From Planctomycetaceae bacterium (GTDB taxonomy: Bacteria > Planctomycetota > Planctomycetia > Planctomycetales > Planctomycetaceae), in contig JAKFWC010000013.1 in the NCBI GenBank assembly GCA_021732975.1, positions 1 to 64,000 on the forward strand: a stretch of DNA of 64,000 nucleotides, given 5' to 3'. Position 1 is the stretch's first letter. Each line of letters opens with the position of its first letter. The translations under genes were made by a program, and so were the position numbers. Of this stretch, positions 1 through 64,000 are shown piece by piece. Under the pieces are notes generated by a model. The model ran no database searches. It had not been told where the DNA came from and worked only from the letters and a program-made list of their open reading frames with translations.

Positions 1-129
1 TCTCCTGAAAGATGCCGTTTTGCTCGGTGCGTCATTGTGGACGGCAGCGGAGGCATGGCAAACGGCGTTACGCCAGAGCAAAGGATCGCATTGAAGGCTC
101 ACGATGCTGACCTTCGCTGAGAGATGTAG

Positions 130-471
130 ATGATCCAACTGAAACGAGCCTACGAAACAGCGTCCCCGAATGATGGTTTGCGCATTCTGGTCGAGCGGCT
201 ATGGCCCCGTGGAGTCAGCAAGCAGAATGCACAAATCGACCTCTGGCTAAAAGACCTCGCCCCCAGCACCGAACTTCGGAAGTGGTACGGCCACGATCCC
301 GACCGCTGGCCGGAATTTCGGAAGCGTTATTGGGCTGAACTCGGCGACTTGGGGGACTTCCTGGTTTTGTTGAAGTATGTCATCAAGGTGCGGAAGGCCA
401 CATTTGTCTTCGCCGCCAGCGACGAGGAACGCAATAGTGCAGTGGCTCTGAAGGAGTTTCTGGAAGGTTGA
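130..471 (+). CDS. DUF488 family protein
   Basis: This 113-aa protein carries the DUF488 hallmark near the N-terminus: an ILVERLWPRGV segment (about residues 20-30) followed by WLKDLAPSTELRKWYGHDP. The length is normal for the family. The family is widespread in bacteria and its biochemical role is unsettled, so none is assigned. The ATG at 130 is the only sensible start; there is no strong Shine-Dalgarno before it. It is followed 15 bases later by a chimeric membrane protein on the same strand, so the two may be co-transcribed. Confidence 0.85.
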   Translation: MIQLKRAYETASPNDGLRILVERLWPRGVSKQNAQIDLWLKDLAPSTELRKWYGHDPDRWPEFRKRYWAELGDLGDFLVLLKYVIKVRKATFVFAASDEERNSAVALKEFLEG

Positions 472-486
472 TTCGCAGGAGCATCC

Positions 487-903
487 ATGAACTACGGCTT
501 CATCGCCATCCCTGACGCCGAGGTTCCTCTGGCACTTGAGCCAGTCTTCCAGCACGTCGTCACGACCTATGCCAGCGAAGCCAACAAGACGGTGAGCGTG
601 TGGCGGGCCGTGCCGGACGACCTGCTCGACTTCAAGCCGCTCATCTTCGCCGTGGCCTACTTCTTCATCCGTTGGATCACCGCCCGGACGACGCTCCAGC
701 TTCTCGGCGTAGGGCTGCTGTGGGTCGTGCTGACGGTCCTGTTCGAGATCGGGCTGGGGCGGTTCGTCCTCGGCCTGCCGTGGGAGCGGATCACCGAGGA
801 CTACGACGTGACCCGTGGCGGGTTCATGGGGCTGGGTCTGCTGTTCATGGCGGCATCGCCCCGTCTGGCAGCGTGGTTGCGAGGGTCGCCCGTCCCCGAC
901 TAG
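487..903 (+). CDS. Chimeric protein: DinB-family N-terminus joined to a membrane protein C-terminus
   Basis: The 138-aa product reads as two unrelated pieces. Residues 1 to about 50 (FQHVVTTYASEANKTVSVW, then DDLLDFKP) look like the start of a DinB-family four-helix protein and stop where its helical bundle should continue. From about residue 51 the sequence becomes hydrophobic (LIFAVAYFFIRWITARTT, then LLGVGLLWVVLTVLFEIGLG) and ends like a small integral membrane protein of unknown function. The most economical explanation is an in-frame deletion that fused two adjacent genes. An assembly join is also possible. Whether the product folds is unknown. The stop overlaps the end of the convergent VOC gene. 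Confidence 0.6.
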   Translation: MNYGFIAIPDAEVPLALEPVFQHVVTTYASEANKTVSVWRAVPDDLLDFKPLIFAVAYFFIRWITARTTLQLLGVGLLWVVLTVLFEIGLGRFVLGLPWERITEDYDVTRGGFMGLGLLFMAASPRLAAWLRGSPVPD

Positions 904-1304
904 GGAACCGATGCGTCGGTAGACCGTGGCCCCACCAAGTCCCAGCGGTTGCCGTACAGGTCGAGGAAAACGGCGACGACCCCGTACTCCTCGACCCTCG
1001 GCTCCTCGGCGAACCGGACGCCCCGGCCTCGCATCTCGTGGTAGTCCCGCCAGAAATCGTCGGTCTGGAGGAACAGGAACACCCGCCCGCCTGTCTGGTC
1101 GCCCACCCGTGCCGATTGTTCCGGGGTCGCCGCTTTCGCCAACAGCAGTGCCGTGCCGCCACCGCACGGGCGCACCGTCACCCAGCGTTTGCCGCTCGGA
1201 AGTGGGGTGTCCTCGACCGTGAACCGCAAGACCTGGGTGAAGAAGTGGATCGCCTCGTCGTAGTCACGGACGACCAGGGCGACGGCGGCAATCAAGTTCG
1301 GCAT
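900..1304 (-). CDS. VOC-family (glyoxalase/bleomycin resistance-like) protein
   Basis: A 134-aa single-module VOC protein. It starts MPNLIAAVALVVRDYDEAI, then has a central GGGTALLLAKA strand and ends VFLDLYGNRWDLVGP, the usual last strand with a metal-ligand-type glutamate/aspartate region. VOC proteins bind a metal or small molecule and include glyoxalase I-like enzymes, dioxygenases and antibiotic-binding proteins; the substrate cannot be told here. The ATG at 1304 is preferred over an upstream in-frame start at 1325 because VOC domains begin directly with this strand. It converges with the chimeric gene and overlaps its last codon. Confidence 0.85.
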   Translation of the reverse strand: MPNLIAAVALVVRDYDEAIHFFTQVLRFTVEDTPLPSGKRWVTVRPCGGGTALLLAKAATPEQSARVGDQTGGRVFLFLQTDDFWRDYHEMRGRGVRFAEEPRVEEYGVVAVFLDLYGNRWDLVGPRSTDASVP

Positions 1305-1340
1305 GATTCGATCCTCTACTTCCAATACAGCTTTGCCGAA

Positions 1341-1922
1341 TCACTTCGCCACCCGCACGACCTGGATCGACTCGATCTCCAGTTTGAACGGCCCGGCTTT
1401 CTTGTCGCTGAGCATGAAGCCGAGGGCGTTGATCTCCTTCGGGTCAACAACCCCTTCGTCCTTCACCGGTCTTCCGAACGAAGTCGCCTCGAACTTGTCC
1501 AGCGGGACTTTGACCTCGATCCACTCTTCCTTCTTCGTCTGCACCGTGGCACGGTACGAGAAGGCGATCAGCGGCTTATTGAGGTAGAGGTTCAGCATAT
1601 ATTCCCGGCCATCGCCTTTCACCTTGGCGACCACGGTATCACCTTTTTCAAAGCCGAGCTTCTTTGCCTTCGTCCGCACCGAGGCGAAGCCACCGTTGTT
1701 CTCCAGCGACAACGAGCCGAAGAACTCCATCGTCTTCTTGTCAGTGATCTTGAACTTGCCTTCGGAGACGCCACCCATCACGCCGTCATTGACCGTCTGC
1801 CATTCCTTCGCAGCATCGGCTCCGGTGAAGTCGAACAGGGTTTGCGGCGTGTCTTCAGCCATGACGAACGACCCGAAGACCAGAAGAATAAAAGCTGCGG
1901 AGACGATGTTCTTGCTAACCAT
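1341..1922 (-). CDS. Exported CIA30-like protein
   Basis: The 193-aa product has an N-terminal signal peptide (VSAAFILLVFGSFVMA, cleavage likely after residue 22) followed by a CIA30-type beta-sandwich: LFDFTGADAAKEWQTVNDGVMGG, a FFGSLSLENNGGFASVRT strand and a C-terminal LGFMLSDKKAGPFKLEIESI segment. CIA30 was named from a mitochondrial complex I assembly factor. Bacterial exported members are carbohydrate-binding-like and mostly uncharacterised. Nothing nearby suggests complex I assembly, so a periplasmic binding role is more likely. It lies upstream of the VOC gene on the same strand with a 36-base gap. Confidence 0.8.
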   Translation of the reverse strand: MVSKNIVSAAFILLVFGSFVMAEDTPQTLFDFTGADAAKEWQTVNDGVMGGVSEGKFKITDKKTMEFFGSLSLENNGGFASVRTKAKKLGFEKGDTVVAKVKGDGREYMLNLYLNKPLIAFSYRATVQTKKEEWIEVKVPLDKFEATSFGRPVKDEGVVDPKEINALGFMLSDKKAGPFKLEIESIQVVRVAK

Positions 1923-1954
1923 TTTCTACTCCTGATTCGTCCACACGGCGATTC

Positions 1955-2551
1955 TCAACCGCCCATTACTTCGTCGCCAGAACTTACAGCCCTCAGCATG
2001 GAGGCTGCCGAGTCCCGCCCGAATCGTTTTTGAGTTCGGCGTACTATTGGATAACCGAGCCGGATCAAGATGTGGTTCGGTCGGGAAAAGGCCAGGATGT
2101 CGTACCACACGCTGTCGTCGGCCCGGTCCCATTCGATCAAGAATCGTTCTTCACCGCTCTCAACGTGGCCGGGCAAGGTTCCGTAAGCGAAACCGAACTT
2201 GCTGATCGGCCCTGATTCGTCCACGACATACACGATTCGGGCTGAGTTCAACCACCACATGCCGATGGCCCACCCCATCACCGCCACAACCTCGCCGGGC
2301 TTGATTGGGGTGTCTGGCGACCACGCTTCGACCCAGCCCAGCCGAAACTGCTCCCATCGCTGCAAGGCAGCTTTCGCCGAATGGAACACGGCCTCGCCTT
2401 CGCCCAGCCTGATCCGGGTGCGATCCACGACATACCCAGCAGGCGGTGTCGTTGCGGTTGCTCCCACCGCCGAATAACTGAAGTCCAGCACCGCCTGTTC
2501 CGTCAAGAAGCGGCGCATGGATTCGGCAGATGGTTTTCGCAACGACAACAT
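1955..2551 (-). CDS. DUF1990 family protein
   Basis: The 198-aa protein shows the DUF1990 pattern: an N-terminal helix, then RIRLGEGEAVFHSAKAALQ and WVEAWSPDTPIKPGEVVAVM, and a C-terminal FGFAYGTLPGHVESGEERF segment followed by a PIVRRTQKRFGRDS tail. These match the family core over nearly full length. The family has a lipid-binding-like fold and no agreed function. It is often near NmrA-like oxidoreductases, and here one lies divergently 121 bases away. Confidence 0.85.
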   Translation of the reverse strand: MLSLRKPSAESMRRFLTEQAVLDFSYSAVGATATTPPAGYVVDRTRIRLGEGEAVFHSAKAALQRWEQFRLGWVEAWSPDTPIKPGEVVAVMGWAIGMWWLNSARIVYVVDESGPISKFGFAYGTLPGHVESGEERFLIEWDRADDSVWYDILAFSRPNHILIRLGYPIVRRTQKRFGRDSAASMLRAVSSGDEVMGG

Positions 2552-2672
2552 CCAATTCCTCGATCTCGTCCTCAGCGAAGCATGTGCTGCGGTTCAATAA
2601 GCGTTAAAATGTCCCTGTTGAATAGTATCCGTAAAGCAACTCGCTTCCCAACCGGGAGTTCGACCGAACACG

Positions 2673-3605
2673 ATGCCGCTACCTGAGCCGGAAAGTGCTG
2701 ATCTCCCCGTCGTGCTGTTGACGGGTGCATCCGGCTACGTCGGCGGTCGGCTGATTCCTCTGCTCGAAAAACAGCCGGTGATTCTCCGGTGTCTGGCCCG
2801 CAAACCTGACAGCCTTCGGGACTCCGTGAAGGATTCTACGCAAGTCGTCCAAGGAGATGTTCTCGACGCCACATCACTGGATGCAGCATTAGAAGGCGTC
2901 CATACGGCCTATTACCTCGTGCATCTGATGTCTGGGTCGAAAAACTTCGAGAAAGAGGATCGGCAGGCGGCATCCAACTTCGCCCAGGCTGCGAAAAAGG
3001 CCGGGGTGAGTCGGATCGTCTACTTGGGTGGCCTAGGTGACGACGCCGAACCAAAACTCTCGCCACATCTGCGAAGTCGTCACGAAGTCGGCAAAATCCT
3101 GCGGGACTCAGGTGTGGACACCGTCGAGTTCCGGGCCGGGATGGTTGTCGGGGCGGGCAGCACGTCCTACCAGTTGATGAAGTCTTTGACGGATCGTCTG
3201 CCGGTCATGCTTTGTCCCCGCTGGCTCGCCACGGCAACGCAGCCCATCGCCGTGGACGACGTACTGGCCTACTTGCTGGCAGCGAAGGATTTGCCAATAG
3301 GCGAGAGCCGCATCTTCGAGATCGGTGGACCGGATGTCGTGACCTACGGGGACTTGATTCGAGAATATGCTCGACAAAGGGGCCTGCGACGTTTGTTGAT
3401 CTCCGTCCCCGTGCTGACTCCCTATCTCTCTGGACTCTGGCTGGCGCTCGTCACCCCCGCCACTTACGAGGTCGGTCGCCACTTGATCGAAGGACTGAAG
3501 AATCCCACGGTGGTTCGTGACAAGAAGGCTCTGGTGGCATTCCCGATTCGCCCGATGGGAGTGAAGGAAGCGATTCAGAAAGCCATCGCCAACACGAACG
3601 AATGA
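2673..3605 (+). CDS. NmrA-like atypical SDR, NAD(P)-binding protein
   Basis: A 310-aa atypical short-chain dehydrogenase/reductase. The dinucleotide-binding glycine motif TGASGYVGG lies at about residues 18-26 with a following acidic/basic strand (CLARKPD). Next come VVQGDVLDATSLDAAL and YYLVHLM, the usual substrate-pocket strands, and the downstream region AGMVVGAGSTSY. There is no classical YxxxK dyad, as expected for NmrA/YbjT-like members, which may be redox sensors rather than enzymes. A weak purine-rich stretch precedes the ATG at 2673. It pairs divergently with the DUF1990 gene. Confidence 0.85.
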   Translation: MPLPEPESADLPVVLLTGASGYVGGRLIPLLEKQPVILRCLARKPDSLRDSVKDSTQVVQGDVLDATSLDAALEGVHTAYYLVHLMSGSKNFEKEDRQAASNFAQAAKKAGVSRIVYLGGLGDDAEPKLSPHLRSRHEVGKILRDSGVDTVEFRAGMVVGAGSTSYQLMKSLTDRLPVMLCPRWLATATQPIAVDDVLAYLLAAKDLPIGESRIFEIGGPDVVTYGDLIREYARQRGLRRLLISVPVLTPYLSGLWLALVTPATYEVGRHLIEGLKNPTVVRDKKALVAFPIRPMGVKEAIQKAIANTNE

Positions 3606-3614
3606 ATTGCCCGG

Positions 3615-3854
3615 TCAGGCTTTGTTGCGAACTTTCTTGGGTTTGGGCTGCTGCTCCAGTTCGTTCTTCAACTTCAGAACTGCCGCTTCTTTGGCCTTCG
3701 CCTCGACCTCCACGGTGATTTTCAGTTTTTTCCAGCACTCTGGGAAGTCTTTCACTTCGATGAAGTTGAGATCGGGCTTCTGGTGCCAGTGATCGAGTGC
3801 CGTCCCAACAAGGTGACCTGCCTGGCGTATTCGGAAGCCACCAGATTCCCACAC
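3615..3854 (-). CDS. Small hypothetical protein, possibly a 5'-truncated gene
   Basis: This 79-aa reading frame starts with GTG. A stop codon lies four codons further upstream in frame, with no Shine-Dalgarno visible. The middle (KPDLNFIEVKDFPECWKKL) and the charged C-terminal helix (VEVEAKAKEAAVLKLKNELE) look protein-like, and the tail is lysine-rich. I do not recognise the family. The short length and abrupt 5' end would fit the C-terminal remnant of a longer gene. Confidence 0.4.
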   Translation of the reverse strand: MWESGGFRIRQAGHLVGTALDHWHQKPDLNFIEVKDFPECWKKLKITVEVEAKAKEAAVLKLKNELEQQPKPKKVRNKA

Positions 3855-3950
3855 CGAGTAGAGAAGTTACTATTCCGTGCTGGAGTCGTTCGATAGGCAC
3901 CATTTCCTGCGTCCGGTCATCACCTATCGCTGACCGGACGCAGCAAAAGA

Positions 3951-4439
3951 TCACATGCCGGGTTCTGCCGCTTGGACTCCCGGCTGGTAATGGTTGTAGA
4001 TAAAGACGGGAATTTTCAGACCGCCAAGATGGCTCTGGATCAGAGGCCGGACTTCAGCCCAATCCAGACCACCCACGCCGGTCGCCAGTCTTGGGAGAGC
4101 GATGCTCTTGATCTCTTCCCTCTCCAACTCGTGCTGAAGCCGCCGCAAACAATGGTTCACATTAGCGGTCGTGGCTTTGTCGGGTTTCTTTCCGTGACTG
4201 TGTTCGCCGTCCTGAGTCATTAGGCAAAATACTCGGACGTTGAATCCACCCCACGCCCACATCTCACCGGGCTTTGGATGGCACTGGTTTGCATAGTGGC
4301 GAAAGTCCTTCGCCATCATCGGCCACTTCTCTCGCAAGGCCAAAGCGAGTCCTTGATCGAAGTGATCGTTGGGAGCGATGCCGTGGGCAATGGCTTGAGC
4401 TTTGGTCAGCAGAATGTCACCTGAGACTTCGTGAATCAT
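3951..4439 (-). CDS. Macro-domain (ADP-ribose-binding) protein
   Basis: A stand-alone macro domain of 162 aa. It begins MIHEVSGDILLTKAQAIAHG, the ADP-ribose-pocket strand and loop. A conserved LPRLATGVGGLDWAEV glycine-rich phosphate-binding loop follows at about residues 118-133, with a final strand (IPVFIYNHY). Macro domains bind or hydrolyse ADP-ribose and its derivatives. The histidine in place of the usual catalytic asparagine after the first strand (IAHGIAPNDHF) makes hydrolase activity uncertain. The ATG at 4439 is chosen because the fold starts there; an in-frame start 18 bases upstream adds six residues with no domain match. Confidence 0.8.
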   Translation of the reverse strand: MIHEVSGDILLTKAQAIAHGIAPNDHFDQGLALALREKWPMMAKDFRHYANQCHPKPGEMWAWGGFNVRVFCLMTQDGEHSHGKKPDKATTANVNHCLRRLQHELEREEIKSIALPRLATGVGGLDWAEVRPLIQSHLGGLKIPVFIYNHYQPGVQAAEPGM

Positions 4440-4550
4440 GATCGTCCTTGGTTGCAAGCAGGGAGCATTTTAGGCTGGCAGAAATTAAATTGCGGCATTG
4501 CTTCAGGTCAGTACCACAGTGATTCACTCCAGCAATTCAATTTCATCATG

Positions 4551-4946
4551 TTACCAATTCATCCAGGTGATCGACAGTTGCAGGACTGTCGCCAGCGACA
4601 CCCATACGAAATACGGAACCTGGGCGACGGCGACCCAGCGGTAGTGCCGCCAGACAACGACCATCATCCAGATGATCGTGGCCCACACGATCAGAATATC
4701 CACCGCCGCCAGCGGCAGGTTTCGCATCCCAAACTGAATCGGCGTGAAGATCAGGTTCGCCACAAGGTTGATGGCGAACGGCAACGCCACCAGCCAACCG
4801 ACCTTGCCTCGAAACATCTGCACAAACACGAACCCAAAGCTGACGAGGATGATCGGGTAGAGAATCTGCCAGATAAGCCCGATGGTCGCTGGGGCAGGTG
4901 TCCAAGAGGGTTTGGCGAGCGAGTTGTACCATTCGATCCAGAGCAT
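4551..4946 (-). CDS. TspO/MBR family protein
   Basis: A 131-aa membrane protein with five hydrophobic segments and the TspO signature: WYNSLAKPSWTPAPATIGLIW near the start, then NLVANLIFTPIQFGMRNLPLA in the middle, followed by WRHYRWVAVAQVPYFVW. TspO proteins bind tetrapyrroles and sterol-like ligands and act in stress responses. The start at 4946 places the first conserved aromatic cluster at the N-terminus as in homologues; an upstream frame to 4985 is possible. It lies just downstream of the P-type ATPase on the same strand, so read-through is plausible. Confidence 0.88.
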   Translation of the reverse strand: MLWIEWYNSLAKPSWTPAPATIGLIWQILYPIILVSFGFVFVQMFRGKVGWLVALPFAINLVANLIFTPIQFGMRNLPLAAVDILIVWATIIWMMVVVWRHYRWVAVAQVPYFVWVSLATVLQLSITWMNW

Positions 4947-5007
4947 TGTCTGAGTCACTTTCTTGAGCGGACATCTTGGCGGCACGAGGCTTCACCGGCG
5001 ATTCGGT

Positions 5008-7560
5008 TCAAGTCCACCACTTCTGTTTGAACAACTTCAGACCCTCGAACCAAATCACGCTCAAGAACCCACCCGCCAGACAAAGGGCCAGGTCATTGAG
5101 ATGCAGCGTCGAGAAGTGAAATATGTTACGCAGGAACGGGACGTAGAGTGCCAGACCGAGGAAGAAGGTCGTGCCGCCGATGACCCACCAGAGGGCAGCG
5201 TTGGGGGTTCGCAACGTGGCCCAGATCGTGCGGGTCCACGAACGGTTGGCAAAGATCAGGCCCAGGTTAGCGACGACGAGCGTGGTGAAACTCAAGGCGG
5301 TGGCGTCCGAGGCGTTGAGCCAGCCCCACAATGCTGAAAGATAAATCGCCAGGACGATCAGCAGGCCGCTCGCTCCTTGTAACAGCCCCAGGCCCAGCAG
5401 CCGCCCGCCAAACAAGGGTAGCGTGGGGTTCCGTGGTGGGCGGCTCATCACATCAGCGTCTTCCGGTTCCGCTTCAAACACGACCGAACACGCCGGGTCG
5501 ATCACCAGTTCCAGAAACAGAATATGCACGGGCATGAGAGCAATCGGCCCGCCCAGCAGCACGGGGACAATCGACATCCCGGCAATCGGCACATGGACTG
5601 CCACGATGTAAGTCATTGCTTTTTGCAGGTGGTCATAAATCCGACGCCCCATGCGGACGGAATGAACGATGGAAGCGAAATCGTCGTCCAAAAGAACGAG
5701 CGAAGCAGCTTCACGAGCCACGTCGGTCCCACGCCCACCCATCGCAATGCCGATGTGGGCCGCTTTGAGTGCGGGAGCGTCGTTCACGCCATCACCCGTC
5801 ATGGCGACGACTTCGCCATTGGCCTTCAGTGCATTGACCAGTCGCAGCTTTTGTTCGGGGACCATGCGGGCAAAGACGTTGATCGTTCGCACTCGCAGTT
5901 GCAGTTCCGCTTCGTCCAGCTTCTCCAATTCGGGACCAGTGATGATCTCATCCACGGGTTTGATGCCCGCCTGCCGAGCGATGCTCTTGGCCGTGGTTGG
6001 GTGATCGCCGGTAATCATCACGACTCGAATGCCCGCCGTGTAGCACTCTTCCACGGCGGCGGGAACGGTCGGGCGCACCGGGTCGGCCAGACCGACGAGG
6101 CCCAGGAACTCGAACGTGAAGTCGTGCTGCTCGCCGGGCAAAGCCTGTTGCCCGAACACGCCTCTGGCGACACCTAACACTCGAAGCCCATCCTGAGCCA
6201 TTGCTGCCACCTGTTCGCCAATCGCCTTCGTGCGGTCAGCACTCAGATGGCACAGATCAGCAATCGCTTCCGGCGCACCTTTCGTCGCCAGAACGTAATC
6301 TTTGCCAGTGGGCGACTTCCAAACGTGCGACATCGCCAACAGGCTCGGCGACAACGAGTATCCTCGTTCCAGTGTCCAGTCGGCGTGAAGATGTTCGGTT
6401 TGAGCGAGACGAGCATTGCCGAGATCGTGGAACGCCTTCTCCATTGGGTCAAATGGGTCACGTTGGCTCGCCAGGATGCCAAACTCCACAATCTCGTGGA
6501 ATTCTTCTGGCAACGCCTGAGCCGCCTGCTGCTCGACATCATGCACCGTTCCGTTCACCGCCAACTTGCGGATCGACATGCGGTTGGCGGTGAGTGTGCC
6601 GGTCTTATCGACACAGAGGACCGTGGCCGAGCCGAGAGTCTCAATCACTGGCACACGGCGAGCCAGAACTTTGATCTTCGACAAACGCCATGCACCCAGC
6701 GCAAGGAAGATGGTCAGCACAACCGGAAACTCTTCCGGCAACATTGCCATCGCCAAGGTGATCCCCGCCAGAATTCCCTGGAGCCAGTTTCCACGAGTGA
6801 GGCCGTAAATGACGACCACGAACACGCACAGTGCCAATCCCAGGATCGCCACTCGCCGCACGAGCAGCCCGACTTCAGTTTGCAGCCGGGTTCCTTCTAC
6901 TTGCACCGTTTGCAAAGCCTTGCCGATGTTGCCCATCTCGGTGTGGATGCCGGTAGACCGCACCTGGGCAATTCCCTGGCCTTGCACGATCAATGTCCCG
7001 GAGAAGACGAAGGGCAAGTCTTCGCCTCCGGGCCGAGTCATCTCACGAACGCCGTCCCAGGCAACTTTTCTGACCGGCACGGATTCGCCGGTGAGCAGCG
7101 ATTCATCGGTGGACAGGCTGTTGCAGGAGATAATCACGGAGTCTGCGGGAACCCGGTCGCCCTCGGCCAGCACCACAAGGTCATCGGGAACGACATCTCG
7201 GCCCGCAATGCGTTTTCGCTCGCCGCCACGGATCACAAGCGCACGAGGACTGGAAAGGTCACGCAGGGCTTCGAGCGCCCGCTCCGTCTTTCGTTCCTGA
7301 TAGAGCGTGATGCCCAGCACGACGAAGACGAAGCCGAGAAGCATTAGGGCTTCTTGCACGTCACCGAGGACCAAGTAGATCGTGCCACACGCCAGCAACA
7401 ACAGAAACATTGGCTCTCTAACAACTTCCCAAGCAGTCGCAAAGATGCTGCGACTTTTCGAGGAGGGAAGCTCGTTGTAGCCGTGCTGCTGCAATCGGAC
7501 GGCGACTTCGGCTTCCGAAAGGCCGGTCATTGTGTCTGCACTCGATTTGCTCTCCGTCAT
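5008..7560 (-). CDS. P-type cation-transporting ATPase (P2-like)
   Basis: An 850-aa P-type ATPase of usual P2 length. From the N-terminus it has a cation-ATPase N domain (LSEAEVAVRLQQHGYNELP), the actuator motif TGES (LLTGESVPV), the membrane motif PEEFP in M4 (AMLPEEFPVVLTIF), the phosphorylation loop DKTGTLT near residue 320, the hinge MTGDGVNDAPALKAA and a C-terminal bundle of membrane helices. It should pump a cation across the inner membrane using ATP. PEEFP instead of PEGLP separates it from typical Ca2+ pumps, so the ion is unknown. No metal-binding N-terminal domain is present. Confidence 0.92.
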   Translation of the reverse strand: MTESKSSADTMTGLSEAEVAVRLQQHGYNELPSSKSRSIFATAWEVVREPMFLLLLACGTIYLVLGDVQEALMLLGFVFVVLGITLYQERKTERALEALRDLSSPRALVIRGGERKRIAGRDVVPDDLVVLAEGDRVPADSVIISCNSLSTDESLLTGESVPVRKVAWDGVREMTRPGGEDLPFVFSGTLIVQGQGIAQVRSTGIHTEMGNIGKALQTVQVEGTRLQTEVGLLVRRVAILGLALCVFVVVIYGLTRGNWLQGILAGITLAMAMLPEEFPVVLTIFLALGAWRLSKIKVLARRVPVIETLGSATVLCVDKTGTLTANRMSIRKLAVNGTVHDVEQQAAQALPEEFHEIVEFGILASQRDPFDPMEKAFHDLGNARLAQTEHLHADWTLERGYSLSPSLLAMSHVWKSPTGKDYVLATKGAPEAIADLCHLSADRTKAIGEQVAAMAQDGLRVLGVARGVFGQQALPGEQHDFTFEFLGLVGLADPVRPTVPAAVEECYTAGIRVVMITGDHPTTAKSIARQAGIKPVDEIITGPELEKLDEAELQLRVRTINVFARMVPEQKLRLVNALKANGEVVAMTGDGVNDAPALKAAHIGIAMGGRGTDVAREAASLVLLDDDFASIVHSVRMGRRIYDHLQKAMTYIVAVHVPIAGMSIVPVLLGGPIALMPVHILFLELVIDPACSVVFEAEPEDADVMSRPPRNPTLPLFGGRLLGLGLLQGASGLLIVLAIYLSALWGWLNASDATALSFTTLVVANLGLIFANRSWTRTIWATLRTPNAALWWVIGGTTFFLGLALYVPFLRNIFHFSTLHLNDLALCLAGGFLSVIWFEGLKLFKQKWWT

Positions 7561-7651
7561 TCAAACCATGCTTTCTGATCGTTCCCAGGCCCGAATGTTC
7601 GTAAATGGCAATTGCCTGCCTCTCAATGCCATTCATGTTGTCCTGAGCGCA

Positions 7652-8500
7652 TTACCCAAAGCGGGGCGAGTCAACCAATGTAAAGACGACGACTTCTTCT
7701 CCCGTCACGGTGCTGATGTCGTGGTGCATACTTTGCACTTTTACGCCCGTGACCTCGTGGACCAGCGATTCCAACATCGGGCGTGCCAACTCCAGCAGTT
7801 GCTTCCGTGTCTGTTTGATGAGGTCACGGCCTTTTTCTGGCGAGACTGCTTTTCCAAGTTGTCGCTCGGCTAAAGTCAAAGTGCCGTGAATGCGCACAAC
7901 CAAGAGGTCTTTGATGAAGTGAGAGTGAATCTGCTCCGACCGCAACCCCATGTACTCCTCTTGAAAACCGATGATCCCTTCGCAGATTGCTGCTTGACTT
8001 TCTGCTTGTGTTAGAGCTTTCGATGGGCGTTCGCTTCTGATTCGTCGTGCTTCGCCCATTGGCAACCGGGAATGCGTTCCGGGGATTCCACTTCGGGGCT
8101 TGGGTGGCTGGCGGGAAGAGACGACCTTTACTCCGTCCAAGACTCCTTCGATGTCTTTGAGAGCAACTGGCTTGGCGAGTACAGCGTCGAACCCGGCCTT
8201 CTTCGCCAATGTTCTGTGTCCCTCGTCCGCATGGCCGGTGATCGCCACGATCTTGGAGCGAGTGAATGCAGGAAGCTGGCGAAATTGCTTTACAAGATGA
8301 CACCCATCCATGTCCGGCATGGCGAGGTCGATGAGCATCAGATCGGGCCGAAATGCTGTGGCAACGTCGAGTGCCTGACTCCCGCCATAGGTCACATGCA
8401 CTTGGTTGCCAAGTGCTTCCACGACCAAGCCCAAGGCATCAGCACCGTCTCGGTTGTCATCAACGATGAGTACCCGGAGTATTGGCTTGGTCGCCGTCAT
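7652..8500 (-). CDS. Response regulator fused to a DUF2294 domain
   Basis: The 282-aa product has an N-terminal receiver domain with the acidic pair in LIVDDNRDGADA, the phospho-acceptor aspartate at about residue 58 (LMLIDLAMPDMDG) and the switch lysine in LAKPVAL. After a linker of about 45 residues comes a DUF2294 domain (about 165-280; IHSHFIKDLLVVRIHGTLT and VTGVKVQSMHHDISTVTGE). There is no DNA-binding domain, so output is probably by protein interaction. Its ATG overlaps the stop of the hybrid kinase by one base (TGATG), which implies translational coupling and a partner relationship. Confidence 0.85.
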   Translation of the reverse strand: MTATKPILRVLIVDDNRDGADALGLVVEALGNQVHVTYGGSQALDVATAFRPDLMLIDLAMPDMDGCHLVKQFRQLPAFTRSKIVAITGHADEGHRTLAKKAGFDAVLAKPVALKDIEGVLDGVKVVSSRQPPKPRSGIPGTHSRLPMGEARRIRSERPSKALTQAESQAAICEGIIGFQEEYMGLRSEQIHSHFIKDLLVVRIHGTLTLAERQLGKAVSPEKGRDLIKQTRKQLLELARPMLESLVHEVTGVKVQSMHHDISTVTGEEVVVFTLVDSPRFG

Positions 8501-10548
8501 CAGGTGGTTTTCTGCGAGACGGATGCCAGGATTTCTTTGATCTTCATGAAGTCGGTGGGTTTGACCAAATGGTGATTAAACCCGGCGTCCTGCGAGCGCA
8601 GCTTATCCGTTGCCTGCCCGTAGCCGGTCAAGGCGACCAGCACGACACCATCGAGAGACGAGTCTTGCCTCAGTCGCTTTGCAACTTCATAACCGTCGAG
8701 TCCCGGCAAGCCGATGTCCAACAGTACGATGTTCGGTAGAAATTCGAGAGCGACTTTTACGGCATTGACCCCATCAAAAGCCATTCGTGCATCATGACCT
8801 GTCGCCTTCAGCAGCAGCCCCAAGGTCTGAGCCGCATCCACGTTGTCATCGACCACAAGAACACGCAGGGATGGACCAATTGGCTCGGCGGTGACTTCAA
8901 GTGGTGACTGTAATTGCGTTGCGGGATTCAGCATCACCGGCAGATACACGACAAATTCGCTTCCCTGGCCCATCACGCTTGACACTTCAACTCGACCTTC
9001 GTGCATTTCGGCCAGGCGTTGCACCAAGCTCAGGCCGATGCCTAACCCACCTTGCGAGCGGTCCAGGGATCGTTCTGCCTGCGTGAACAGTTCAAAGATG
9101 TGGGGCAGTAGTTCGGCGGCGATGCCGACGCCCTTATCCTTCACTCGCAGCACCGCCTCATCGCCTTCCCGCTGAACGGCGATTGAGATGCGTCCCCCTT
9201 CGGTCGTGAACTTGGCAGCATTGGTAAGCAAGTTGACGACGACCTGTTCCAGTCTTGATGCGTCGGCGTGGAGCCAAAGTGGTTGCGGCGATAACGACAC
9301 CGTGAGTTCGTGTCCATGTTGATCCATCAACGAACGGGTCGTCTCCACTGCACGTTCCACGATGCTGTTTAGTCCAGTCCGCTCTTTTTGAAGGTGGATT
9401 CTGCCGGATGTGATGCGGGAGACTTCCATCAAATCATCAACGAGCCGAATCAGTTGGCCCATCTGACGTTGAATGATTGTTCGGGCTTGAAGTTGGAGGG
9501 GTTCTTCATGCTTCTGAAGACTCAGCAGTTGCACGGCATTGGTGATTGCGGCCAGCGGGTTCCTGAGTTCGTGACTGAGCATCGCCAAGAACTCGTCCTT
9601 GCGGTGGTCTTGGTTTGCCAACGCCGATGCCTGGTCTTGCGTCTGTTTTTCCAGACGGCTGCGTTCGGTGATGTCTCGAATGTTGCACTGAATGACTTTG
9701 TGATGGTCTTCCCGGTAAGCGTTGGCGACCACTTCGACCTCGACCCGCAGCCCGTGGCTGGTTTCCAGCGGCATGTGTTCGTAACGAATGTATCCCTTGT
9801 CCTGAAGCGTTCGCACAGCAGCTTCGTTGGCTGCTTTGTCGCTGAACAGGCCGATCTCCCACAGTTCCTTGCCCAAGAAATGCTCGTGCGAATACCCCAG
9901 CAGTTCGCCCATGAACGGGTTGGCGTCCGTGATTCTCCCGCTCTCTGTGTCGAGGATCAGGATGCCGTCTTTGGCCGTCTCGAGCAGCCGCCGATAACGA
10001 ATCTCCGAGTCCAGCAACGCTGCTTTAGACACAATTAATTCGTCGTAGTGCTTTTGCTGGGTAAGGTCGGAGATCAAGAGGCAGAGGTTCTGCAACGGCA
10101 GCACACTGACAGCAAGTGATGCGGGGAACGTGGTCCCGTCCTGACGGAGCAGTAGAATCTCTTCGTGGGCCGATTTCCTTTCAACATTTCTCCACAAGCC
10201 CGTGATCTTTGCTTGGTCGGCTTCTGCCGCAAAGCTGTCTATGGTGCATCCTGTAATGTTTTGCACGGACCTCTTGAGCAGTTCAGCCAAGCACGGGTTG
10301 CAGTAGAGAACCACTCCCTCCGAATTCAAGACTGCGACACCTTGTTCCATCGCTTCGACCAGCAGTCGGTACGGACGCTCGGCCCCTTCCAGAGTGTAAA
10401 CCCTCTCCCCTGGAGACGAGTTGACGACGACCGCATCGACGATGCCGTTCCGGATGGCTTCGACGACTGCCTCGGCTTCTTCGAGTCGCATGCGCAACCG
10501 CTCGATTTCCTCAAGCAGTTCGCCGTTAGTGTTTGGCGGGGTTAACAT
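8500..10548 (-). CDS. PAS-containing hybrid sensor histidine kinase
   Basis: A soluble 682-aa hybrid kinase with no membrane segment. It has an N-terminal coiled coil (1-35), a PAS domain (about 60-165), a second PAS/PAC (about 180-300), a HisKA domain with phospho-histidine near 326 (LAMLSHELRNPLAAITNAV), an HATPase domain with N-box NLLTNAAKF and a G-box (GGLGIGLSLVQRL), and a C-terminal receiver (about 560-682; VLVVDDNVDAAQTLG, phospho-Asp in IVLLDIGLPGLDG). It lies directly behind two kaiB genes and is coupled to the REC-DUF2294 gene, so it is probably the output kinase of the Kai module. No ribosome site is visible before its ATG. Confidence 0.9.
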   Translation of the reverse strand: MLTPPNTNGELLEEIERLRMRLEEAEAVVEAIRNGIVDAVVVNSSPGERVYTLEGAERPYRLLVEAMEQGVAVLNSEGVVLYCNPCLAELLKRSVQNITGCTIDSFAAEADQAKITGLWRNVERKSAHEEILLLRQDGTTFPASLAVSVLPLQNLCLLISDLTQQKHYDELIVSKAALLDSEIRYRRLLETAKDGILILDTESGRITDANPFMGELLGYSHEHFLGKELWEIGLFSDKAANEAAVRTLQDKGYIRYEHMPLETSHGLRVEVEVVANAYREDHHKVIQCNIRDITERSRLEKQTQDQASALANQDHRKDEFLAMLSHELRNPLAAITNAVQLLSLQKHEEPLQLQARTIIQRQMGQLIRLVDDLMEVSRITSGRIHLQKERTGLNSIVERAVETTRSLMDQHGHELTVSLSPQPLWLHADASRLEQVVVNLLTNAAKFTTEGGRISIAVQREGDEAVLRVKDKGVGIAAELLPHIFELFTQAERSLDRSQGGLGIGLSLVQRLAEMHEGRVEVSSVMGQGSEFVVYLPVMLNPATQLQSPLEVTAEPIGPSLRVLVVDDNVDAAQTLGLLLKATGHDARMAFDGVNAVKVALEFLPNIVLLDIGLPGLDGYEVAKRLRQDSSLDGVVLVALTGYGQATDKLRSQDAGFNHHLVKPTDFMKIKEILASVSQKTT

Positions 10549-10575
10549 GAAGGAGTTTCTCTGGCAGGGGACGGT

Positions 10576-10899
10576 TCAAGAAACAATTTGCAACCCCTGA
10601 AGAATTCTTGTCTCGTCAGTCATGTCTCCGATGAACAACCGCTTGGGCGACGGAGATTGCTTTACTAGCGTGGGAGCGACCACAATCTGCGCCAGCCGAG
10701 CCATCTCCGGCTGCAAATAAAGGTCGATGACCGTCAGTTCATAGCGGCCCGACAAGTAGCGTTCGCAGATGGCCCGGATGCGCTCTATCGCCAGCGTGGA
10801 ACGTGGCGTTAGACCAGCAACGTACAGGCACAAGACGTAGCGTTCCTGTGAGTGATTAGCCACCCGCTTCTCGAACGATTCCGTCGTTGTCTGCCTCAT
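10576..10899 (-). CDS. kaiB: KaiB-like protein (second copy)
   Basis: A 107-aa KaiB homologue: YVLCLYVAGLTPRSTLAIER at the N-terminus, then YLSGRYELTVIDLYLQPEMA and APTLVKQSPSPKRLFIGDM. These match the thioredoxin-like KaiB fold, which in cyanobacteria binds phosphorylated KaiC and can switch folds. The start at 10899 is chosen because the upstream in-frame extension runs into the preceding kaiB. The gene begins 10 bases after the first kaiB copy stops. The two copies are quite diverged from each other, so this is not a recent duplication. Confidence 0.9.
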   Translation of the reverse strand: MRQTTTESFEKRVANHSQERYVLCLYVAGLTPRSTLAIERIRAICERYLSGRYELTVIDLYLQPEMARLAQIVVAPTLVKQSPSPKRLFIGDMTDETRILQGLQIVS

Positions 10900-10909
10900 T
10901 GTGCGTGCT

Positions 10910-11239
10910 TCATTTCGTGGAGGAACGAAGTTGCAGGCCAACCAGCGTTCGTTCCGTATCGGACAAGTCGCCAATGATTTTGCGGATTGGCTCCGGCAGC
11001 TTCCTCACCAAGGTCGGAATGGCAACGATCTGGTCATCCTTTGCTAGCCGAGGATTCTCGATCAGGTCAATCACTTCGATCTCGAATTCACCGGCCAGGT
11101 GTTCCTCGCAAAGCCGCTTGAGGTTGGCGAAGGCAGCGACGGACTTTGGTGATTGTCCGGCGACGTACAGTCGCAGTTGCCACAACTTCGGCTCCTCGGT
11201 TTGGACTCCGTGACCGTTCGATTTGGTCTGTGTTGTCAT
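10910..11239 (-). CDS. kaiB: KaiB-like protein (first copy)
   Basis: A 109-aa KaiB homologue with [19 protein letters not shown] at the N-terminus, then [19 protein letters not shown] and a central [20 protein letters not shown]. The first 17 residues are a polar extension. Its ATG overlaps the kaiC stop by four bases (ATGA at 11236-11239), so its translation is very probably coupled to kaiC. KaiB proteins interact with the CI ring of KaiC. Confidence 0.93.
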
Positions 11240-12984
11240 TTGCGACCCTTCTTCGTCGGTGCTGGAAGTCCATTGGAATCGGCCTTGCGACTGCGAGCCA
11301 TTTCGTGACGGCTCTGTTCCAGTTTTTCCAAATACGCCTGCTCACTGGCGATGTCCCGTTCCATTTCTTCCTTGTCGGTTTGAAATTGCAACTGGAGAAC
11401 GGCGATTTGAGCCTCCAGCGCTTGTTGCCTGCGTGCCAGTTCTCCCCGCTTACTTTCGATCTCCAGGCTGCGCTGCACCGCCGTTGCCTTCTCCTTGGCT
11501 TCCTGGGAAAGTCTGGCCGAGCCTGTGAGAACGCCTTCCGGCCCCAAGTAAACCTCGGTTAGCTGGACGCCGTTCTCGGTCAGCAGGAATTCCCGAATCT
11601 GATTGCTGTGGGCCATACCACGAGACTTGAGAATGTACAGTCCCCGATTGCGCTCACCGTTGAGTTCGATGTCCCGCAGGAGCAACCAAGTGTCGATCAG
11701 TGAGGAAATGGTCACGCTCGTCTGCTCCAACACGCTCCCAGCGTGGTTCAAATTCGTGAGGAGCGCCGTGATCTGGTGTGATTTCAAGTAATCGACCAAC
11801 CGCACCATCATGGAACTTGCTTCGGTGTCGGTTCCTGTCGAAAGGAAGCTGGTGATCGGATCAACGATCACCAGATGGGGTTGGAACGCTTCGACTTGCT
11901 TGTGAATGCTTGCCAAGTGCATTTCCAAGCCGTTCATGGTCGGACGGGCGACTTGAAAACGCAGCAGCCCCTTCTTCACCCACGGCTCCAGATCAAGGCC
12001 AATCGACCGCATATTGCGAAGCAGTTGGGCTTCCGACTCTTCAAAGGCGATATACAGGCAGCGTTCGTTGCGCTGACAGCAAGCATCGGCGGCATGACAA
12101 GAAAGGCTGGTCTTCCCAACGCCTGCCGTGCCGGACACCAGGACGCTGCTGCCTCGAAAAAAACCATGACCGCCCAGCATGGCGTCCAAGGCCGGGACAC
12201 CGCTGGAAACTCGCTCGATGGATGCCTTGTGCTGCAACTGGAGCGACGTGATCGGCAGGACGGAAACACCGCCCTCATCAATCAGGAACGGGAATTCATT
12301 GGTGGCGTGGGCCGAGCCTCGATACTTGACGACCCGCAAGCGGCGGGTCGAGATTTGCCCTTCGACCCGGTGATCCAAGAGCAGCACGCAGTCGGAGACA
12401 TATTCTTCCAGTCCGTGCCGGGTGAGTGAGCCTTCACCCCGCTCGGCAGTGATAACGGATGTGACACCCTTCTCCTTGAGCCAGCGAAAGAGACGGCGAA
12501 GTTCGGATCGCAGGATGGCGAGGTTCGATAGGCCGCTGAACAGCGTCTCCAGGGTATCGAGTACGACCCGCTTGGCCCCGATGGAGTCAATCGCATGGCC
12601 CAGGCGAATGAACAGCCCTTCGAGGTCATACTCCCCCGTTTCCTCGATCTCGCTCCGTTCGATGTAAATGTAGTCTACCGCCAGTTTCTTTTTCTCGATG
12701 AGTTCATCAAGATCGAAGCCGAGCGAACGGACGTTCTGAGCCAGTTCTTCTGCGGTTTCCTCGAACGCAAGAAACACGCCCGGCTCATTGTGCAGCATGG
12801 CTCCCCGAACAAGGAACTCGATCCCCATGAGCGTTTTGCCGCAGCCAGCGCCGCCGCATACCAACGTGGGTCTGCCTTTGGGAAGCCCGCCGCCCGTGAT
12901 CTCGTCTAGCCCCGGAATGCCAGTCTTACATTTTGGCAAACTCGTAGGAGGAGACGCTTTTTGTTTCGTGACGGTCTTGGTCAA
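11236..12984 (-). CDS. kaiC: KaiC-family double RecA ATPase with C-terminal coiled coil
   Basis: The 582-aa protein has two RecA-like domains. CI has P-loop GGAGCGKT (44-51) and the catalytic glutamate pair (75-76). CII has P-loop GTAGVGKT (285-292) and glutamates at 315-316. The cyanobacterial phosphosites align with T422, S427 and S428 here, so the Ser431/Thr432 pair reads Ser-Ser. Unlike the 519-aa cyanobacterial protein it has an extra C-terminal region (about 487-570) that looks like a long coiled coil. It begins with a TTG codon preceded by a GGAAGG ribosome site about nine bases upstream. It heads an operon with two kaiB genes and a kinase. No kaiA is visible. Confidence 0.93.
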
Positions 12985-13268
12985 GGGACAATCCTTCCTG
13001 GTCGGTTATTGACACCGCCTTGCCGAATACTGACCAAGGCGACAACGCACCACTCTCGCTGAAAGTGGAATACACGTTCAGGTTTTGGTTCTTGCAAGTG
13101 CTTCTCAGAAGCGTTTTCCGCATCGACAATGCGGTGAACCTTACGCATTGAACTAAAAAAGCCGACGTGGGTGCAGACCGGAAAGGTGTGCGCCCACGTC
13201 GGCTTTTTCCATGCCGAGCCTCCCGTGAAGACCGGGTTGCCCTGCGTTTAACTCTCCGACTGAGTTGC
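12985..13268. promoter_or_regulatory. kaiC upstream region with small dyads
   Basis: This non-coding stretch before kaiC holds the TTG-proximal ribosome site, a 6-bp dyad CCGCAT-N5-ATGCGG at 13118-13134 and a small GCTTC/GAAGC hairpin just before it, then the terminator. The promoter of the Kai operon must lie here, but I cannot place its -35 and -10 boxes with confidence. Confidence 0.4.
13155..13208. terminator. Strong bidirectional intrinsic terminator
   Basis: An 11-bp perfect stem (arms 13161-13171 and 13193-13203) with a 21-base loop. It is preceded by six A residues and followed by five T residues, so it has a U-tract when read from either strand. It lies 176 bases upstream of kaiC and probably insulates the Kai operon from the region to its right. 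Confidence 0.8.
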
Positions 13269-13655
13269 TCATGATAAGGCTTGCCGCACGAAAAGGCTAT
13301 GGGAAAGCCCTCGAAACCGGCGCTGCGGATAGCCTGACCGACGACGAGTATGGTTCGATCTGGCGTATTCCGACCCGGCCCAGGCAGAGTATTTCGATAT
13401 TACGGTCGATATTTGAACCAGCACGGCGAAATAATCGACTCGGCGATCATGCAGCCGAAATCTTCCCCGCCGCCACTTCGCCTCCACGCCAAATCTCGAA
13501 CCTTCCGGTATTGGCGATTGGCGAACCGCTGCGACGATGAGACGGCGGTTTCTCGTGGCGGGGGCGTCGATCTCCAGAATGTCGCCGAGGGCGAACACCA
13601 GGGCCACGTCGTCTTGGCGAACGAGGGTGGCTGTCTCTTTCTTCTTTCTGGGCAT
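13269..13655 (-). CDS. Hypothetical protein, uncertain
   Basis: This 128-aa frame starts at an ATG with a good GGAAGG ribosome site seven to nine bases upstream. The N-terminal half is plausible (VRQDDVALVFALGDILEID), while the C-terminal half is arginine-rich and low in hydrophobic residues, as in out-of-frame sequence. It may be a short gene whose 3' end has decayed. I do not recognise it. Confidence 0.35.
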   Translation of the reverse strand: MPRKKKETATLVRQDDVALVFALGDILEIDAPATRNRRLIVAAVRQSPIPEGSRFGVEAKWRRGRFRLHDRRVDYFAVLVQISTVISKYSAWAGSEYARSNHTRRRSGYPQRRFRGLSHSLFVRQALS

Positions 13656-14072
13656 GTCGAACCTTCCTTCATTGGCGTCGGCGTAACGGAAACTTTTGTC
13701 TCCAAAGGCCGGATTACCTTGAACTTACGCCGCTATCAGAAGGCGTTCGATGTATGGCTCCCAGCTTGCCACGCCTGCCAGGAAAAGTTCAATTGGTGTT
13801 CTGTCGCCCCGACTTGATGTAAGTAATTTCTGAAAAACGACTTATAGCAAGGCCGCCAATGCGGCCTTGCGTCGTTTCTGGGCAAGGAGATACCTTTGGA
13901 GATACCTTTTTTGTGTCGAAGAGCGCAGAAAAGGGCCCTCCCAAGGGTCTCTAAACCACCACCACTTGTGGCCGACTATGCTCCATTCGCGCCGGCCGCA
14001 CTCCCGTAAGCAGAGTTTCGGATTTGCCGGACGTTCTGGTTGATGTCGCCCCCCTGAACAAGTTGGGCCGCT
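13656..14072. other. Intergenic stretch with hairpin and 12-bp tandem repeat
   Basis: No convincing gene. It contains a 10-bp hairpin with a 4-base loop (13847-13870), which could be a weak terminator, and a perfect tandem duplication of GGAGATACCTTT (13886-13897 and 13898-13909). It sits between the doubtful small gene and the 3' end of the subtilase gene. Confidence 0.5.
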
Positions 14073-16559
14073 TTACTCGATCGGAATGATCGTCGCGGTT
14101 GGGGCGGCGATGCGGGTCGCGATCTCATTCGTAATTGCACTGTAGAGATCGACCGACGTGTCTTCTGTTGAGATGCTGGCGATCAGCGAATAGCGGGCGG
14201 ACTTTTCGACGATTCCACTGTCGCGGCGATAACGCCACCAACCGGTTACAGGATAGACGGCAATCAGGTTCGACGATGCCAATTGGGCGGCGGTCCCGGT
14301 CCAAGCATCCGAGTGAATTGAACCTCGCACTACGAGATCAGTGCCAAGATCCCAGTTCCGCTCGTCAGAAACTGTACTTGGAGGACGGATGCGCTTCCCC
14401 TCGTCGGAGTATTCCCAGAACTCACGTGATAGACGAGACAGCATCTGATCGCGGGTTTCCTGAGGACGACGAACCGAAAAACGCAATCCGTGCGAGGCAT
14501 ATTGGTACTGAGCGACGTATCCCCGACGGGGCGGGTTCGGCTCAATGAAGTAGGAGAGGGTTACGCGCATTCGCACCTGTAGATTCCCAAGCTCTTCGAG
14601 CACTTCCCGCGGCATCGGCAGGTCGTGTAAGTGCAATTCGTGGGTCGCGTTATCAGATCCATCCTTCCGAAATGGCTGTAGCTCGTCTTGAACGACCATC
14701 GTCGCGAAGCCCCGCGCGGAACGGCGCGCCCTGTCGAGATTTGGAACTCCCATACCGTAGACGCGTACCCGGTTGCGGCGCTCGCGACGCGGAAACTCTG
14801 ACAGCATTTGCGGCGTCCATTCAGCAGAATGAACAATCAGCGCTCGAATCGACTCTGGCCAAAAGCTGGGATACTCGGCTTGAAGAATTGCGGCCATTCG
14901 TGCCGCCTGGGCTGTGGCGGCACTCGTGTCTCGCATCGTTCCGAGGAGAGCGTTGCTGGTTGTGCTCGACTGGGTCGTCAGGATTTCCAAATCTTCTGCA
15001 CTGGTGACGAAGCCACTTGCATCTTTAGCGTAGTTTCCACCTTCAAAGACAACGTCGGGCTTGTAGGGCCACGGCTCATCTCCCCAGCAGAGCGAAGTTC
15101 GACTTGCCGGCGACAGCGAACCCGGTGCAGCGATTGATGTGTATCCCTCCAACCCCTGCTCCGCTAGCCAGACAAGATTGGTGTATGCGCCGACGGTGAG
15201 GGCATTCCATGCCTGCGCCGGATCTTCCACGCTCGAAACATGGTTCTCCATTGGATAGTTCTTACCGACATCCTCACGGAGATTCCCAGCCGAGACGACA
15301 AGCAATCGGCGGAATCCATCCAACGCGCCGGCGCAGGCTTGATCGAGGGCAGCAGACCACAATGTCGGCCGCCACTGATCGTCGCTCGGGGCTGTGATCG
15401 CCAGGCAGAAGACCCGCTGGGCTTCCGGAGCAACCGTTTCTGCGATCGCCATCGAGCCGATACTGATCGGCCCATAATCCGGAGGGTCGTTGTGTCCGTG
15501 CCGAGGCAGAACCTTGACCGACTCCAGCCGATGCCGCAAAACGACGGACTCGCCGTTGTAGAGCAACTCACTTAATGAGCCGAATAAACAGACCCCCGCC
15601 ATCTGTGTGCCGTGACCTTGATGATCGTCGGCTCCCCACGATTCTTGCCATGTTTGCAGATGTTCCGACGAAAGCGCAGGTTCGAGCAGGGGGTGCCCAC
15701 GGTCTACACCGGTATCGAGAACGCAGACACGGACTGCTGAGTCTTCGGCAAACTGCGTACGGCGCAGTAAATCATTCACATACTCAGCCTGTCCCGCTGG
15801 GGTGAGTCGAGTGAACTCCCCTGCAACGATGTTCGCCCGGCGAAACTCGGCCAAGTGCCTAAGAAGTCCGGGAAACCGTTGCCACTGCGTTAGGGAAGCA
15901 TAGGCCAGGACGACAATACGCTCAGGAAACCGGATGCGTTGTCGACTCAGCGTCACCCCCTGCGGCTGGGCGGTATCCCGGAACCATTGTTCCACGTCGA
16001 AGCCCGGCTCGGAAGGGCGATCTTCAAGCCAGATTTCCCACCAGAATGACTGGTCGACGGGCGGAAGGACTTCCCCCGCCTCAGTCCAGTAGTCCGAGAG
16101 TTCTGCCACCTCGATCGTCGAAACACTGGCTGCGAGCGGCTCATTCTTCGGCTTTCCCGCAGGCGTGTCCTCGTCACGATAGGCACGAAACTTGTCGGCC
16201 AGCTTGCTCACTTGGCTATCAGGAACGGCGACGATGAACTCCTTGTGTCCGCTAACTTCGCGAGCGCTGATGACGCGGATGCCTTGCCGCTCGCTCTCCA
16301 GCCGCTGGAGTTCCAAATCGAAGTCCGAACCTTCTGCAAATCGCATCGGAATGAACTGAAGACCTTCTCGAACCGGCTCCGTCTGCTGCCTTGCGCGAGC
16401 GTTCCGCTCAGCGCGTTGGAGGTCTGAAAGCAGTTTCTCACCATGCGTCTTCCGCTCGGGACGTGGCGGGCTTTGACGCGGACCACCGCCGGATGACGTG
16501 CTGGTATAGCCCTGAGAGGCTCTGGATTCCTGCAAGAAGATATGGGGAAAGTCAGCCAT
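14073..16559 (-). CDS. ietS: Subtilase (S8) of an IetAS-like pair
   Basis: An 828-aa cytoplasmic-type S8 serine protease without a signal peptide. The catalytic Asp is in VCVLDTGVDRGHP (about residue 283), the His in DDHQGHGTQMAGVC (about 315) and the Ser in RDTSAATAQAARMAA (about 543). The long N-terminal and C-terminal regions are beta-rich and uncharacterised. It follows an AAA ATPase with a one-base TGATG overlap at its ATG (a GTG one codon upstream is an alternative). This ATPase-subtilase order is that of IetAS, reported as a toxin-antitoxin pair on an Agrobacterium Ti plasmid and later listed among anti-phage systems. The symbol is by architecture, not by measured identity. Confidence 0.82.
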   Translation of the reverse strand: MADFPHIFLQESRASQGYTSTSSGGGPRQSPPRPERKTHGEKLLSDLQRAERNARARQQTEPVREGLQFIPMRFAEGSDFDLELQRLESERQGIRVISAREVSGHKEFIVAVPDSQVSKLADKFRAYRDEDTPAGKPKNEPLAASVSTIEVAELSDYWTEAGEVLPPVDQSFWWEIWLEDRPSEPGFDVEQWFRDTAQPQGVTLSRQRIRFPERIVVLAYASLTQWQRFPGLLRHLAEFRRANIVAGEFTRLTPAGQAEYVNDLLRRTQFAEDSAVRVCVLDTGVDRGHPLLEPALSSEHLQTWQESWGADDHQGHGTQMAGVCLFGSLSELLYNGESVVLRHRLESVKVLPRHGHNDPPDYGPISIGSMAIAETVAPEAQRVFCLAITAPSDDQWRPTLWSAALDQACAGALDGFRRLLVVSAGNLREDVGKNYPMENHVSSVEDPAQAWNALTVGAYTNLVWLAEQGLEGYTSIAAPGSLSPASRTSLCWGDEPWPYKPDVVFEGGNYAKDASGFVTSAEDLEILTTQSSTTSNALLGTMRDTSAATAQAARMAAILQAEYPSFWPESIRALIVHSAEWTPQMLSEFPRRERRNRVRVYGMGVPNLDRARRSARGFATMVVQDELQPFRKDGSDNATHELHLHDLPMPREVLEELGNLQVRMRVTLSYFIEPNPPRRGYVAQYQYASHGLRFSVRRPQETRDQMLSRLSREFWEYSDEGKRIRPPSTVSDERNWDLGTDLVVRGSIHSDAWTGTAAQLASSNLIAVYPVTGWWRYRRDSGIVEKSARYSLIASISTEDTSVDLYSAITNEIATRIAAPTATIIPIE

Positions 16560-17554
16560 CACAATCCTTCATGAGCGGTCCGTCGCCGATCCTGGCGAAG
16601 CTGGATTGAGCGCTGCAGGTCGGCGGGAGCGATCATCCGACGATCTTCCAGAACTGCCATCTTCGCCGCTTCGTCGCAAGCGCGACAGATTTCAGCATGG
16701 CTGAGATTCACGGCTTGGGAAACCAATTGCTCGATCGTGTCAGAGCCCAACTGAAATGCCGACAGCCGGTTGGCAATGAGATCGTGCAATTCGGATTGCG
16801 TGGGCAAGCGGTAGCGGATCACGTCATCAAAACGACGGAAGAGAGCGTCGTCTAACATCCCTTCCAGGTTCGTTGCCGCCACAATGAGACTTTCGGAGTC
16901 ATCCTGCTCCAAGAACTGGAGGAACGAGTTCAGTACACGGCGAATTTCACCCACATCATTGCTACCGGCTCGCATGGAGCCGATGGCATCGAATTCGTCG
17001 AACAGGTACACACCACGCGTGTGGCGCATTGCCTCGAAGATGGCAAATAGCTTTGCAGCGGTCTCACCCATGTATTTGGTAATCAGCGAATGCAACTGGA
17101 CGGTAAAGTGTGGCAGTTTCAATTCTCCTGCCAGCGCCCATGATGTCATCGTCTTGCCGACCCCAGGCGGACCGACCAATAGCAGTTTTCGTCTTGCGGA
17201 GAGGCCGTGCTCGCGCAGTTTGCTCTGCTGTCGATACTCTCGAATCACGAGTTCCAGCGCCTCGCGTTGCTCCGGGGCTAGGATCATCTCCGTGAGTTTT
17301 GTCCGCGGATAAGTTGCTGACAGCAAAGTTGCCAGCTCACCTGAAGGACGCACGATCGGAACCGAGCCTCCGACCTTGGAAGTCCGCTGTTTTCCTTTGA
17401 TCTCGTCAACAAGTCGCTTGATCTCCGAGGCAAACTTGCCTTTGCCCGTACGCGCTTCGTGCGCAGCGATTTGCAGTGCAACGGAGACGAACATTTCACC
17501 GTCCGCCTCACTGTAGCTCTGCAAAAGGGCTTTCAGTTGTTGGGCCGTGGCCAT
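16559..17554 (-). CDS. ietA: AAA ATPase of an IetAS-like pair
   Basis: A 331-aa AAA+ ATPase. An N-terminal helical region (1-60) is followed by Walker A LLLVGPPGVGKTMTSWALA, Walker B VYLFDEFDAIG, sensor 1 LIVAATNLEG and an arginine finger region DDALFRRFDDV. It is closest to FtsH/katanin-like single-domain AAA proteins. Two adjacent ATG codons (17557, 17554) follow an AGGAGG site at 17560-17565; the second has the better spacing (5 bases). Its stop overlaps the subtilase start. In IetAS the ATPase is the immunity or control partner of the protease. Confidence 0.85.
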   Translation of the reverse strand: MATAQQLKALLQSYSEADGEMFVSVALQIAAHEARTGKGKFASEIKRLVDEIKGKQRTSKVGGSVPIVRPSGELATLLSATYPRTKLTEMILAPEQREALELVIREYRQQSKLREHGLSARRKLLLVGPPGVGKTMTSWALAGELKLPHFTVQLHSLITKYMGETAAKLFAIFEAMRHTRGVYLFDEFDAIGSMRAGSNDVGEIRRVLNSFLQFLEQDDSESLIVAATNLEGMLDDALFRRFDDVIRYRLPTQSELHDLIANRLSAFQLGSDTIEQLVSQAVNLSHAEICRACDEAAKMAVLEDRRMIAPADLQRSIQLRQDRRRTAHEGL

Positions 17555-17572
17555 CATGGCCTCCTCAATTGA

Positions 17573-17851
17573 TCAGCGTTCAACCAGTTCGACGATTAGT
17601 CTCTCAGCGGACTGCTCGACGAGCAGTGCAGCAACTTGCATCGGACTTACACGACGTTCCTCCGTACTCAGCGACTCGGCAAGCCGCTCCAACGCCGCCA
17701 GTGTCTCTTCATTCATCGGGAGCTTGCGATGGATCGTCCAATTGGGGTCGCTGGGACGGCCTGGACGTTCTCCTTGTCCTGGAGCGAGGCGGGAACGCAG
17801 TTGCTTACCCAACTCGTCCAGAGAACCGAACGACCGAAAACGAAAAGCCAT
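17573..17851 (-). CDS. Small protein preceding the IetA-like gene
   Basis: A 92-aa protein (ATG at 17851; a GTG four codons upstream is possible). The N-terminal part is basic (FRFRSFGSLDELGKQLRSRL). The C-terminal part is a helical segment (NEETLAALERLAESLST and VAALLVEQSAERLIVELVE). I do not recognise a family. It ends 18 bases before the ATPase start, so the three genes form one operon. Its position would fit a regulator or third component of the IetAS-like module. Confidence 0.6.
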   Translation of the reverse strand: MAFRFRSFGSLDELGKQLRSRLAPGQGERPGRPSDPNWTIHRKLPMNEETLAALERLAESLSTEERRVSPMQVAALLVEQSAERLIVELVER

Positions 17852-17863
17852 AGTATGCGTCAC

Positions 17864-18390
17864 GGTCGATGTTCTCCTCCTGAGGTTGTTCCTCCTCTCA
17901 GTATCGGACTTTCGGTGCAGAAAGTGAAGTCGCGGGGTTGATGCTGAAGCAGGTTAGGCGCTCGTCCCAGTGCGCAAGAATTCCGTATTCGCGCGAACGG
18001 TTGGAAAGGTCTTCCCCCGCTCGACCGATCCAACGCCCAACTCGCTAGATGGCCACCATTATGGCAAACCAGGTCAATGGGCTTCGGCTTTCCGGCCGGT
18101 GCGCACCGCCAGCATGGCCATCTGGCGAAGAGCGCTCTTCGCCAGATGGCTATCTCACCATGCCGTGCGTCGATCGCATCGGCCTTCTATTGTCAGATCA
18201 GGGACGATTCAACCATCGCACCTCACTTTCTCGGGCTCGCCCACGAAGAACCAAGCCAAATTCGGTGCGGGACGCTGTTCCCGCTCATCTGCTGAATTGC
18301 AGACGGAAAGGGGGGGTGTGCGCGGCAGCGCAACACCACAACAGTAGTAAGACGAATACCCGTAAAGGACAGGCATAGGCCATTCGAAGA
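17864..18390. other. Non-coding interval between IetAS-like and RT operons
   Basis: About 527 bases upstream of the small IetAS-linked gene and downstream of the reverse transcriptase gene. No reading frame here looks coding. The striking content is the 34-bp perfect palindrome at 18117-18150. The interval could carry the IetAS promoter, an RT-operon terminator or a structured RNA. Confidence 0.5.
18117..18150. repeat. Perfect 34-bp palindrome without loop
   Basis: Two 17-base arms (18117-18133 and 18134-18150) are exact reverse complements meeting at AGCGCT. With one G-T pair the symmetry extends to 18114-18153. No T-run follows on either side, so it is not a classical terminator. Confidence 0.9.
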
Positions 18391-19725
18391 TCACGCATCT
18401 CCCCGATTACTCCCTTCACTCGTAAGAACCTGCCATCGGGCATGTGCCAAACGGCATGTCAATTGAAGGTCACTCGAACGCAACTCGGTAAAGCCGCATT
18501 CACGGGCGATTCGGATCACTCGATCGACTGTTGCGGGTGTTACCGCATTCGTGAGAGCCGGACCCATTGCTCCCAGCCATCCTTCTGCGACTCCCAGTGC
18601 TGTCGCAACGGGATTGGGCCGGACGATGGATTCGGCGAATCCTTTCCTCAAGCTGTCGTAGGCTGTTCCCGGTATCGTGAAATGCAGATGCTCATTTCGC
18701 CAATAGGGATTCAGTCCCAAGACCTTTCGGTTCGGATGTTCCCTGCGGAGGTCCATGGGAAAATCCATCGGGGGGCGTTCCGGTTTCAAGGTAAAGCCGT
18801 GGTCCCTCAGGATGTCTTCACAGAACCGCAGGGCTTCTCGGCCCTCACGCACGCTTCGACAGACGATGTTGAGGTTGTCAACATAGCGCAGTAGAAGCGG
18901 AATCTCTCGAAACGCGGTTCCAAACCGGGCGTCGAGGAGGATGTGGAGCAAAAGCTCCACGGAAACCGGCGAGCTGGGCGAGCCCTGAGCCATGCCGGTT
19001 ACATGTCCAGAGCCATCATGGCCCCGAACGATGGTTTCGATCAGCCAAAGCAAGTCGGTGTTCGAGATGTGTCGCCGGTAGCATTCCAGCACCGTGTCAA
19101 TCGGCGCTGACGGGAAACAATCCCTTATGTCACTCACCACGAGGAACCGCGCATCGGATTGCTGCATCGCTGTCTGCATCACCGCGTAGACGTCACAGAC
19201 ATCCTTGCCCAAGCGGGGAAGGTGAGCCCGCCAGTAGGTGTCGAGCGCGAGTTGCAGCGCCTTCGCGATCACGCGATCCAAGATGCGATGCAACTGAAGT
19301 TCTCGATAGCGGCCGTCACCTTTCGGAATACGGACTTGACGCGTCTCGTGAGGCGTATATTCATGCGCGAGGAGCTTGCCGCGCACATGACGCAGGGCGG
19401 CGTAGATTTCCGAGCTAGTGAAATCGCCGTACGTGATTCCGTCGGTGCCTGCACCAGGCCCTCCTTCAGCGCGGAGAATGCGAAAGACCGAATGGAGCCG
19501 TTCAGGGGTCGCGAACTCCGACAGATCAAATGCGTTGATGTTGCTGGCGACATACGGGGGAGTCGTTCGTGACCGGGATGCACTGTCCGACTGGTTCTGT
19601 CTGGACCGAGCCCCCTCGGTTCGTCCCCGTCGACGAACGGTGGAAACACCGTGGATTGCAAATCGGTAGTCCGACCGATTTAACGCGGCATCAACGGCGT
19701 TGCTGGCGGGATTATCGCTGGTCAT
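18391..19725 (-). CDS. Reverse transcriptase with a YVDN catalytic motif
   Basis: A 444-aa RNA-directed DNA polymerase. The N-terminal GAGTDGITYGDF (about 91-102) and IPKGDGRYREL (133-143) are group II intron-like. Motif A is VVSDIRDCFPS (Asp at 199), the template-gripping motif is MAQGSPSSP (247-253 core) and the catalytic motif is YVDN (281-284) where YxDD is expected. The second Asp is Asn, encoded AAC, one transition from GAC. There is no maturase or endonuclease domain and no intron RNA was recognised. The C-terminus (about 375-444) is helical. Its ATG overlaps the stop of the helicase-like gene (ATGA, 19722-19725), so translation is coupled. Confidence 0.85.
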   Translation of the reverse strand: MTSDNPASNAVDAALNRSDYRFAIHGVSTVRRRGRTEGARSRQNQSDSASRSRTTPPYVASNINAFDLSEFATPERLHSVFRILRAEGGPGAGTDGITYGDFTSSEIYAALRHVRGKLLAHEYTPHETRQVRIPKGDGRYRELQLHRILDRVIAKALQLALDTYWRAHLPRLGKDVCDVYAVMQTAMQQSDARFLVVSDIRDCFPSAPIDTVLECYRRHISNTDLLWLIETIVRGHDGSGHVTGMAQGSPSSPVSVELLLHILLDARFGTAFREIPLLLRYVDNLNIVCRSVREGREALRFCEDILRDHGFTLKPERPPMDFPMDLRREHPNRKVLGLNPYWRNEHLHFTIPGTAYDSLRKGFAESIVRPNPVATALGVAEGWLGAMGPALTNAVTPATVDRVIRIARECGFTELRSSDLQLTCRLAHARWQVLTSEGSNRGDA

Positions 19726-21209
19726 CGATGGGCCTCCGGTTGTCGATCGAGGAACATGGCCAGCCGTCCCTGCGTGGCCGAGATGCCAATTGGGAAGATG
19801 TCGTTTTGCAGGTACTCCCGTTGACGGTCGCGACTCAAACGCTTGGCAACTTGGTTGTGACCGTCCAGAAAATCGATGATCAGTAACGGATTGCTCGATC
19901 CGACAGCGGCACTGAGCCAGCGGCGGGGAATGGCATCGAGCGAATTTCCACCGCCGACCCAGACGACGACATCTGATGTTTCGCCACGAAATCGCGGCGC
20001 AGCGCTCGTGAGCACAATTTGGTGCGAGCCGTCCAGCCACTCTCGTCGCTGCTGCCGTACACGGTCACAGAAGTTCGCATCCAGACCTTCAAGGGACTCG
20101 CTGGCAGCAATGACCGGCCAATCCGGCAGCAGACGCGACAACTCAACGGCGTGAATCGGGCGGTCCACGAGAATGGTCACCGAAGGGGATGTATAACCGG
20201 CTTGCCTGTAGCGCCGCCCCACATCACCAAAGCGCCGCCGATTCAATGGACTCGCGGAACGGAGTCCCTCGACAAGTTGCTTGATACGGCGATTGCGACG
20301 CTCGTGCTGCCAGTAGCAGCGCCGTCCAAAATGGGGATCCGTGAGGTCCAAATCGATTGCTGGAGGCGGAGTCGGCATCCAAGCGACATGAACTTCTCGG
20401 CGCACCTCCAGTCGTGATTGAAGTCGAATGATGTCCGGCCCGAAAGTCGCCATCGTCGCATCAACGGCCGAAGGAGCAGGCACCTGAGTCACGTCGATGA
20501 GACCGTAGAGGCGAAACGCCGCATCGACCTGCGAGAGCGTCATTTGCATGTCGGCGTGTTGGCAAGCTGACGCGTCGAGCAGAATGACGATACCGGCCGT
20601 GGCAAAGTCAATATTCGCGGCTTCGCGCGGTGTCGAGCAAAGGACTCGCGGCAGCTCTTCGTCGTCCAGGTGCTCAAGAAGTGGAAGCGAATATCGAGTT
20701 GAAATGCTCCATGCACGAATCTTCCTGGCACAAAGCGATTCGGCAATTCGCTTGAGCTGCCGGGCATGTCCCCCCAACACAACGATTCGAGTGTCAGGAA
20801 AGGCTGTCGCCAAGTCGCCGATGACATCCTCGGGGTGAATCCCGGGGTGAACTAAGATTTGTCCCAAGGGAGTTTGGAACGCAAATTGTGCGACTTCAGG
20901 ATACGACAAGAACTCCGGATGAATCGGACCAGGCAATGGCAGAATGGCTGGTGTGACGCGCCGCTGGAGTCGAATCCCTCTCCGTCGAGCCAGAAACTGA
21001 AGTGCGGGAAACAACCCCGAATTAGGCAGTCGCCTTCCATCCGCCGCTCGCAGCAGTGACATTGTTTCCTTGCGGACTACGCTTCCGTGCTGCGGATCAT
21101 CGTGTGTGACGAGGCGACGCCCAAGGAGATCACCCAACCGCTGGACAATGTCGCTACTGACCGAAAGATGCTGACCGTTTTGCTCCAGGAGCAGTGATTC
21201 TGAAACCAT
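19722..21209 (-). CDS. Helicase-like protein lacking ATPase motifs (pseudohelicase)
   Basis: A 495-aa protein whose strand order resembles an XPB/RecG-like SF2 helicase: ILVHPGIHPEDVIGDL like motif Ia, IVILLDASACQHADM where motif II should be, SVTILVDRPIHAVELSRLL and QIVLTSAAPRFRGETSDVV like motifs IV-V, and LLIIDFLDGHNQVAKR near the end. The Walker A lysine loop, the DExH box and the motif VI arginines are not visible. It is probably ATPase-dead, so it may act as a DNA- or RNA-binding scaffold. It lies between parB and the RT gene and is coupled to the RT. The helicase relationship is inferred by eye and is moderate. Confidence 0.55.
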   Translation of the reverse strand: MVSESLLLEQNGQHLSVSSDIVQRLGDLLGRRLVTHDDPQHGSVVRKETMSLLRAADGRRLPNSGLFPALQFLARRRGIRLQRRVTPAILPLPGPIHPEFLSYPEVAQFAFQTPLGQILVHPGIHPEDVIGDLATAFPDTRIVVLGGHARQLKRIAESLCARKIRAWSISTRYSLPLLEHLDDEELPRVLCSTPREAANIDFATAGIVILLDASACQHADMQMTLSQVDAAFRLYGLIDVTQVPAPSAVDATMATFGPDIIRLQSRLEVRREVHVAWMPTPPPAIDLDLTDPHFGRRCYWQHERRNRRIKQLVEGLRSASPLNRRRFGDVGRRYRQAGYTSPSVTILVDRPIHAVELSRLLPDWPVIAASESLEGLDANFCDRVRQQRREWLDGSHQIVLTSAAPRFRGETSDVVVWVGGGNSLDAIPRRWLSAAVGSSNPLLIIDFLDGHNQVAKRLSRDRQREYLQNDIFPIGISATQGRLAMFLDRQPEAHR

Positions 21210-21248
21210 GTTTTAGAGCCTTCGACAATCTTGCGTGTTGGAAAATAT

Positions 21249-22151
21249 TTACCGCGCTGCGTTGGACAATTTGTCCGGGCGTTGTGCAGCCGAATCGCTC
21301 ATGATCGATTCCTTTGCCTGCTGATGGAGCACACGCTTGCGGTTCGCCCACGTGTCCATGAACTTGGTCGATTCATCGAGCAGTTGCACGACGTCACCGC
21401 CACGAAGCTGCAAACGATCAAGAGCTTTGATATTTCGGCTCAAGACTTTCAGGTTCGTGTGAAAGTACCGCAGCAGTTCTTCACCCATTTCTGCGACCGA
21501 TTTGCTCGTCACCGGCTTGATGATGTTGTAGCGCCGCAACACGTCCAAGACAGATTCTTCACTGCGCAAAGCGCTGATCACGGTGTCGCGTTTTGCAGTC
21601 GGGAGTTGAAGAAGTTTTTCGGCCTGAAACTTGTTCAGCCGGTTGGTCGAGATCATGTCCTGAATGTCGCGCGGCAGCTTCAGGAGACGCTCCAATCGAT
21701 CCAGCGACCGGCCTGACTTCCCGGTCCTAAGGCGCGCGGCAAGGCGATCCCGGATGTCGCCCGACGAAGTTTGGGTGGCCGCGCGAACCGCGGTCCTTTT
21801 TAGCTCGTGATAGCACCGTGCCAGGGCTAGATCATCCAATTGCTGTCGTACGAGGTTGTCTGTGATTAACTCGGCGACCGCCGCACCACTGCACGGATCG
21901 GGGAGATCCCATCGAATGACGGCTTTGATGCTTGTCCAGCCCAGCAATCTTGCTGCCGCCACGCGACGGTGACCACGGATGATGGTGTCGTCGGGGCAGA
22001 TATGGATCGGCTCTTGCTGACCGCGTCGACTCAAGTCATCCGCTAATTCTTCAATGTCCGCGTGGGTTGCTGGAGCGAAGAACTCCGACTGCCGTGGATG
22101 GTCACGCAGCAGGCCCAGCTGAACTTCGTCGGCCGCGAGTTTCAGGTCCAT
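21249..22151 (-). CDS. ParB/Spo0J-like nuclease-fold protein
   Basis: A 300-aa ParB-family protein. It has an N-terminal ParB/sulfiredoxin-like domain with the signature IIRGHRRVAAARLLGW (about 58-73), then QQEPIHICPDDT upstream and ITDNLVRQQLDDLALARCY downstream, followed by a helix-turn-helix-like linker (LERLLKLPRDIQDMIS) and a C-terminal helical tail. Many members are plasmid or ICE partition and regulatory proteins. No ParA is visible. The ATG at 22151 has a GGAG site eight bases upstream. It heads the minus-strand RT operon, divergent from the MerR-like gene. Confidence 0.85.
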   Translation of the reverse strand: MDLKLAADEVQLGLLRDHPRQSEFFAPATHADIEELADDLSRRGQQEPIHICPDDTIIRGHRRVAAARLLGWTSIKAVIRWDLPDPCSGAAVAELITDNLVRQQLDDLALARCYHELKRTAVRAATQTSSGDIRDRLAARLRTGKSGRSLDRLERLLKLPRDIQDMISTNRLNKFQAEKLLQLPTAKRDTVISALRSEESVLDVLRRYNIIKPVTSKSVAEMGEELLRYFHTNLKVLSRNIKALDRLQLRGGDVVQLLDESTKFMDTWANRKRVLHQQAKESIMSDSAAQRPDKLSNAAR

Positions 22152-22259
22152 CAATGCACTCCGGGTGATTGCGTTTCCGCACACTGATGGCCCGCAGTGT
22201 TGACCTGCATAGTGCAAAATGGCACTGTGTACGTCAAGTTGGCGACCTAAGGAATGTGA
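22152..22259. promoter_or_regulatory. Divergent promoter region with two small dyads
   Basis: The 108-bp space between parB-like and MerR-like genes holds two dyads: ACACTG-N8-CAGTGT (22181-22200) and AGTGC-N6-GCACT (22211-22226), the second close to the MerR-like start. An AAGGA ribosome site lies just before 22260. A regulator-bound divergent operator is likely, but the exact promoter boxes are not placed. Confidence 0.5.
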
Positions 22260-23027
22260 ATGAGCGACGTAACGTCACGGGACATCATGCGTGCTGCGGA
22301 GATCACCAATGTGGCCACGCTCGTTCGATGGCATCTGCATGAGGGATTGATTCCGCATCCAGAAATTCGCACTCATCCCAACGGGCGCGGGAAAATTGCA
22401 TACTGGCCGGAATGGGTGCTCCATCGCTGTGTGCGAATTAAACAGCTTCGTAAAGGGGGAAAGAGTCTCACGCAGATCCGCGAAGTGCTAGGCAGTGATT
22501 GGGAAACCGCAGGAAGCCAACCCAAACGGCGTTATCGATTCGCTGAAACCAGCCGCAGCATCGATGAGTCGGCCGCGCGCAGCAATATCCGACGCGAAGT
22601 CAATCATTTTTTGTTCGATTGGATGAAGCAGCTTCAGGCTGCGATTCATAAAACAACAACTTTCATTATTGCGGAGGATGTCGTTCAGAAGGCGCTCGCA
22701 CTGTTTGAACAAGGCGTCAATCCCGTCCTTGTGCTCGCCGGGGACAAGGCGGTTTTGACAGCGGATTTTGTGGTCAGCATTCATCTGGCGAAATGCCAGT
22801 CGATCGACGACAGTTTCATGGTGATCCCCGTCTGGAAGGAGTTGTCTGCGTACTTGGCAAAACTCGCAGCGATGCCAGAACAGCCAGTGATTTCCCCGTG
22901 CGCGAAGGTGATTCGGAAGACAAACTCTTCCAGCGAAGAATCAAAGGTCATCGTTCTGGACTCGTGGGATTTCGAGATTGAGGCTCCCCGCCGTCGCCCA
23001 AGCAAAAGGACGCCTCGGAAGCCTTGA
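22260..23027 (+). CDS. MerR-like DNA-binding regulator
   Basis: A 255-aa protein with an N-terminal MerR-type winged helix-turn-helix: SRDIMRAAEITNVATLVRW, then YWPEWVLHRCVRIKQLRKGGKSLTQIREVLG. It carries a long unrecognised C-terminal part (about 95-255) with a lysine/arginine-rich tail (PRRRPSKRTPRKP). No cysteine cluster for metal sensing is seen. It diverges from parB and precedes the large zinc-finger gene by 130 bases, so it probably controls the divergent promoters. Confidence 0.72.
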   Translation: MSDVTSRDIMRAAEITNVATLVRWHLHEGLIPHPEIRTHPNGRGKIAYWPEWVLHRCVRIKQLRKGGKSLTQIREVLGSDWETAGSQPKRRYRFAETSRSIDESAARSNIRREVNHFLFDWMKQLQAAIHKTTTFIIAEDVVQKALALFEQGVNPVLVLAGDKAVLTADFVVSIHLAKCQSIDDSFMVIPVWKELSAYLAKLAAMPEQPVISPCAKVIRKTNSSSEESKVIVLDSWDFEIEAPRRRPSKRTPRKP

Positions 23028-23157
23028 ACGACTCGATATTTACTTTTCAGGCGGAGTACACGCAGTCCAACCGAGGAGTTCGGCAGCATCCTCGATCTGG
23101 CTCCTCACAATCACTGAAGCACTAGTCGTCCCAAGTAATCCGATGCAGGGAGGCCGT

Positions 23158-26052
23158 ATGTCAAATCCGGTACGATCACTGGCCAGCCGAGTGGATTGGC
23201 GAAAAGTATTTGCGGTCATTGGTCTGGAGGACCCCCGCCGTTCCGATTTGCCGCAATCGATGCTCTGTCCCTTGTGCGAGACGGGCGAGACGGGCATGTT
23301 GACGGTCATGTCCGACCAGGTTTTGCATGGGCAATGGTTTCATTGCGCTACCTGTCAGTTCGCCGGAGATGTGATTGAATTCGCTGCACGCGTGTTGAAC
23401 TGCTCGATCGAACAAACCATCAACTATTGCGATTCACACAAGTTATTTGAGACATCGCTGTGTGATGACGATGTCGCGACGTACCAATCCCAACAGGTCC
23501 AGTATCGCGCGAGAATTAAGAAATTCTGGGAAACGGCCAAGCGTGCGCCGGCGCAGTCGTCCACGATGGGGACTTGCGGACGCTTGCTCTTACGCAGATA
23601 TAGCCTGCAAGACCTGATCTATCGGGAGACTTGGAACAGCCGTGGCGGTCAGCTCTTCGGCATCGCAGAGCGACAGGAAATTGAGAATCTGTTCGCTCCA
23701 AAATCGTTTGAAATCCAAGAGCGAGTGAACCGTCAGGGTCAGACGTCCCGTCGCCGGGGAGGTGGTCCGGGAAACCGGCGTGTGTTCTCAGGAGGGGATT
23801 GGGACGAAGTCCTCGTCATTGCGCACTCCGATCTGCCTGGGCGGGTCGTCGGTTTCACATTCATTGGTCGCGATTTCGATCAGCCCGAAGTGACCTTCAA
23901 ACGGGTCAATTTGGGATGTTGCGTTTCTCGCCCGCGGGAGTCCGGCTTTGGTTTTCTCGAAGCGGTGAACGGCATCCCACATGCGGCTTTAGGACGACAC
24001 GTCTTTGTCTTCCTTGATGTTGAAATCGCTTCGCTACTACACGCCCGCCATTTCCGCGATGGCATCCGTCCGTTACCGATCTTGCTGGCGAAATCAACGC
24101 GAGATGTGCGTCCCTTGTCTCTGCCGCCGGATTTGGCAGACTGCAAGCTCATCTTCTGCGGCCCCCAGATGGAGACACTTCCCTTGGCGAAGGCGTACAA
24201 CGGGTTGGTCTCAATGTATTCGGTTCCTGAGTTGGAGATTCAGGAGAATCTCAAGCACCGCTCGTCATTGATGTTTCTGTCACTCTTTCAACGCAGGGCG
24301 ATTCCCTGGACAGAGGCGCTGCGCCGACAGTTGTCGACCGCTCCGAAAGCGCACGTGGAGGTCTTGTTGCATAGTCTGCAACTGAGTCCCCACGAGTCGG
24401 AAGTCCTGCAGCGCGGTTTGGGTGGAGTTGAAGGTGAACGGTTCGCCGAAGTGACTCCGCACCGTTTGCGTGGCAAGCAGATTCCAGTCGGCCCATTTAC
24501 CGTCGAAGAGACAAAAGAGGGATGGATCGCTCGGAAGTCGGGAACCGAGCAAATGATTTGCAGTTACCCCATTCGGATCGAATCGATCTATAAGTCGGTG
24601 ACTGGGAACGTCGCCTATCACGTCGCGGTCTATTTGCCGAACGAAACCTTCAGGTTCATCGCGCTGGCACGAGACCTGAATCGCGCAACCCTGTTCGATA
24701 TGGTCGCGAACGAATTGCGGGACCAGTCGCACGAACACCTGGCGTTTGCCAGGCACAAATGGGCCAAGCAGTCCCTGTCGCTGGCGCTGGAGTTCAGTGA
24801 ACCGCAAATGATCCCCTTTGCGGATCGTGTCGGATGGAATGCAGAACGGATGCGATTTCAGTTCCCGCAATTTGCCGTCTTGAGCACAGGAGATGTCGAT
24901 TCCACTCCAATGCCCGTCGTCCCCGAATGCGGCCCGATTCCCGCTGCCGACTTGTCGCCACCCGTTCCTTCTCGTCAAGCCGCCGAAATGCTGTCCCAAC
25001 CCACGTTTGCCACTGGCGTCATCTGGGCGTTGGCGGCCTGCGTGGCCCACAATCTGTTGGCAGGGAACTGTACGCGACAATCCATTGGCGTCATCTTAGA
25101 CGGCCCCTTCGCGCAGGAAACGGGAGGTAAGGTGGCAGCGGCGCTGGGATGCGGGTGCGCCGATGTTCAGGATCGTCGACATCAGTCCGTCCTGAAATCG
25201 ATCTCCACTGCATGTGGCGCACATGATTTCCCGACCGTGGTGAATTTCGGCTTTCCATCGAAACCCGATGTCACGACGGACTGGATCGATGATCCGCACA
25301 TACGTCATGCGATCTTGCCACTCCCATCCCACGCTGCAATCGCGGTGGCCCTCAACCACGGCTTTGTTCGCCTCCGTTCGCACGAATTCCCGGTGCCGCT
25401 CGGTTCACTGGCGTCCGCCGCGGGATGGATCATTCCATCGTATCTGGCAGATTTGTGCCGCCGTAAAAAGTTAATGGATTTCCCATCGCCACACTGTGAG
25501 CTGGTCTCTGTCCTCCACGACATGGCGAGTTGGTTCGAACGAAATGGAGGGAATCCTAAAGCGGCGCTGCGAGCAGAAAGCGTGCTGACCTTTGATGCCA
25601 TCGCTCCCGCGAGGGCATTTGTGGAACTAATTGAACACTTGCAATCGAATCAAGAGATTGCTTGCGGTATTCGGTCGGAGATGGATGCGGCCAATTCGAA
25701 GGTTCCGGTGGCAGTCATTGTTCCGGTCTCGGACGATGGCCAGTCCGATGCGATCCAAGTCCGCCATTGGGTCATCAACGAGGTCTTGCGGCGAAAGCGA
25801 GTTCTGGCGATTCAAATGGATGAGGTCCAGACGGACTTGGAGTTCCACTCGGCCATGCGCGGGACGATCGAGAATGATGAGGGGATAACTTGGTTGATCG
25901 ACGCCGGCTGGTGGAAGCAGGTCAGTACGGCTGTTCGACAGAAGTTGCGGCCCACATCCACATCAAAGGCGACTAAGGTCTCGAACGACGGACCGTCGGA
26001 GTACGAATATCATCCCGCACACCGCCCCTGTGTCAGTAATTCAACGCCATGA
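23158..26052 (+). CDS. Large CHC2-like zinc-finger protein with degenerate P-loop
   Basis: A 964-aa protein starting at an ATG with a GGGAGG site (23148-23153). Near the N-terminus a C37-x2-C40 ... C63-x2-C66 cluster (SMLCPLCETGE and FHCATCQFAGDVIEFA) resembles the DnaG CHC2-type zinc finger, so a primase-like relative is suggested. About residues 643-658 read GVILDGPFAQETGGKVAAA, like a P-loop with a poor glycine pattern. The middle has no clear TOPRIM acidic cluster. It could be a mobile-element primase-helicase relative that has lost activity, or an unrelated DNA-binding protein. It is transcribed away from the RT operon, behind the MerR-like gene. Confidence 0.6.
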   Translation: MSNPVRSLASRVDWRKVFAVIGLEDPRRSDLPQSMLCPLCETGETGMLTVMSDQVLHGQWFHCATCQFAGDVIEFAARVLNCSIEQTINYCDSHKLFETSLCDDDVATYQSQQVQYRARIKKFWETAKRAPAQSSTMGTCGRLLLRRYSLQDLIYRETWNSRGGQLFGIAERQEIENLFAPKSFEIQERVNRQGQTSRRRGGGPGNRRVFSGGDWDEVLVIAHSDLPGRVVGFTFIGRDFDQPEVTFKRVNLGCCVSRPRESGFGFLEAVNGIPHAALGRHVFVFLDVEIASLLHARHFRDGIRPLPILLAKSTRDVRPLSLPPDLADCKLIFCGPQMETLPLAKAYNGLVSMYSVPELEIQENLKHRSSLMFLSLFQRRAIPWTEALRRQLSTAPKAHVEVLLHSLQLSPHESEVLQRGLGGVEGERFAEVTPHRLRGKQIPVGPFTVEETKEGWIARKSGTEQMICSYPIRIESIYKSVTGNVAYHVAVYLPNETFRFIALARDLNRATLFDMVANELRDQSHEHLAFARHKWAKQSLSLALEFSEPQMIPFADRVGWNAERMRFQFPQFAVLSTGDVDSTPMPVVPECGPIPAADLSPPVPSRQAAEMLSQPTFATGVIWALAACVAHNLLAGNCTRQSIGVILDGPFAQETGGKVAAALGCGCADVQDRRHQSVLKSISTACGAHDFPTVVNFGFPSKPDVTTDWIDDPHIRHAILPLPSHAAIAVALNHGFVRLRSHEFPVPLGSLASAAGWIIPSYLADLCRRKKLMDFPSPHCELVSVLHDMASWFERNGGNPKAALRAESVLTFDAIAPARAFVELIEHLQSNQEIACGIRSEMDAANSKVPVAVIVPVSDDGQSDAIQVRHWVINEVLRRKRVLAIQMDEVQTDLEFHSAMRGTIENDEGITWLIDAGWWKQVSTAVRQKLRPTSTSKATKVSNDGPSEYEYHPAHRPCVSNSTP

Positions 26053-26495
26053 CGGGGCCAGGCGAGCGAGAACTGAAACCGGCGAAAGTCGCGTCCCATT
26101 CGTCGTTTCCTCAGGTCGTTCTTGAAGTTCGGTCGTCTGTCGTTATTTTGCGGCTCATGAACGCCGCAATCAGTCCGACGAGCGACGATTCCATTGCGCG
26201 GCGGTCATGCGACAGTATTTTTCACGAACTTCAGGGCAGTAAACTTTTGAATGCGGCGCTCCCACTAACCTCTTCGGTTGCCGTTCGACTGCCCGTCCAC
26301 GATCCAGAACGGTCCGTTCCCTCTCAGCCCTGTGATTTAGTGCTGTCCCGGCTGATAGGTAAGAAAAAACTGATGCGGCCGCCCAGAAGGGCGGCCGCAG
26401 TGTGCGGGCGTGGAGTGCCTCGGAAATTGCCGTGTCATCCATCAACGAAGCCGGGGTATGGCTCCGGCGGGCTTGGCCACGAATAACGTGATTGC
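26053..26495. other. Intergenic region after the zinc-finger gene
   Basis: A 145-codon frame starts at 26049 with an ATGA overlap on the preceding stop, but its composition looks random and I do not support it as a gene. The stretch contains the terminator-like hairpin at 26374-26399 and otherwise nothing that I recognise. Confidence 0.45.
26363..26399 (-). terminator. Intrinsic terminator for the 26.5-28 kb minus-strand genes
   Basis: An 11-bp G+C-rich stem (26374-26384 with 26389-26399) closes a four-base loop. On the minus strand the stem is followed by three bases and then TTTTTT, the usual U-tract, so it should terminate transcription coming from the small membrane protein and ligase genes. 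Confidence 0.72.
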
Positions 26496-26663
26496 TCAGT
26501 ACCGACGCGTCGGCCGGATGTCTCCGGAGATAAACCCAATGGCCACAACGACAGCACCGACGACCGCGCCGGCAAGGACGTCGCCGCTACCGGCAGTAAC
26601 CATGATCGCGATTACCAGCGCGCTGTTGAGGCACGCCGCATTCAGTTTATTGCGAGCACCCAT
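26496..26663 (-). CDS. Small 55-aa membrane protein
   Basis: MGARNKLNAACLNSALVIAI starts at 26663 with a GGAGG site eight bases upstream. Two hydrophobic segments (LNSALVIAIMV and LAGAVVGAVVVAIGFI) are separated by a short polar loop, and a basic tail (IRPTRRY) ends the protein. It is probably an inner-membrane peptide of unknown role. It lies downstream of the ligase gene and upstream of the terminator hairpin. Confidence 0.65.
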   Translation of the reverse strand: MGARNKLNAACLNSALVIAIMVTAGSGDVLAGAVVGAVVVAIGFISGDIRPTRRY

Positions 26664-26733
26664 GCTCGGGCCTCCGACAAGATGAGAGTGTGTAGGAATT
26701 GCGGTCCGGAGGAGCGTCTGAATGGGGCCTTCG

Positions 26734-28014
26734 TCAGGCGACCGCCACATAACCTTTGCCAATCTTCTCACGCACGAGTTTTTCGGCATGCGCCTCGGCG
26801 ACGGCAACCGTCTCAAACGACTTGTGCGACGACTGGCCCGTCGCCCCGATGCGGCCGTAGCGGACATGGACGTCGTTGGCATCGACGCGGATTTCCCAAA
26901 ATTTGCGGCTGTTGCCCCCGACAAACTCGAAGCGACGAGATGTGGTTTCAGACATGGTGACATGGCCTTTCCTGTGGGATTGTGAGTGGATACGTTCTTG
27001 AGCGACTGGCTCATCGTTCCGAACACCTGCGAACACGGGGAATCGCGGCACGCCACCGTCGGTCAATTCCTGAAACTGCACTGTGACTGTTTCACCGAGC
27101 GCGGGTGGCAGGTTCCGCTGAGTGTCCGATAGACCCGTACCGCAGGCGAACCGAATCCCGTTCGGAAGTTGAACCAGTAGCGCACCAAGTCGACCTTTGT
27201 GGCGACCCTTCCCCGGTTCGTGACCAATGACGACCGCTTCACAGTTTTGGAAGCGTTTCACCTTGAGCAGCGTCGAAGAACGCCGCGGTTCATAGAACGA
27301 AGCCGGTTGCCGCAGCATGAGCCCTTCGCCGCCGAGGGCTTCGATGCGATCGAGTTCCTGAGTGAGATGCTCTGCGCTGCGGCAGACCGACTGTGCCAAG
27401 CCCAGGGCAAACGGCGGTTGATGGGCGATCAACAGCGCTGCCACCGCATCTTGGCGCTGCTCAAACGGCTGAGCCAGCGTGGGGGCGTCGAAAATCAGAT
27501 AGCGGACATCGCGCCAGGAATCGCACGCATCGCTGCGTCGGACGATTGAAACCGTGCGCTGGAACTGTTGACGACCACTCCACAGTTCGCCATCCAGTGG
27601 AGTTTCCGGCAGGCCCTGCGTAAACCACGGCGGTGCGCGAAAGACATTTCCGTTCCGCGAGAGAAACTGGTTGCCGTCCCAGTAGGCCCGGACGCCATCC
27701 AGCTTTTCGCTGAGCCACCATCCGGTCGGATCGGTCTCAGGATTCCAAGATTCGGCCAGCAGCAGGGGTGGGGCGGACGGGACGGTTGCCGCGCGCAACG
27801 GAGCAGTGTCAATCAGATTGCCGAGGCGGGCCATTTCCACAGCCTCGCCCCGATATTGACGCAGGTGTTTGCAGGTCCGCTGGTCGATCGACAGAGACTG
27901 ATTCCGCCAGGCAGGACATGAACAGGAATAGACACCGCCGATGTTTTTCAACAAATATGGTTTGGATCCCGATCCCCAGACTTCCGCAGTCTGGCCGTCG
28001 AGAAGATCAGGCAT
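26734..28014 (-). CDS. SWIM-zinc-finger / ATP-dependent DNA ligase / WGR fusion
   Basis: A 426-aa fusion. The first about 70 residues hold a SWIM-type zinc finger (VYSCSCPAWRNQ, then RTCKHLRQY). The middle is an ATP-dependent DNA ligase adenylation domain with the lysine motif EKLDGVRAYWDG and later GGEGLMLRQP and TLLKVKRFQ, followed by an OB domain. The last 73 residues (from MSETTSRRFEF) form a WGR domain (FWEIRVDANDVHVRYGRIG). The ligase should seal nicks using an adenylated intermediate; SWIM and WGR probably add nucleic-acid binding. An upstream extension (to 28260) is not domain-like, so the ATG at 28014 is used. A 73-aa WGR protein from an internal start cannot be excluded. Confidence 0.85.
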   Translation of the reverse strand: MPDLLDGQTAEVWGSGSKPYLLKNIGGVYSCSCPAWRNQSLSIDQRTCKHLRQYRGEAVEMARLGNLIDTAPLRAATVPSAPPLLLAESWNPETDPTGWWLSEKLDGVRAYWDGNQFLSRNGNVFRAPPWFTQGLPETPLDGELWSGRQQFQRTVSIVRRSDACDSWRDVRYLIFDAPTLAQPFEQRQDAVAALLIAHQPPFALGLAQSVCRSAEHLTQELDRIEALGGEGLMLRQPASFYEPRRSSTLLKVKRFQNCEAVVIGHEPGKGRHKGRLGALLVQLPNGIRFACGTGLSDTQRNLPPALGETVTVQFQELTDGGVPRFPVFAGVRNDEPVAQERIHSQSHRKGHVTMSETTSRRFEFVGGNSRKFWEIRVDANDVHVRYGRIGATGQSSHKSFETVAVAEAHAEKLVREKIGKGYVAVA

Positions 28015-28061
28015 GAAAGCCTCCTTTCCGTGCGTGAACAAATGAGGAACGAACTTGCGAC

Positions 28062-28187
28062 TTATCCGGTCCGCGCCTCTTCCTGAGCTTTCTGGTAGAA
28101 GGAGTAACCCAGGAAGCCGATGAAGGCGGTCACGAGAACAATGCCGAAGACCGTACCGCCGTCCTGATACCAGTACCGTTCGCTCAT
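28062..28187 (-). CDS. 41-aa small membrane protein coupled to the lipoprotein gene
   Basis: Too short for routine calling. The ATG at 28187 overlaps the upstream stop (ATGA, 28184-28187), and the product is a single-helix peptide (YWYQDGGTVFGIVLVTAFI then a polar C-terminal tail QKAQEEARTG). The overlap and the hydrophobic core support it as real. Role unknown, perhaps membrane anchoring of the lipoprotein partner. Confidence 0.6.
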   Translation of the reverse strand: MSERYWYQDGGTVFGIVLVTAFIGFLGYSFYQKAQEEARTG

Positions 28188-29410
28188 CGAGCAAGCCCTC
28201 CACTGGCGGCAGAGCCAGTCTCCAGTTTGACGAGAACTTTTCCGTCCGGCTGGACGACATGAATCCAGGACATCTTCGTTCGCGCCTCGCGTAAGCTGGC
28301 CAAGATCAGTTGGCCATCGGGTGATGGCATCAGATGGTGGACCAGAAAGTTTTCCGGCAGCGTGCCCTCCAGCAGGACACGTCGCCGTTGGACTTTGTTG
28401 TCGACCAGTTCCATCCGTGTCGGGAGCGAGCTATCACCCATCTTCAGTCGGCAGTGCAATGCGAAGTCACCACCCCGAAACGGTACCGCTTGGATCGTGG
28501 TCCACGGGGCATCGGCGGTATCAGCAGCGGCGATCAGATCGAACTCCTTTTGTTGCGGTGCGGTCAGCGGCTGTAAGGCGATCTGGCGCGTCTTCAAATT
28601 GATGGCGATCGTTCCTCTGGGCGTCGGAAATGTCAAAGTCGTCTCCGTCCAAACGCCTTGCGGCAGCGGAAAGTACGTGCGCATCTTGATCTCATCTCCG
28701 GCCTGGGGGTCTGCCATCAGATTCAGTAACGCTTCCACGTCCTCGGCAAGAGCCAGCGGATACTCCCAGCCATCCCAGGTGACGAAGAAGAACCTTGGTC
28801 CCTTGTCAACTAATTTCATCGCCAGATAGCCCGAGCCATCAGGACTCAGCGGAGAAGCGTGGATCGCCTGGCCGAGAAAGACCGCTGGGGGCGCGGTCGT
28901 CAGTTCCGAGAGCTTGCGGGATGTCACATCGTAGACCGCGAAATGCCCAAACGGTGTGGCCGACTGGATCAGTCCGGGAATCGCGCCATCTCGTTGATAC
29001 CAGATGAGAATCCGCTGGCCCGTTGGGCACCAGTAGCAACTGGATGTCGAGACGTCGCGTTGCGTTTTGACATCGCCCCACTCCTCCAAATTGCTCCAGT
29101 TCAGCTTGCCATCAAGCAGTGAAGCCAGACCCATCTGCACCGCTCGGCCTTCGGGACCGAAAGCGGATTGAGCGAACGCCACGAATGATAATTTGGGGCT
29201 GAGAGCCAGTTGACGCGGATGATAGGGACCGGGCTTCATCAACACCCGCGTCGCGCCCTTATCCAGGTCATATTGCAGCACCGAACCATCCGTGTGCGTG
29301 TAGAAAAAACTTCGAGAGTCTTTGTTCCAGACGGGTTGCGAAGCAGGGCCACAGCCCAAGGTGAGAACGCACCCAAGCAGAAACAGAATGTGGGGGCGGA
29401 CTGTATTCAA
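28184..29410 (-). CDS. Exported lipoprotein, TolB-like propeller
   Basis: A 408-aa protein with a lipoprotein signal: hydrophobic ILFLLGCVLTLGC with the lipobox cysteine in LTLGC (about residue 20). The rest shows repeated propeller-like strands, with LSPDGSGYLAM and PSPDGQLILASL resembling TolB/WD-type blades and WxxDG turns. It is probably a periplasmic or outer-membrane beta-propeller of unknown ligand. It overlaps the 41-aa gene downstream. Confidence 0.65.
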   Translation of the reverse strand: MNTVRPHILFLLGCVLTLGCGPASQPVWNKDSRSFFYTHTDGSVLQYDLDKGATRVLMKPGPYHPRQLALSPKLSFVAFAQSAFGPEGRAVQMGLASLLDGKLNWSNLEEWGDVKTQRDVSTSSCYWCPTGQRILIWYQRDGAIPGLIQSATPFGHFAVYDVTSRKLSELTTAPPAVFLGQAIHASPLSPDGSGYLAMKLVDKGPRFFFVTWDGWEYPLALAEDVEALLNLMADPQAGDEIKMRTYFPLPQGVWTETTLTFPTPRGTIAINLKTRQIALQPLTAPQQKEFDLIAAADTADAPWTTIQAVPFRGGDFALHCRLKMGDSSLPTRMELVDNKVQRRRVLLEGTLPENFLVHHLMPSPDGQLILASLREARTKMSWIHVVQPDGKVLVKLETGSAASGGLAR

Positions 29411-29541
29411 GTTGGTTCCTCTCTTGAGACGGAGTCAGCGTTCATCAGACCAGTGGCCATCGAAACATAGAGATACGTATCGTCATCGCCCGCCAGATGA
29501 TACTCATAGTCCGTAGAGTGGTGCTCATTGTCAACATTCCA

Positions 29542-29772
29542 ATGGCCCGCATGGGAAAGCGAGCCGACATCCTGGAGCGATTTGGACAGCGCGTCCGCGA
29601 ACTGCGGAAGGAGCAGGGTTACTCCCAAGAAGGATTTGCCGCGGCCTGCGAGTTGGACCGCACCTACATCGGCGGGATTGAGCGCGGGGAGCGGAATGTC
29701 GCCCTGCGGAACATTGAGGCTATCGCCCAGACGCTCGGTATCACCTTGGCCGAGTTGATGGACGGCTTATGA
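29542..29772 (+). CDS. XRE-family helix-turn-helix regulator
   Basis: A 76-aa Cro/C1-type repressor. The helix-turn-helix core is [31 protein letters not shown], followed by a dimerisation helix [17 protein letters not shown]. The ATG at 29542 is chosen because the frame's earlier starts add a hydrophobic, low-quality N-terminus. It converges with the minus-strand operon that ends at 29784. Small XRE proteins often control adjacent operons; the target here is unknown. Confidence 0.82.
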
Positions 29773-29783
29773 ACTGGGCCGGT

Positions 29784-30137
29784 TCAACTTGGTGGCAGCA
29801 AGATCACGGCGATCTGCGACGCGGGATCGCCGGTCCCCAGCCGAGTTTTTTCCGCCGATAGAGATCGCTTTGGGCTGGTCAGCCGACCGGACGCGGGATC
29901 ATAGCCAACGTATTTCAGCTCACAGTCCCGCAGAAATGCCCGCAGCTCTCGCAGCTCTGACGGCTTCAGTGTTCTGTGTAGCGGTTCATCGAAATAGGGC
30001 CGCATGGTACGAAGTCCATGTGGCATGAGTTCCTCATCAAAGAATTGCAACGCCGCCCGGAGGACGGCGAGATGATGTCTCGTCAGCAATCGAGCCTCCT
30101 TTTCTAGTGAGAGCGGTTCACAATTGGATCCGGCCAC
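29784..30137 (-). CDS. Hypothetical protein, last gene of the Ycf46 operon
   Basis: A 117-aa protein with an N-terminal helical part (LTRHHLAVLRAALQFFDEEL), a basic middle and a C-terminal ASQIAVILLPPS end. Not recognised. It lies 71 bases downstream of the 63-aa gene in the same direction and is the last gene of the Ycf46-like operon. Gene density and strand agreement support it as real. Confidence 0.55.
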   Translation of the reverse strand: MAGSNCEPLSLEKEARLLTRHHLAVLRAALQFFDEELMPHGLRTMRPYFDEPLHRTLKPSELRELRAFLRDCELKYVGYDPASGRLTSPKRSLSAEKTRLGTGDPASQIAVILLPPS

Positions 30138-30208
30138 CGGAAGTGTAAATAAGAAGGGTCTATCTGGGGTGCGAGTGATGAATCAGAACGCCGTGACGTT
30201 GAGCTGCA

Positions 30209-30400
30209 TTACGCGATGTCCCTCTCAACGTCGGCGTCATTCAGCCGATCGCAAAGGGTGTCGATCTCGGGTTCTGACAACGGCACTTCGTCTACGAAGT
30301 GCCGAAAGCCGTCCGCAAAGGCAAGCCCCTCCCGGGCGAGTTGTCGCTGCCAGAGGCGCAGCGCAGCCAGCACGGTGGCCGGCTCACGGGAAGTCAGCAT
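30209..30400 (-). CDS. 63-aa hypothetical protein
   Basis: A helical, acidic protein (LAALRLWQRQLAREGLAFAD then EPEIDTLCDRLNDADVERD). Not recognised. It lies between the 240-aa and 117-aa genes, 39 and 71 bases away. Its amphipathic helical character suggests a small partner protein. Confidence 0.5.
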   Translation of the reverse strand: MLTSREPATVLAALRLWQRQLAREGLAFADGFRHFVDEVPLSEPEIDTLCDRLNDADVERDIA

Positions 30401-30439
30401 GAGCGGGTCTCCGGATAGGTTGAAGGTTCGCTGCTTCCA

Positions 30440-31162
30440 CTACGTGTCGCATCGGCCTTTGGCTTCGAGATGCTCGAAGTTGGGGAACTGCGTGATCGCG
30501 CTCACGACGCCATTGCCATGAGAATCCTTCAGTTGGCCGGCGAAGCCTGCAATCATCGCATTCCACACCCCAACTTCCTTGGCGAGCACTTCAGCGTCGC
30601 GTGCTTCCCAATAGTTTCCCTCGTCGAAGACTTCCTCGACGAGGCCCAGCGACTGAGCGAAGTCGAGAAGCGCCACCACCGACAGGTGACAGCGCAGAAA
30701 ATTCTCGATCCCGCCGCAATCCGGGTTAGTGGCATATTGCGTCTTGCAAAAGCTCTCCCAGCGCCAACCGGTGAGGCCGGTCTTCACACGCCGCTTCTCA
30801 CCCATCGCACCGCGCCGGTGATCATCCACTTTGAGGGTCGCGGGGTATCGGCACAGTCCGAAGTTGGCTGGTTCGCAGCCATTTCCTGGTTGGGCCGTGA
30901 ACGCAATTACGTGTTGCGGGGAAACGCGATAATCGCAGTCGCCCACCTTGATATACGCTCCGGCCTGAACCAGCAACCAGCGCGCGGGGGACTCGCGCGG
31001 CAACTTGGCAAAATCGGTGTCCTCCCCTGCCAGTTCCATCATCTCACTGACGTTTGCCAACGGGAGATCGCGTGCCCGTTGTCTGAGTCGCTCAACAAGC
31101 GCACGGGACTCCGCTGCCTGGCGGACATCAGCTTTCAGTTTCCAGTGGATCGTTAAACCCAT
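30440..31162 (-). CDS. Hypothetical protein of the Ycf46 operon (240 aa)
   Basis: A mixed alpha/beta protein beginning MGLTIHWKLKADVRQAAES, with a Cys/Trp-bearing central segment (WRWESFCKTQYATNPDCGG) and a helical C-terminal half. I cannot name a family. It follows the Ycf46-like ATPase by 57 bases, so it is likely part of the same complex or pathway. Confidence 0.7.
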   Translation of the reverse strand: MGLTIHWKLKADVRQAAESRALVERLRQRARDLPLANVSEMMELAGEDTDFAKLPRESPARWLLVQAGAYIKVGDCDYRVSPQHVIAFTAQPGNGCEPANFGLCRYPATLKVDDHRRGAMGEKRRVKTGLTGWRWESFCKTQYATNPDCGGIENFLRCHLSVVALLDFAQSLGLVEEVFDEGNYWEARDAEVLAKEVGVWNAMIAGFAGQLKDSHGNGVVSAITQFPNFEHLEAKGRCDT

Positions 31163-31218
31163 TGTGGGAGTCTCCTGTTGGATGAAGAGTGAAACACTCG
31201 CAGGTCCATGTCAACAGC

Positions 31219-32733
31219 TCAGTTGTTCTGCGGATCGGCAGGCCGGCGCACCTTTCGGCGCGAAGCATCCCCCGCCTCCGGAGAATGGACATAGAGACCG
31301 GGACGATCGGCCGATAGACACCGGCCGCTCGCCCACTGACGGAGTTTCGTGACGGCTTCCGCCGCCGTGTGGGCGACCGGCACAACATTCTTCGCCGCTT
31401 CGGTCAGTGATACATCCAGCAGCGCCGACAAGCGACAACACGACTTAATTTCGGCTCCCGTCCAGTCTGTGTCCTGGGGGATCGGCTGATTGGCCGCGAT
31501 GTCGTACTGGCGACGATAGAGTTGCCAGATCGTCTGCCGTTCCGCGGCACCGGGAAGATCCACGAAGAACACCGCGTCGAGGCGCTCGGCACGGGTGAAC
31601 TCGGGCGGCAACCGACTGATGTCATTCGCCGTGCCGATGAAGAACACATCGGACTCGTGATCGGCCAGCCAGCTCAACAACGTGCCGAACAGTCGCGTCG
31701 AGACACCCGAATCGCCATTGCCGCCGACGCCCGCCAGGCCCTTCTCCAATTCATCGGCGAACAGAATACAGGGACTCATTGCATCAGCGATTTTGAGCGC
31801 CTGCCGGACATTGCGCTCTGTGTCGCCAACCAGTCCTCCCATCAGATTACCGATGTCGAGCGTCAGCACGGGTCGACCTGTCTCGTTGCCCAGCGCCCTG
31901 GCGAACGCCGACTTGCCACACCCCGGTGGTGACAAGAGGAGCGCTCCTCGGGGTTTCACCGATCGGCCCGGTTGCAGTGCCCGACGACAGAAGTCTTTCA
32001 GTGCTGTCAAACCACCCAGCGAGGCGAAGTCCCCAGGCCCGCGATGCAATGTGAGCAGATTCTGCTTCCGCAGGGTTTGGGCCTTCAAATCCCAGATGAC
32101 TTCGGGTCGCAGGGCATCATGCCGGGCCAGACTCAGGGCAAACGCCCCTTCGGCTTCGGCGCGCGTCAATCCGGCGGCCGCTTCCAGCAGACTCTGCCAC
32201 GCGCGATTGGTGGGAATGCCATCCGGATGGTCAGCGAGGACATCCTGGGCAATCTGACCGAGTTGATCCGGCGTCGGCAACGCATGGTCGATCACCACGA
32301 AGGCCCGTTCGAGTTCTACCGGAAGGGCCACGATTGGCGAAAGCACGACGATGAATGTCCCGCTCTGCTTGCCCACGATGAGTTGCTCGAACAGGTTTTG
32401 AACAATCTCGGGACTGTTCAGGAATCGATGAAAGTTGGGCAAGACGAGCAGCGTGGTCTGCTCGCTGGCCGTCGCGTCTCCGCCCGTGGGAACCGGTGCC
32501 AGTGTGGGCAGGGCTTTCAACACCGCCAGAGGATCATCGACCTGGGGCACGGTCGCGGGGGCGTTCGCGGGCAATCGCAAGCCCCGCGCGAGATCCCACA
32601 CCGCCAGTGTCCATTGTCGACGCCGGGCGTGTTCCACCAATTCTCGCTCGGCTTCGTCGGGTTCGACCGTCGTGACCCACAGCCCACTGAAGGCCGCATT
32701 GATGTAGTCGTTGAGTTGCGTCAGCAGGCTCAT
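31219..32733 (-). CDS. Ycf46-like AAA+ ATPase
   Basis: A 504-aa AAA+ protein. An N-terminal about 230-residue domain (LTQLNDYINAAFSGLWVTT) precedes the AAA core: Walker A GALLLSPPGCGKSAFARAL (about 270-288), Walker B ILFADELEKGLAGVG, sensor VFFIGTANDISRLP and arginine finger FTRAERLDAVFFVDLPG. The arrangement matches Ycf46/slr0374-type ATPases, encoded in chloroplasts and cyanobacteria, where a role in CO2-uptake regulation was reported. Role in planctomycetes unknown. It sits in a seven-gene operon with a DUF1257 (Ycf35-like) gene, another plastid-linked family. Confidence 0.8.
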   Translation of the reverse strand: MSLLTQLNDYINAAFSGLWVTTVEPDEAERELVEHARRRQWTLAVWDLARGLRLPANAPATVPQVDDPLAVLKALPTLAPVPTGGDATASEQTTLLVLPNFHRFLNSPEIVQNLFEQLIVGKQSGTFIVVLSPIVALPVELERAFVVIDHALPTPDQLGQIAQDVLADHPDGIPTNRAWQSLLEAAAGLTRAEAEGAFALSLARHDALRPEVIWDLKAQTLRKQNLLTLHRGPGDFASLGGLTALKDFCRRALQPGRSVKPRGALLLSPPGCGKSAFARALGNETGRPVLTLDIGNLMGGLVGDTERNVRQALKIADAMSPCILFADELEKGLAGVGGNGDSGVSTRLFGTLLSWLADHESDVFFIGTANDISRLPPEFTRAERLDAVFFVDLPGAAERQTIWQLYRRQYDIAANQPIPQDTDWTGAEIKSCCRLSALLDVSLTEAAKNVVPVAHTAAEAVTKLRQWASGRCLSADRPGLYVHSPEAGDASRRKVRRPADPQNN

Positions 32734-32859
32734 GAAAGGGGACTCCGTGTGTTATGTGGTTCGAGTGCGACGGGAGGCATTCCAGAAACGAAATCGCTCC
32801 GCATCGCGACAAGCGATGCGGAGCGGATTGGGATTCAACGGGTGAATGGGCCAGCGTTG

Positions 32860-33048
32860 TTACTGCCGCGCTTCCTCGATGTTTGCGGCCGTGGCGTGGA
32901 ACTCGTCCGTCAATTGTTCGCGAGTCCGTACACCCAATCCGGATTCGAGGCTGCGCGTGGCGTCACGACACTCATCGCCCGTGAAACCTTTCGTTTGAAT
33001 GGTGGTCTCACCCTTGGGCGACACCGTGACTTCGATGATCCGGGACAT
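32860..33048 (-). CDS. DUF2997 protein
   Basis: A 62-aa protein matching DUF2997: MSRIIEVTVSPKGETTIQTK then GFTGDECRDATRSLESGLG. The ATG at 33048 overlaps the preceding stop by one base (TGATG), so translation is coupled to the 72-aa gene. DUF2997 proteins are small and often encoded near DUF1257 genes; function unknown. Confidence 0.85.
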   Translation of the reverse strand: MSRIIEVTVSPKGETTIQTKGFTGDECRDATRSLESGLGVRTREQLTDEFHATAANIEEARQ

Positions 33049-33266
33049 CAGGTCTCCTCCACTTGGCGAATCTGCCGCTCCAGCCGGGCGACTCGCTGTT
33101 GATGTTTTTCCAAAGAGTGAAAGGCACGCTTCAATTTCGCCATCCACCGACTCAATGCCTGCTGCTCATCCGCCAGCCGCCCCCGCCATCGGGACAGCTG
33201 TGCCGAAACGACTGTGGGCGTTAATGCCGCCGGACGAAGGACACGGCGGCGGCGTGTGATCGTCAT
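33048..33266 (-). CDS. 72-aa basic coiled-coil-like protein
   Basis: MTITRRRRVLRPAALTPTVV is followed by a helical, charged run (LADEQQALSRWMAKLKRAF and LEKHQQRVARLERQIRQ) typical of a short coiled coil. Not recognised. It is coupled to DUF2997 and follows DUF1257 by 50 bases. Confidence 0.6.
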   Translation of the reverse strand: MTITRRRRVLRPAALTPTVVSAQLSRWRGRLADEQQALSRWMAKLKRAFHSLEKHQQRVARLERQIRQVEET

Positions 33267-33316
33267 GCTGTCTCCTCAATCGCAAATGAGATTCGATGAC
33301 AGAGAGTGAGACCCTC

Positions 33317-33679
33317 TCATCCTGCGACGGCGATCCGCACACGAATCGAGCCATCGGCCAACTGTTCTTCGCTGACAGTGTGACCCTGTCGGCTCGCTTC
33401 GATCCGAGCCTTCTCCACTGAATACCGTTGCAGGAACCTGTCCAATTCTTTCTGCTCACCCCAACGGCCTTCAAAGTTGTCGAAGGCAATCTTGGCGGTG
33501 GCGACATCACAGACCACCGGATAACGCCATTCCGGCAACCGCACCGCCCAGCCCACAGCCGAACTGCTAAACAGTTGCGTCTCGCCGAAGACTGGCTCCG
33601 GCAACGACAACCGACCACACGCCGCCCGAATGGCGACCGGATCCCGAATCTCTGTTTGAATCTGCACGATGTGCGACAC
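33317..33679 (-). CDS. DUF1257 (Ycf35-like) protein
   Basis: A 120-aa DUF1257 protein, the family of chloroplast Ycf35: MSHIVQIQTEIRDPVAIRAA, then AVGWAVRLPEWRYPVVCDV and LDRFLQRYSVEKARIEA. It is the first gene of the Ycf46-like operon. Its role is unknown; co-occurrence with Ycf46 and DUF2997 is reported in cyanobacteria by annotation and is seen here directly as a cluster. Confidence 0.85.
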   Translation of the reverse strand: MSHIVQIQTEIRDPVAIRAACGRLSLPEPVFGETQLFSSSAVGWAVRLPEWRYPVVCDVATAKIAFDNFEGRWGEQKELDRFLQRYSVEKARIEASRQGHTVSEEQLADGSIRVRIAVAG

Positions 33680-34022
33680 GATATTGATCCTCCAACTGAG
33701 GGAAACGATGACAGGGCCGACGATCGGTCCCGTTTGCTTAGGTAAATTGAAAACGGCCTCGCAAAGTCCAGTCGAAACTGGTCTTCACGAGGTTGAAGGG
33801 AACTCAAGGAAATGCTCTCCCAGAGCTACGCCAATGGCATTACCTTATGGACCAAACCGCTTCGCGGTGGGGTTGTGGCGTGAAGCGTGCGATCGCGCTG
33901 CATCCATCGGCGGTCGTGTCGAAAGGCGATTCGCCGTTCGACGGATTTGCGGGGCTCGGTCCTTTCCGGGTTCACGATGACGGATGTGTCCGGCTTGTCT
34001 CCTGCCACTCGGAGAACTCCGC
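33680..34022. other. Non-coding interval upstream of the DUF1257 operon
   Basis: About 340 bases with no convincing gene. Must hold the promoter of the minus-strand operon; a TTGAAAA-like stretch is present but no sure promoter boxes. Confidence 0.35.
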
Positions 34023-34240
34023 ATGCCCCTATTACGCAAATGCAGGATCAAAGCCCTGGAACTGCGCAGCATGTCGCCGAGAACCATACGGTTGTAGTCG
34101 ATTGCGCGACCCGTCTGGCCCATTACCACAACCGGAGCCCCGGCACGCTCGACGCCGAACAGATCCGCGTGTATCTGTGTTCTTATCGGTCCCGCACTTC
34201 CATCTCGTCTTCACACTTCTGGCCGCACACGGCCTACGGC
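34023..34240 (+). pseudogene. Relic of a tyrosine recombinase / IS91-type transposase
   Basis: Recognisable protein fragments run in three successive frames. From 34023, MPLLRKCRIKALELRSM then SPRTIRL (stopped by TAG at 34095) looks like a phage-integrase N-terminal SAM-like domain. Next, in another frame, ATRLAHYHNRSPGTLDAEQI then RVYL continues that domain. Then, in a third frame, LSVPHFHLVFTL resembles the PYxHVVFTLPHEL segment of IS91-family transposases. The order integrase-then-transposase is that of IS91-type insertions. All parts are fragmentary, so it is inactive. Confidence 0.6.
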
Positions 34241-34301
34241 GCTGCAGAACCCGCGCATGGTATTCAATTCCCATTGGCGCACGGCGGCTGCGGTTCAGTC
34301 C

Positions 34302-34382
34302 ATAAAATCGTATGCAGCGTGCTTTCACGCGGCCCCCACGTCCGAACCCGCTGATAGCACACTGCATACAATCCTATTTTAT
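34302..34382. repeat. Imperfect inverted repeat next to the IS91-type relic
   Basis: An imperfect dyad with arms at about 34302-34323 and 34356-34382 (about 20 bases, AGCAC-CTGCATAC core, few mismatches) encloses a 32-base G+C-rich loop. It lies just downstream of the recombinase relic and may be an end of that element. Confidence 0.5.
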
Positions 34383-35457
34383 ATGACGCATTTCTCGCCG
34401 GATTTTAGGTTCTCGTACTGCGTTCAAGGTAGGGACCAGCGCAAGTGGCTCTGGTCCTCCCGTGGCATTCCACCATTCGGTCCCTCTTGTGATCGATTTA
34501 CGGCACTCGGGGGTCATTCTTGTATGGGAGCTGCGCACTGAGGGACTGGACATCGCACCGCGAGATGGTTGGTTTGCCTGAACCGACTGCGGCCCTTGCA
34601 ACTTGGCCTGAATCAGCGTGACACTCGCCACAAATCCAATCACAGCAACGATCGACACATCCGCATTCCGAATTCTCCTGACGACGGCTTCAAGATCGCG
34701 ATCAAGAATTGACGCCCGGCTTCCGACCAGGAGGTAATCAAAGCCGAAGACACCCGCTCGAATTCTTCAGAAGGTTCGCTGGCAAACGATAAGGTTCGTA
34801 CAGTCGGCGAGCGGCATTCTGCCTTAAAGTGTTGGCTTCCCTGGCCGCTTTTGCAAATTTCGACCCAAGACCGGTTGATCGAAGAAATTCGCGCGGCCAT
34901 CGACCGAAGTTACAGGCTTCCGGTTCACCTCGGCAGAGCGACCAATACAGACTTCGATCAAAAGCAACCGCAGGAGAGCTAAAACGCTATACGCCACCGC
35001 TCGACGAGGAAAAGAAGCCGATCATGAGTGATAAGGTCGAGCCACAACACCGGGACGGAAAGCCGTCGTTTGTCTGGAGTAGTTCTTGGATGAGCAGCCT
35101 ATGGAAGCTCTTTTGAAACATGCAACCTGTGTGCAATATCGCTCGAACGCGAAAAACCATGCCGCGGTCATTCATCAAGGACAATGATCCCTCACAAATC
35201 TATCATCGCCTCAAGTGCGTCGGCCCCGTGGGCAGCCTACCGTACAACTTCCCGCAATCAATGACAGCGCGATTGTGGCGAATTCATCGCCAGAGCGACG
35301 GTTTTTTCGCCACCCCGAAGTTGGTCCGCGTATTTGCCGCCTGTGTTGTTTGCTGATTTGCTCGCTCTTTGAGATTCCGCATTTTCCGACCGTATCGGCG
35401 CGAATAGTGCTGCTAGGTCTGCCTTTTCACTGAACGGACCTTGCTGGGGGTGATTTA
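34383..35457. other. Intergenic region without a supported complete gene
   Basis: About 1.07 kb between relics and the first DUF1559 gene. Reading frames are short and irregular. A GTG-start frame at 34658 (minus) begins with a hydrophobic VAVIGFVASVTLI but turns into random-looking sequence. The 30-aa frame at 35024 is listed separately. No RNA gene is recognised. Confidence 0.4.
35024..35116 (+). pseudogene. 30-aa fragment, perhaps N-terminus of a transporter
   Basis: MSDKVEPQHRDGKPSFVWSS then SWMSSLWKLF and stop. The start has a GGAAAAG-like site. The SWMSSLWK segment resembles the start of some planctomycete YeiH-type exporters, where a long membrane protein would follow, but here the frame closes at once. 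I regard it as a remnant with low certainty. Confidence 0.25.
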
Positions 35458-36375
35458 ATGGACGGCCAGTCTCTACGAAGGCAGCGTGGGTTTACATTGA
35501 TCGAACTGCTGGTGGTGATTGCCATCATCGCCATCCTCATCGCGTTGCTGCTACCGGCGGTCCAGCAGGCGCGCGAAGCGTCGCGGCGGATGAGTTGCCG
35601 AAACAATCTCAAGCAGATCGCCCTGGCGATGCACAACTACGAAGCGTCGTACACGGTTTTGCCACCGCGGCGAATTCTGACAGCGGGAAATGTGCGAGGC
35701 TGGGGCCCGTCGATTCTTCCGTATGTCGATCAGGCAAACCTTCAGGGGCTGTACCGGTTTGACAAGAATTTCTATGACCCCGAAAACGCGAGCGTCATTC
35801 AAATGCCGCTGTCCCTCTTCATGTGTCCGTCGGCACCCGGCCCGCGGATGGTAACCGTCATTCAGGGGAGTGTGACATCTCAGGGCATTGCCGGCGACTA
35901 CTTCGGGCCGAACAGCTTTTCCTCCACCAAGTATGGGACCACGTCCCTGAGCGGGAACAACCAGATCACGGGATTAGATGACCTGCCGCGAGTGCGTCGT
36001 TTTCGTGATTTCGTGGACGGCACCACGAACACGATTCTGGTTACGGAACAAGCGGGACGGTCCGACTACTATATCCGCGGAATCAAGCAGGCCAGCAATG
36101 CCGGCTTGAGTCAGGCCACCAATTGGGGCTCATGGCCCTCGTTCCAAGTGTTTCAGGTGCAGGTTTTTGGATCAGATAATGTGACCAAGGATGGTCCCGG
36201 AGGAACCTGCACCATTAATTGCAACAACAGTCAGGGCGTTTACAGCTTTCATCCCGGTGGGGCCAATGCAGCCTTGGCCGACGGTTCCGTCCGGTTGTTG
36301 AGCGAGAATATGGATGCGAACATTCTGTTTGCCGTGGTGACGATCAACGGTGGCGAAGTCGTCGGAGAGTATTAG
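35458..36375 (+). CDS. DUF1559 protein with canonical type IV prepilin N-terminus
   Basis: A 305-aa planctomycete-type pseudopilin. The N-terminal methylation motif [20 protein letters not shown] (residues about 11-30) is intact and would be cleaved by prepilin peptidase before F. The DUF1559 body follows ([21 protein letters not shown] then [19 protein letters not shown]) with the C-terminal [17 protein letters not shown]. Such proteins are exported and numerous in planctomycetes; their assembly role is unclear. It precedes a second, divergent DUF1559 protein by 48 bases. Confidence 0.92.
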
Positions 36376-36423
36376 GCTGTCATTGGTCGCTGACCCGCTT
36401 GGATTCATGTCACGGAGCACGGT

Positions 36424-37401
36424 ATGCAACAGACTCTCAGCCGGATGGAAGTGGTGGTTCTTTCGGGATGCGTGCTGGTGATCTTCGCCGTTCTTGCTCC
36501 TGCGGTTGTGGCAGCGCGGGATGAGGCAAGAGGGCAGGCATGCCAGGATCGATTGCGTCGCATCGGGACCGCGTTCTCTGAACACGCTTCAATTCATGGC
36601 GGGTTGCCACCTCGACGGACCGGGTTCAATGATGGCAACCCGTATGGCGGTTGGGGCGGGCAGATTCTGCCCTATCTGCACCTCGAAAACTTGTCAGGGC
36701 AGTTTGATCCGCGTTACGACTTTTTCGATCCTAAGAACAAAACTGTCGTCGAAGCTCCCATGCCGGTGTTTGTATGCCCGTCAAGTCCGGCGGAACGGTT
36801 CGTGCAGATCCAGTCCCAAGCCTCCACGAAGTCCTTGAATCCGGACAAGGATACGGTGTTTACCTGCAAAGCTGGTATTTCCGATTTCATCGCCTCGAAC
36901 GGAGTCTTGATGACCCGCAACGGTTACGGCATCAATGCGATGGGAGCGGAACGCGGGATCGGTAACGAACGTCAGCCAATGGCGGACAATCAAATCCTGC
37001 CACTGGCCAAAATTGCGGACGGCTTATCGAATACGTTGCTGCTGATCGAGCAATCCGGGCGGCCGTCGGCCTGGCGAAAGAACAAAGAGAAGCCGGGGGA
37101 CGGTCAGTTCGGCGTCAGTCCGAACGCGCGGGGGGCTTGGGCCGGGTGGGGGTCCATTGGTTTCAGCGCTGCTAATGCAGAGACCGGCGAAACGCCCGGC
37201 CGCGGTGACAGCACGGATTGTAGCGTGAACTGCAACAACTGGTTCGGCATTTACGGATTTCATCAAGGCGGGGCCAACGTCCTCCTCTGTGACGGGAGCG
37301 TGCGCTTTATGGGGTTGAAACTCGATCCGCTGACATTCGCCTATCTGACGGTTCGCGACGATGGGCACCTCATTGACCAGGACGTTTTCAGCAACGAATG
37401 A
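36424..37401 (+). CDS. DUF1559 protein with altered prepilin-like N-terminus
   Basis: A 325-aa DUF1559 member. The N-terminus MQQTLSRMEVVVLSGCVLVI keeps the E and a hydrophobic helix but lacks the [10 protein letters not shown] glycine-phenylalanine cleavage motif. The body retains RLRRIGTAFSEHASIHGGLP, GLSNTLLLIEQSGRP and FHQGGANVLLCDGSVRFM. Without the G-F site, prepilin peptidase may not process it, so it could be a membrane-anchored variant. It follows the canonical copy in the same operon. Confidence 0.85.
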   Translation: MQQTLSRMEVVVLSGCVLVIFAVLAPAVVAARDEARGQACQDRLRRIGTAFSEHASIHGGLPPRRTGFNDGNPYGGWGGQILPYLHLENLSGQFDPRYDFFDPKNKTVVEAPMPVFVCPSSPAERFVQIQSQASTKSLNPDKDTVFTCKAGISDFIASNGVLMTRNGYGINAMGAERGIGNERQPMADNQILPLAKIADGLSNTLLLIEQSGRPSAWRKNKEKPGDGQFGVSPNARGAWAGWGSIGFSAANAETGETPGRGDSTDCSVNCNNWFGIYGFHQGGANVLLCDGSVRFMGLKLDPLTFAYLTVRDDGHLIDQDVFSNE

Positions 37402-37455
37402 GCGCCGTCGCAGAAAAGATGCTCCACCTCGCTTTCGTTCGGGAAGTAGGTCTCG

Positions 37456-39030
37456 ATGACGAACTGGATTAACGATGAATGCCGTCGAATGCGTCCAAGC
37501 TGGTTGATGCTGCTGTTCATGGTGGCTGTGCCGAGCGGCATTTGTGCGGCGGAGCTTAGTCCCACGGATCTGTCTCGCCGGATTGACGAGCGACTGGGGC
37601 TGGCGAACGCGGACGAGTCTCAATTTGCCGACAAGACCGCATTTCTGCGCCGCCTGACTTTGGACATGGCCGGTCGCATCCCCACGATCGCCGAGGTCCA
37701 CGATTTTCACGATAACACATCCGAAACGCGGCGGGGCGACGCTATCCACCGCCTGATGCAGTCCGGCGTCTACGACAGGAACATGGCGACGTTCTGGCGT
37801 CGTGCGTGGGTTCCCCAAGCCGACACGCGCGAATTCGCATCGGTCGCCGACGGCTTCGAGCTGTGGCTGGCCCACCGCCTTCGAGAGGGAACCCGATACA
37901 ACGATCTCGTGGTCGAAATCCTGACGATGGACACCGGCCAACCCGCCACGGGCAAAACGACTCCGATCGGTTTTTACGAGGCCAATCTCTCCAAGCCGGA
38001 AAATCTGGCGGCCAGTTCGACACGGGCCTTTCTGGGCATCAATCTGGACTGCGCCCAATGCCATAATCATCCGTTTGCAAGATGGACGCGCGAGCAATTC
38101 TGGGAGACGGCCGCCTTTTTTGCCCTGCCCACGAGAGATGAGCATCAGCAAGCCCGGCTTCCGAAAGTCCGCATTCCCGATACCGAATTAGAATACGAAC
38201 CGGCACTGCTCACCAAAGCCGAAATTTCGTTTCCGGCGAAGCTCGATTCGGTGTCACTTCGGCAGGTTCTGGTGGACTGGATGAAAGCCGATCGCGAACG
38301 ACTGCTGGCGAAAAATGCCGTGAATCGAATGTGGGCACACTTCTTTGGAGAAGCCCTCATCGAACCGCTGGACGATCTCAGCCGCGATGAATTTCAATCC
38401 GGTGATCGGGCGGACCTGTTGAAGGAGATTGCGGAGACCTTTATCGCCAGCGGTTACAAGCTCGATTTTCTCGTTGAGGGAATCGTCGGTAGCAAGGCTT
38501 ATCGTCTTGCGGCATCCACGGCGGCGTCAAGAGTCCCATCTGAACACCCCGCAGAGGATAAGACACCTTTCCGGCTGCACCATGCTTCGGTTCGTGGATT
38601 GACGGGAGAGCAGCTCTACGACAGCCTGCAAACGGCGGCGGGGTTACCGGCAGAACGGCGCGATCTCGCCGGAGGGTCAACCCGCGGGCGACGGCGCGAT
38701 TTTCCGGCCCAGTTCTACGTTGAGCGGACTCACCATGCCGAACGGTCGATTTCGCAGGCCCTGGCGCTGATGAACGGGGCCTTGGTCAACGAACTGACTT
38801 CGGCGAAGTCGAACTCGATGCTCGCGTCGGTCCTGAGTTCTCCTTTCATGACCCTCGATGAGCAGATCGACACGGTTTATCTCGCAGTCCTTGGACGACA
38901 TGTCCGAGAGAATGAACTGCCGGTCGTGAAACGAAACTTTCTTGCGTCGCCCGATGCGGGACGCGAGCAGCACCTGGGGAATTTGTTCTGGGTGCTGGTG
39001 AATTCGGCCGAGTTCAACACCAACCACTGA
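37456..39030 (+). CDS. DUF1549/DUF1553-type protein
   Basis: A 524-aa exported protein with a hydrophobic N-terminal segment (LMLLFMVAVPSGICAAE). The DUF1549 part is DKTAFLRRLTLDMAGRIPT, then LGINLDCAQCHNHPFARWT, a CxxCH-like site as in a c-type heme context, and a DUF1553-type C-terminal part (AERSISQALALMNGALVNEL). These proteins are paired with DUF1501 in planctomycete genomes and are thought to act in the periplasm. It precedes DUF1501 by 17 bases. Confidence 0.88.
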   Translation: MTNWINDECRRMRPSWLMLLFMVAVPSGICAAELSPTDLSRRIDERLGLANADESQFADKTAFLRRLTLDMAGRIPTIAEVHDFHDNTSETRRGDAIHRLMQSGVYDRNMATFWRRAWVPQADTREFASVADGFELWLAHRLREGTRYNDLVVEILTMDTGQPATGKTTPIGFYEANLSKPENLAASSTRAFLGINLDCAQCHNHPFARWTREQFWETAAFFALPTRDEHQQARLPKVRIPDTELEYEPALLTKAEISFPAKLDSVSLRQVLVDWMKADRERLLAKNAVNRMWAHFFGEALIEPLDDLSRDEFQSGDRADLLKEIAETFIASGYKLDFLVEGIVGSKAYRLAASTAASRVPSEHPAEDKTPFRLHHASVRGLTGEQLYDSLQTAAGLPAERRDLAGGSTRGRRRDFPAQFYVERTHHAERSISQALALMNGALVNELTSAKSNSMLASVLSSPFMTLDEQIDTVYLAVLGRHVRENELPVVKRNFLASPDAGREQHLGNLFWVLVNSAEFNTNH

Positions 39031-39047
39031 ATGAAATGCAGGTTCGC

Positions 39048-40328
39048 ATGTTGAATCATCCTGTTTCACGACGCGCCGCGATTCGCGGCTTGTCGCTTGG
39101 CACATTGGGTTGGACCACGACAAGTTGGTTGCCGGCCTTAGCCGATGTCGCCGCCGAGACCAGTAACAAGCCCAAGTCCGTGATTCTGATTTGGTTGAAC
39201 GGCGGCCCGGCCACCATTGACCTGTGGGATCTGAAGCCTCAACACGAAAACGGTGGGCCTTTCCGGGAAATCGCGACCGCAGTCCCAAGCATGCAGATCA
39301 GCGAACACTTGCCGACGTTAGCAACGATGGCATCGGAGTTTTCTATCGTTCGTTCGATGTCGACGCGCGAGGGGGATCACTCGCGCGCCCGAGTCGTGTC
39401 GCTGACCGGTTACACCCCGCAAGGAGCGATTCAGTTTCCTGCCCTCGGTTCACTCGTAGCTCACGAGTTCAACGTAACCAATGACATTCCCAATTATGTG
39501 CATGTCGGTGGACAACCCACGGTCAGCGGAGGGGGATTTCTAGGACCGCAGTACGCACCGTTTGTCGTCGGTGGGCGAGGACGACGGGAGATGCCGGCGG
39601 CGAATGCCGTCCTGAAAGTCGAAGACCTTCACGCGGAATCGGAATCATTGCTGGCGCAGCGCCTGCGATTGCAAGCGGAATTGCGGTCCGTCTCCCGGAT
39701 GCCTGCGTCACCCGTCGTCGATGCCTTGGAATCGGCCTATGATCGCGCCCTGCGACTGATGAATCCCCGAGCGGCGGCGGCCTTTAACCTTGATGACGAA
39801 GAACGATCGCTGCGGGATTTGTATGGCACCGGCGCGTTCGGGCAAGGATGTCTCCTGGCGCGCCGCCTGGTGGAACGGGGCGTGAGTTTTGTCGAAGTGT
39901 CGCTCGATGGCTGGGATACCCATGCCAATAACTTCGATCGGGTTAAGGAACTGTCGCAACAGCTCGATCGGGGGATGGCGTCGCTGCTGAAAGACCTGCG
40001 TGAGCGGGGTCTCCTCAAGGACACCTTGATCGTTTGCCAGGGGGAATTCGGTCGCACCCCGCGCATCAATGGTCAGGCTGGTCGAGACCACTGGCCCTCC
40101 ACTTGGTCGGTGGTCCTGGCCGGGGCGGGAATTCGGGGTGGCCAAGTGGTGGGCAGCACTTCGCAGGACGGAATCAAACTCGCCTCGAAGCCTACCCACA
40201 CCGCCGATTTGTTGGCCACGGTGTTCCGCAGCATCGGGCTCGATCCTCGGAAGCAAAACATGTCCAACGTCGGACGGCCGATTCGCCTTTCCGACCCGAA
40301 CGGCGAGGCCATCGAGGAGTTGTTGTGA
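39048..40328 (+). CDS. DUF1501 Tat-exported protein
   Basis: A 426-aa DUF1501 protein related to arylsulfatase-like alkaline phosphatase-fold enzymes. The twin-arginine signal is HPVSRRAAIRGLSLGTLGW. The body holds SVILIWLNGGPATIDLWDL, FVEVSLDGWDTHANNFDRV and LIVCQGEFGRTPRINGQAG, the family core with metal-binding-like residues (D, H, E). The start at 39048 is preferred because it begins the Tat n-region; an ATG four codons upstream is possible. It is coupled (GTGA) to the EF-hand gene. Confidence 0.9.
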   Translation: MLNHPVSRRAAIRGLSLGTLGWTTTSWLPALADVAAETSNKPKSVILIWLNGGPATIDLWDLKPQHENGGPFREIATAVPSMQISEHLPTLATMASEFSIVRSMSTREGDHSRARVVSLTGYTPQGAIQFPALGSLVAHEFNVTNDIPNYVHVGGQPTVSGGGFLGPQYAPFVVGGRGRREMPAANAVLKVEDLHAESESLLAQRLRLQAELRSVSRMPASPVVDALESAYDRALRLMNPRAAAAFNLDDEERSLRDLYGTGAFGQGCLLARRLVERGVSFVEVSLDGWDTHANNFDRVKELSQQLDRGMASLLKDLRERGLLKDTLIVCQGEFGRTPRINGQAGRDHWPSTWSVVLAGAGIRGGQVVGSTSQDGIKLASKPTHTADLLATVFRSIGLDPRKQNMSNVGRPIRLSDPNGEAIEELL

Positions 40329-41746
40329 AAAGGTTGTTGGTCTCGATGCTGGCCCTGTCCGTATGCGCAATCGAACTCCGCGGACAAATGAATGAGTCCG
40401 CGCAGACTCCCTCGGAATTGCTGCGCGTGATCGAAGCTGGACACCCTCACGAAATCGCGCTTCGCATCACCGTGGATGAAATGTCGCTCGACGAGTATTG
40501 GACCAGCACCTTCGATTCCATCTTTGCTTTCGCCGACGTCGACTCCGATGGATTGTTGAACGAAGACGAACTCCGACTGATCCCCTCAGCCAGAGCCGTG
40601 CGATTGTCACTGGGCACGGGATTCACCCCTCCCGTTGCGACCATACTGTCACTGAATGAAATCGTTGCGACCGAGTCGCCCACATGCTCAAAAGATGCCT
40701 TGGGAAAATACTACCGTCGCCACGGTGTGGGACGAGTGACCTTTGGTACGGGACAGCTTCCCCACACGGCGGCTCTCACCCAGGCGATCGTTCAATCGCT
40801 CGATCAAGATCGTGATGGGACGATCTCGGAGGCCGAGTTATCCAAGGCGGAAGTCGTCTTGCGGCGACGGGATGCTAATGACGATGAACTCATCGGCGTC
40901 GGAGAGTTCGTTCCGAATGTGAGTTACCCCGGCCAGTGGGCGGCGAATCCTCTCGCAACATCTGCAAATATCGATATCTCTACTCTTGGCGATGGCAGCC
41001 TGCGACTCCTGCGCGGCCAGAAGCTAGCGAGTGATGCGGCCGGTGACACTTCGGGACAATTGACAGATTGGAGCATTGCCATTGCTGACCGTATCAAAGT
41101 GTCTCCTCTTGAACTGGTCACGAAGACCCGCGGTGTAGTCTGGAGCGTCCCGGGACCGCTGAGTGCATTGAACAGTGCGTTGGGCGAAGAACTGGCGAAT
41201 GCCGATGCGGAACCTTCCACTGAGCCGGAAGGAAACCGGAACCGAGGACGCCGAGCCTCCCGAGCCTGGTTGACTCCACTGGTCGATCGGGATCGCAACG
41301 GCATGGCTTCTCAGGAAGAAATCGACCGGTGGCTCGCGCTGCAGCGCCAGATCATTCGCGGCCAGTTGCTAATCAGCATCTATCACGACGGCGGACTGTT
41401 TGAGATGCTGGATGCGAACCACGATGCGGCACTATCGGTGCGCGAACTGCGGACGGCGTGGCAGACCTTGAAAATCGCGTCCTGCACGTCTGAAGATCGC
41501 GTCGACCTCGATCGCATTCCAAACGTGCTGCTGTTGATCGTGAGTCAGGGATACCCCGACAGTCTCGCCAGCACGACCACGACCAGTGTGGAGTGGTTCC
41601 GCCGGATGGATCGCAATTCCGACGGCGATGTCTCGCGCCGCGAATTCACGGGGTCGCCCGACGCCTTCCGTCGGCTGGACCAAGACCGCGATGAATTGCT
41701 TTCACCCCGCGAAGCGGAATCGCCGACCGCGGAGTTGAATCCATAA
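40325..41746 (+). CDS. Exported EF-hand repeat protein
   Basis: A 473-aa protein starting with GTG that overlaps the DUF1501 stop (GTGA, 40325-40328). A signal peptide (LLVSMLALSVCAIELRG) precedes at least seven EF-hand-like loops: DVDSDGLLNEDE, DQDRDGTISEAE, DANDDELIGVGEF, DRDRNGMASQEE, DANHDAALSVRE, DRNSDGDVSRREF and DQDRDELLSPRE. It probably binds calcium in the periplasm or outside. It closes the DUF1549-DUF1501 operon, a common planctomycete arrangement. Confidence 0.88.
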   Translation: MKRLLVSMLALSVCAIELRGQMNESAQTPSELLRVIEAGHPHEIALRITVDEMSLDEYWTSTFDSIFAFADVDSDGLLNEDELRLIPSARAVRLSLGTGFTPPVATILSLNEIVATESPTCSKDALGKYYRRHGVGRVTFGTGQLPHTAALTQAIVQSLDQDRDGTISEAELSKAEVVLRRRDANDDELIGVGEFVPNVSYPGQWAANPLATSANIDISTLGDGSLRLLRGQKLASDAAGDTSGQLTDWSIAIADRIKVSPLELVTKTRGVVWSVPGPLSALNSALGEELANADAEPSTEPEGNRNRGRRASRAWLTPLVDRDRNGMASQEEIDRWLALQRQIIRGQLLISIYHDGGLFEMLDANHDAALSVRELRTAWQTLKIASCTSEDRVDLDRIPNVLLLIVSQGYPDSLASTTTTSVEWFRRMDRNSDGDVSRREFTGSPDAFRRLDQDRDELLSPREAESPTAELNP

Positions 41747-41815
41747 CCTGTTGGTTGATCCCGCCATCGATCCGCTGTCATAGCGGAAAAAGGTTTCACA
41801 AACGTCCTTTTAGCA

Positions 41816-42698
41816 TCACTTCGGATTCAGAAAGCCGAGGCTGTTCATCCATTCGGCGCAGCGCTGCGGCCAATCGTTAATCGGTTTGCCCTCTTTGCGC
41901 ATGCCGAATCCGTGTCCACCCTTCGCGCAAATGTGGAGTTCGGCCGACAGATCGCGCTTCTTATACTCCAGGTACAGCATCGCCGATTCTACCGGGTTGG
42001 TTTTGTCATCGTGAGCCACCAGGAAGAACGCTGGCGGCGCATCAGTCGGGAGGCTGAATCCCGGACGGAACTTTGACGGATCCGCTTTGTCGAGAAAACC
42101 GCAGCGTAGATGAACACAAGAAAATCCGGGCCGCGCGGATCATCCAGTTCCGGCTTTTGGACATAGGTTCGACTGCCGCGATCCCACGCCGCATGCCCGG
42201 CCAAGTTGGCTCCCGCCGAGAACCCCAACTGCCCAACTCGCTGCGGATCGATCCTCCATTCCTCTGCATGGTGTCGAACCAGTCCCAAGGCACGTTGGAT
42301 ATCTTGGACCGGCAGCTCGAACATGTCCCGCTCGTCGCGAGTGGCGTCCGGTACTTCAGCAGCACCGCCGTCACCCACAATAAATTCAGCCATTCACAGA
42401 CTTGTGTCCCTTCGTGAGCATACGACAGGAACATGAAGCCGCCGCCGGGAGCCACAATCACGGCCGTTCCATTCGGCTTCTCGGGTCGGAAGACCGTGAT
42501 GGTCGGATCGCTCACATCGGTGATGCGGTTCGGTCCGGCTCCACCGTAAGACTGAATGAGCTTCGCTGTCGCTTCAGACTTAGGAACCATCGCTGTCGGC
42601 GGCCCATCGGGCCAGAGTTTCAAAGTGATTGGCTCGGCCGCGACCGCAACATCGGACACAGCACATAACACGAAGAGGCCCAACAAGTGCGTTTTCAT
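41816..42698 (-). pseudogene. Frameshifted alpha/beta-hydrolase (BD-FAE esterase-like)
   Basis: The 5' part (from 42698) has a signal peptide and a PTITVFRPEKPNGTAVIVAP then GGGFMFLSYAHEGTQ oxyanion-region motif. A later frame (about 42350 to 42100) continues with the nucleophile elbow GQLGFSAGANLAGHAAW. The end lies in a third frame (PVESAMLYLEYKKRDLSAE then CAKGGHGFGM, the catalytic His region). Two frameshifts, near 42350 and near the AAAA run at about 42094-42100, separate them. The latter is a one-base loss that, repaired, gives LDKADPSKFRPGFSLP. It would be a secreted carboxylesterase. Sequencing error is the main alternative to real decay. Confidence 0.72.
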
Positions 42699-43524
42699 AT
42701 ACGTTCGATCTCTAGGGCAAGGGCATCAGCTAATGAATTGTCGGTTTCAGTCGCTTTTGTCACACCACACGACCACATATTACAAAAGACGGTTGAGTCT
42801 TGTTGACTTTCGACGCCGGAACTCCAACTTCACCCAACTCGGCTGGCATTCGAGGATGTCGAAATTCTGGGCTGGCAAGTGTCGCCGCAATGACGCCGTT
42901 CCTCCCTCGGTCGAGGATCGCTGAAAGTTTGCTCAGACCAGATTTGGTGTGGGTGTGCCTATCGACGATTGTGAACTTCGCGCTCTGAGTGTTGAACAAT
43001 GAGATTGTCCAGCTTTCCTAAACAGTGGTTTTGCCCCACCCCAACCATTGATCTGGCGTGGGGAACGCGCCCGCAGAAGGGAGCTACTGGGGGGAGAAGA
43101 ATTTCTCCGAAATCTTTTTCTGCTCGCGATAAATTGCCTTGCCACGCATGATGTTGTCGCCTTTAATCGCCTTGCCAGCACGAAGTGTCTTGGCGAGTGG
43201 CAATTGCTGCCACGATTTGCGGCTCCGAACCAATGTTGTTCGGTCACTCTCGCAAGTACCCCGACATCGCGGCTGAAGATGGCCCGTCGATTTCTGCGAG
43301 GGAGTGCTGAAGCCCGCCCAGCTTCGTTCCTGCGAACGTCTTATTACTCATCGCCATGTTGCGATGGCCGACGTCGCGCTGACCACCTGGGGAAACTGCG
43401 GACCATGTTTCCGCTGACTCATTTCGTGCAGATGCGGCTCCAATCCGACTTGTCCGGCGCATCTCCGATTTCTTCCAAAGTGGCCGAACCGCTGCCCATG
43501 AGGTTTGGCGCGGTTTTTGAGCTT
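42699..43524. other. Intergenic interval without supported genes
   Basis: About 830 bases. A minus-strand frame ending at 43084 reads AGKAIKGDNIMRGKAIYREQ before the stop and looks somewhat protein-like, but it has no proper start in frame and is not supported as a gene. No RNA gene is recognised. Confidence 0.4.
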
Positions 43525-43586
43525 CGTGACCCGGAGGGTCACGGTCCGCACGCGCTGTGCGGACAGCACGCGGAGGCTACGTCCGC
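43525..43586. repeat. Three tandem hairpins (REP-like element)
   Basis: Three consecutive dyads: CGTGACCC-N3-GGGTCACG (43525-43543), GTCCGCAC-N5-GTGCGGAC (43544-43564), GCGGA-N7-TCCGC (43570-43586). The first two abut with no gap. They lie 61 bases before the radical SAM start. The pattern resembles dispersed palindromic repeats found in planctomycete intergenic regions, which I recall but cannot check here. Confidence 0.7.
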
Positions 43587-43646
43587 TTGGAGTGTTGCCA
43601 TTGGTGCGACGTTCCTATCATCCCCCTTCGTGACGAGGAAGAAACT

Positions 43647-44705
43647 GTGCAACTGAATGTCATTCAATTCCCCAACCGCAAGCAGATCATCGCTCCGTCG
43701 ACGTGGACCAAGAAGAGGCTCGCCGACTTCCACGTCGAAGCTCTTTTGTACTGCCAGTACAAGTGTTGTTATTGCAGTTCTAATTCGGGACGGCACCTCA
43801 AGACCATTCGTCCCGAACTCGAAGCAGCCGTTCAACGGGCCACTGGTTGTGACTTTGATCCTCATGACTCTGTGAACATGACGATTGCGTTCGAAGATGT
43901 TGTCAAGGCTCTCGAAGCGGAACTTGCTGAATATCGTACAAGGCCCGGCCGTGGCAAAACGCTGGTCTACTCGCAGTTGACGGACGGACTTTCCCCAGTG
44001 GTGCTTCGCGATGGGACAGCTCGCCGGATTCTAGAACTGTTGGTCGAGAAGACCGACTATCGAATTCGCATCCTGACCAAGAACTCTATTGTGGGATCAC
44101 CGCGATGGATCGAGTTCTTCCTGGGCCACCCGGAGCGGTTCGTTGTCGGTCTTTCCATCGGCACGTTGGACGACAGATTTGGTCGTCGCCTGGAACAAGG
44201 TACTCCTCGCCCCACTTCGCGCATCACAGCACTTCGTGCCTTGCAGGACGCTGGTGTGCCGACATATGGGATGCTGTGTCCCGTGTTTCCAGAAGTGCTC
44301 CAAAGTGATCAATTGGAACGGCTGCTCGACGCGATTCGGCCGGAATTCTGCGAGCATGTCTGGGCTGAGCCCTACAACGATCGCCAGAACTGGCGCTATG
44401 TCCGCAAGTGCTTTGAACCACAGTCCTTCATGTGGAACTGGATGTCGCACGTTTATGGGGCACGCAAAAAGGCTTTCTGGAGCAGTTATGCCACAGAGCT
44501 TTACACTCGCATTCGTGAGCGCGCGATGCGCGATGGCTGGATCGACCGGCTGTGCTATCTGCTGTACGAGAAGCAGATCACGCATCAGGATGCCGACAGC
44601 TTTCACGACCTGCAAGGAGTGCTCTTGCAGTCCAAAAAAGACGACCAAGGCTTCAGTCGCCACTCGAAGTTCGCAGAGTTCCAGGCAGCATCGCGCGCGA
44701 AGTAG
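43647..44705 (+). CDS. Radical SAM protein (SPL-like)
   Basis: A 352-aa radical SAM enzyme. The cluster motif ALLYCQYKCCYCSSNSG provides C-x3-C-x2-C for a 4Fe-4S centre. Later strands RILTKNSI and VGLSIGTLDDRFGRRLEQG resemble the spore photoproduct lyase-like family that binds DNA or large substrates. The specific reaction is not assigned. It starts with GTG after an AGGAAG site; a longer in-frame extension is not domain-like. It precedes a hypothetical gene and a GIY-YIG protein on the same strand. Confidence 0.8.
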   Translation: MQLNVIQFPNRKQIIAPSTWTKKRLADFHVEALLYCQYKCCYCSSNSGRHLKTIRPELEAAVQRATGCDFDPHDSVNMTIAFEDVVKALEAELAEYRTRPGRGKTLVYSQLTDGLSPVVLRDGTARRILELLVEKTDYRIRILTKNSIVGSPRWIEFFLGHPERFVVGLSIGTLDDRFGRRLEQGTPRPTSRITALRALQDAGVPTYGMLCPVFPEVLQSDQLERLLDAIRPEFCEHVWAEPYNDRQNWRYVRKCFEPQSFMWNWMSHVYGARKKAFWSSYATELYTRIRERAMRDGWIDRLCYLLYEKQITHQDADSFHDLQGVLLQSKKDDQGFSRHSKFAEFQAASRAK

Positions 44706-44770
44706 CGATCGGTCGCTGATCAGAACTGTCGATCAACTCGAACGTCACTCAACAAAGAAAGATCAACAAG

Positions 44771-45175
44771 ATGGACAATTCCAGCGAGAAGATGATTCAG
44801 CGCCTGCGGACCTCGAAAGCGGCGGCCCAGGCACAAGCCTATGCCAATGGCCAGAGCTGCGGCCGAAAGTGGGCTGAGGAAGCCGCCGAATGGAGCGAAC
44901 TGAACCGCCTTTCCCTCGTCCGTGACGAACACCGCCGTCGGAATCAGTGGGATGACCTGTTCGATGGAATCGGCTCTGCCTGGTCGGCCGGTGAGGCTCT
45001 GCACCACATGCTGATGGGTGGAGAGGATGTCGATGGCAGCCCGGACCGTGCTGAATCGGCTTCGTTCTGGGAGGGGCTTGGCGTCCTGGATGAACAGCAA
45101 ACCGACAGTCGGTTCGTCCTGGGCTTCGCGGACGGCGCGGCTGAGCAGTACGCGCGGGTTGAGTCTCAGGTGTAG
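44771..45175 (+). CDS. Hypothetical protein (134 aa)
   Basis: An acidic, helical protein (SSEKMIQRLRTSKAAAQAQA, then WDDLFDGIGSAWSAGEALHH and GFADGAAEQYARVESQV). Not recognised. It lies 65 bases after the radical SAM gene and before the GIY-YIG gene, so the three may be co-expressed. Confidence 0.6.
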   Translation: MDNSSEKMIQRLRTSKAAAQAQAYANGQSCGRKWAEEAAEWSELNRLSLVRDEHRRRNQWDDLFDGIGSAWSAGEALHHMLMGGEDVDGSPDRAESASFWEGLGVLDEQQTDSRFVLGFADGAAEQYARVESQV

Positions 45176-45252
45176 GGTCCAGCAGCTGCGTCGCTCGACC
45201 ATGTTGTAATGACCATTCCCGGCTCACCAAGAGGGCGTGCCCGAAATCTTTT

Positions 45253-45283
45253 GACTGCCGGACTCATGACGAGTCCGGCAGTC
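45253..45283 (+). promoter_or_regulatory. 13-bp hairpin just upstream of the GIY-YIG ribosome site
   Basis: Arms GACTGCCGGACTC (45253-45265) and GAGTCCGGCAGTC (45271-45283) form a perfect 13-bp stem with a five-base loop. The stem ends directly before a GAAGGG ribosome site (45284-45289) and the ATG at 45296. It could control translation or end upstream transcription; no T-run follows. Confidence 0.75.
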
Positions 45284-45295
45284 GAAGGGCAGCCC

Positions 45296-46627
45296 ATGAA
45301 CTCCATTCCCATCACGTCAGGCGTCTATGTCCTCGTCTTCCACCTGTCGCGGAAGACGGACATCACATTCGATCGCAAGGGTTCCCAGCACTCATTCCCA
45401 CCGGGTTGGTATCTTTATGTGGGCAGTGCGTGTGGTGCCGGTGGACTCCGCGGCCGTTTGGCCCGGCATCAGCGTCATACTGGCGATCGCAAACGGTTTC
45501 ACTGGCACGTCGATTATTTTCGTGAGCACGCCATGCTCTGCGAAATCTGGTACTGCGCGACGGCCGACTCAGCGTTCGAGCATCACTGGGCCAAGACTTT
45601 AACAGCGCTGGCTGGCGCGACCGTGCCGGTTCCGAAGTTCGGAGCCAGCGACTGCAATGCCCAATGCCCATCCCACTTTTTCCATCTGTCCGGTCGTCCG
45701 TCGACGGCTGCGTTTCGCGCGAGTGTGGAATCGCAGAATCTTTCCACGAAGGTCTTCGTGGAGTTCATCGAGGAGCCGCGCGGAAAGAAGCAGGCCGTAC
45801 GCGAAATCCATTTCGAGTACCTGCTCGGACGACAATTCCTCGAACGCCGCCGTCGAGCGATCCCTGAAAGCGGCTTGGAACCTGGCCAGTGGGACAGCCT
45901 CGCGAAGCACCGACCAGCAAGGCAACTTGCTGAACAGGTTGCGGAGCAGATGCAAGTTTCATTTCCGGCGATTACAGAAGCGATCGCGTTTGCGACCGCC
46001 GTCGAGACGCTCATCGAGAACTGTGGAGCGGACGTCTTGCCAGTTCTCTTTGATCCACATCGACCGCAGGGTCGGAAAGCAATCATGAGACTCAGCCGGA
46101 CGTCGAATGTGCGTCAGCAGTATCGCGTCGCGGGAGTGATCGAAGGCCGGTCCCGATCAGTGGCCCCTCATCGTGACGACTCCGTTTACGACACAGAGTC
46201 GGTTCGCGAGGTGCTCAGCCGGCTTCAGAGGGTTCGCGGGATCCTGAAGATACTTCTCGATCAGCTGAGGACTGCTCACGAGGATGTCGTATCGGAAGCC
46301 AATCGCTTGAGTCGTCTTTGTCGGTTGTCCGCACAGCGACTGGGAGATTGCTTGAAGAGTCGAGTTGCCTCAGCATCGGCAGTTTCACGTGAGTTTCACA
46401 AGAAGACGATCATGTCGATGTTGAGATCGAAAGCCGTTACAGGAGGGACGATCGGATTGGCCCGGCTGGCGCTCCGATTCACTGTCAAGAACCTGTGGAA
46501 TTACGAGGAGATGATACGTCGCGGGCTGGTGCCGACCGAAAAGGAACTTCAAGAAATACTCGGCGAGGTAAAAGAAATTCACGATGTTACACGAAAGATT
46601 GAGTGTCTAGCGGGGAGTCAGAGCTGA
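45296..46627 (+). CDS. GIY-YIG (DUF123-like) nuclease-fold protein with helical tail
   Basis: A 443-aa protein. The N-terminal GIY-YIG-like region is GVYVLVFHLSRKTDITFDRK and GWYLYVGSACGAGGLRGRLA, then RKRFHWHVDYF; this is the DUF123 type, with GVYV and WYLYVGSA forming the two signature strands and arginines nearby. The remaining about 300 residues are helical and unassigned. The ATG at 45296 follows a GAAGGG site. A nucleic-acid-cutting or repair role is inferred only from the fold. Confidence 0.75.
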   Translation: MNSIPITSGVYVLVFHLSRKTDITFDRKGSQHSFPPGWYLYVGSACGAGGLRGRLARHQRHTGDRKRFHWHVDYFREHAMLCEIWYCATADSAFEHHWAKTLTALAGATVPVPKFGASDCNAQCPSHFFHLSGRPSTAAFRASVESQNLSTKVFVEFIEEPRGKKQAVREIHFEYLLGRQFLERRRRAIPESGLEPGQWDSLAKHRPARQLAEQVAEQMQVSFPAITEAIAFATAVETLIENCGADVLPVLFDPHRPQGRKAIMRLSRTSNVRQQYRVAGVIEGRSRSVAPHRDDSVYDTESVREVLSRLQRVRGILKILLDQLRTAHEDVVSEANRLSRLCRLSAQRLGDCLKSRVASASAVSREFHKKTIMSMLRSKAVTGGTIGLARLALRFTVKNLWNYEEMIRRGLVPTEKELQEILGEVKEIHDVTRKIECLAGSQS

Positions 46628-46758
46628 CCGACGTGACTCTGATTTTTCATAACCAATGGTATTGCAGCCAGTATTAGAACGGCATGAAGCCGCGCTATAC
46701 TGGTCCCTTTGACAGCAGCCTTTTCAATCACCCGCTGCTCCAGATTGGAGATTCGCTC

Positions 46759-47301
46759 ATGTCCGCCGAACCAGAACACCGCGCGTGGCACCTTGCAGGT
46801 CATGCCTACGCCGCCACGATGTTTGGTTTCTCGGTTCACCAACTCTCTCTTGACGGCTTCTCTGATGCCGACCTCGCAGAGCGCGGAGACGCTCAATGTT
46901 TGGATGAGGGGACCATGATTCATGTGCCGGTCTGCTGAAGACCGATTGGCTCACGTGAGCATCTGGTGACGATGGAGCGGCTGATGAGCATTGCCTTAGC
47001 CGGCCCCTGCGCCGAACTCTTGCATCGCGAGATCCCTTGCGTGACTCCTAACGTCCAGCAATTCACCGTCAACTGGGCTCAAGCATGGAAGGCCACGCGT
47101 TTTGTTTGGAAAGAGGAGACATGGAGACTCAATCAACTGTCTCAATGGATCCACAGCGCCTTGGCAATAATTCCTGATGGACTTCTGGATTTCTACACGC
47201 CGATCGTCGCGCTATTGCTGGAACGAGGGAAGATCACCGGTGTCGAAGTGCAAGCGGCATGGGATCAGTTAAAAGCGACCGAGGAAGCCAATTCCTCTTG
47301 A
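46759..47301 (+). pseudogene. M41/FtsH-like peptidase relic with in-frame TGA
   Basis: Two halves in one reading frame are separated by a TGA at 46936-46938. The first has HLAGHAYAATMFGFSVHQLS, like an HExxH protease helix but with Leu where the catalytic Glu should be. The second (MERLMSIALAGPCAELLHRE) resembles the following LAGPxAE helix of M41 peptidases. The start at 46759 has a GGAG site. Loss of the catalytic Glu and the nonsense codon suggest decay. Confidence 0.6.
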
Positions 47302-47532
47302 AGCGAGAGACGGCGACGAAAAATCGTGCCGGAGCCGAATGATCCCGAATGCCTGGGATCAACATTCCCTCTGTATTGATTCGCATTGAAAATTGAGCCG
47401 CGGTTCGAATGCAGAAATTGAGCGGCGACAAAGTGACCACCGCTTCCCAAACTGGATGGTTTCTACGTTGGTCGGCCGTTCGGGGTAACGCTATTCTATT
47501 CACCTGACCAGCAAGGTGAAAATGGGCCAATT

Positions 47533-50500
47533 ATGAGCGAAACGACCGCGAACGGCAAATTCCCTGCGCCAGATGGCTCGCTATCGGCAACCGCGAGAAC
47601 CAGTCAAAACCGAGCGACATGTCCGCAAGACCAACAGGATTTGGAATCCAAGCTCCGAAGTCAGGTCATAAAATGGCAGAGCAAGTTGCTTGATCTGGGA
47701 AATCGCAATTCCCTTATCAACTGTTCGTTTAACGCCTCGCGTGGGGTGGTCGAACTAGTCACGCCCGAGACGGAAATCGTCTGGAAGAAACTGGCCAGTG
47801 ATGGAACTGCTGGTTCGAATTCTATGCGATTTCCATGGCGACATGACCTCGTCGCGCCTCCTCCAGGTTTTGAGGAAGATGATGCAACGGCAACTGCCGA
47901 CGCAGATTCTACCGAGAAGAAGAAAAAGGAGTGGAATCCGCCGCTGGAAGAGTGCCGTGCGTCACGCAAGCTCGGTGAGCGTGACTTGCTGACACCGTTG
48001 GGTGACCGCGCTCTGGATCGCCGCTTACGCACGCTCGATGGCCATGCTCACCTATCTCTTTCCGAACAGGGCGTGCATTGTCTGTATGTGGCATTTGGTT
48101 TCTTGAAATGGTTTGAGTCGATCGACAGCGATGTCGAGCATTTCTCTCCCCTAATGCTGGTGCCGATGTCATTGTCGCGTGCGTCCGCTGACGCGCCTTG
48201 GGAATTGATCGAGGCGGAAGACGACGCGATCGACAATTTGTGCCTGCGCGAACGGCTCAAGCAAGACTTCGGGATGTCCCTGCCATCTTTGCCAGATATC
48301 GGTGATCTGGAAGAGGATGGGGCGCGGTTGAGGTTTCTGAATGCGGTTCGGGAAGCCGTCGCCGCGAATGAGCGCTGGGAAGTGCAGGATCGTAGTGCGC
48401 TCGGTCGTTTTGCGTTTCCTAAGGTTGCGATGTGGCAGGATCTGGGAGACCATGTCGACTCCGTGCTGGCCAACGCCCTATGCCGGTCAATTGGTGGCGA
48501 TGAGACAATTCCACCGCAGCAATCGTTTGGCTTTAAGACGCCGCTTCCCGAAGCCGCCACTCTCGACGACGAAATCGCGCCAGGCGAAATCAAAACCATT
48601 CTGGATTGTGATTCCAGCCAACTGGAAGCCATCATCGCTGCGCGACGGGGCGTCAGCTTTGTCCTCGATGGGCCGCCTGGGACCGGCAAGAGCCAGACGA
48701 TCGCGAACATCATTGCCGACGCCTTGTCGCAAGGTCGCCGGGTGCTGTTTGTCAGCGAGAAGGTCTCGGCGCTGGAGGTCGTGAAGCGGCGACTGGATGA
48801 CTGCGGTCTGGGAGACTTCTGTCTGGAATGCCATTCCAGCAAGGCGAACCGTAAGACCGTATTGGACGAGCTGAAATACTGTCTCGATCTCCCGGTCGAA
48901 GTTTACGACGACGTGACGCCGAAACTCGATGAGGCCAAGCAAAGGCGGACGTTACTCAATAACTATGTCCGTTCCATCCACCGCCGGCGTCAGCCGCTGG
49001 GTTTGTCTCCCTACGAACTCTACGGACATGTCTCGCGGTTTCATCGGCTGGGACACGCCGTGAAATCTCGCTGCGAGTTGCCCAGCGTCGAGGCGATGGA
49101 TCGCGTGCGTTTTGAGAATTGGCTACAACTGCTCGACCGTGCCACGGAATCGGCCGACGTGATTCGGAGCCATCGGCGACATCCCTGGCGTGGGTGTCAG
49201 TTGACCACTCGGACTCTGACGCTCTCGGACGACCTCCAGCATCACTTTGGCCTGCTGGCGGCCGCATTCGGTGCGATTCACCAAGCGATTTCGCCGATGG
49301 TCCAGCAAGGGCTCCTGGCGGATGAACCTACGCCCATGTCGCTGAACGGTGTCTTGCAGTCCTTCCGCGATATTTTGAGCATCCCTCATGTTCCTTCGGA
49401 CTGGTTTCATGCTCCGCGCGAAGTTGGCACGGCGATTCTACGTCGCTGCGAGGCGACACGGAATATGGATGAACATCGAGCGAAGTTGCCACAATTTATT
49501 CAGAATGTTGAAGTTCACTTTCCGGGCACCTTGACCGGACTCAAAATCACTGCCGAACTAGCCATCTGGTTGGAGAGGCTGAGTGGGGCGCTGCCGCAAA
49601 CTGTCCGCCAACAGCAGCAGTTCCTCAACGAACCGGTCCAGAATCTCCGAAAGCTCGTCGAATCGATCGAAGCCGTGTCGACAGCAGCGGCCTCCGTGAT
49701 TAGTCAACTTCCCGTCCCAGTGCGAGCCGATTTGCCACCGTATAAGTTGCCGGCTTTGGCTGATCTCGCCAACTTGGTGGCGAGTGCCTTGCCGCTACGT
49801 CCGGAATGGTTGCTCGCCGAGAATTGGCCGAAACTGCGCGTGGCGAGTCACGCCGCGCTGTCCCAACTCGACGAAGCCACGCGCATCGCCAAGCGTTTGG
49901 AAAGTCGTTTAGCAACCGACCAGTTGATGGTGTTGAGCCAGTCGGTCGCTGGTCCCGAGCGACTGGAAGCCGCTTGGGAGAGAGTGAAAGCAATTTGTCC
50001 TGAAGGGCATATCGACGAGTTGCCGCTTCTGCAAGAACAAGCCGATGCAGCCCAGTCGATGCTGCGGGAACTGCAAACAATCGTGCGCGAGATTCTCTAC
50101 AGTTGGGGTATCGAAGCGGAAACGAACATGACCTTGTCGCAGGCCCGTTCGTTGGAAGTCGCGATTCCCTTGATCCTGGACATGACACACTTGCAGGGGG
50201 CGTGGCGCGATCCCGGTGTTCGGGGAAGAATCAGTAAAGCGTGCGATGCGGCGATCAGCGACTTGCAGGAAGCGTCCGAACTGCGCGCACAATTAGAAGA
50301 GCGACTTTCGCATCGAGCCTTCAAATCGTCCGGAGCAGCTTTAGCCGATCGTGCCCCGTCTTATCAGTCGATTTGGAAACGCTGGTTTGGTGGATTCAAT
50401 GCTTACCGGGGCGAAGTCGCAGAGCTGTTCAAAAGCGGTTGTCCCGCCACCGCGATCCTGTTGTCGGATCTGCTCAAGCTACGCACCTGGCACCGGCGAC

Positions 50501-53500
50501 TGACGGAGATCGGTGAGACCGCCAGTGAATTGGCAGTTTGGTTACCCCCGGAGTTCCCCGTGGATGATCTCTCGGCATGGACCAGTTTGCGCGAGAGTCT
50601 GCATGGGTTTGAGCAGTTTGCGAATTCTGCTCCAGACGTCGCCAGCCGGTTGCCGGCGCGAGCCGTGGCCGTGGACCGGTCATTTTTGACGACTTCATTG
50701 AACCAGTTTGCTTCTCAGACCCAGCAAATACGGTCGGCGATTTCCGCCACATCCCTTGAAGGTGCTCTCTCTGATCAACTGCCGCTGGCCGATGTGATTG
50801 TGCAGCTGACGCATCTCTCCGAATCGATTGCAAATTGCCGATCTGCGCACGAAGTGTCGTCAGCCTGTTACACGGTTCGTCCCCGAACGCTAAAAACGCT
50901 GTTGGAAGATTTCCAATTCGCAGCTCGGTATGTGGAGCTTCAGAATGAGATCACACGACAATTTCGTCAACTCGTGGATCTGCTGCCGCCCGAAGCCACG
51001 GCCACCGATCCGGCCCTCTGGCAGCGCGTGCAACGGAGTATTCTGGCGGCCGAGCGTCTGAGCAAGCTGGTTCCGTCGCTGGAGAAGTATCAGGACGTTC
51101 TCTGTCAGGCAGGACAGCCCGATCAGTCTGTTTTAGCCGAATCAGCCAGCCATTTAGACGCAGCCTATCGATCGTTCCTGTCGGTGATCCAAGCCACCAC
51201 TCCGCAATTGGCATTGTTTGCGGATCCTCTGACGGTTGAGGAACTCATCCGACGGCCGATGGCCGAGTTACGCACTGCGGCGCAGTCGGCACTGCCTCTG
51301 CTCACGGAGAGACACCAAACGCTCATATCACTGCTCCCCGTTTTGCGGCCTGATGATGATGTGGCGCTGGAGGCCCTGCCGATGGCTCAGTCGTCCGTGG
51401 AAGCCATCCGCCTCAGCCTGAAAGAGCTGGCCGATAGTCTAGCGATTCTGAGGGAATGGAATGTGGAGCCGGCATTTGATCTCGCTGACGGTGGTCGGAC
51501 AGAAGCGACATGGATTCTGGAACAGGCGAAAGCCGGCGGTATCTCTCCATTGATGCGGGCAGTCGCCACCTCTGCAACCGTCCGACAAGAAGTGGCTCGC
51601 AGCCTGGAAACCTGCCAGCGTGCGCTCGGGGGTGACTTCCCCATTTCAATCAAATTTCTGCGAACCGTCATGTCCTTCCAATCTGAGACCGGTCATGGAC
51701 TCACGATTCCACAGATGCCAATTGGTTTGCTGGGCAATCATCTGCAAGGGCTTTCCTCTGAAGTCGGCTCGCTGGATGAGTGGTTAAAGTTCTACCGTTG
51801 GCAGCGCGACATGGAGGAGCATGGGTTCGGAGGCGTCGTCGAAGAATTATTAGCGACCCGATATTCGCCGGACGAAACCAAAAGCGTGATCGCAGCACGA
51901 TTCTTCCGCCTCGTCTTCGATCAGTTCGCGAAAGAAGACCGGCTCCTCGGTGAGTTTGATCTCGAAGCCCATGAGCAATCGCGGGAACGGTTCCGCAAAC
52001 TCGATGAATGGGAAGTGAGAGCCGCTTCGTCGCGCATTCGTCAGTACCAGTTAGGGCGAGATGATCGCCCACGATCAGGTTGGTTCGCCGAAGCGACATC
52101 CGAACTCGGGATTTTGCAGAAGGAGATTCAGAAGAAGCGACGTCAGCTCCCGTTGCGAAAACTCTTTTGCGAGATTCCCAGTGTGCTCCAGCGGCTGAAG
52201 CCGTGTATCATGATGAGTCCGTTGTCGGTCAGTACCTTTCTCCAGTCTGATGAACTCCGCTTCGACCTAGTGATCTTTGACGAGGCGTCGCAAGTCTTCC
52301 CCTGGGACGCAATGGGAGCAATCTACCGCGGGAGTCAACTGATCGTCGCCGGTGATGAGAAACAGTTGCCGCCGACCAACTTCTTTAACCGGGCGGACAT
52401 TGAATCGTCCGACGATGAAGATGCGGATATTGGGGATTTCGAGAGCATCCTTAGTCTTTGCAAATCCATCGGCATGCCCGGCCGTGGGCTCCGCTGGCAT
52501 TACCGCAGCCGACGCGAACCGCTAATTGCTTTTTCCAACCGGCATTTCTACAGCGGGAATCTCGTAACCTTTCCCAGCATCCGCGATGCCAGTAGTGACG
52601 CTGTCCGGTTGGAGTTCGTTCCGCAAGGCCGTTGGATTGATCGCGCCAATCTTCCCGAAGCCGAACGAGTCACAGACCTGATCATCCGACATCTGAGGAC
52701 ACGGCCTGAAACGTCGCTGGGGATCATTGCCTTCAATCAGTCTCAGCAGACGGCGATCGAAGATGCGATTTACGAACGTCGCCGCAACTATCTGGAGGTT
52801 GAGACGCTGTTTCACACGGGGTTGTCGGAACATCTGTTCATCAAGAATCTAGAGAACGTCCAGGGAGACGAGCGGGATGTCATCATTCTATCGATGGGTT
52901 ACGGCTACAACGAAGCAGGCAAGTTTCTGAAGAACTTTGGTCCGATCACCAAGTCCGGCGGTGAGCGACGCTTGAACGTCGCCGTGACCCGAGCGCGAGA
53001 AGAGGTCATCCTCGTCGCATCAGTGAAATCGGCCGAACTGGATCTTTCCGGAAGTACGAGCCTGGGATCGCATCTCCTTAAAGGCTATCTCGACTACGCC
53101 GAACGGGGTGTCGACTCTTTGGCCCGCGAGATTGCCTTGATCACGGGAGAAGCAGAGTCGACTTTCGAGCAGGAAGTCGCCGCGTCGCTCATTGCAAGGG
53201 GACTGCACCCCGTGGCGCAGGTGGGTTGCGGGGGCTTCCGCATCGATCTGGCACTCAAACATCCCGAACGTCCCGGCGAGTTCTGCCTAGGGATCGAATG
53301 TGATGGTGCGACCTATCACTCCTCGAAAACGGCGCGTGACCGGGACCGCATTCGCCAGAATGTCCTCGAAAATCTGGGGTGGAATATTGTCCGCATCTGG
53401 TCGACCGACTGGATTCGCAATCCCGATCGACAAATTGAACGTGTGCTGGCAGTGTTTGAAAGGACAAGCGCCATCCATGCAAGTCCTGACGCAGATCGAA

Positions 53501-53817
53501 AATCCACGGCAGACGCCGATCTTGAGGATTTGATCCCGCGCATCGAGTTGCCTCAAAATGCGACTGGCCCCGTTTTCAATGCGATCAAGGATGTGCCAGA
53601 GAGTCATTTGCGAGAGACCTTTCAGAGAATCGTCAAACGTGGAGGCGCGATCGATCTCGAAGGTTTGATTCAGCAAACGTCACGCGCGCTCGGCTTCGCG
53701 CGAACCGGCAAGCAAATCCGGCAACGGCTGGAAGGCACGCTGAATGATTTGCTTCAAATCGGCGACCTCAGGTGGGTTGGCGAGCGAATTGCGTCTGGCG
53801 GTGAAGAAGTCGGTTGA
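47533..53817 (+). CDS. Giant DUF4011 SF1 helicase with C-terminal nuclease domain
   Basis: A 2094-aa protein. The N-terminal DUF4011 region has SKLLDLGNRNSLINCSF. SF1 Walker A is VLDGPPGTGKSQTIANIIAD (about 379-393). Motif II is DLVIFDEASQVFPWDAMGA (about 1577). Motif III-like GDEKQLPPTNFF and motif V-VI-like VQGDERDVIILSMGYG and RRLNVAVTRAREEVILV follow. Near 1876-1960 a nuclease domain of the Vsr/MTES_1575 kind shows CLGIECDGATYHSSKTARDR and VRIWSTDWI, and a DUF3320-like tail ends the protein. About 1200 residues of helical insertion separate motifs I and II. Similar helicase-nuclease proteins occur in defence contexts such as Hhe; no HEPN partner is seen here. Confidence 0.82.
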   Translation: MSETTANGKFPAPDGSLSATARTSQNRATCPQDQQDLESKLRSQVIKWQSKLLDLGNRNSLINCSFNASRGVVELVTPETEIVWKKLASDGTAGSNSMRFPWRHDLVAPPPGFEEDDATATADADSTEKKKKEWNPPLEECRASRKLGERDLLTPLGDRALDRRLRTLDGHAHLSLSEQGVHCLYVAFGFLKWFESIDSDVEHFSPLMLVPMSLSRASADAPWELIEAEDDAIDNLCLRERLKQDFGMSLPSLPDIGDLEEDGARLRFLNAVREAVAANERWEVQDRSALGRFAFPKVAMWQDLGDHVDSVLANALCRSIGGDETIPPQQSFGFKTPLPEAATLDDEIAPGEIKTILDCDSSQLEAIIAARRGVSFVLDGPPGTGKSQTIANIIADALSQGRRVLFVSEKVSALEVVKRRLDDCGLGDFCLECHSSKANRKTVLDELKYCLDLPVEVYDDVTPKLDEAKQRRTLLNNYVRSIHRRRQPLGLSPYELYGHVSRFHRLGHAVKSRCELPSVEAMDRVRFENWLQLLDRATESADVIRSHRRHPWRGCQLTTRTLTLSDDLQHHFGLLAAAFGAIHQAISPMVQQGLLADEPTPMSLNGVLQSFRDILSIPHVPSDWFHAPREVGTAILRRCEATRNMDEHRAKLPQFIQNVEVHFPGTLTGLKITAELAIWLERLSGALPQTVRQQQQFLNEPVQNLRKLVESIEAVSTAAASVISQLPVPVRADLPPYKLPALADLANLVASALPLRPEWLLAENWPKLRVASHAALSQLDEATRIAKRLESRLATDQLMVLSQSVAGPERLEAAWERVKAICPEGHIDELPLLQEQADAAQSMLRELQTIVREILYSWGIEAETNMTLSQARSLEVAIPLILDMTHLQGAWRDPGVRGRISKACDAAISDLQEASELRAQLEERLSHRAFKSSGAALADRAPSYQSIWKRWFGGFNAYRGEVAELFKSGCPATAILLSDLLKLRTWHRRLTEIGETASELAVWLPPEFPVDDLSAWTSLRESLHGFEQFANSAPDVASRLPARAVAVDRSFLTTSLNQFASQTQQIRSAISATSLEGALSDQLPLADVIVQLTHLSESIANCRSAHEVSSACYTVRPRTLKTLLEDFQFAARYVELQNEITRQFRQLVDLLPPEATATDPALWQRVQRSILAAERLSKLVPSLEKYQDVLCQAGQPDQSVLAESASHLDAAYRSFLSVIQATTPQLALFADPLTVEELIRRPMAELRTAAQSALPLLTERHQTLISLLPVLRPDDDVALEALPMAQSSVEAIRLSLKELADSLAILREWNVEPAFDLADGGRTEATWILEQAKAGGISPLMRAVATSATVRQEVARSLETCQRALGGDFPISIKFLRTVMSFQSETGHGLTIPQMPIGLLGNHLQGLSSEVGSLDEWLKFYRWQRDMEEHGFGGVVEELLATRYSPDETKSVIAARFFRLVFDQFAKEDRLLGEFDLEAHEQSRERFRKLDEWEVRAASSRIRQYQLGRDDRPRSGWFAEATSELGILQKEIQKKRRQLPLRKLFCEIPSVLQRLKPCIMMSPLSVSTFLQSDELRFDLVIFDEASQVFPWDAMGAIYRGSQLIVAGDEKQLPPTNFFNRADIESSDDEDADIGDFESILSLCKSIGMPGRGLRWHYRSRREPLIAFSNRHFYSGNLVTFPSIRDASSDAVRLEFVPQGRWIDRANLPEAERVTDLIIRHLRTRPETSLGIIAFNQSQQTAIEDAIYERRRNYLEVETLFHTGLSEHLFIKNLENVQGDERDVIILSMGYGYNEAGKFLKNFGPITKSGGERRLNVAVTRAREEVILVASVKSAELDLSGSTSLGSHLLKGYLDYAERGVDSLAREIALITGEAESTFEQEVAASLIARGLHPVAQVGCGGFRIDLALKHPERPGEFCLGIECDGATYHSSKTARDRDRIRQNVLENLGWNIVRIWSTDWIRNPDRQIERVLAVFERTSAIHASPDADRKSTADADLEDLIPRIELPQNATGPVFNAIKDVPESHLRETFQRIVKRGGAIDLEGLIQQTSRALGFARTGKQIRQRLEGTLNDLLQIGDLRWVGERIASGGEEVG

Positions 53818-54106
53818 TCGCCAGAGCGATTACGATCAGAACACGAAGACTGCCGCGGGGGCCTGCGCAGTCTGAATTCTGCGAAACAAGATAGGTCCCG
53901 GTTGAACGAACATTTTCGACGCCTGTTGCGATGCCTCGATCATGAAGCGGCGACCCCAGCAATCTCGCGGTCGACAACCTGTTGGAGCGGTTGCTGGCGG
54001 ACAGCGAGCGAGCGGTCTGTTTCTGTCATCTAATCCCATCACCAACACGTCGGAAGTCTATTCGCAAATCCTGGAGCGTCCCTCGCCATCCCCTGTGAGA
54101 ATTACT
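53818..54106. other. Gap upstream of GH97 gene
   Basis: About 290 bases with no supported gene; presumably the GH97 promoter region. Confidence 0.3.
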
Positions 54107-56110
54107 ATGAATTCTGTCTTCAGATTGCTGTCCGTCATTTCAATGTCGCTTAGTGCGACTACGATCTTTGGCGCGCAGGACACCCATCCGTCACTCGCGC
54201 TGGCATCGCCGGATGGCCGTTTGCGGGTGACTTTCAAGCTCGACGAGAAAGCTCGGCCCCTTTTCAATGTGGTGTACCGTGATGTCCCCCTCGTCACCGG
54301 GTCCGTGGGGCTGGAATTCGCCGGTTCGGGGGCCTTGCGAGAAAATCTGAAAGTCGTCGATGTCCGCCGGGCAACGCGCGATGAACGATATTCGATTGCC
54401 ATCGGCAAGACTTCTTCGGCGCGCGACCATCATCATGAACTCGTCGTTTCGCTCGAAGAGATGCCGCCCCCTCATCGCAAGTTCAATGTGGCACTACGCG
54501 CGTTCGATGACGGCATCGCGTTCCGGTATGTTCTTCCCGAGCAAGAGCCCCTGCGCGATTTCGTGCTGACCGACGAGCACACGCGGCTCTCATTCATTGG
54601 CAACCCGAAGGCAAAAATTTTGCCGTTACAGAGCTACACGACACCATACGAATGGTACTACGACTCAAAGTCTGTGTCTGAACTGCGCGCGGATCAGTTG
54701 ATTGGGCTGCCGATGTTGCTGACATACCCACAGCAGGCTTGGCTCGCCGTAACGGAGGCAAATCTGACCGACTACGCCGGGATGTACCTCTCCTACGTCA
54801 AGGCGGAACCGGGAACGCTGGTCTCGAAGTTGTCGCCGCTGCCGGGCCGCAACGACGGGGCGAAAGTCCGCGGCAAGACCCCGTTCGCCTCGCCGTGGCG
54901 GGTGCTCATGGTGGCCGATGACCCCGGTCGGCTCATCGAATCGAACATCGTGTTCCACCTGAACGAGCCGTCGGCGATCATGGACACCTCGTGGATTAAG
55001 CCGGGCAAGACGACCTTTCCCTGGTGGAACCACTATGTGCTCGAAGGCGTCAACTTCAAGCCCGGTGTGAACACCGCCACGATGAAACACTATATCGATT
55101 TCTGCACCGAGCAAGGGATTCCGTATCATTCGCTCGATGGGCTCGACATCGCCTGGTACGGCGGTCCGATCGCTCCCAACGGGCCCACGGATGTTACCAA
55201 AGCTGCGCCATCGATCGACATGCCCGAATTGCTCCGTTATGCCAGGGAGAAAAAGGTGCGGTTGCGGCTGTGGATGCACTGGAAAGCGCTGAAACCCCAA
55301 CTCGACGAGGCATTCCGCACCTATGAGGAGTGGGGCATTGAGGGCGTGATGATCGACTTCATGGACCGTGACGATCAGGAAATGGTCAGTTGGTATCATG
55401 AGGTCGCGGCCAAGGCAGCGAAGCACCACCTGACCGTCACCTGGCACGGAGCGTACAAGCCGACCGGCATGGAGCGAACTTGGCCCAATGTTCTCAGCTA
55501 CGAGGCGGCGCTGAACCAGGAGTACAACAAATGGCAGCCGCCGGGCGTCAAGGGAACTCCGCCGGAACACAACCTCGACATCGCGTTCGTGCGAATGCTG
55601 GCAGGCCCGCTCGATTATCACCAGGGGGGAATGCGGAATGTATTACCGCAGGACTACCAGTTTCGCGACATAGCTCCACCCGTGCAGGGCACCCGCGGTC
55701 ATCAATTAGCGATGTACGTTGTGTATCAGAATCACCTGCCAATGATGGCCGATTATCCACAGGCTTATCGCGGTCAGCGCGGTCTGGAATTTATCGTCGA
55801 TGTGCCGACCACATGGGACGAAACTCGTGCGTTACATGCTGAACTCGGCCAATGCCTCGTCATCGCCCGCCGCAAAGGAAGCGCCTGGTATCTCGGCGGA
55901 ATGACGGCCGACAAGCAGCACGAGTTGGAATTGCGGCTGGACTTCCTCGGGAAGGGCTCCTTTGAAACAGACTTGTATCAGGACGATTCCGCTGCTGGTC
56001 CAACCGCCGTCGCACGCCGCAAGCAAATCGTTACAGCGAACGACAAGCTGCGCATCGTGATGCCCCCTTCCGGCGGCTTCGTGGCACGAGTCTCAAGGGT
56101 CGGCAAGTGA
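54107..56110 (+). CDS. GH97-family glycosidase, exported
   Basis: A 667-aa GH97 enzyme with a signal peptide (LLSVISMSLSATTIFGA). The N-terminal beta-sandwich has SPDGRLRVTFKLDEKARPLF. The barrel shows FPWWNHYVLEGVNF, VMIDFMDRDDQEMVSWYHE and WHGAYKPTGMERTWPN, and a C-terminal sandwich domain follows. GH97 enzymes cleave alpha-glucosidic or alpha-galactosidic bonds, retaining or inverting. Which mechanism applies is not decided here. The ATG at 54107 is chosen because the signal peptide begins there; a long upstream frame is not domain-like. Confidence 0.9.
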   Translation: MNSVFRLLSVISMSLSATTIFGAQDTHPSLALASPDGRLRVTFKLDEKARPLFNVVYRDVPLVTGSVGLEFAGSGALRENLKVVDVRRATRDERYSIAIGKTSSARDHHHELVVSLEEMPPPHRKFNVALRAFDDGIAFRYVLPEQEPLRDFVLTDEHTRLSFIGNPKAKILPLQSYTTPYEWYYDSKSVSELRADQLIGLPMLLTYPQQAWLAVTEANLTDYAGMYLSYVKAEPGTLVSKLSPLPGRNDGAKVRGKTPFASPWRVLMVADDPGRLIESNIVFHLNEPSAIMDTSWIKPGKTTFPWWNHYVLEGVNFKPGVNTATMKHYIDFCTEQGIPYHSLDGLDIAWYGGPIAPNGPTDVTKAAPSIDMPELLRYAREKKVRLRLWMHWKALKPQLDEAFRTYEEWGIEGVMIDFMDRDDQEMVSWYHEVAAKAAKHHLTVTWHGAYKPTGMERTWPNVLSYEAALNQEYNKWQPPGVKGTPPEHNLDIAFVRMLAGPLDYHQGGMRNVLPQDYQFRDIAPPVQGTRGHQLAMYVVYQNHLPMMADYPQAYRGQRGLEFIVDVPTTWDETRALHAELGQCLVIARRKGSAWYLGGMTADKQHELELRLDFLGKGSFETDLYQDDSAAGPTAVARRKQIVTANDKLRIVMPPSGGFVARVSRVGK

Positions 56111-56116
56111 TCCGAA

Positions 56117-56728
56117 TCATCTTCGGATTCTCACACTCGGCAAGGATTCGCGAAGATTATGACAGCCATCTTCGGTCACTTTGGTGCCGACGACTGATAG
56201 GAGCTTCAATCGCTCCAGACCGGACAGGTGAAGCAGTCCCGTATCGATGATCGCCGTGTGGTTGAGATAGAGCCATTCCAAGCGTTTCAGCCGGCCAATC
56301 TGCACCAATCCAGCATCCGTCACCGGGCATTTGTCGAGCATGAGCGTTTGTATTCGGGGCATCCCGGCAAGGTGCTTCATGCCGGCGTCGGTAATCGTGG
56401 TCTCCTTGAGTGATAGCGATTTCAATTTCGCCAAGCCTTGAAGATGCACGAGCCCGGCGTCACTGATCATGGTGGCTTCGAGTGACAGGAACTGAAGCTC
56501 GTTCAGTTGCTTGAGGTGAGCCAATCCGACATCGGTGATCTTGGCTCCACTCACGTGCAGCCTCCGCAGTTGCTGAGGCGGGCTCAGCGTTGCCAGATCG
56601 TCATCGGTCGCGTCGGAAAGAGTGATCGACAGGACCGGGCGGTCCGCGGCAGGCAACTCAACCTTTACGGCGAAAACATACAGTGTGGACAGCAGCACCA
56701 AAGTTGAAAACCGGCCATTTCCCGTCAA
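56117..56728 (-). CDS. Leucine-rich repeat protein, exported
   Basis: A 203-aa protein with an N-terminal hydrophobic segment (LVLLSTLYVFAVKVEL) and about six LRR units of the ITDAGLxHLxxLxxLxxLxL type: ITDVGLAHLKQL, ISDAGLVHLQGL, ITDAGMKHLAGM, VTDAGLVQIGRL, IIDTGLLHLSGL. This RI-like LRR class is common in planctomycetes and mediates protein binding. The stop faces the GH97 stop only six bases away. Confidence 0.85.
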   Translation of the reverse strand: MTGNGRFSTLVLLSTLYVFAVKVELPAADRPVLSITLSDATDDDLATLSPPQQLRRLHVSGAKITDVGLAHLKQLNELQFLSLEATMISDAGLVHLQGLAKLKSLSLKETTITDAGMKHLAGMPRIQTLMLDKCPVTDAGLVQIGRLKRLEWLYLNHTAIIDTGLLHLSGLERLKLLSVVGTKVTEDGCHNLRESLPSVRIRR

Positions 56729-56738
56729 GGGTCTGCTC

Positions 56739-57062
56739 CTAAAACGTCAGCACGTTATCGCATTCGGCGACCATCCGATACAAATCCTGCATTGTCGAAA
56801 GCGGACAGATTTCCGATCCACTGGATTGTCGTAGCTTGAGGCAGCTACCGCAGGCCATGATCAGGCCGCCGGTCGCCGCCAACATTTCCATTTGCTCCAT
56901 GACTTGAAACTGTTCCGTGCTCAGAGACTCGGCTTCGACTGCCTTGCCCAGCAGGAAGACCTGGACTTCATCGTGAGAGTGCTTGACGGCGTAGTTGCCA
57001 AACCCGAATGCGTTCCAGACGCTTTCCGCATCGTTCGCGTCAATGCAGATTCCTAGTTTCAT
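56739..57062 (-). CDS. DsrE-family protein
   Basis: A 107-aa DsrE/DsrF-like protein: MKLGICIDANDAESVWNAF, DEVQVFLLGKAVEAESLST, GLIMACGSCLKLRQSSG. A conserved-position cysteine pair (ACGSC) could carry sulfur. The family handles sulfur transfer or small thiols. The ATG at 57062 is preferred; an upstream in-frame start adds MKWPGKAW. It lies 10 bases upstream of the LRR start on the same strand. Confidence 0.82.
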   Translation of the reverse strand: MKLGICIDANDAESVWNAFGFGNYAVKHSHDEVQVFLLGKAVEAESLSTEQFQVMEQMEMLAATGGLIMACGSCLKLRQSSGSEICPLSTMQDLYRMVAECDNVLTF

Positions 57063-57107
57063 CCACGCTTTCCCCGGCCATTTCACGCGAATGGTTAATG
57101 GAAAACG

Positions 57108-57593
57108 CTACTTGGTGGCCTTCTTATTCCGAGGATCGTCCTCGGGATTCACGTATTCAATTTTCCACGGTCCCATCCCGTGAAACTGCACGACGGTTTC
57201 CCCCTTGATCCACACGAAGTGTTTCATTCCGGCCTCCCAATAGCCGTAAGTTCCGGCGGGCATCGGTTTCGCCGCGTTCGCGTCAAACTTTTCTCCCATG
57301 CCGATATTGAAAGTGCCTGAGATCACGGTGATCCGTTCGGTCTTGGGATGGGTGTGAGGCGGAATGCGGTAGCCGTCTGGCGCTTTGACTCGGAAGACAA
57401 ACGGACCTTCTTTGCCAGGGTCTCCTTCCAGCACGGCCATCTTCGCGCCGGGCGGCAGCGACGGTGGGCCGTCTTTCCACTCGATCTTGTCGAGCGGGTA
57501 GAGGCGGAATTCTCCAGACTCATGATCGTCCGCCCTGGCCGTCGCCATCGCCAGGATGACGGCGGCTGCAAAAATCGGATGTGTCACTCGCAT
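57108..57593 (-). CDS. Exported cupin-domain protein
   Basis: A 161-aa protein with a signal peptide (HPIFAAAVILAMATARA) and one cupin barrel: GYRIPPHTHPKTERITVISG carries the metal-ligand pattern PPHTHP...E, and GYWEAGMKHFVWIKGETVV is the second cupin motif with its histidine. It probably binds a metal in the periplasm. It lies 45 bases upstream of the DsrE gene. Confidence 0.85.
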   Translation of the reverse strand: MRVTHPIFAAAVILAMATARADDHESGEFRLYPLDKIEWKDGPPSLPPGAKMAVLEGDPGKEGPFVFRVKAPDGYRIPPHTHPKTERITVISGTFNIGMGEKFDANAAKPMPAGTYGYWEAGMKHFVWIKGETVVQFHGMGPWKIEYVNPEDDPRNKKATK

Positions 57594-57704
57594 ATCGAAC
57601 TCTCTCTCTCAATGCTGTGGTCGAAGGGCTTGTCCGTCGCCGCGTTCGGCACGGAAAGCTCGTTTCCTGATCCACTTTACTATTCAGAGATGCAGTTGAC
57701 GACA

Positions 57705-58421
57705 TCACGGATTTGCCGGAGGCGGTGCTTGCTCTAAACCACCGGCGGGTGGCGGAGCCTGTTCGCCATCGGTATCGTGCGGCTTGACACCGATGTCGTA
57801 GCACAAGTGGTGCATGAGCGCTTCCGCAGCGCTCACCTTCTGCATCACATCTCCGGTGCCAATGGGCCGGCGGGCTTGGCGCGTCCATTGAGCAAGTTCT
57901 TCTTGAACATGGTGAAATTGTTCGTCGAGCGTGCCTACGGTACGTTGGATCGCTTCACGATCGCCTTGATGTTCTTTCGCGTGAATGCTTTTCGCGAGTT
58001 GCAAAACTCCATACGCCTCACGGTAGGTATGTGCATAATCAGTGTTGTGCTGGTAGTTGTAATGCAGATCGAGGCACAACTCGTTCAGGGCTGCGTTCAA
58101 ACGGCCTGACAAATCGTCGTGGCGGGCGAAGCCGCCGTATTGCAACTGAACTTGCTGCTGGACTACGGGAATCTGAACAGGCTGCGTGGCGACAACCCGC
58201 ACCACGGGTGTCGGGGTATAGTAGTAAGCATTGTTCGCCACATAATATGCACCTTGATGCTGATGCTGCTGCGAATGGGGCACGACGTATGACCAATTGT
58301 TGTGCCCGAAATGGCTCCCGTGGTGCTGTTGATGGTGGCCGTGATGATGCTGGGCAAAAGCCAGTCCAGACGTGCTGATGACCAGAGCGGCTAGACCGCA
58401 GTACGTCGATCGAAGTGACAT
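57705..58421 (-). CDS. Exported His-rich protein
   Basis: A 238-aa exported protein. The signal peptide (MSLRSTYCGLAALVISTSG) precedes a His/Gln-rich stretch (AQHHHGHHQQHHGSHFGHNN) and Tyr-rich repeats, then a helical domain (LSGRLNAALNELCLDLHYNY; LDEQFHHVQEELAQWTRQA) and a Pro-rich tail. The AAGGA site fits a start at 58421; one at 58436 is also possible. A metal-binding role is suggested by the histidines only. Confidence 0.7.
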   Translation of the reverse strand: MSLRSTYCGLAALVISTSGLAFAQHHHGHHQQHHGSHFGHNNWSYVVPHSQQHQHQGAYYVANNAYYYTPTPVVRVVATQPVQIPVVQQQVQLQYGGFARHDDLSGRLNAALNELCLDLHYNYQHNTDYAHTYREAYGVLQLAKSIHAKEHQGDREAIQRTVGTLDEQFHHVQEELAQWTRQARRPIGTGDVMQKVSAAEALMHHLCYDIGVKPHDTDGEQAPPPAGGLEQAPPPANP

Positions 58422-58564
58422 CTTCCAATCCTTCATCTTGAATGAAGCATCCTGAACCACGTAAACGACTGCTGCGCGGAAGTTTTCAATTGTATCCTCG
58501 TGAGACGCTTGCGGCAGACGCCAAAAAAGAATTCTGGCGTGCTGCCGCATCATGACGTCGTCAA

Positions 58565-58957
58565 TCAATACCGGATGCGATCATTATGGCCGTAGGGCCG
58601 ATGACTGAACCCAGGCTGATTGAACGGTGTTCCATGGCCATTGTTGACGTTCGGGTGAAAGTCTCCATGGATCGGGTCGTAGTTGCCTCGCGACGGCACG
58701 ACCGGCTTAATCAAATGTGATCCGAATTGGTCGTGCATCGGAGTGATCCGGCGATGCCCCGAATTTTGGTTGATGCCGGAGCCATGACTTCCGTTTCGAA
58801 ATCCATTCGAGTAGTCAGGAAGGCCGTAGCCCTGATGGGACGATCCATTGTGATAGTTCGCGCTACGGTATCCCGATGGCGTCCCGTAATTCCGATCGTG
58901 CGCCATGACGGGAGATCCAGCAGCCATCAACGCCATCGTAACCCAGAAAGTCTTCAT
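58565..58957 (-). CDS. Exported Gly/His/Asn-rich protein
   Basis: A 130-aa exported protein with signal peptide MKTFWVTMALMAAGSPVMA and a low-complexity mature part rich in Gly, His, Asn and Tyr (DRNYGTPSGYRSANYHNGSS; HGTPFNQPGFSHRPYGHNDR). Not recognised. It precedes the His-rich gene on the same strand; the two may form a pair. Confidence 0.6.
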   Translation of the reverse strand: MKTFWVTMALMAAGSPVMAHDRNYGTPSGYRSANYHNGSSHQGYGLPDYSNGFRNGSHGSGINQNSGHRRITPMHDQFGSHLIKPVVPSRGNYDPIHGDFHPNVNNGHGTPFNQPGFSHRPYGHNDRIRY

Positions 58958-59832
58958 CGCATTATTCTTCCATTGTTTGAGACTGTGTTGCCGCAGATCG
59001 CGGTGACTTTGGATAACGCGAAGGACGTGCCAAATTCGCTCAATCAAGTTACCGGATGACGTGGAACCGCGGTTTGAATCGCTTGGCTCCGATTGTCCGA
59101 TGCTGAACTCACAATGAGTTCGCGTGCCTGTGGACCATCTGATTCCGGCGGAATTTCACTCCGCTATCGGCCGGCGAACCAGATGTACACACCTTATGCC
59201 AGGGGCTTGGACTATAGCTTTCTATGACCAGGGCATTGAAGAACGACCAAGTTCCAGGATCGCCCATTCTGTCATCAAATTGACAGCATTCTTGACATTG
59301 TGATGACGACTGGTAAGTCGAACGAGCGGTTCTCGGATAAATCGTCGGGAAGGCCCCCGCGCAGGCAGATTTTTGCGGAAGAGCAGGCTCATTGCGAATG
59401 ATCGGCTATCGGGTTGGACGGGCGATCAGGTCCGACAGATCACGCGTTCTTCAAAGCGGCAAGCATCAAGAAAGCGATTCTGACAACGAGTCTTGTGGCC
59501 GCGTTTTACCCTGTGGCTGCGCCGTGGACCGTGAACGCGACTGGCCACCCAAATCGCGAAATTCTTTTCGGGTATCGCTGTCTGGGAGGCAATTGGCCAT
59601 ACCGCCCTGGCACTCAGTGGCGACCTGCCTCTGATTACATTTACGTCGACACTCAATACAGTGATCGCTGTAGTGGCGATCCTGCTGTCGACCGGGCTGA
59701 TCTGGTACGGTTGGAGCCCCGGAGGGCAGGCGATTCTGAACAATCCGCGTGGTCTATCGTCTCGGAAGCAACAGGCAGGTGTGTGAGCTGGAAGCACCGC
59801 GGTCGCTGCGCGACTATTTATCCTGTTCGAGG
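58958..59832. other. Intergenic region with a regulatory repeat copy
   Basis: About 875 bases. A plus-strand frame at 59414-59929 does not look coding. Copy 1 of the shared palindrome-plus-22-nt element lies at 59269-59316. Confidence 0.5.
59269..59316. promoter_or_regulatory. Shared element, copy 1
   Basis: CTGTCA-N6-TGACAG (59269-59286), then 8 bases, then a 22-nt sequence (59295-59316; starts ACATTGTGATG) that recurs exactly at 63897-63918. It lies about 312-360 bases upstream of the minus-strand gene starting at 58957. Confidence 0.75.
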
Positions 59833-60141
59833 TTATGCGGCGGTTGGAGTTCTCTCCGAAGGGGGTGAAATATCGTCTTTGGCGCAGGACATCGAATGTT
59901 CTACCGATTCTTTGGGATTCATCTTCTGACGGCGGCCCACTGACAGACGAATGCCAAACTCATGCGCGATTTTCCCCAAAGTCGCAGAGGAGATGCTTCG
60001 GTTTGTGATACGAATCGTCTCGCGAATTCCAAACATTCGTACCAAGGCGGCAAACTGTTGGCGTTGTTCCGGAGTGAAGGTCGGCGGACGGCCACGTCCT
60101 CGATTTTCCATTTGAATCTCCATTCTTGCAGCTTCCGGCAT
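59833..60141 (-). CDS. Small HTH-like hypothetical protein
   Basis: A 102-aa frame with GRGRPPTFTPEQRQQFAALV and GKIAHEFGIRLSVGRRQK, helices resembling a homeodomain-like DNA-binding segment seen in small planctomycete proteins. The start is uncertain (ATG near 60141 or later). Function not assigned. Confidence 0.45.
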   Translation of the reverse strand: MPEAARMEIQMENRGRGRPPTFTPEQRQQFAALVRMFGIRETIRITNRSISSATLGKIAHEFGIRLSVGRRQKMNPKESVEHSMSCAKDDISPPSERTPTAA

Positions 60142-60226
60142 TGCGGTAGTCGAACAAGATCATCCACGGAGCGTAAAGGGCAATTAACCTGTAACGATAT
60201 CTCGACGCTGGAGAATATGGCCAGGT

Positions 60227-60937
60227 TCATGCAGCACGATTTAAGTGTGGCGGACAGCTTTCTCCCATCATGCTCGTATCCTTCAGCTCACCGTTCTGAA
60301 GGAGGAGAGTTCGAGAGGCGCGGTTGGCGGCGACAGGATCGTGAGTCACCATGATGATCGTGCGACCCTCGCGATAGGCTTCATCGAAGGCTCCCAGTAC
60401 GACCTCACGGCTTTCCGGGTCCAGGTTTCCAGTGGGTTCATCGGCAAGGACGATTTGCGGGTCATTCACGAGAGTCCGCGCCAAGGCCACACGTTGTTGC
60501 TGTCCAACGCTCAGTTCGGCGGGGCGATGATGCAGTCGTTCTCCTAGACCGAATCGATCGAGCATGCGTACGGCTTGGGCTTCTTGCTCGACCTGCGTCC
60601 GGCCGAGCAAACATAGCGGAACTTGCACGTTTTGCAGAGCCGTCAGATAGGGGATGAGATTGAAGGTCTGAAAGACAAATCCCATCCGCTGACTGCGCAG
60701 TTGGGAACGGGCGGCCGCGGACAGGTCATAAATCGACGTGCTGTCGAGACGGATGCTCCCGGTTGTCGGGGACAGCATCCCCCCGAGCATCGACAGCAAC
60801 GTCGTCTTGCCACTGCCGCTCGGTCCGACCATCGCGACGTAATCCGACTTCTCAATCGTCAGGTCCGCACAATGGAAGGCCGTGACGACTTCACCCCGTC
60901 GTGAATACTGCTTGACCACGTTATTCAATTGAAACAT
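60227..60937 (-). CDS. ABC transporter ATPase (MacB/LolD-like)
   Basis: A 236-aa ATPase: Walker A MVGPSGSGKTTLLSMLGGM, signature LSVGQQQRVALARTL, Walker B IVLADEPTGNLDPES, H-loop MVTHDPVAANRA. This is the MacB/LolD class that drives FtsX-like permeases. It lies three bases after the permease gene on the same strand. Confidence 0.93.
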   Translation of the reverse strand: MFQLNNVVKQYSRRGEVVTAFHCADLTIEKSDYVAMVGPSGSGKTTLLSMLGGMLSPTTGSIRLDSTSIYDLSAAARSQLRSQRMGFVFQTFNLIPYLTALQNVQVPLCLLGRTQVEQEAQAVRMLDRFGLGERLHHRPAELSVGQQQRVALARTLVNDPQIVLADEPTGNLDPESREVVLGAFDEAYREGRTIIMVTHDPVAANRASRTLLLQNGELKDTSMMGESCPPHLNRAA

Positions 60938-60940
60938 GAA

Positions 60941-62164
60941 TCAAATCTCCTGAAAACACAGGCAGGGATCAAGGCGTGCCGCGGTGCGAGCAGGCCACCA
61001 GGCCGACACCACCGACAGACCACCGGCGATCACGACGGCCAACAGGGATGTTCCCGGCAGCACCTTTACGGTCACACCCGCCCAACTGGGTCCGGCGAGG
61101 ATGGCGATCGCCAAGCCAATCAAGCAGCCGAAGGTGCCGGCTGTCAGTCCTAGCAGACACGCTTTCCCCAGGAACATGCGTTGCACGAAACGCGGTGTCG
61201 CTCCGAGTGCCATCAGTGTCCCAATTTCACGTCGTCGTTCGCGAACATTGGCGGCGATCGCTCCCGCCAGACTGGTTCCTCCGACGACAATCAGAATCGC
61301 CAGGATGAACCACGAGGTGTTCGCCATCAATCGATTCACGCCGACTTGAGTCTGCACGACCTGCGCGATCGTGACGACCTTTGTCTTGGGCAGCAGCTTC
61401 CTCAACGCGGGAACCAGTGATCCCGCCGCATCCTCGCAACAGCCGATCACCTCAATGGCATTACAGACAGGCCCACTGCTGCTAGCTTCTTGCACCGTAT
61501 GCAAATGAGCGAACACGCGGGAGTCATCGACCGTCCCGGTGGTGGGAAGGATCCCCAAAATTCGGAAGGACCGCCCCAACAGCTTGACCGAGTCGCCCTG
61601 CGAGAACGCCGATTGTTCGGCGATGTCCGCCCCGACAACCAGCTCATCACTCTTCAAATCCTGAATGGCGCGATGGGTGACGAGCGATGCTGGGCTTGCC
61701 AGCGCAGTGGAATCGAGCTTCGCCTTGGTGCAGCCTTCATGAGCTTTCGGCGCTGCAAACAACGCGGTTGTCTGCCACGCGTTCTGCGCGGTCAGTTCTG
61801 ACTGGGGCAGAATGCCGGTGAGGATGATATCACGTCCGCCCAGATTGGCCGGGACGTTCAGTCGCGCGGAAACCTGCTCAACGCCGGTGAGTCCGGCCAG
61901 ATAAATTTCGGATACGACTTCTTCCGGAATCGTCGCGCCGTTCTGATCGGCCGAGTAGTAATCTTGCAGTGTTGCTTCCGGCGGAAGGATAAGGATGTTG
62001 GCCCCTAGTTGCGACAATTGGTCCGACACTTCCCGTTCCGAGTAGACGGTGACGTGTCGAATGGCAACCAGCGCCGCCACTCCCAGAAGAATAGCCAGGC
62101 TGTTGGAGACCGCGGCCCACGGGCGAGAGCGAAGTTCGAGCCAGATCAGGGATCGTAATGTCAT
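60941..62164 (-). CDS. ABC transporter permease (MacB/FtsX-like)
   Basis: A 407-aa permease with an N-terminal membrane anchor (AVSNSLAILLGVAALVAIRH), a large periplasmic MacB-PCD domain and three C-terminal helices (WFILAILIVVGGTSLAGAIA; KACLLGLTAGTFGCLIGLAI; LLAVVIAGGLSVVSAWWPA). It works with the adjacent ATPase to export or extract a substrate, perhaps a lipoprotein or peptide; not known here. Confidence 0.92.
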   Translation of the reverse strand: MTLRSLIWLELRSRPWAAVSNSLAILLGVAALVAIRHVTVYSEREVSDQLSQLGANILILPPEATLQDYYSADQNGATIPEEVVSEIYLAGLTGVEQVSARLNVPANLGGRDIILTGILPQSELTAQNAWQTTALFAAPKAHEGCTKAKLDSTALASPASLVTHRAIQDLKSDELVVGADIAEQSAFSQGDSVKLLGRSFRILGILPTTGTVDDSRVFAHLHTVQEASSSGPVCNAIEVIGCCEDAAGSLVPALRKLLPKTKVVTIAQVVQTQVGVNRLMANTSWFILAILIVVGGTSLAGAIAANVRERRREIGTLMALGATPRFVQRMFLGKACLLGLTAGTFGCLIGLAIAILAGPSWAGVTVKVLPGTSLLAVVIAGGLSVVSAWWPARTAARLDPCLCFQEI

Positions 62165-62194
62165 ATCGATGGTCCTCGTGAGTGCGTCTGCGGG

Positions 62195-62989
62195 TTAGCG
62201 GAGAACCGGACGCGACCCGGATGCCTGAGTCGGCTGATTGTGTTTGCAGTTCGCGTCATCGCAGCACTTTCCGGCTTTGTGCAGGGCGGCCGCGATCTGA
62301 TCCGCCGTGGATTGCGAGTTGTAATGCCCGATGAGCGCTCCCGGAGGCGCAATCAACACGGCGTACGGACCGTTCACTTGCTTGGAGTCCAACTGCATCT
62401 GTTGATAAAAGCGGGCTTCTGCCGGATCGTCCAACTTCATCCCCACGAGTGTGATCCGATCCTTGAATTGGGGCATCTGACCGATCGCATTGACCGCGGC
62501 GGGCACATCCACCTTGTCGGTGCGGGTCAGGCACACAAACACCAGCTTTTGTTCCTGCAACTCTTTCATGCAGCACATCATGGTCGGAGGAACGATAGCC
62601 GCTGCGGCCTGCTCCTGAGTCATCGTGCGGGCAAACAATCCCGTGACCGCTCCGTTCGGAGCCACCACCACCGTCATGGGCATGGGTGCGCGTGCCACGC
62701 CGAACTTCTCGACGAGCTGCTTTTCCGCGGGGTCGTCAACGCGAACCGATGTCAGAACGGCGATATTGCTGCGACTGATCGTTTCGTCTTTTGCCTGCTG
62801 ATATAGGGAGCGAGTGGCGTCACCATTGTCACGGTGAAAGACGACGAAAGTGAATTTGCTCGTTTGTGCCGACTGATTCAAAGTTGTCTGCAACGGACTG
62901 ATCTGGGTCGACTGCTGACCGAAGGCCGAATCGCCCATGGTCAGTGATGCCCCGAGAACGAACAACAAAACGGAAGACATGATTTTCAC
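62195..62989 (-). CDS. Exported double thioredoxin-like protein
   Basis: A 264-aa protein with a signal peptide (SVLLFVLGASLTMGDSAFG) and two thioredoxin-like folds: FTFVVFHRDNGDATRSLY to AAAIVPPTMMCCMKEL, and LVFVCLTRTDKVDVPAAVNA to AALHKAGKCCDDANCKHN. Neither has a canonical CxxC at the usual site; the cysteines are in CC clusters at domain ends. It may bind metal. It precedes the ABC genes by 30 bases, so it is likely co-expressed. Confidence 0.7.
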   Translation of the reverse strand: MKIMSSVLLFVLGASLTMGDSAFGQQSTQISPLQTTLNQSAQTSKFTFVVFHRDNGDATRSLYQQAKDETISRSNIAVLTSVRVDDPAEKQLVEKFGVARAPMPMTVVVAPNGAVTGLFARTMTQEQAAAAIVPPTMMCCMKELQEQKLVFVCLTRTDKVDVPAAVNAIGQMPQFKDRITLVGMKLDDPAEARFYQQMQLDSKQVNGPYAVLIAPPGALIGHYNSQSTADQIAAALHKAGKCCDDANCKHNQPTQASGSRPVLR

Positions 62990-63185
62990 AAGAGGTTCCT
63001 TCCCTGGATTAGAACCGAAGATGATTTGCGAATACTGTCAACGCAGGCAGCGTTGAGTGTTCATCTCGAATCAAGATCCTGGCTCACATGAAGCACAAGA
63101 ACCCGAGGACGAACTCGCAGCCACTCGCGTGAGTCAGAACCGTGATATGCGCCGGAGCAGCCTCAAGGCTGCTCAACGAGATCGC
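62990..63185. other. Gap with no recognised gene
   Basis: 196 bases; nothing identified. Confidence 0.3.
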
Positions 63186-63641
63186 TCAAATCAACCATAC
63201 CTGCGTCATCGCTCGCATGAGTGACGCGGAGAGAAGGCAACACTCATTGCCGGTGCAATGCCGAGTCAAAGAACATTGCTCAACCGGCTTGGACAAATCA
63301 GAGAGGGCCATGCACGATCGGCAGCAGACCCACGCTGGAAATGTCGATTGCGGCGCGATTCCTGTGGAGATGGTCGCGTGGACGCATCGTCCTGGACGAC
63401 ACGGACAACCGGAATCATGCGAATGCGGGCCGCATCCCGAATCGACGGCCTCACTTCCGTCTGAAGCGTCGCAGCATTCGTCTTCGTCCAAATGACAACA
63501 AGACTCGCCGTTACAGCATTCCCCTGCGTGCATCGCCGCGGCAGAGGTGATGGAACCCGGTAAGCAGTGCCAACAGCACCCCGTACTGCTATTCACGAGC
63601 AGTGAAATGAGGGCGCAGAAGCTGGCGACATATCCGAGCAT
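63186..63641 (-). CDS. Cys-rich membrane-anchored protein
   Basis: A 151-aa protein with a hydrophobic start (MLGYVASFCALISLLVNSST) followed by a very cysteine-rich region (GCCWHC; ECCNGESCCHLDEDECCDAS; CGPHSHDSGCPCRPGRCVH). The pattern suggests metal binding or redox function. It lies upstream of the thioredoxin-like gene on the same strand. Copy 2 of the shared element lies about 230-280 bases further upstream. Confidence 0.6.
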   Translation of the reverse strand: MLGYVASFCALISLLVNSSTGCCWHCLPGSITSAAAMHAGECCNGESCCHLDEDECCDASDGSEAVDSGCGPHSHDSGCPCRPGRCVHATISTGIAPQSTFPAWVCCRSCMALSDLSKPVEQCSLTRHCTGNECCLLSASLMRAMTQVWLI

Positions 63642-64000
63642 CGACTGTATCTCGAAACACTCTCCCTACTCTGCGCACACCGGTGCGAGAACTAGCGAGA
63701 ATGACGACTCTTCGGACTATCGGGTCCGTGGCGAATTCTGCTTGACGATTTGACATGGAATACAACAGAACTGCTCAATCGCGGCCAATAGCAAAGCCTA
63801 AATTTCGCAGATTGCCAAACTGGACCATTGCGGCCCCCCTTCGACCAATCGAAATCCAGCATTGTCAGCGATGCCGTCAAACTGACGGCAGCTTCAACAT
63901 TGTGATGACGACTGGTAACCCGGCAAGAGCAGAAACCCGTCACCGAAGTCATCGGCTTAAGCGCTTGTTGGATCTGTCGAGTCAGCCCCGCGAGCGCCGA
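63642..64000. other. Window end, non-coding with regulatory repeat copy
   Basis: 359 bases to the edge. Holds copy 2 of the shared element (63873-63918). No gene supported; a partial gene beyond the edge cannot be judged. Confidence 0.45.
63873..63918. promoter_or_regulatory. Shared element, copy 2
   Basis: GCCGTCA-N3-TGACGGC (63873-63889), 7 bases, then the same 22-nt sequence (63897-63918) as in copy 1. Same orientation as copy 1. Confidence 0.75.

Follow-up and report, generated by a model that had tools for sequence, protein, structure and literature searches.

Three genes on the minus strand and a structured RNA located 3' of them occupy the central part of the locus (Table 1), which lies in a window of 64,000 nucleotides, the whole stretch of a Planctomycetaceae contig (JAKFWC010000013.1) that was analysed. 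The genes encode a ParB-family protein, a helicase-like protein of 495 residues and a reverse transcriptase (RT), and the last two overlap by ATGA; all of this is as given in a preliminary description of the locus, which missed the structured RNA. The ParB gene faces a divergently oriented regulator gene followed by a gene for a primase-like protein, and the RT is flanked downstream by a gene pair resembling IetAS. Elsewhere in the window, a helicase/nuclease-type protein of 2094 residues (47533-53817) matches the defence candidates PDC-S37 and Hhe.

Table 1. Features of the RT locus, with positions in the window.
Feature	Position	Strand	Remarks
Reverse transcriptase (RT), 444 aa, motif C YVDN	18391..19725	minus	RVT_1 match
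Asn codon AAC of RT motif C	18874-18876	minus	RYVDNLN context
Pseudo-helicase, 495 aa	19722..21209	minus	degenerate XPB/SSL2-like SF2 by profile alignment, without Walker A
ATGA overlap of the end of the 495-aa protein gene and the start of the RT gene	19722-19725		
ParB-family protein, 300 aa	21249..22151	minus	TIGR00180 match
Structured ncRNA core, three hairpins and conserved GCGANCC	18234..18333	minus	3' of RT
Wider structured region	17960..18390	minus	3' of RT; contains ncRNA core and palindrome; fold z = -5.2
Long near-perfect palindrome	about 18115-18151		downstream of RT
MerR-like regulator	22260..23027	plus	divergent from ParB; element backbone
CHC2 zinc-ribbon primase-like protein	23143..26052	plus	backbone; 65% identical in G443
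IetS-like subtilase and IetA-like AAA pair	14073-17557		directly downstream of RT module; PADLOC E = 1e-29, 1e-66

Relatives of the RT were gathered by searches at family, class and phylum level, and each was examined in its own locus. The loci were collected via RT or partner searches, and the co-occurrence counts given below are conditional on that. An initial scan of genome contigs detected no relatives, and no second RT copy was found in the RT's own genome, which is incomplete. The RT alignment comprises 67 sequences, 39 with asparagine and 28 with aspartate at the second position of motif C. Four of the 28 Asp RTs are without a partner, which leaves 63 family relatives (39 Asn and 24 Asp); two of the 39 Asn loci are cut by contig ends, and 37 can be evaluated. 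A match from Streptomyces (L077) was set aside as a partnerless group II-type RT with the motif YADD.

The window RT matches the RVT_1 family with a score of 58.6 bits (E = 9e-16, cut-off 29.6). The double aspartate of motif C is regarded as a hallmark of RTs, and its second acid normally binds metal. Motif C of the window RT reads RYVDNLN, with the first aspartate intact and the motif A aspartate present as Asp199, which agrees with the preliminary description. The Asn clade has all the features of RVT_1 (the motif A Asp, QG of motif B and xDD of motif C) except the second Asp of motif C. All 39 Asn RTs contain D199 (motif A), D283 (first Asp of motif C), R141, G248 (motif B) and F/Y204, which forms the steric gate, while Q247 is found in 38 of the 39 and the lysine of motif D in 37 of the 39.

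Of the 63 relatives, 39 have Asn and 24 have Asp as the second motif C residue, and none has another residue. With the trait residue masked, a branch with a support of 100/100 (99 in a quick tree) separates the Asn RTs from the others, and the replacement of D by N requires one state change on the RT tree. A point mutation of this copy alone, which had been raised as the simplest objection to the motif, is rejected by the presence of Asn in 39/39 members of the clade. The dN/dS ratios of 0.18-0.28 between close pairs of the Asn clade indicate that its RTs are under purifying selection; values of up to 0.6 occur in some more distant, high-GC pairs. The tree and alignment support an asparagine that is ancestral to the RT clade and has been selected. 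Neutrality or loss of function at the site should have let other residues in, and the exclusive tolerance of Asn therefore argues against decay. We consider the Asn RTs to be probably active polymerases. Asn at the equivalent position of motif C is compatible with activity in viral polymerases, and is required in those of Mononegavirales (PMC4634563). No RT papers on a YxDN-type motif C were found in the open-access full-text literature. Fusions to a C-terminal RNase H-like domain occur only in some of the Asp members (L034/L036/L067, L072-L074, L163, L167, L169 and L170).

The 495-residue protein has no match in Pfam or in other family HMM libraries, and a profile search of the PDB gave weak matches only, including eIF4A (E = 0.02). 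A profile of 58 homologues could be aligned to one of XPB-like helicases from planctomycetes, with 249 columns matched (hhalign P = 1.1e-8, probability 95.6), and the controls gave P = 0.84 for the reversed template and P = 0.24 for the RT profile. The alignment is colinear in the N-terminal half, beginning ahead of motif I and ending beyond motif III. None of the 58 aligned proteins (0/58) has a Walker A (P-loop) at motif I, and DExH and motif VI (QxxGRxxR) are absent at the aligned positions across the 58 members, which extends to the family what had been noticed in the window protein. The homology and the missing ATP site support the interpretation of the protein as a genuine, ATP-dead relative of SF2, degenerate and XPB-like, and the earlier designation as a dead helicase has held; we refer to it as the pseudo-helicase. 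Homology between the partners of Asn-type and of Asp-type RTs extends over 451 columns. AlphaFold predictions from one or two sequences had a pLDDT of 37 for the RT and the pseudo-helicase.

The pseudo-helicase gene is positioned directly upstream of the RT gene on the same strand, or is fused to it, in 35 of the 37 evaluable Asn loci (35/39 overall), and the same order is present in 21 of the 24 Asp loci; these frequencies rule against chance neighbours. Six of the 35 Asn loci have the two proteins in one shared reading frame, and the fusions represent at least two independent events on the tree; L037 and L156 are examples of the fused form. The Asn RT L066 has no pseudo-helicase in the 1.9 kb upstream, and L147 is likewise without one. 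In comparisons of several related loci, divergence peaks in the pseudo-helicase, which exceeds both flanking genes, and synonymous sites contribute to the excess along long stretches. This suggests that alleles of the pseudo-helicase have been replaced between loci, as by recombination. Two loci of one genome (L138 and L139, G678) have RTs that are about 90-95% identical in DNA over roughly 1 kb and pseudo-helicases with only distant similarity, which could reflect copying of the RT gene alone or a swap of the partner.

The 3' flank of the RT gene in the window is strongly structured and is nearly identical in G442, a relative missing most of the RT. In L032, L033 and L064, conservation of the flank extends past the RT stop codon. 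Across the loci with the structured RNA, the first hairpin begins 54-84 nt past the stop. A covariance model built from L063, L031, L032 and L033, with the window left out, was searched against 979 kb from 67 loci, with E-values from a short calibration. In addition to the four source loci and the near-identical L064, the matches with E < 0.001, ten in all, comprise sites in the window, L138, L139, G442 and G216. All ten (10/10) are positioned 3' of an RT or an RT remnant. In the ten-sequence alignment, 96.7% of cells pair, and ten pairs have compensatory changes. The covariation of 0.419 compares with 0.194 ± 0.026 in shuffled alignments (0/500 reach it) and with at most 0.145 in slid controls. 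The element is a newly found structured ncRNA, conserved in its base pairing and in its position. The palindrome in the same region has a single occurrence in the genome.

A refined model identified eight RT-linked sites in 8 genomes, plus one chance site, among 170 genomes of the order, and the ncRNA was single-copy per genome wherever it was found. The chance site, in G502 (E = 0.0028), has no RT nearby, and a weaker copy is present at the equivalent place in L143. The nine RTs that carry the ncRNA form one clade with a support of 100/100, and the ncRNA is demonstrated in this one subclade, in nine intact loci and two RT remnants. It was not seen in other Asn subclades, some members of which have ordinary terminators at the 3' position instead, and z-scores of 3'-flank structure over all loci do not separate the ncRNA from terminators. 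Three Asp-type loci (L175:1726-2130, L178:5480-5868 and L182:7764-8170) have a conserved, highly structured gap of about 400 nt between the pseudo-helicase and the RT, which may hold a second class of RNA, three sequences being no proof of it. From gene order and alignments, the pseudo-helicase and the RT (HEL-RT), joined in the subclade by the ncRNA, almost certainly form a conserved module.

The ParB-family protein scores 56.2 bits against TIGR00180 (E = 3.7e-15), just under the curated cut-off of 58.5, and 22.1 bits against HTH_ParB (cut-off 22.6). Fourteen loci, some of the Asn and some of the Asp type, have a ParB gene next to the module or close by, and MerR-like genes are near 10 loci. 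With no more than 14 loci having ParB beside them, the arrangement of three genes is a special case of the conserved two-gene module. A lack of co-occurrence elsewhere, named in the preliminary description as the result that would speak against a conserved system, was thus not observed: the pseudo-helicase and RT recur together, with ParB in a subset of loci. The role of ParB as a guide is not supported, and most loci have no ParB. The constant partners of the RT are the pseudo-helicase and, in the subclade of the window RT, the ncRNA.

The window and G443 have a common ParB-MerR-primase backbone with 68.7% DNA identity over 4.8 kb. In G443 this backbone holds an Asp/RNase H module and a 79-residue remnant of an Asn-type pseudo-helicase, which indicates that HEL-RT is exchangeable cargo. 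Two genomes of the same genus as the window retain the ncRNA beside damaged RTs: in G442 the C-terminus of the RT alone is left, and the IetAS region is deleted to a near-clean junction, and in G216 the RT is internally deleted. Tyrosine integrases, DUF1580 proteins and serine recombinases are encoded near the modules of relatives. Among 88 neighbours surveyed, genes for defence were scattered and formed no uniform island; defence genes are few in these neighbourhoods, and integrases and transposases are commoner. Two clusters of neighbour proteins (2 and 3, e.g. L145:5562-6392 and L145:6711-7301) recur beside HEL-RT in 17-18 loci and have no Pfam match. An origin from a plasmid, phage or viral contig was set aside, as PLSDB, INPHARED and IMG/VR contain no close relative at the sensitivity used. 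The modules sit in islands of the integrative or defence kind, where they have been gained and lost. The IetAS pair beside the window module, together with the integrases, recombinases and DUF1580 genes in relatives, makes the original suggestion of a mobile-element or defence module reasonable, and for the defence role itself the indications are evenly balanced.

We propose, with an even chance of being right, that the module is a ribonucleoprotein system of Planctomycetota, carried on mobile or defence islands, in which an active Asn RT is combined with the ncRNA and a pseudo-helicase sensor. The RT would bind the 3' ncRNA as a template, a primer platform, or both, and the asparagine would alter the use of metal or the rate of the reaction, by analogy with the polymerases of Mononegavirales and birnaviruses. 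The pseudo-helicase, which is the fast-changing part, would bind nucleic acid and act as sensor or adaptor. The complex may produce cDNA or a signal upon the arrival of invading DNA, as retrons and DRT systems do, and ParB, where present, could tie it to DNA or to autoregulation. The more far-reaching claim is possible, although we lean somewhat against it: that this is the first cellular RT lineage with a natural obligatory Asn in place of the second catalytic Asp that still polymerises, that it forms a ribonucleoprotein with its own 3' ncRNA and an XPB-like, ATP-dead sensor, and that it represents a new class of RT-based immunity.

The RT and the pseudo-helicase are both without canonical catalytic residues, and the acid replaced in the RT is one that normally binds metal, which would be consistent with an Asn RT that no longer polymerises and serves as an RNA-binding platform for the ncRNA and its ATP-dead partner. 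This is unlikely given that the motif A Asp, the first motif C Asp, R141, QG, F/Y and Lys are kept in nearly all 39 sequences, that Asn alone is tolerated whereas decay would scatter residues, and that the Asp members pair with an equally ATP-dead partner. The backbone common to the window and G443, and the integrases and DUF1580 genes in relatives, could instead mean that the RT serves, with ParB and the primase-like protein, the replication, partition or stability of an integrative element. However, the backbone of G443 carries a different module and the remnant of an Asn-type pseudo-helicase, as expected for exchangeable cargo, and most HEL-RT loci have no ParB, so that we regard a stability function as rather unlikely.

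A selfish retroelement, the RT of which would copy the 3' RNA by target-primed reverse transcription, is improbable. The structured RNA beside the RT is reminiscent of the 3' UTR that some non-LTR elements recognise, and the patchy distribution and the RT remnants in the same genus are in line with such an element, but each genome with the RNA, among the 170 of the order, has it once, the RT's own incomplete genome has no second copy, and Rfam detects no intron ribozyme. The divergence hot spot formed by the pseudo-helicase between better conserved genes might also be the product of diversity generation, with the RT mutating the pseudo-helicase. The region contains no template/variable repeat pair, and synonymous sites share in the excess divergence along long stretches, a pattern that recombination would produce; this mechanism is very improbable.

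Under the proposed ribonucleoprotein system, an RT family with Asn throughout a whole branch, coupled to a pseudo-helicase, looks like a previously undescribed RNA-protein machine, plausibly a defensive one. A deep clade in which the Asn is fixed and the rest is kept makes the role of the second acid in metal choice, speed, fidelity and substrate testable in natural enzymes, with the Asp sister enzymes as natural controls. Classifiers of defence systems and of RTs would label the system defined by the pseudo-helicase and the 3' ncRNA as a generic or group II-type RT, and this system may offer a new RNA-guided DNA-writing complex.

The comparison with known systems supports the view that the module matches no named RT class and that the known classes fit it poorly, in line with the first impression that the arrangement lies outside retrons, diversity-generating retroelements (DGRs), group II introns and named defence RTs. 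The top RT profile is that of group II intron RTs/maturases, together with group II-like and CRISPR RTs (TIGR04416, E = 2e-27); its score of 96 bits is far below the curated cut-off of 300. Rfam identified no intron ribozyme in the region or in eight relatives, and a group II intron RT/maturase was rejected on these grounds. The module further differs from group II RTs in the Asn of motif C and the helicase-like partner. An RT with a compact structured ncRNA, sometimes with a partner gene, is reminiscent of DRT10 (UG17), DRT9 and DRT2, for which the combination of RT and ncRNA is the common layout (PMC12632851). UG17 is the top UG model for the window RT (E = 2e-11), but the generic RT model is better (E = 1e-26), and generic group II-type RT models score far higher than UG models. 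In contrast to DRT/UG systems, the window RT has YxDN and not YxDD, a pseudo-helicase partner, and the RNA 3' of the RT. By both best match and motif C, it thus appears to fall outside the DRT/UG-Abi group. The RT, ncRNA, accessory protein and defence-island setting resemble those of retrons, whereas the ncRNA is downstream of the RT, there is no known effector domain, and the retron St85 model scores 27 bits against a cut-off of 235, which places the module outside the retrons. A DGR was rejected because no template/variable (TR/VR) repeat pair is present within 17900-26100. The pseudo-helicase has N-terminal homology in common with XPB/SSL2-like SF2 helicases, but is missing the Walker A of motif I and QxxGRxxR, and by motif it is not a helicase. 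Active enzymes with Asn at the second position of motif C are found in the polymerases of Mononegavirales and birnaviruses (PMC4634563), which, as viral RNA-dependent RNA polymerases, provide a functional analogy only.
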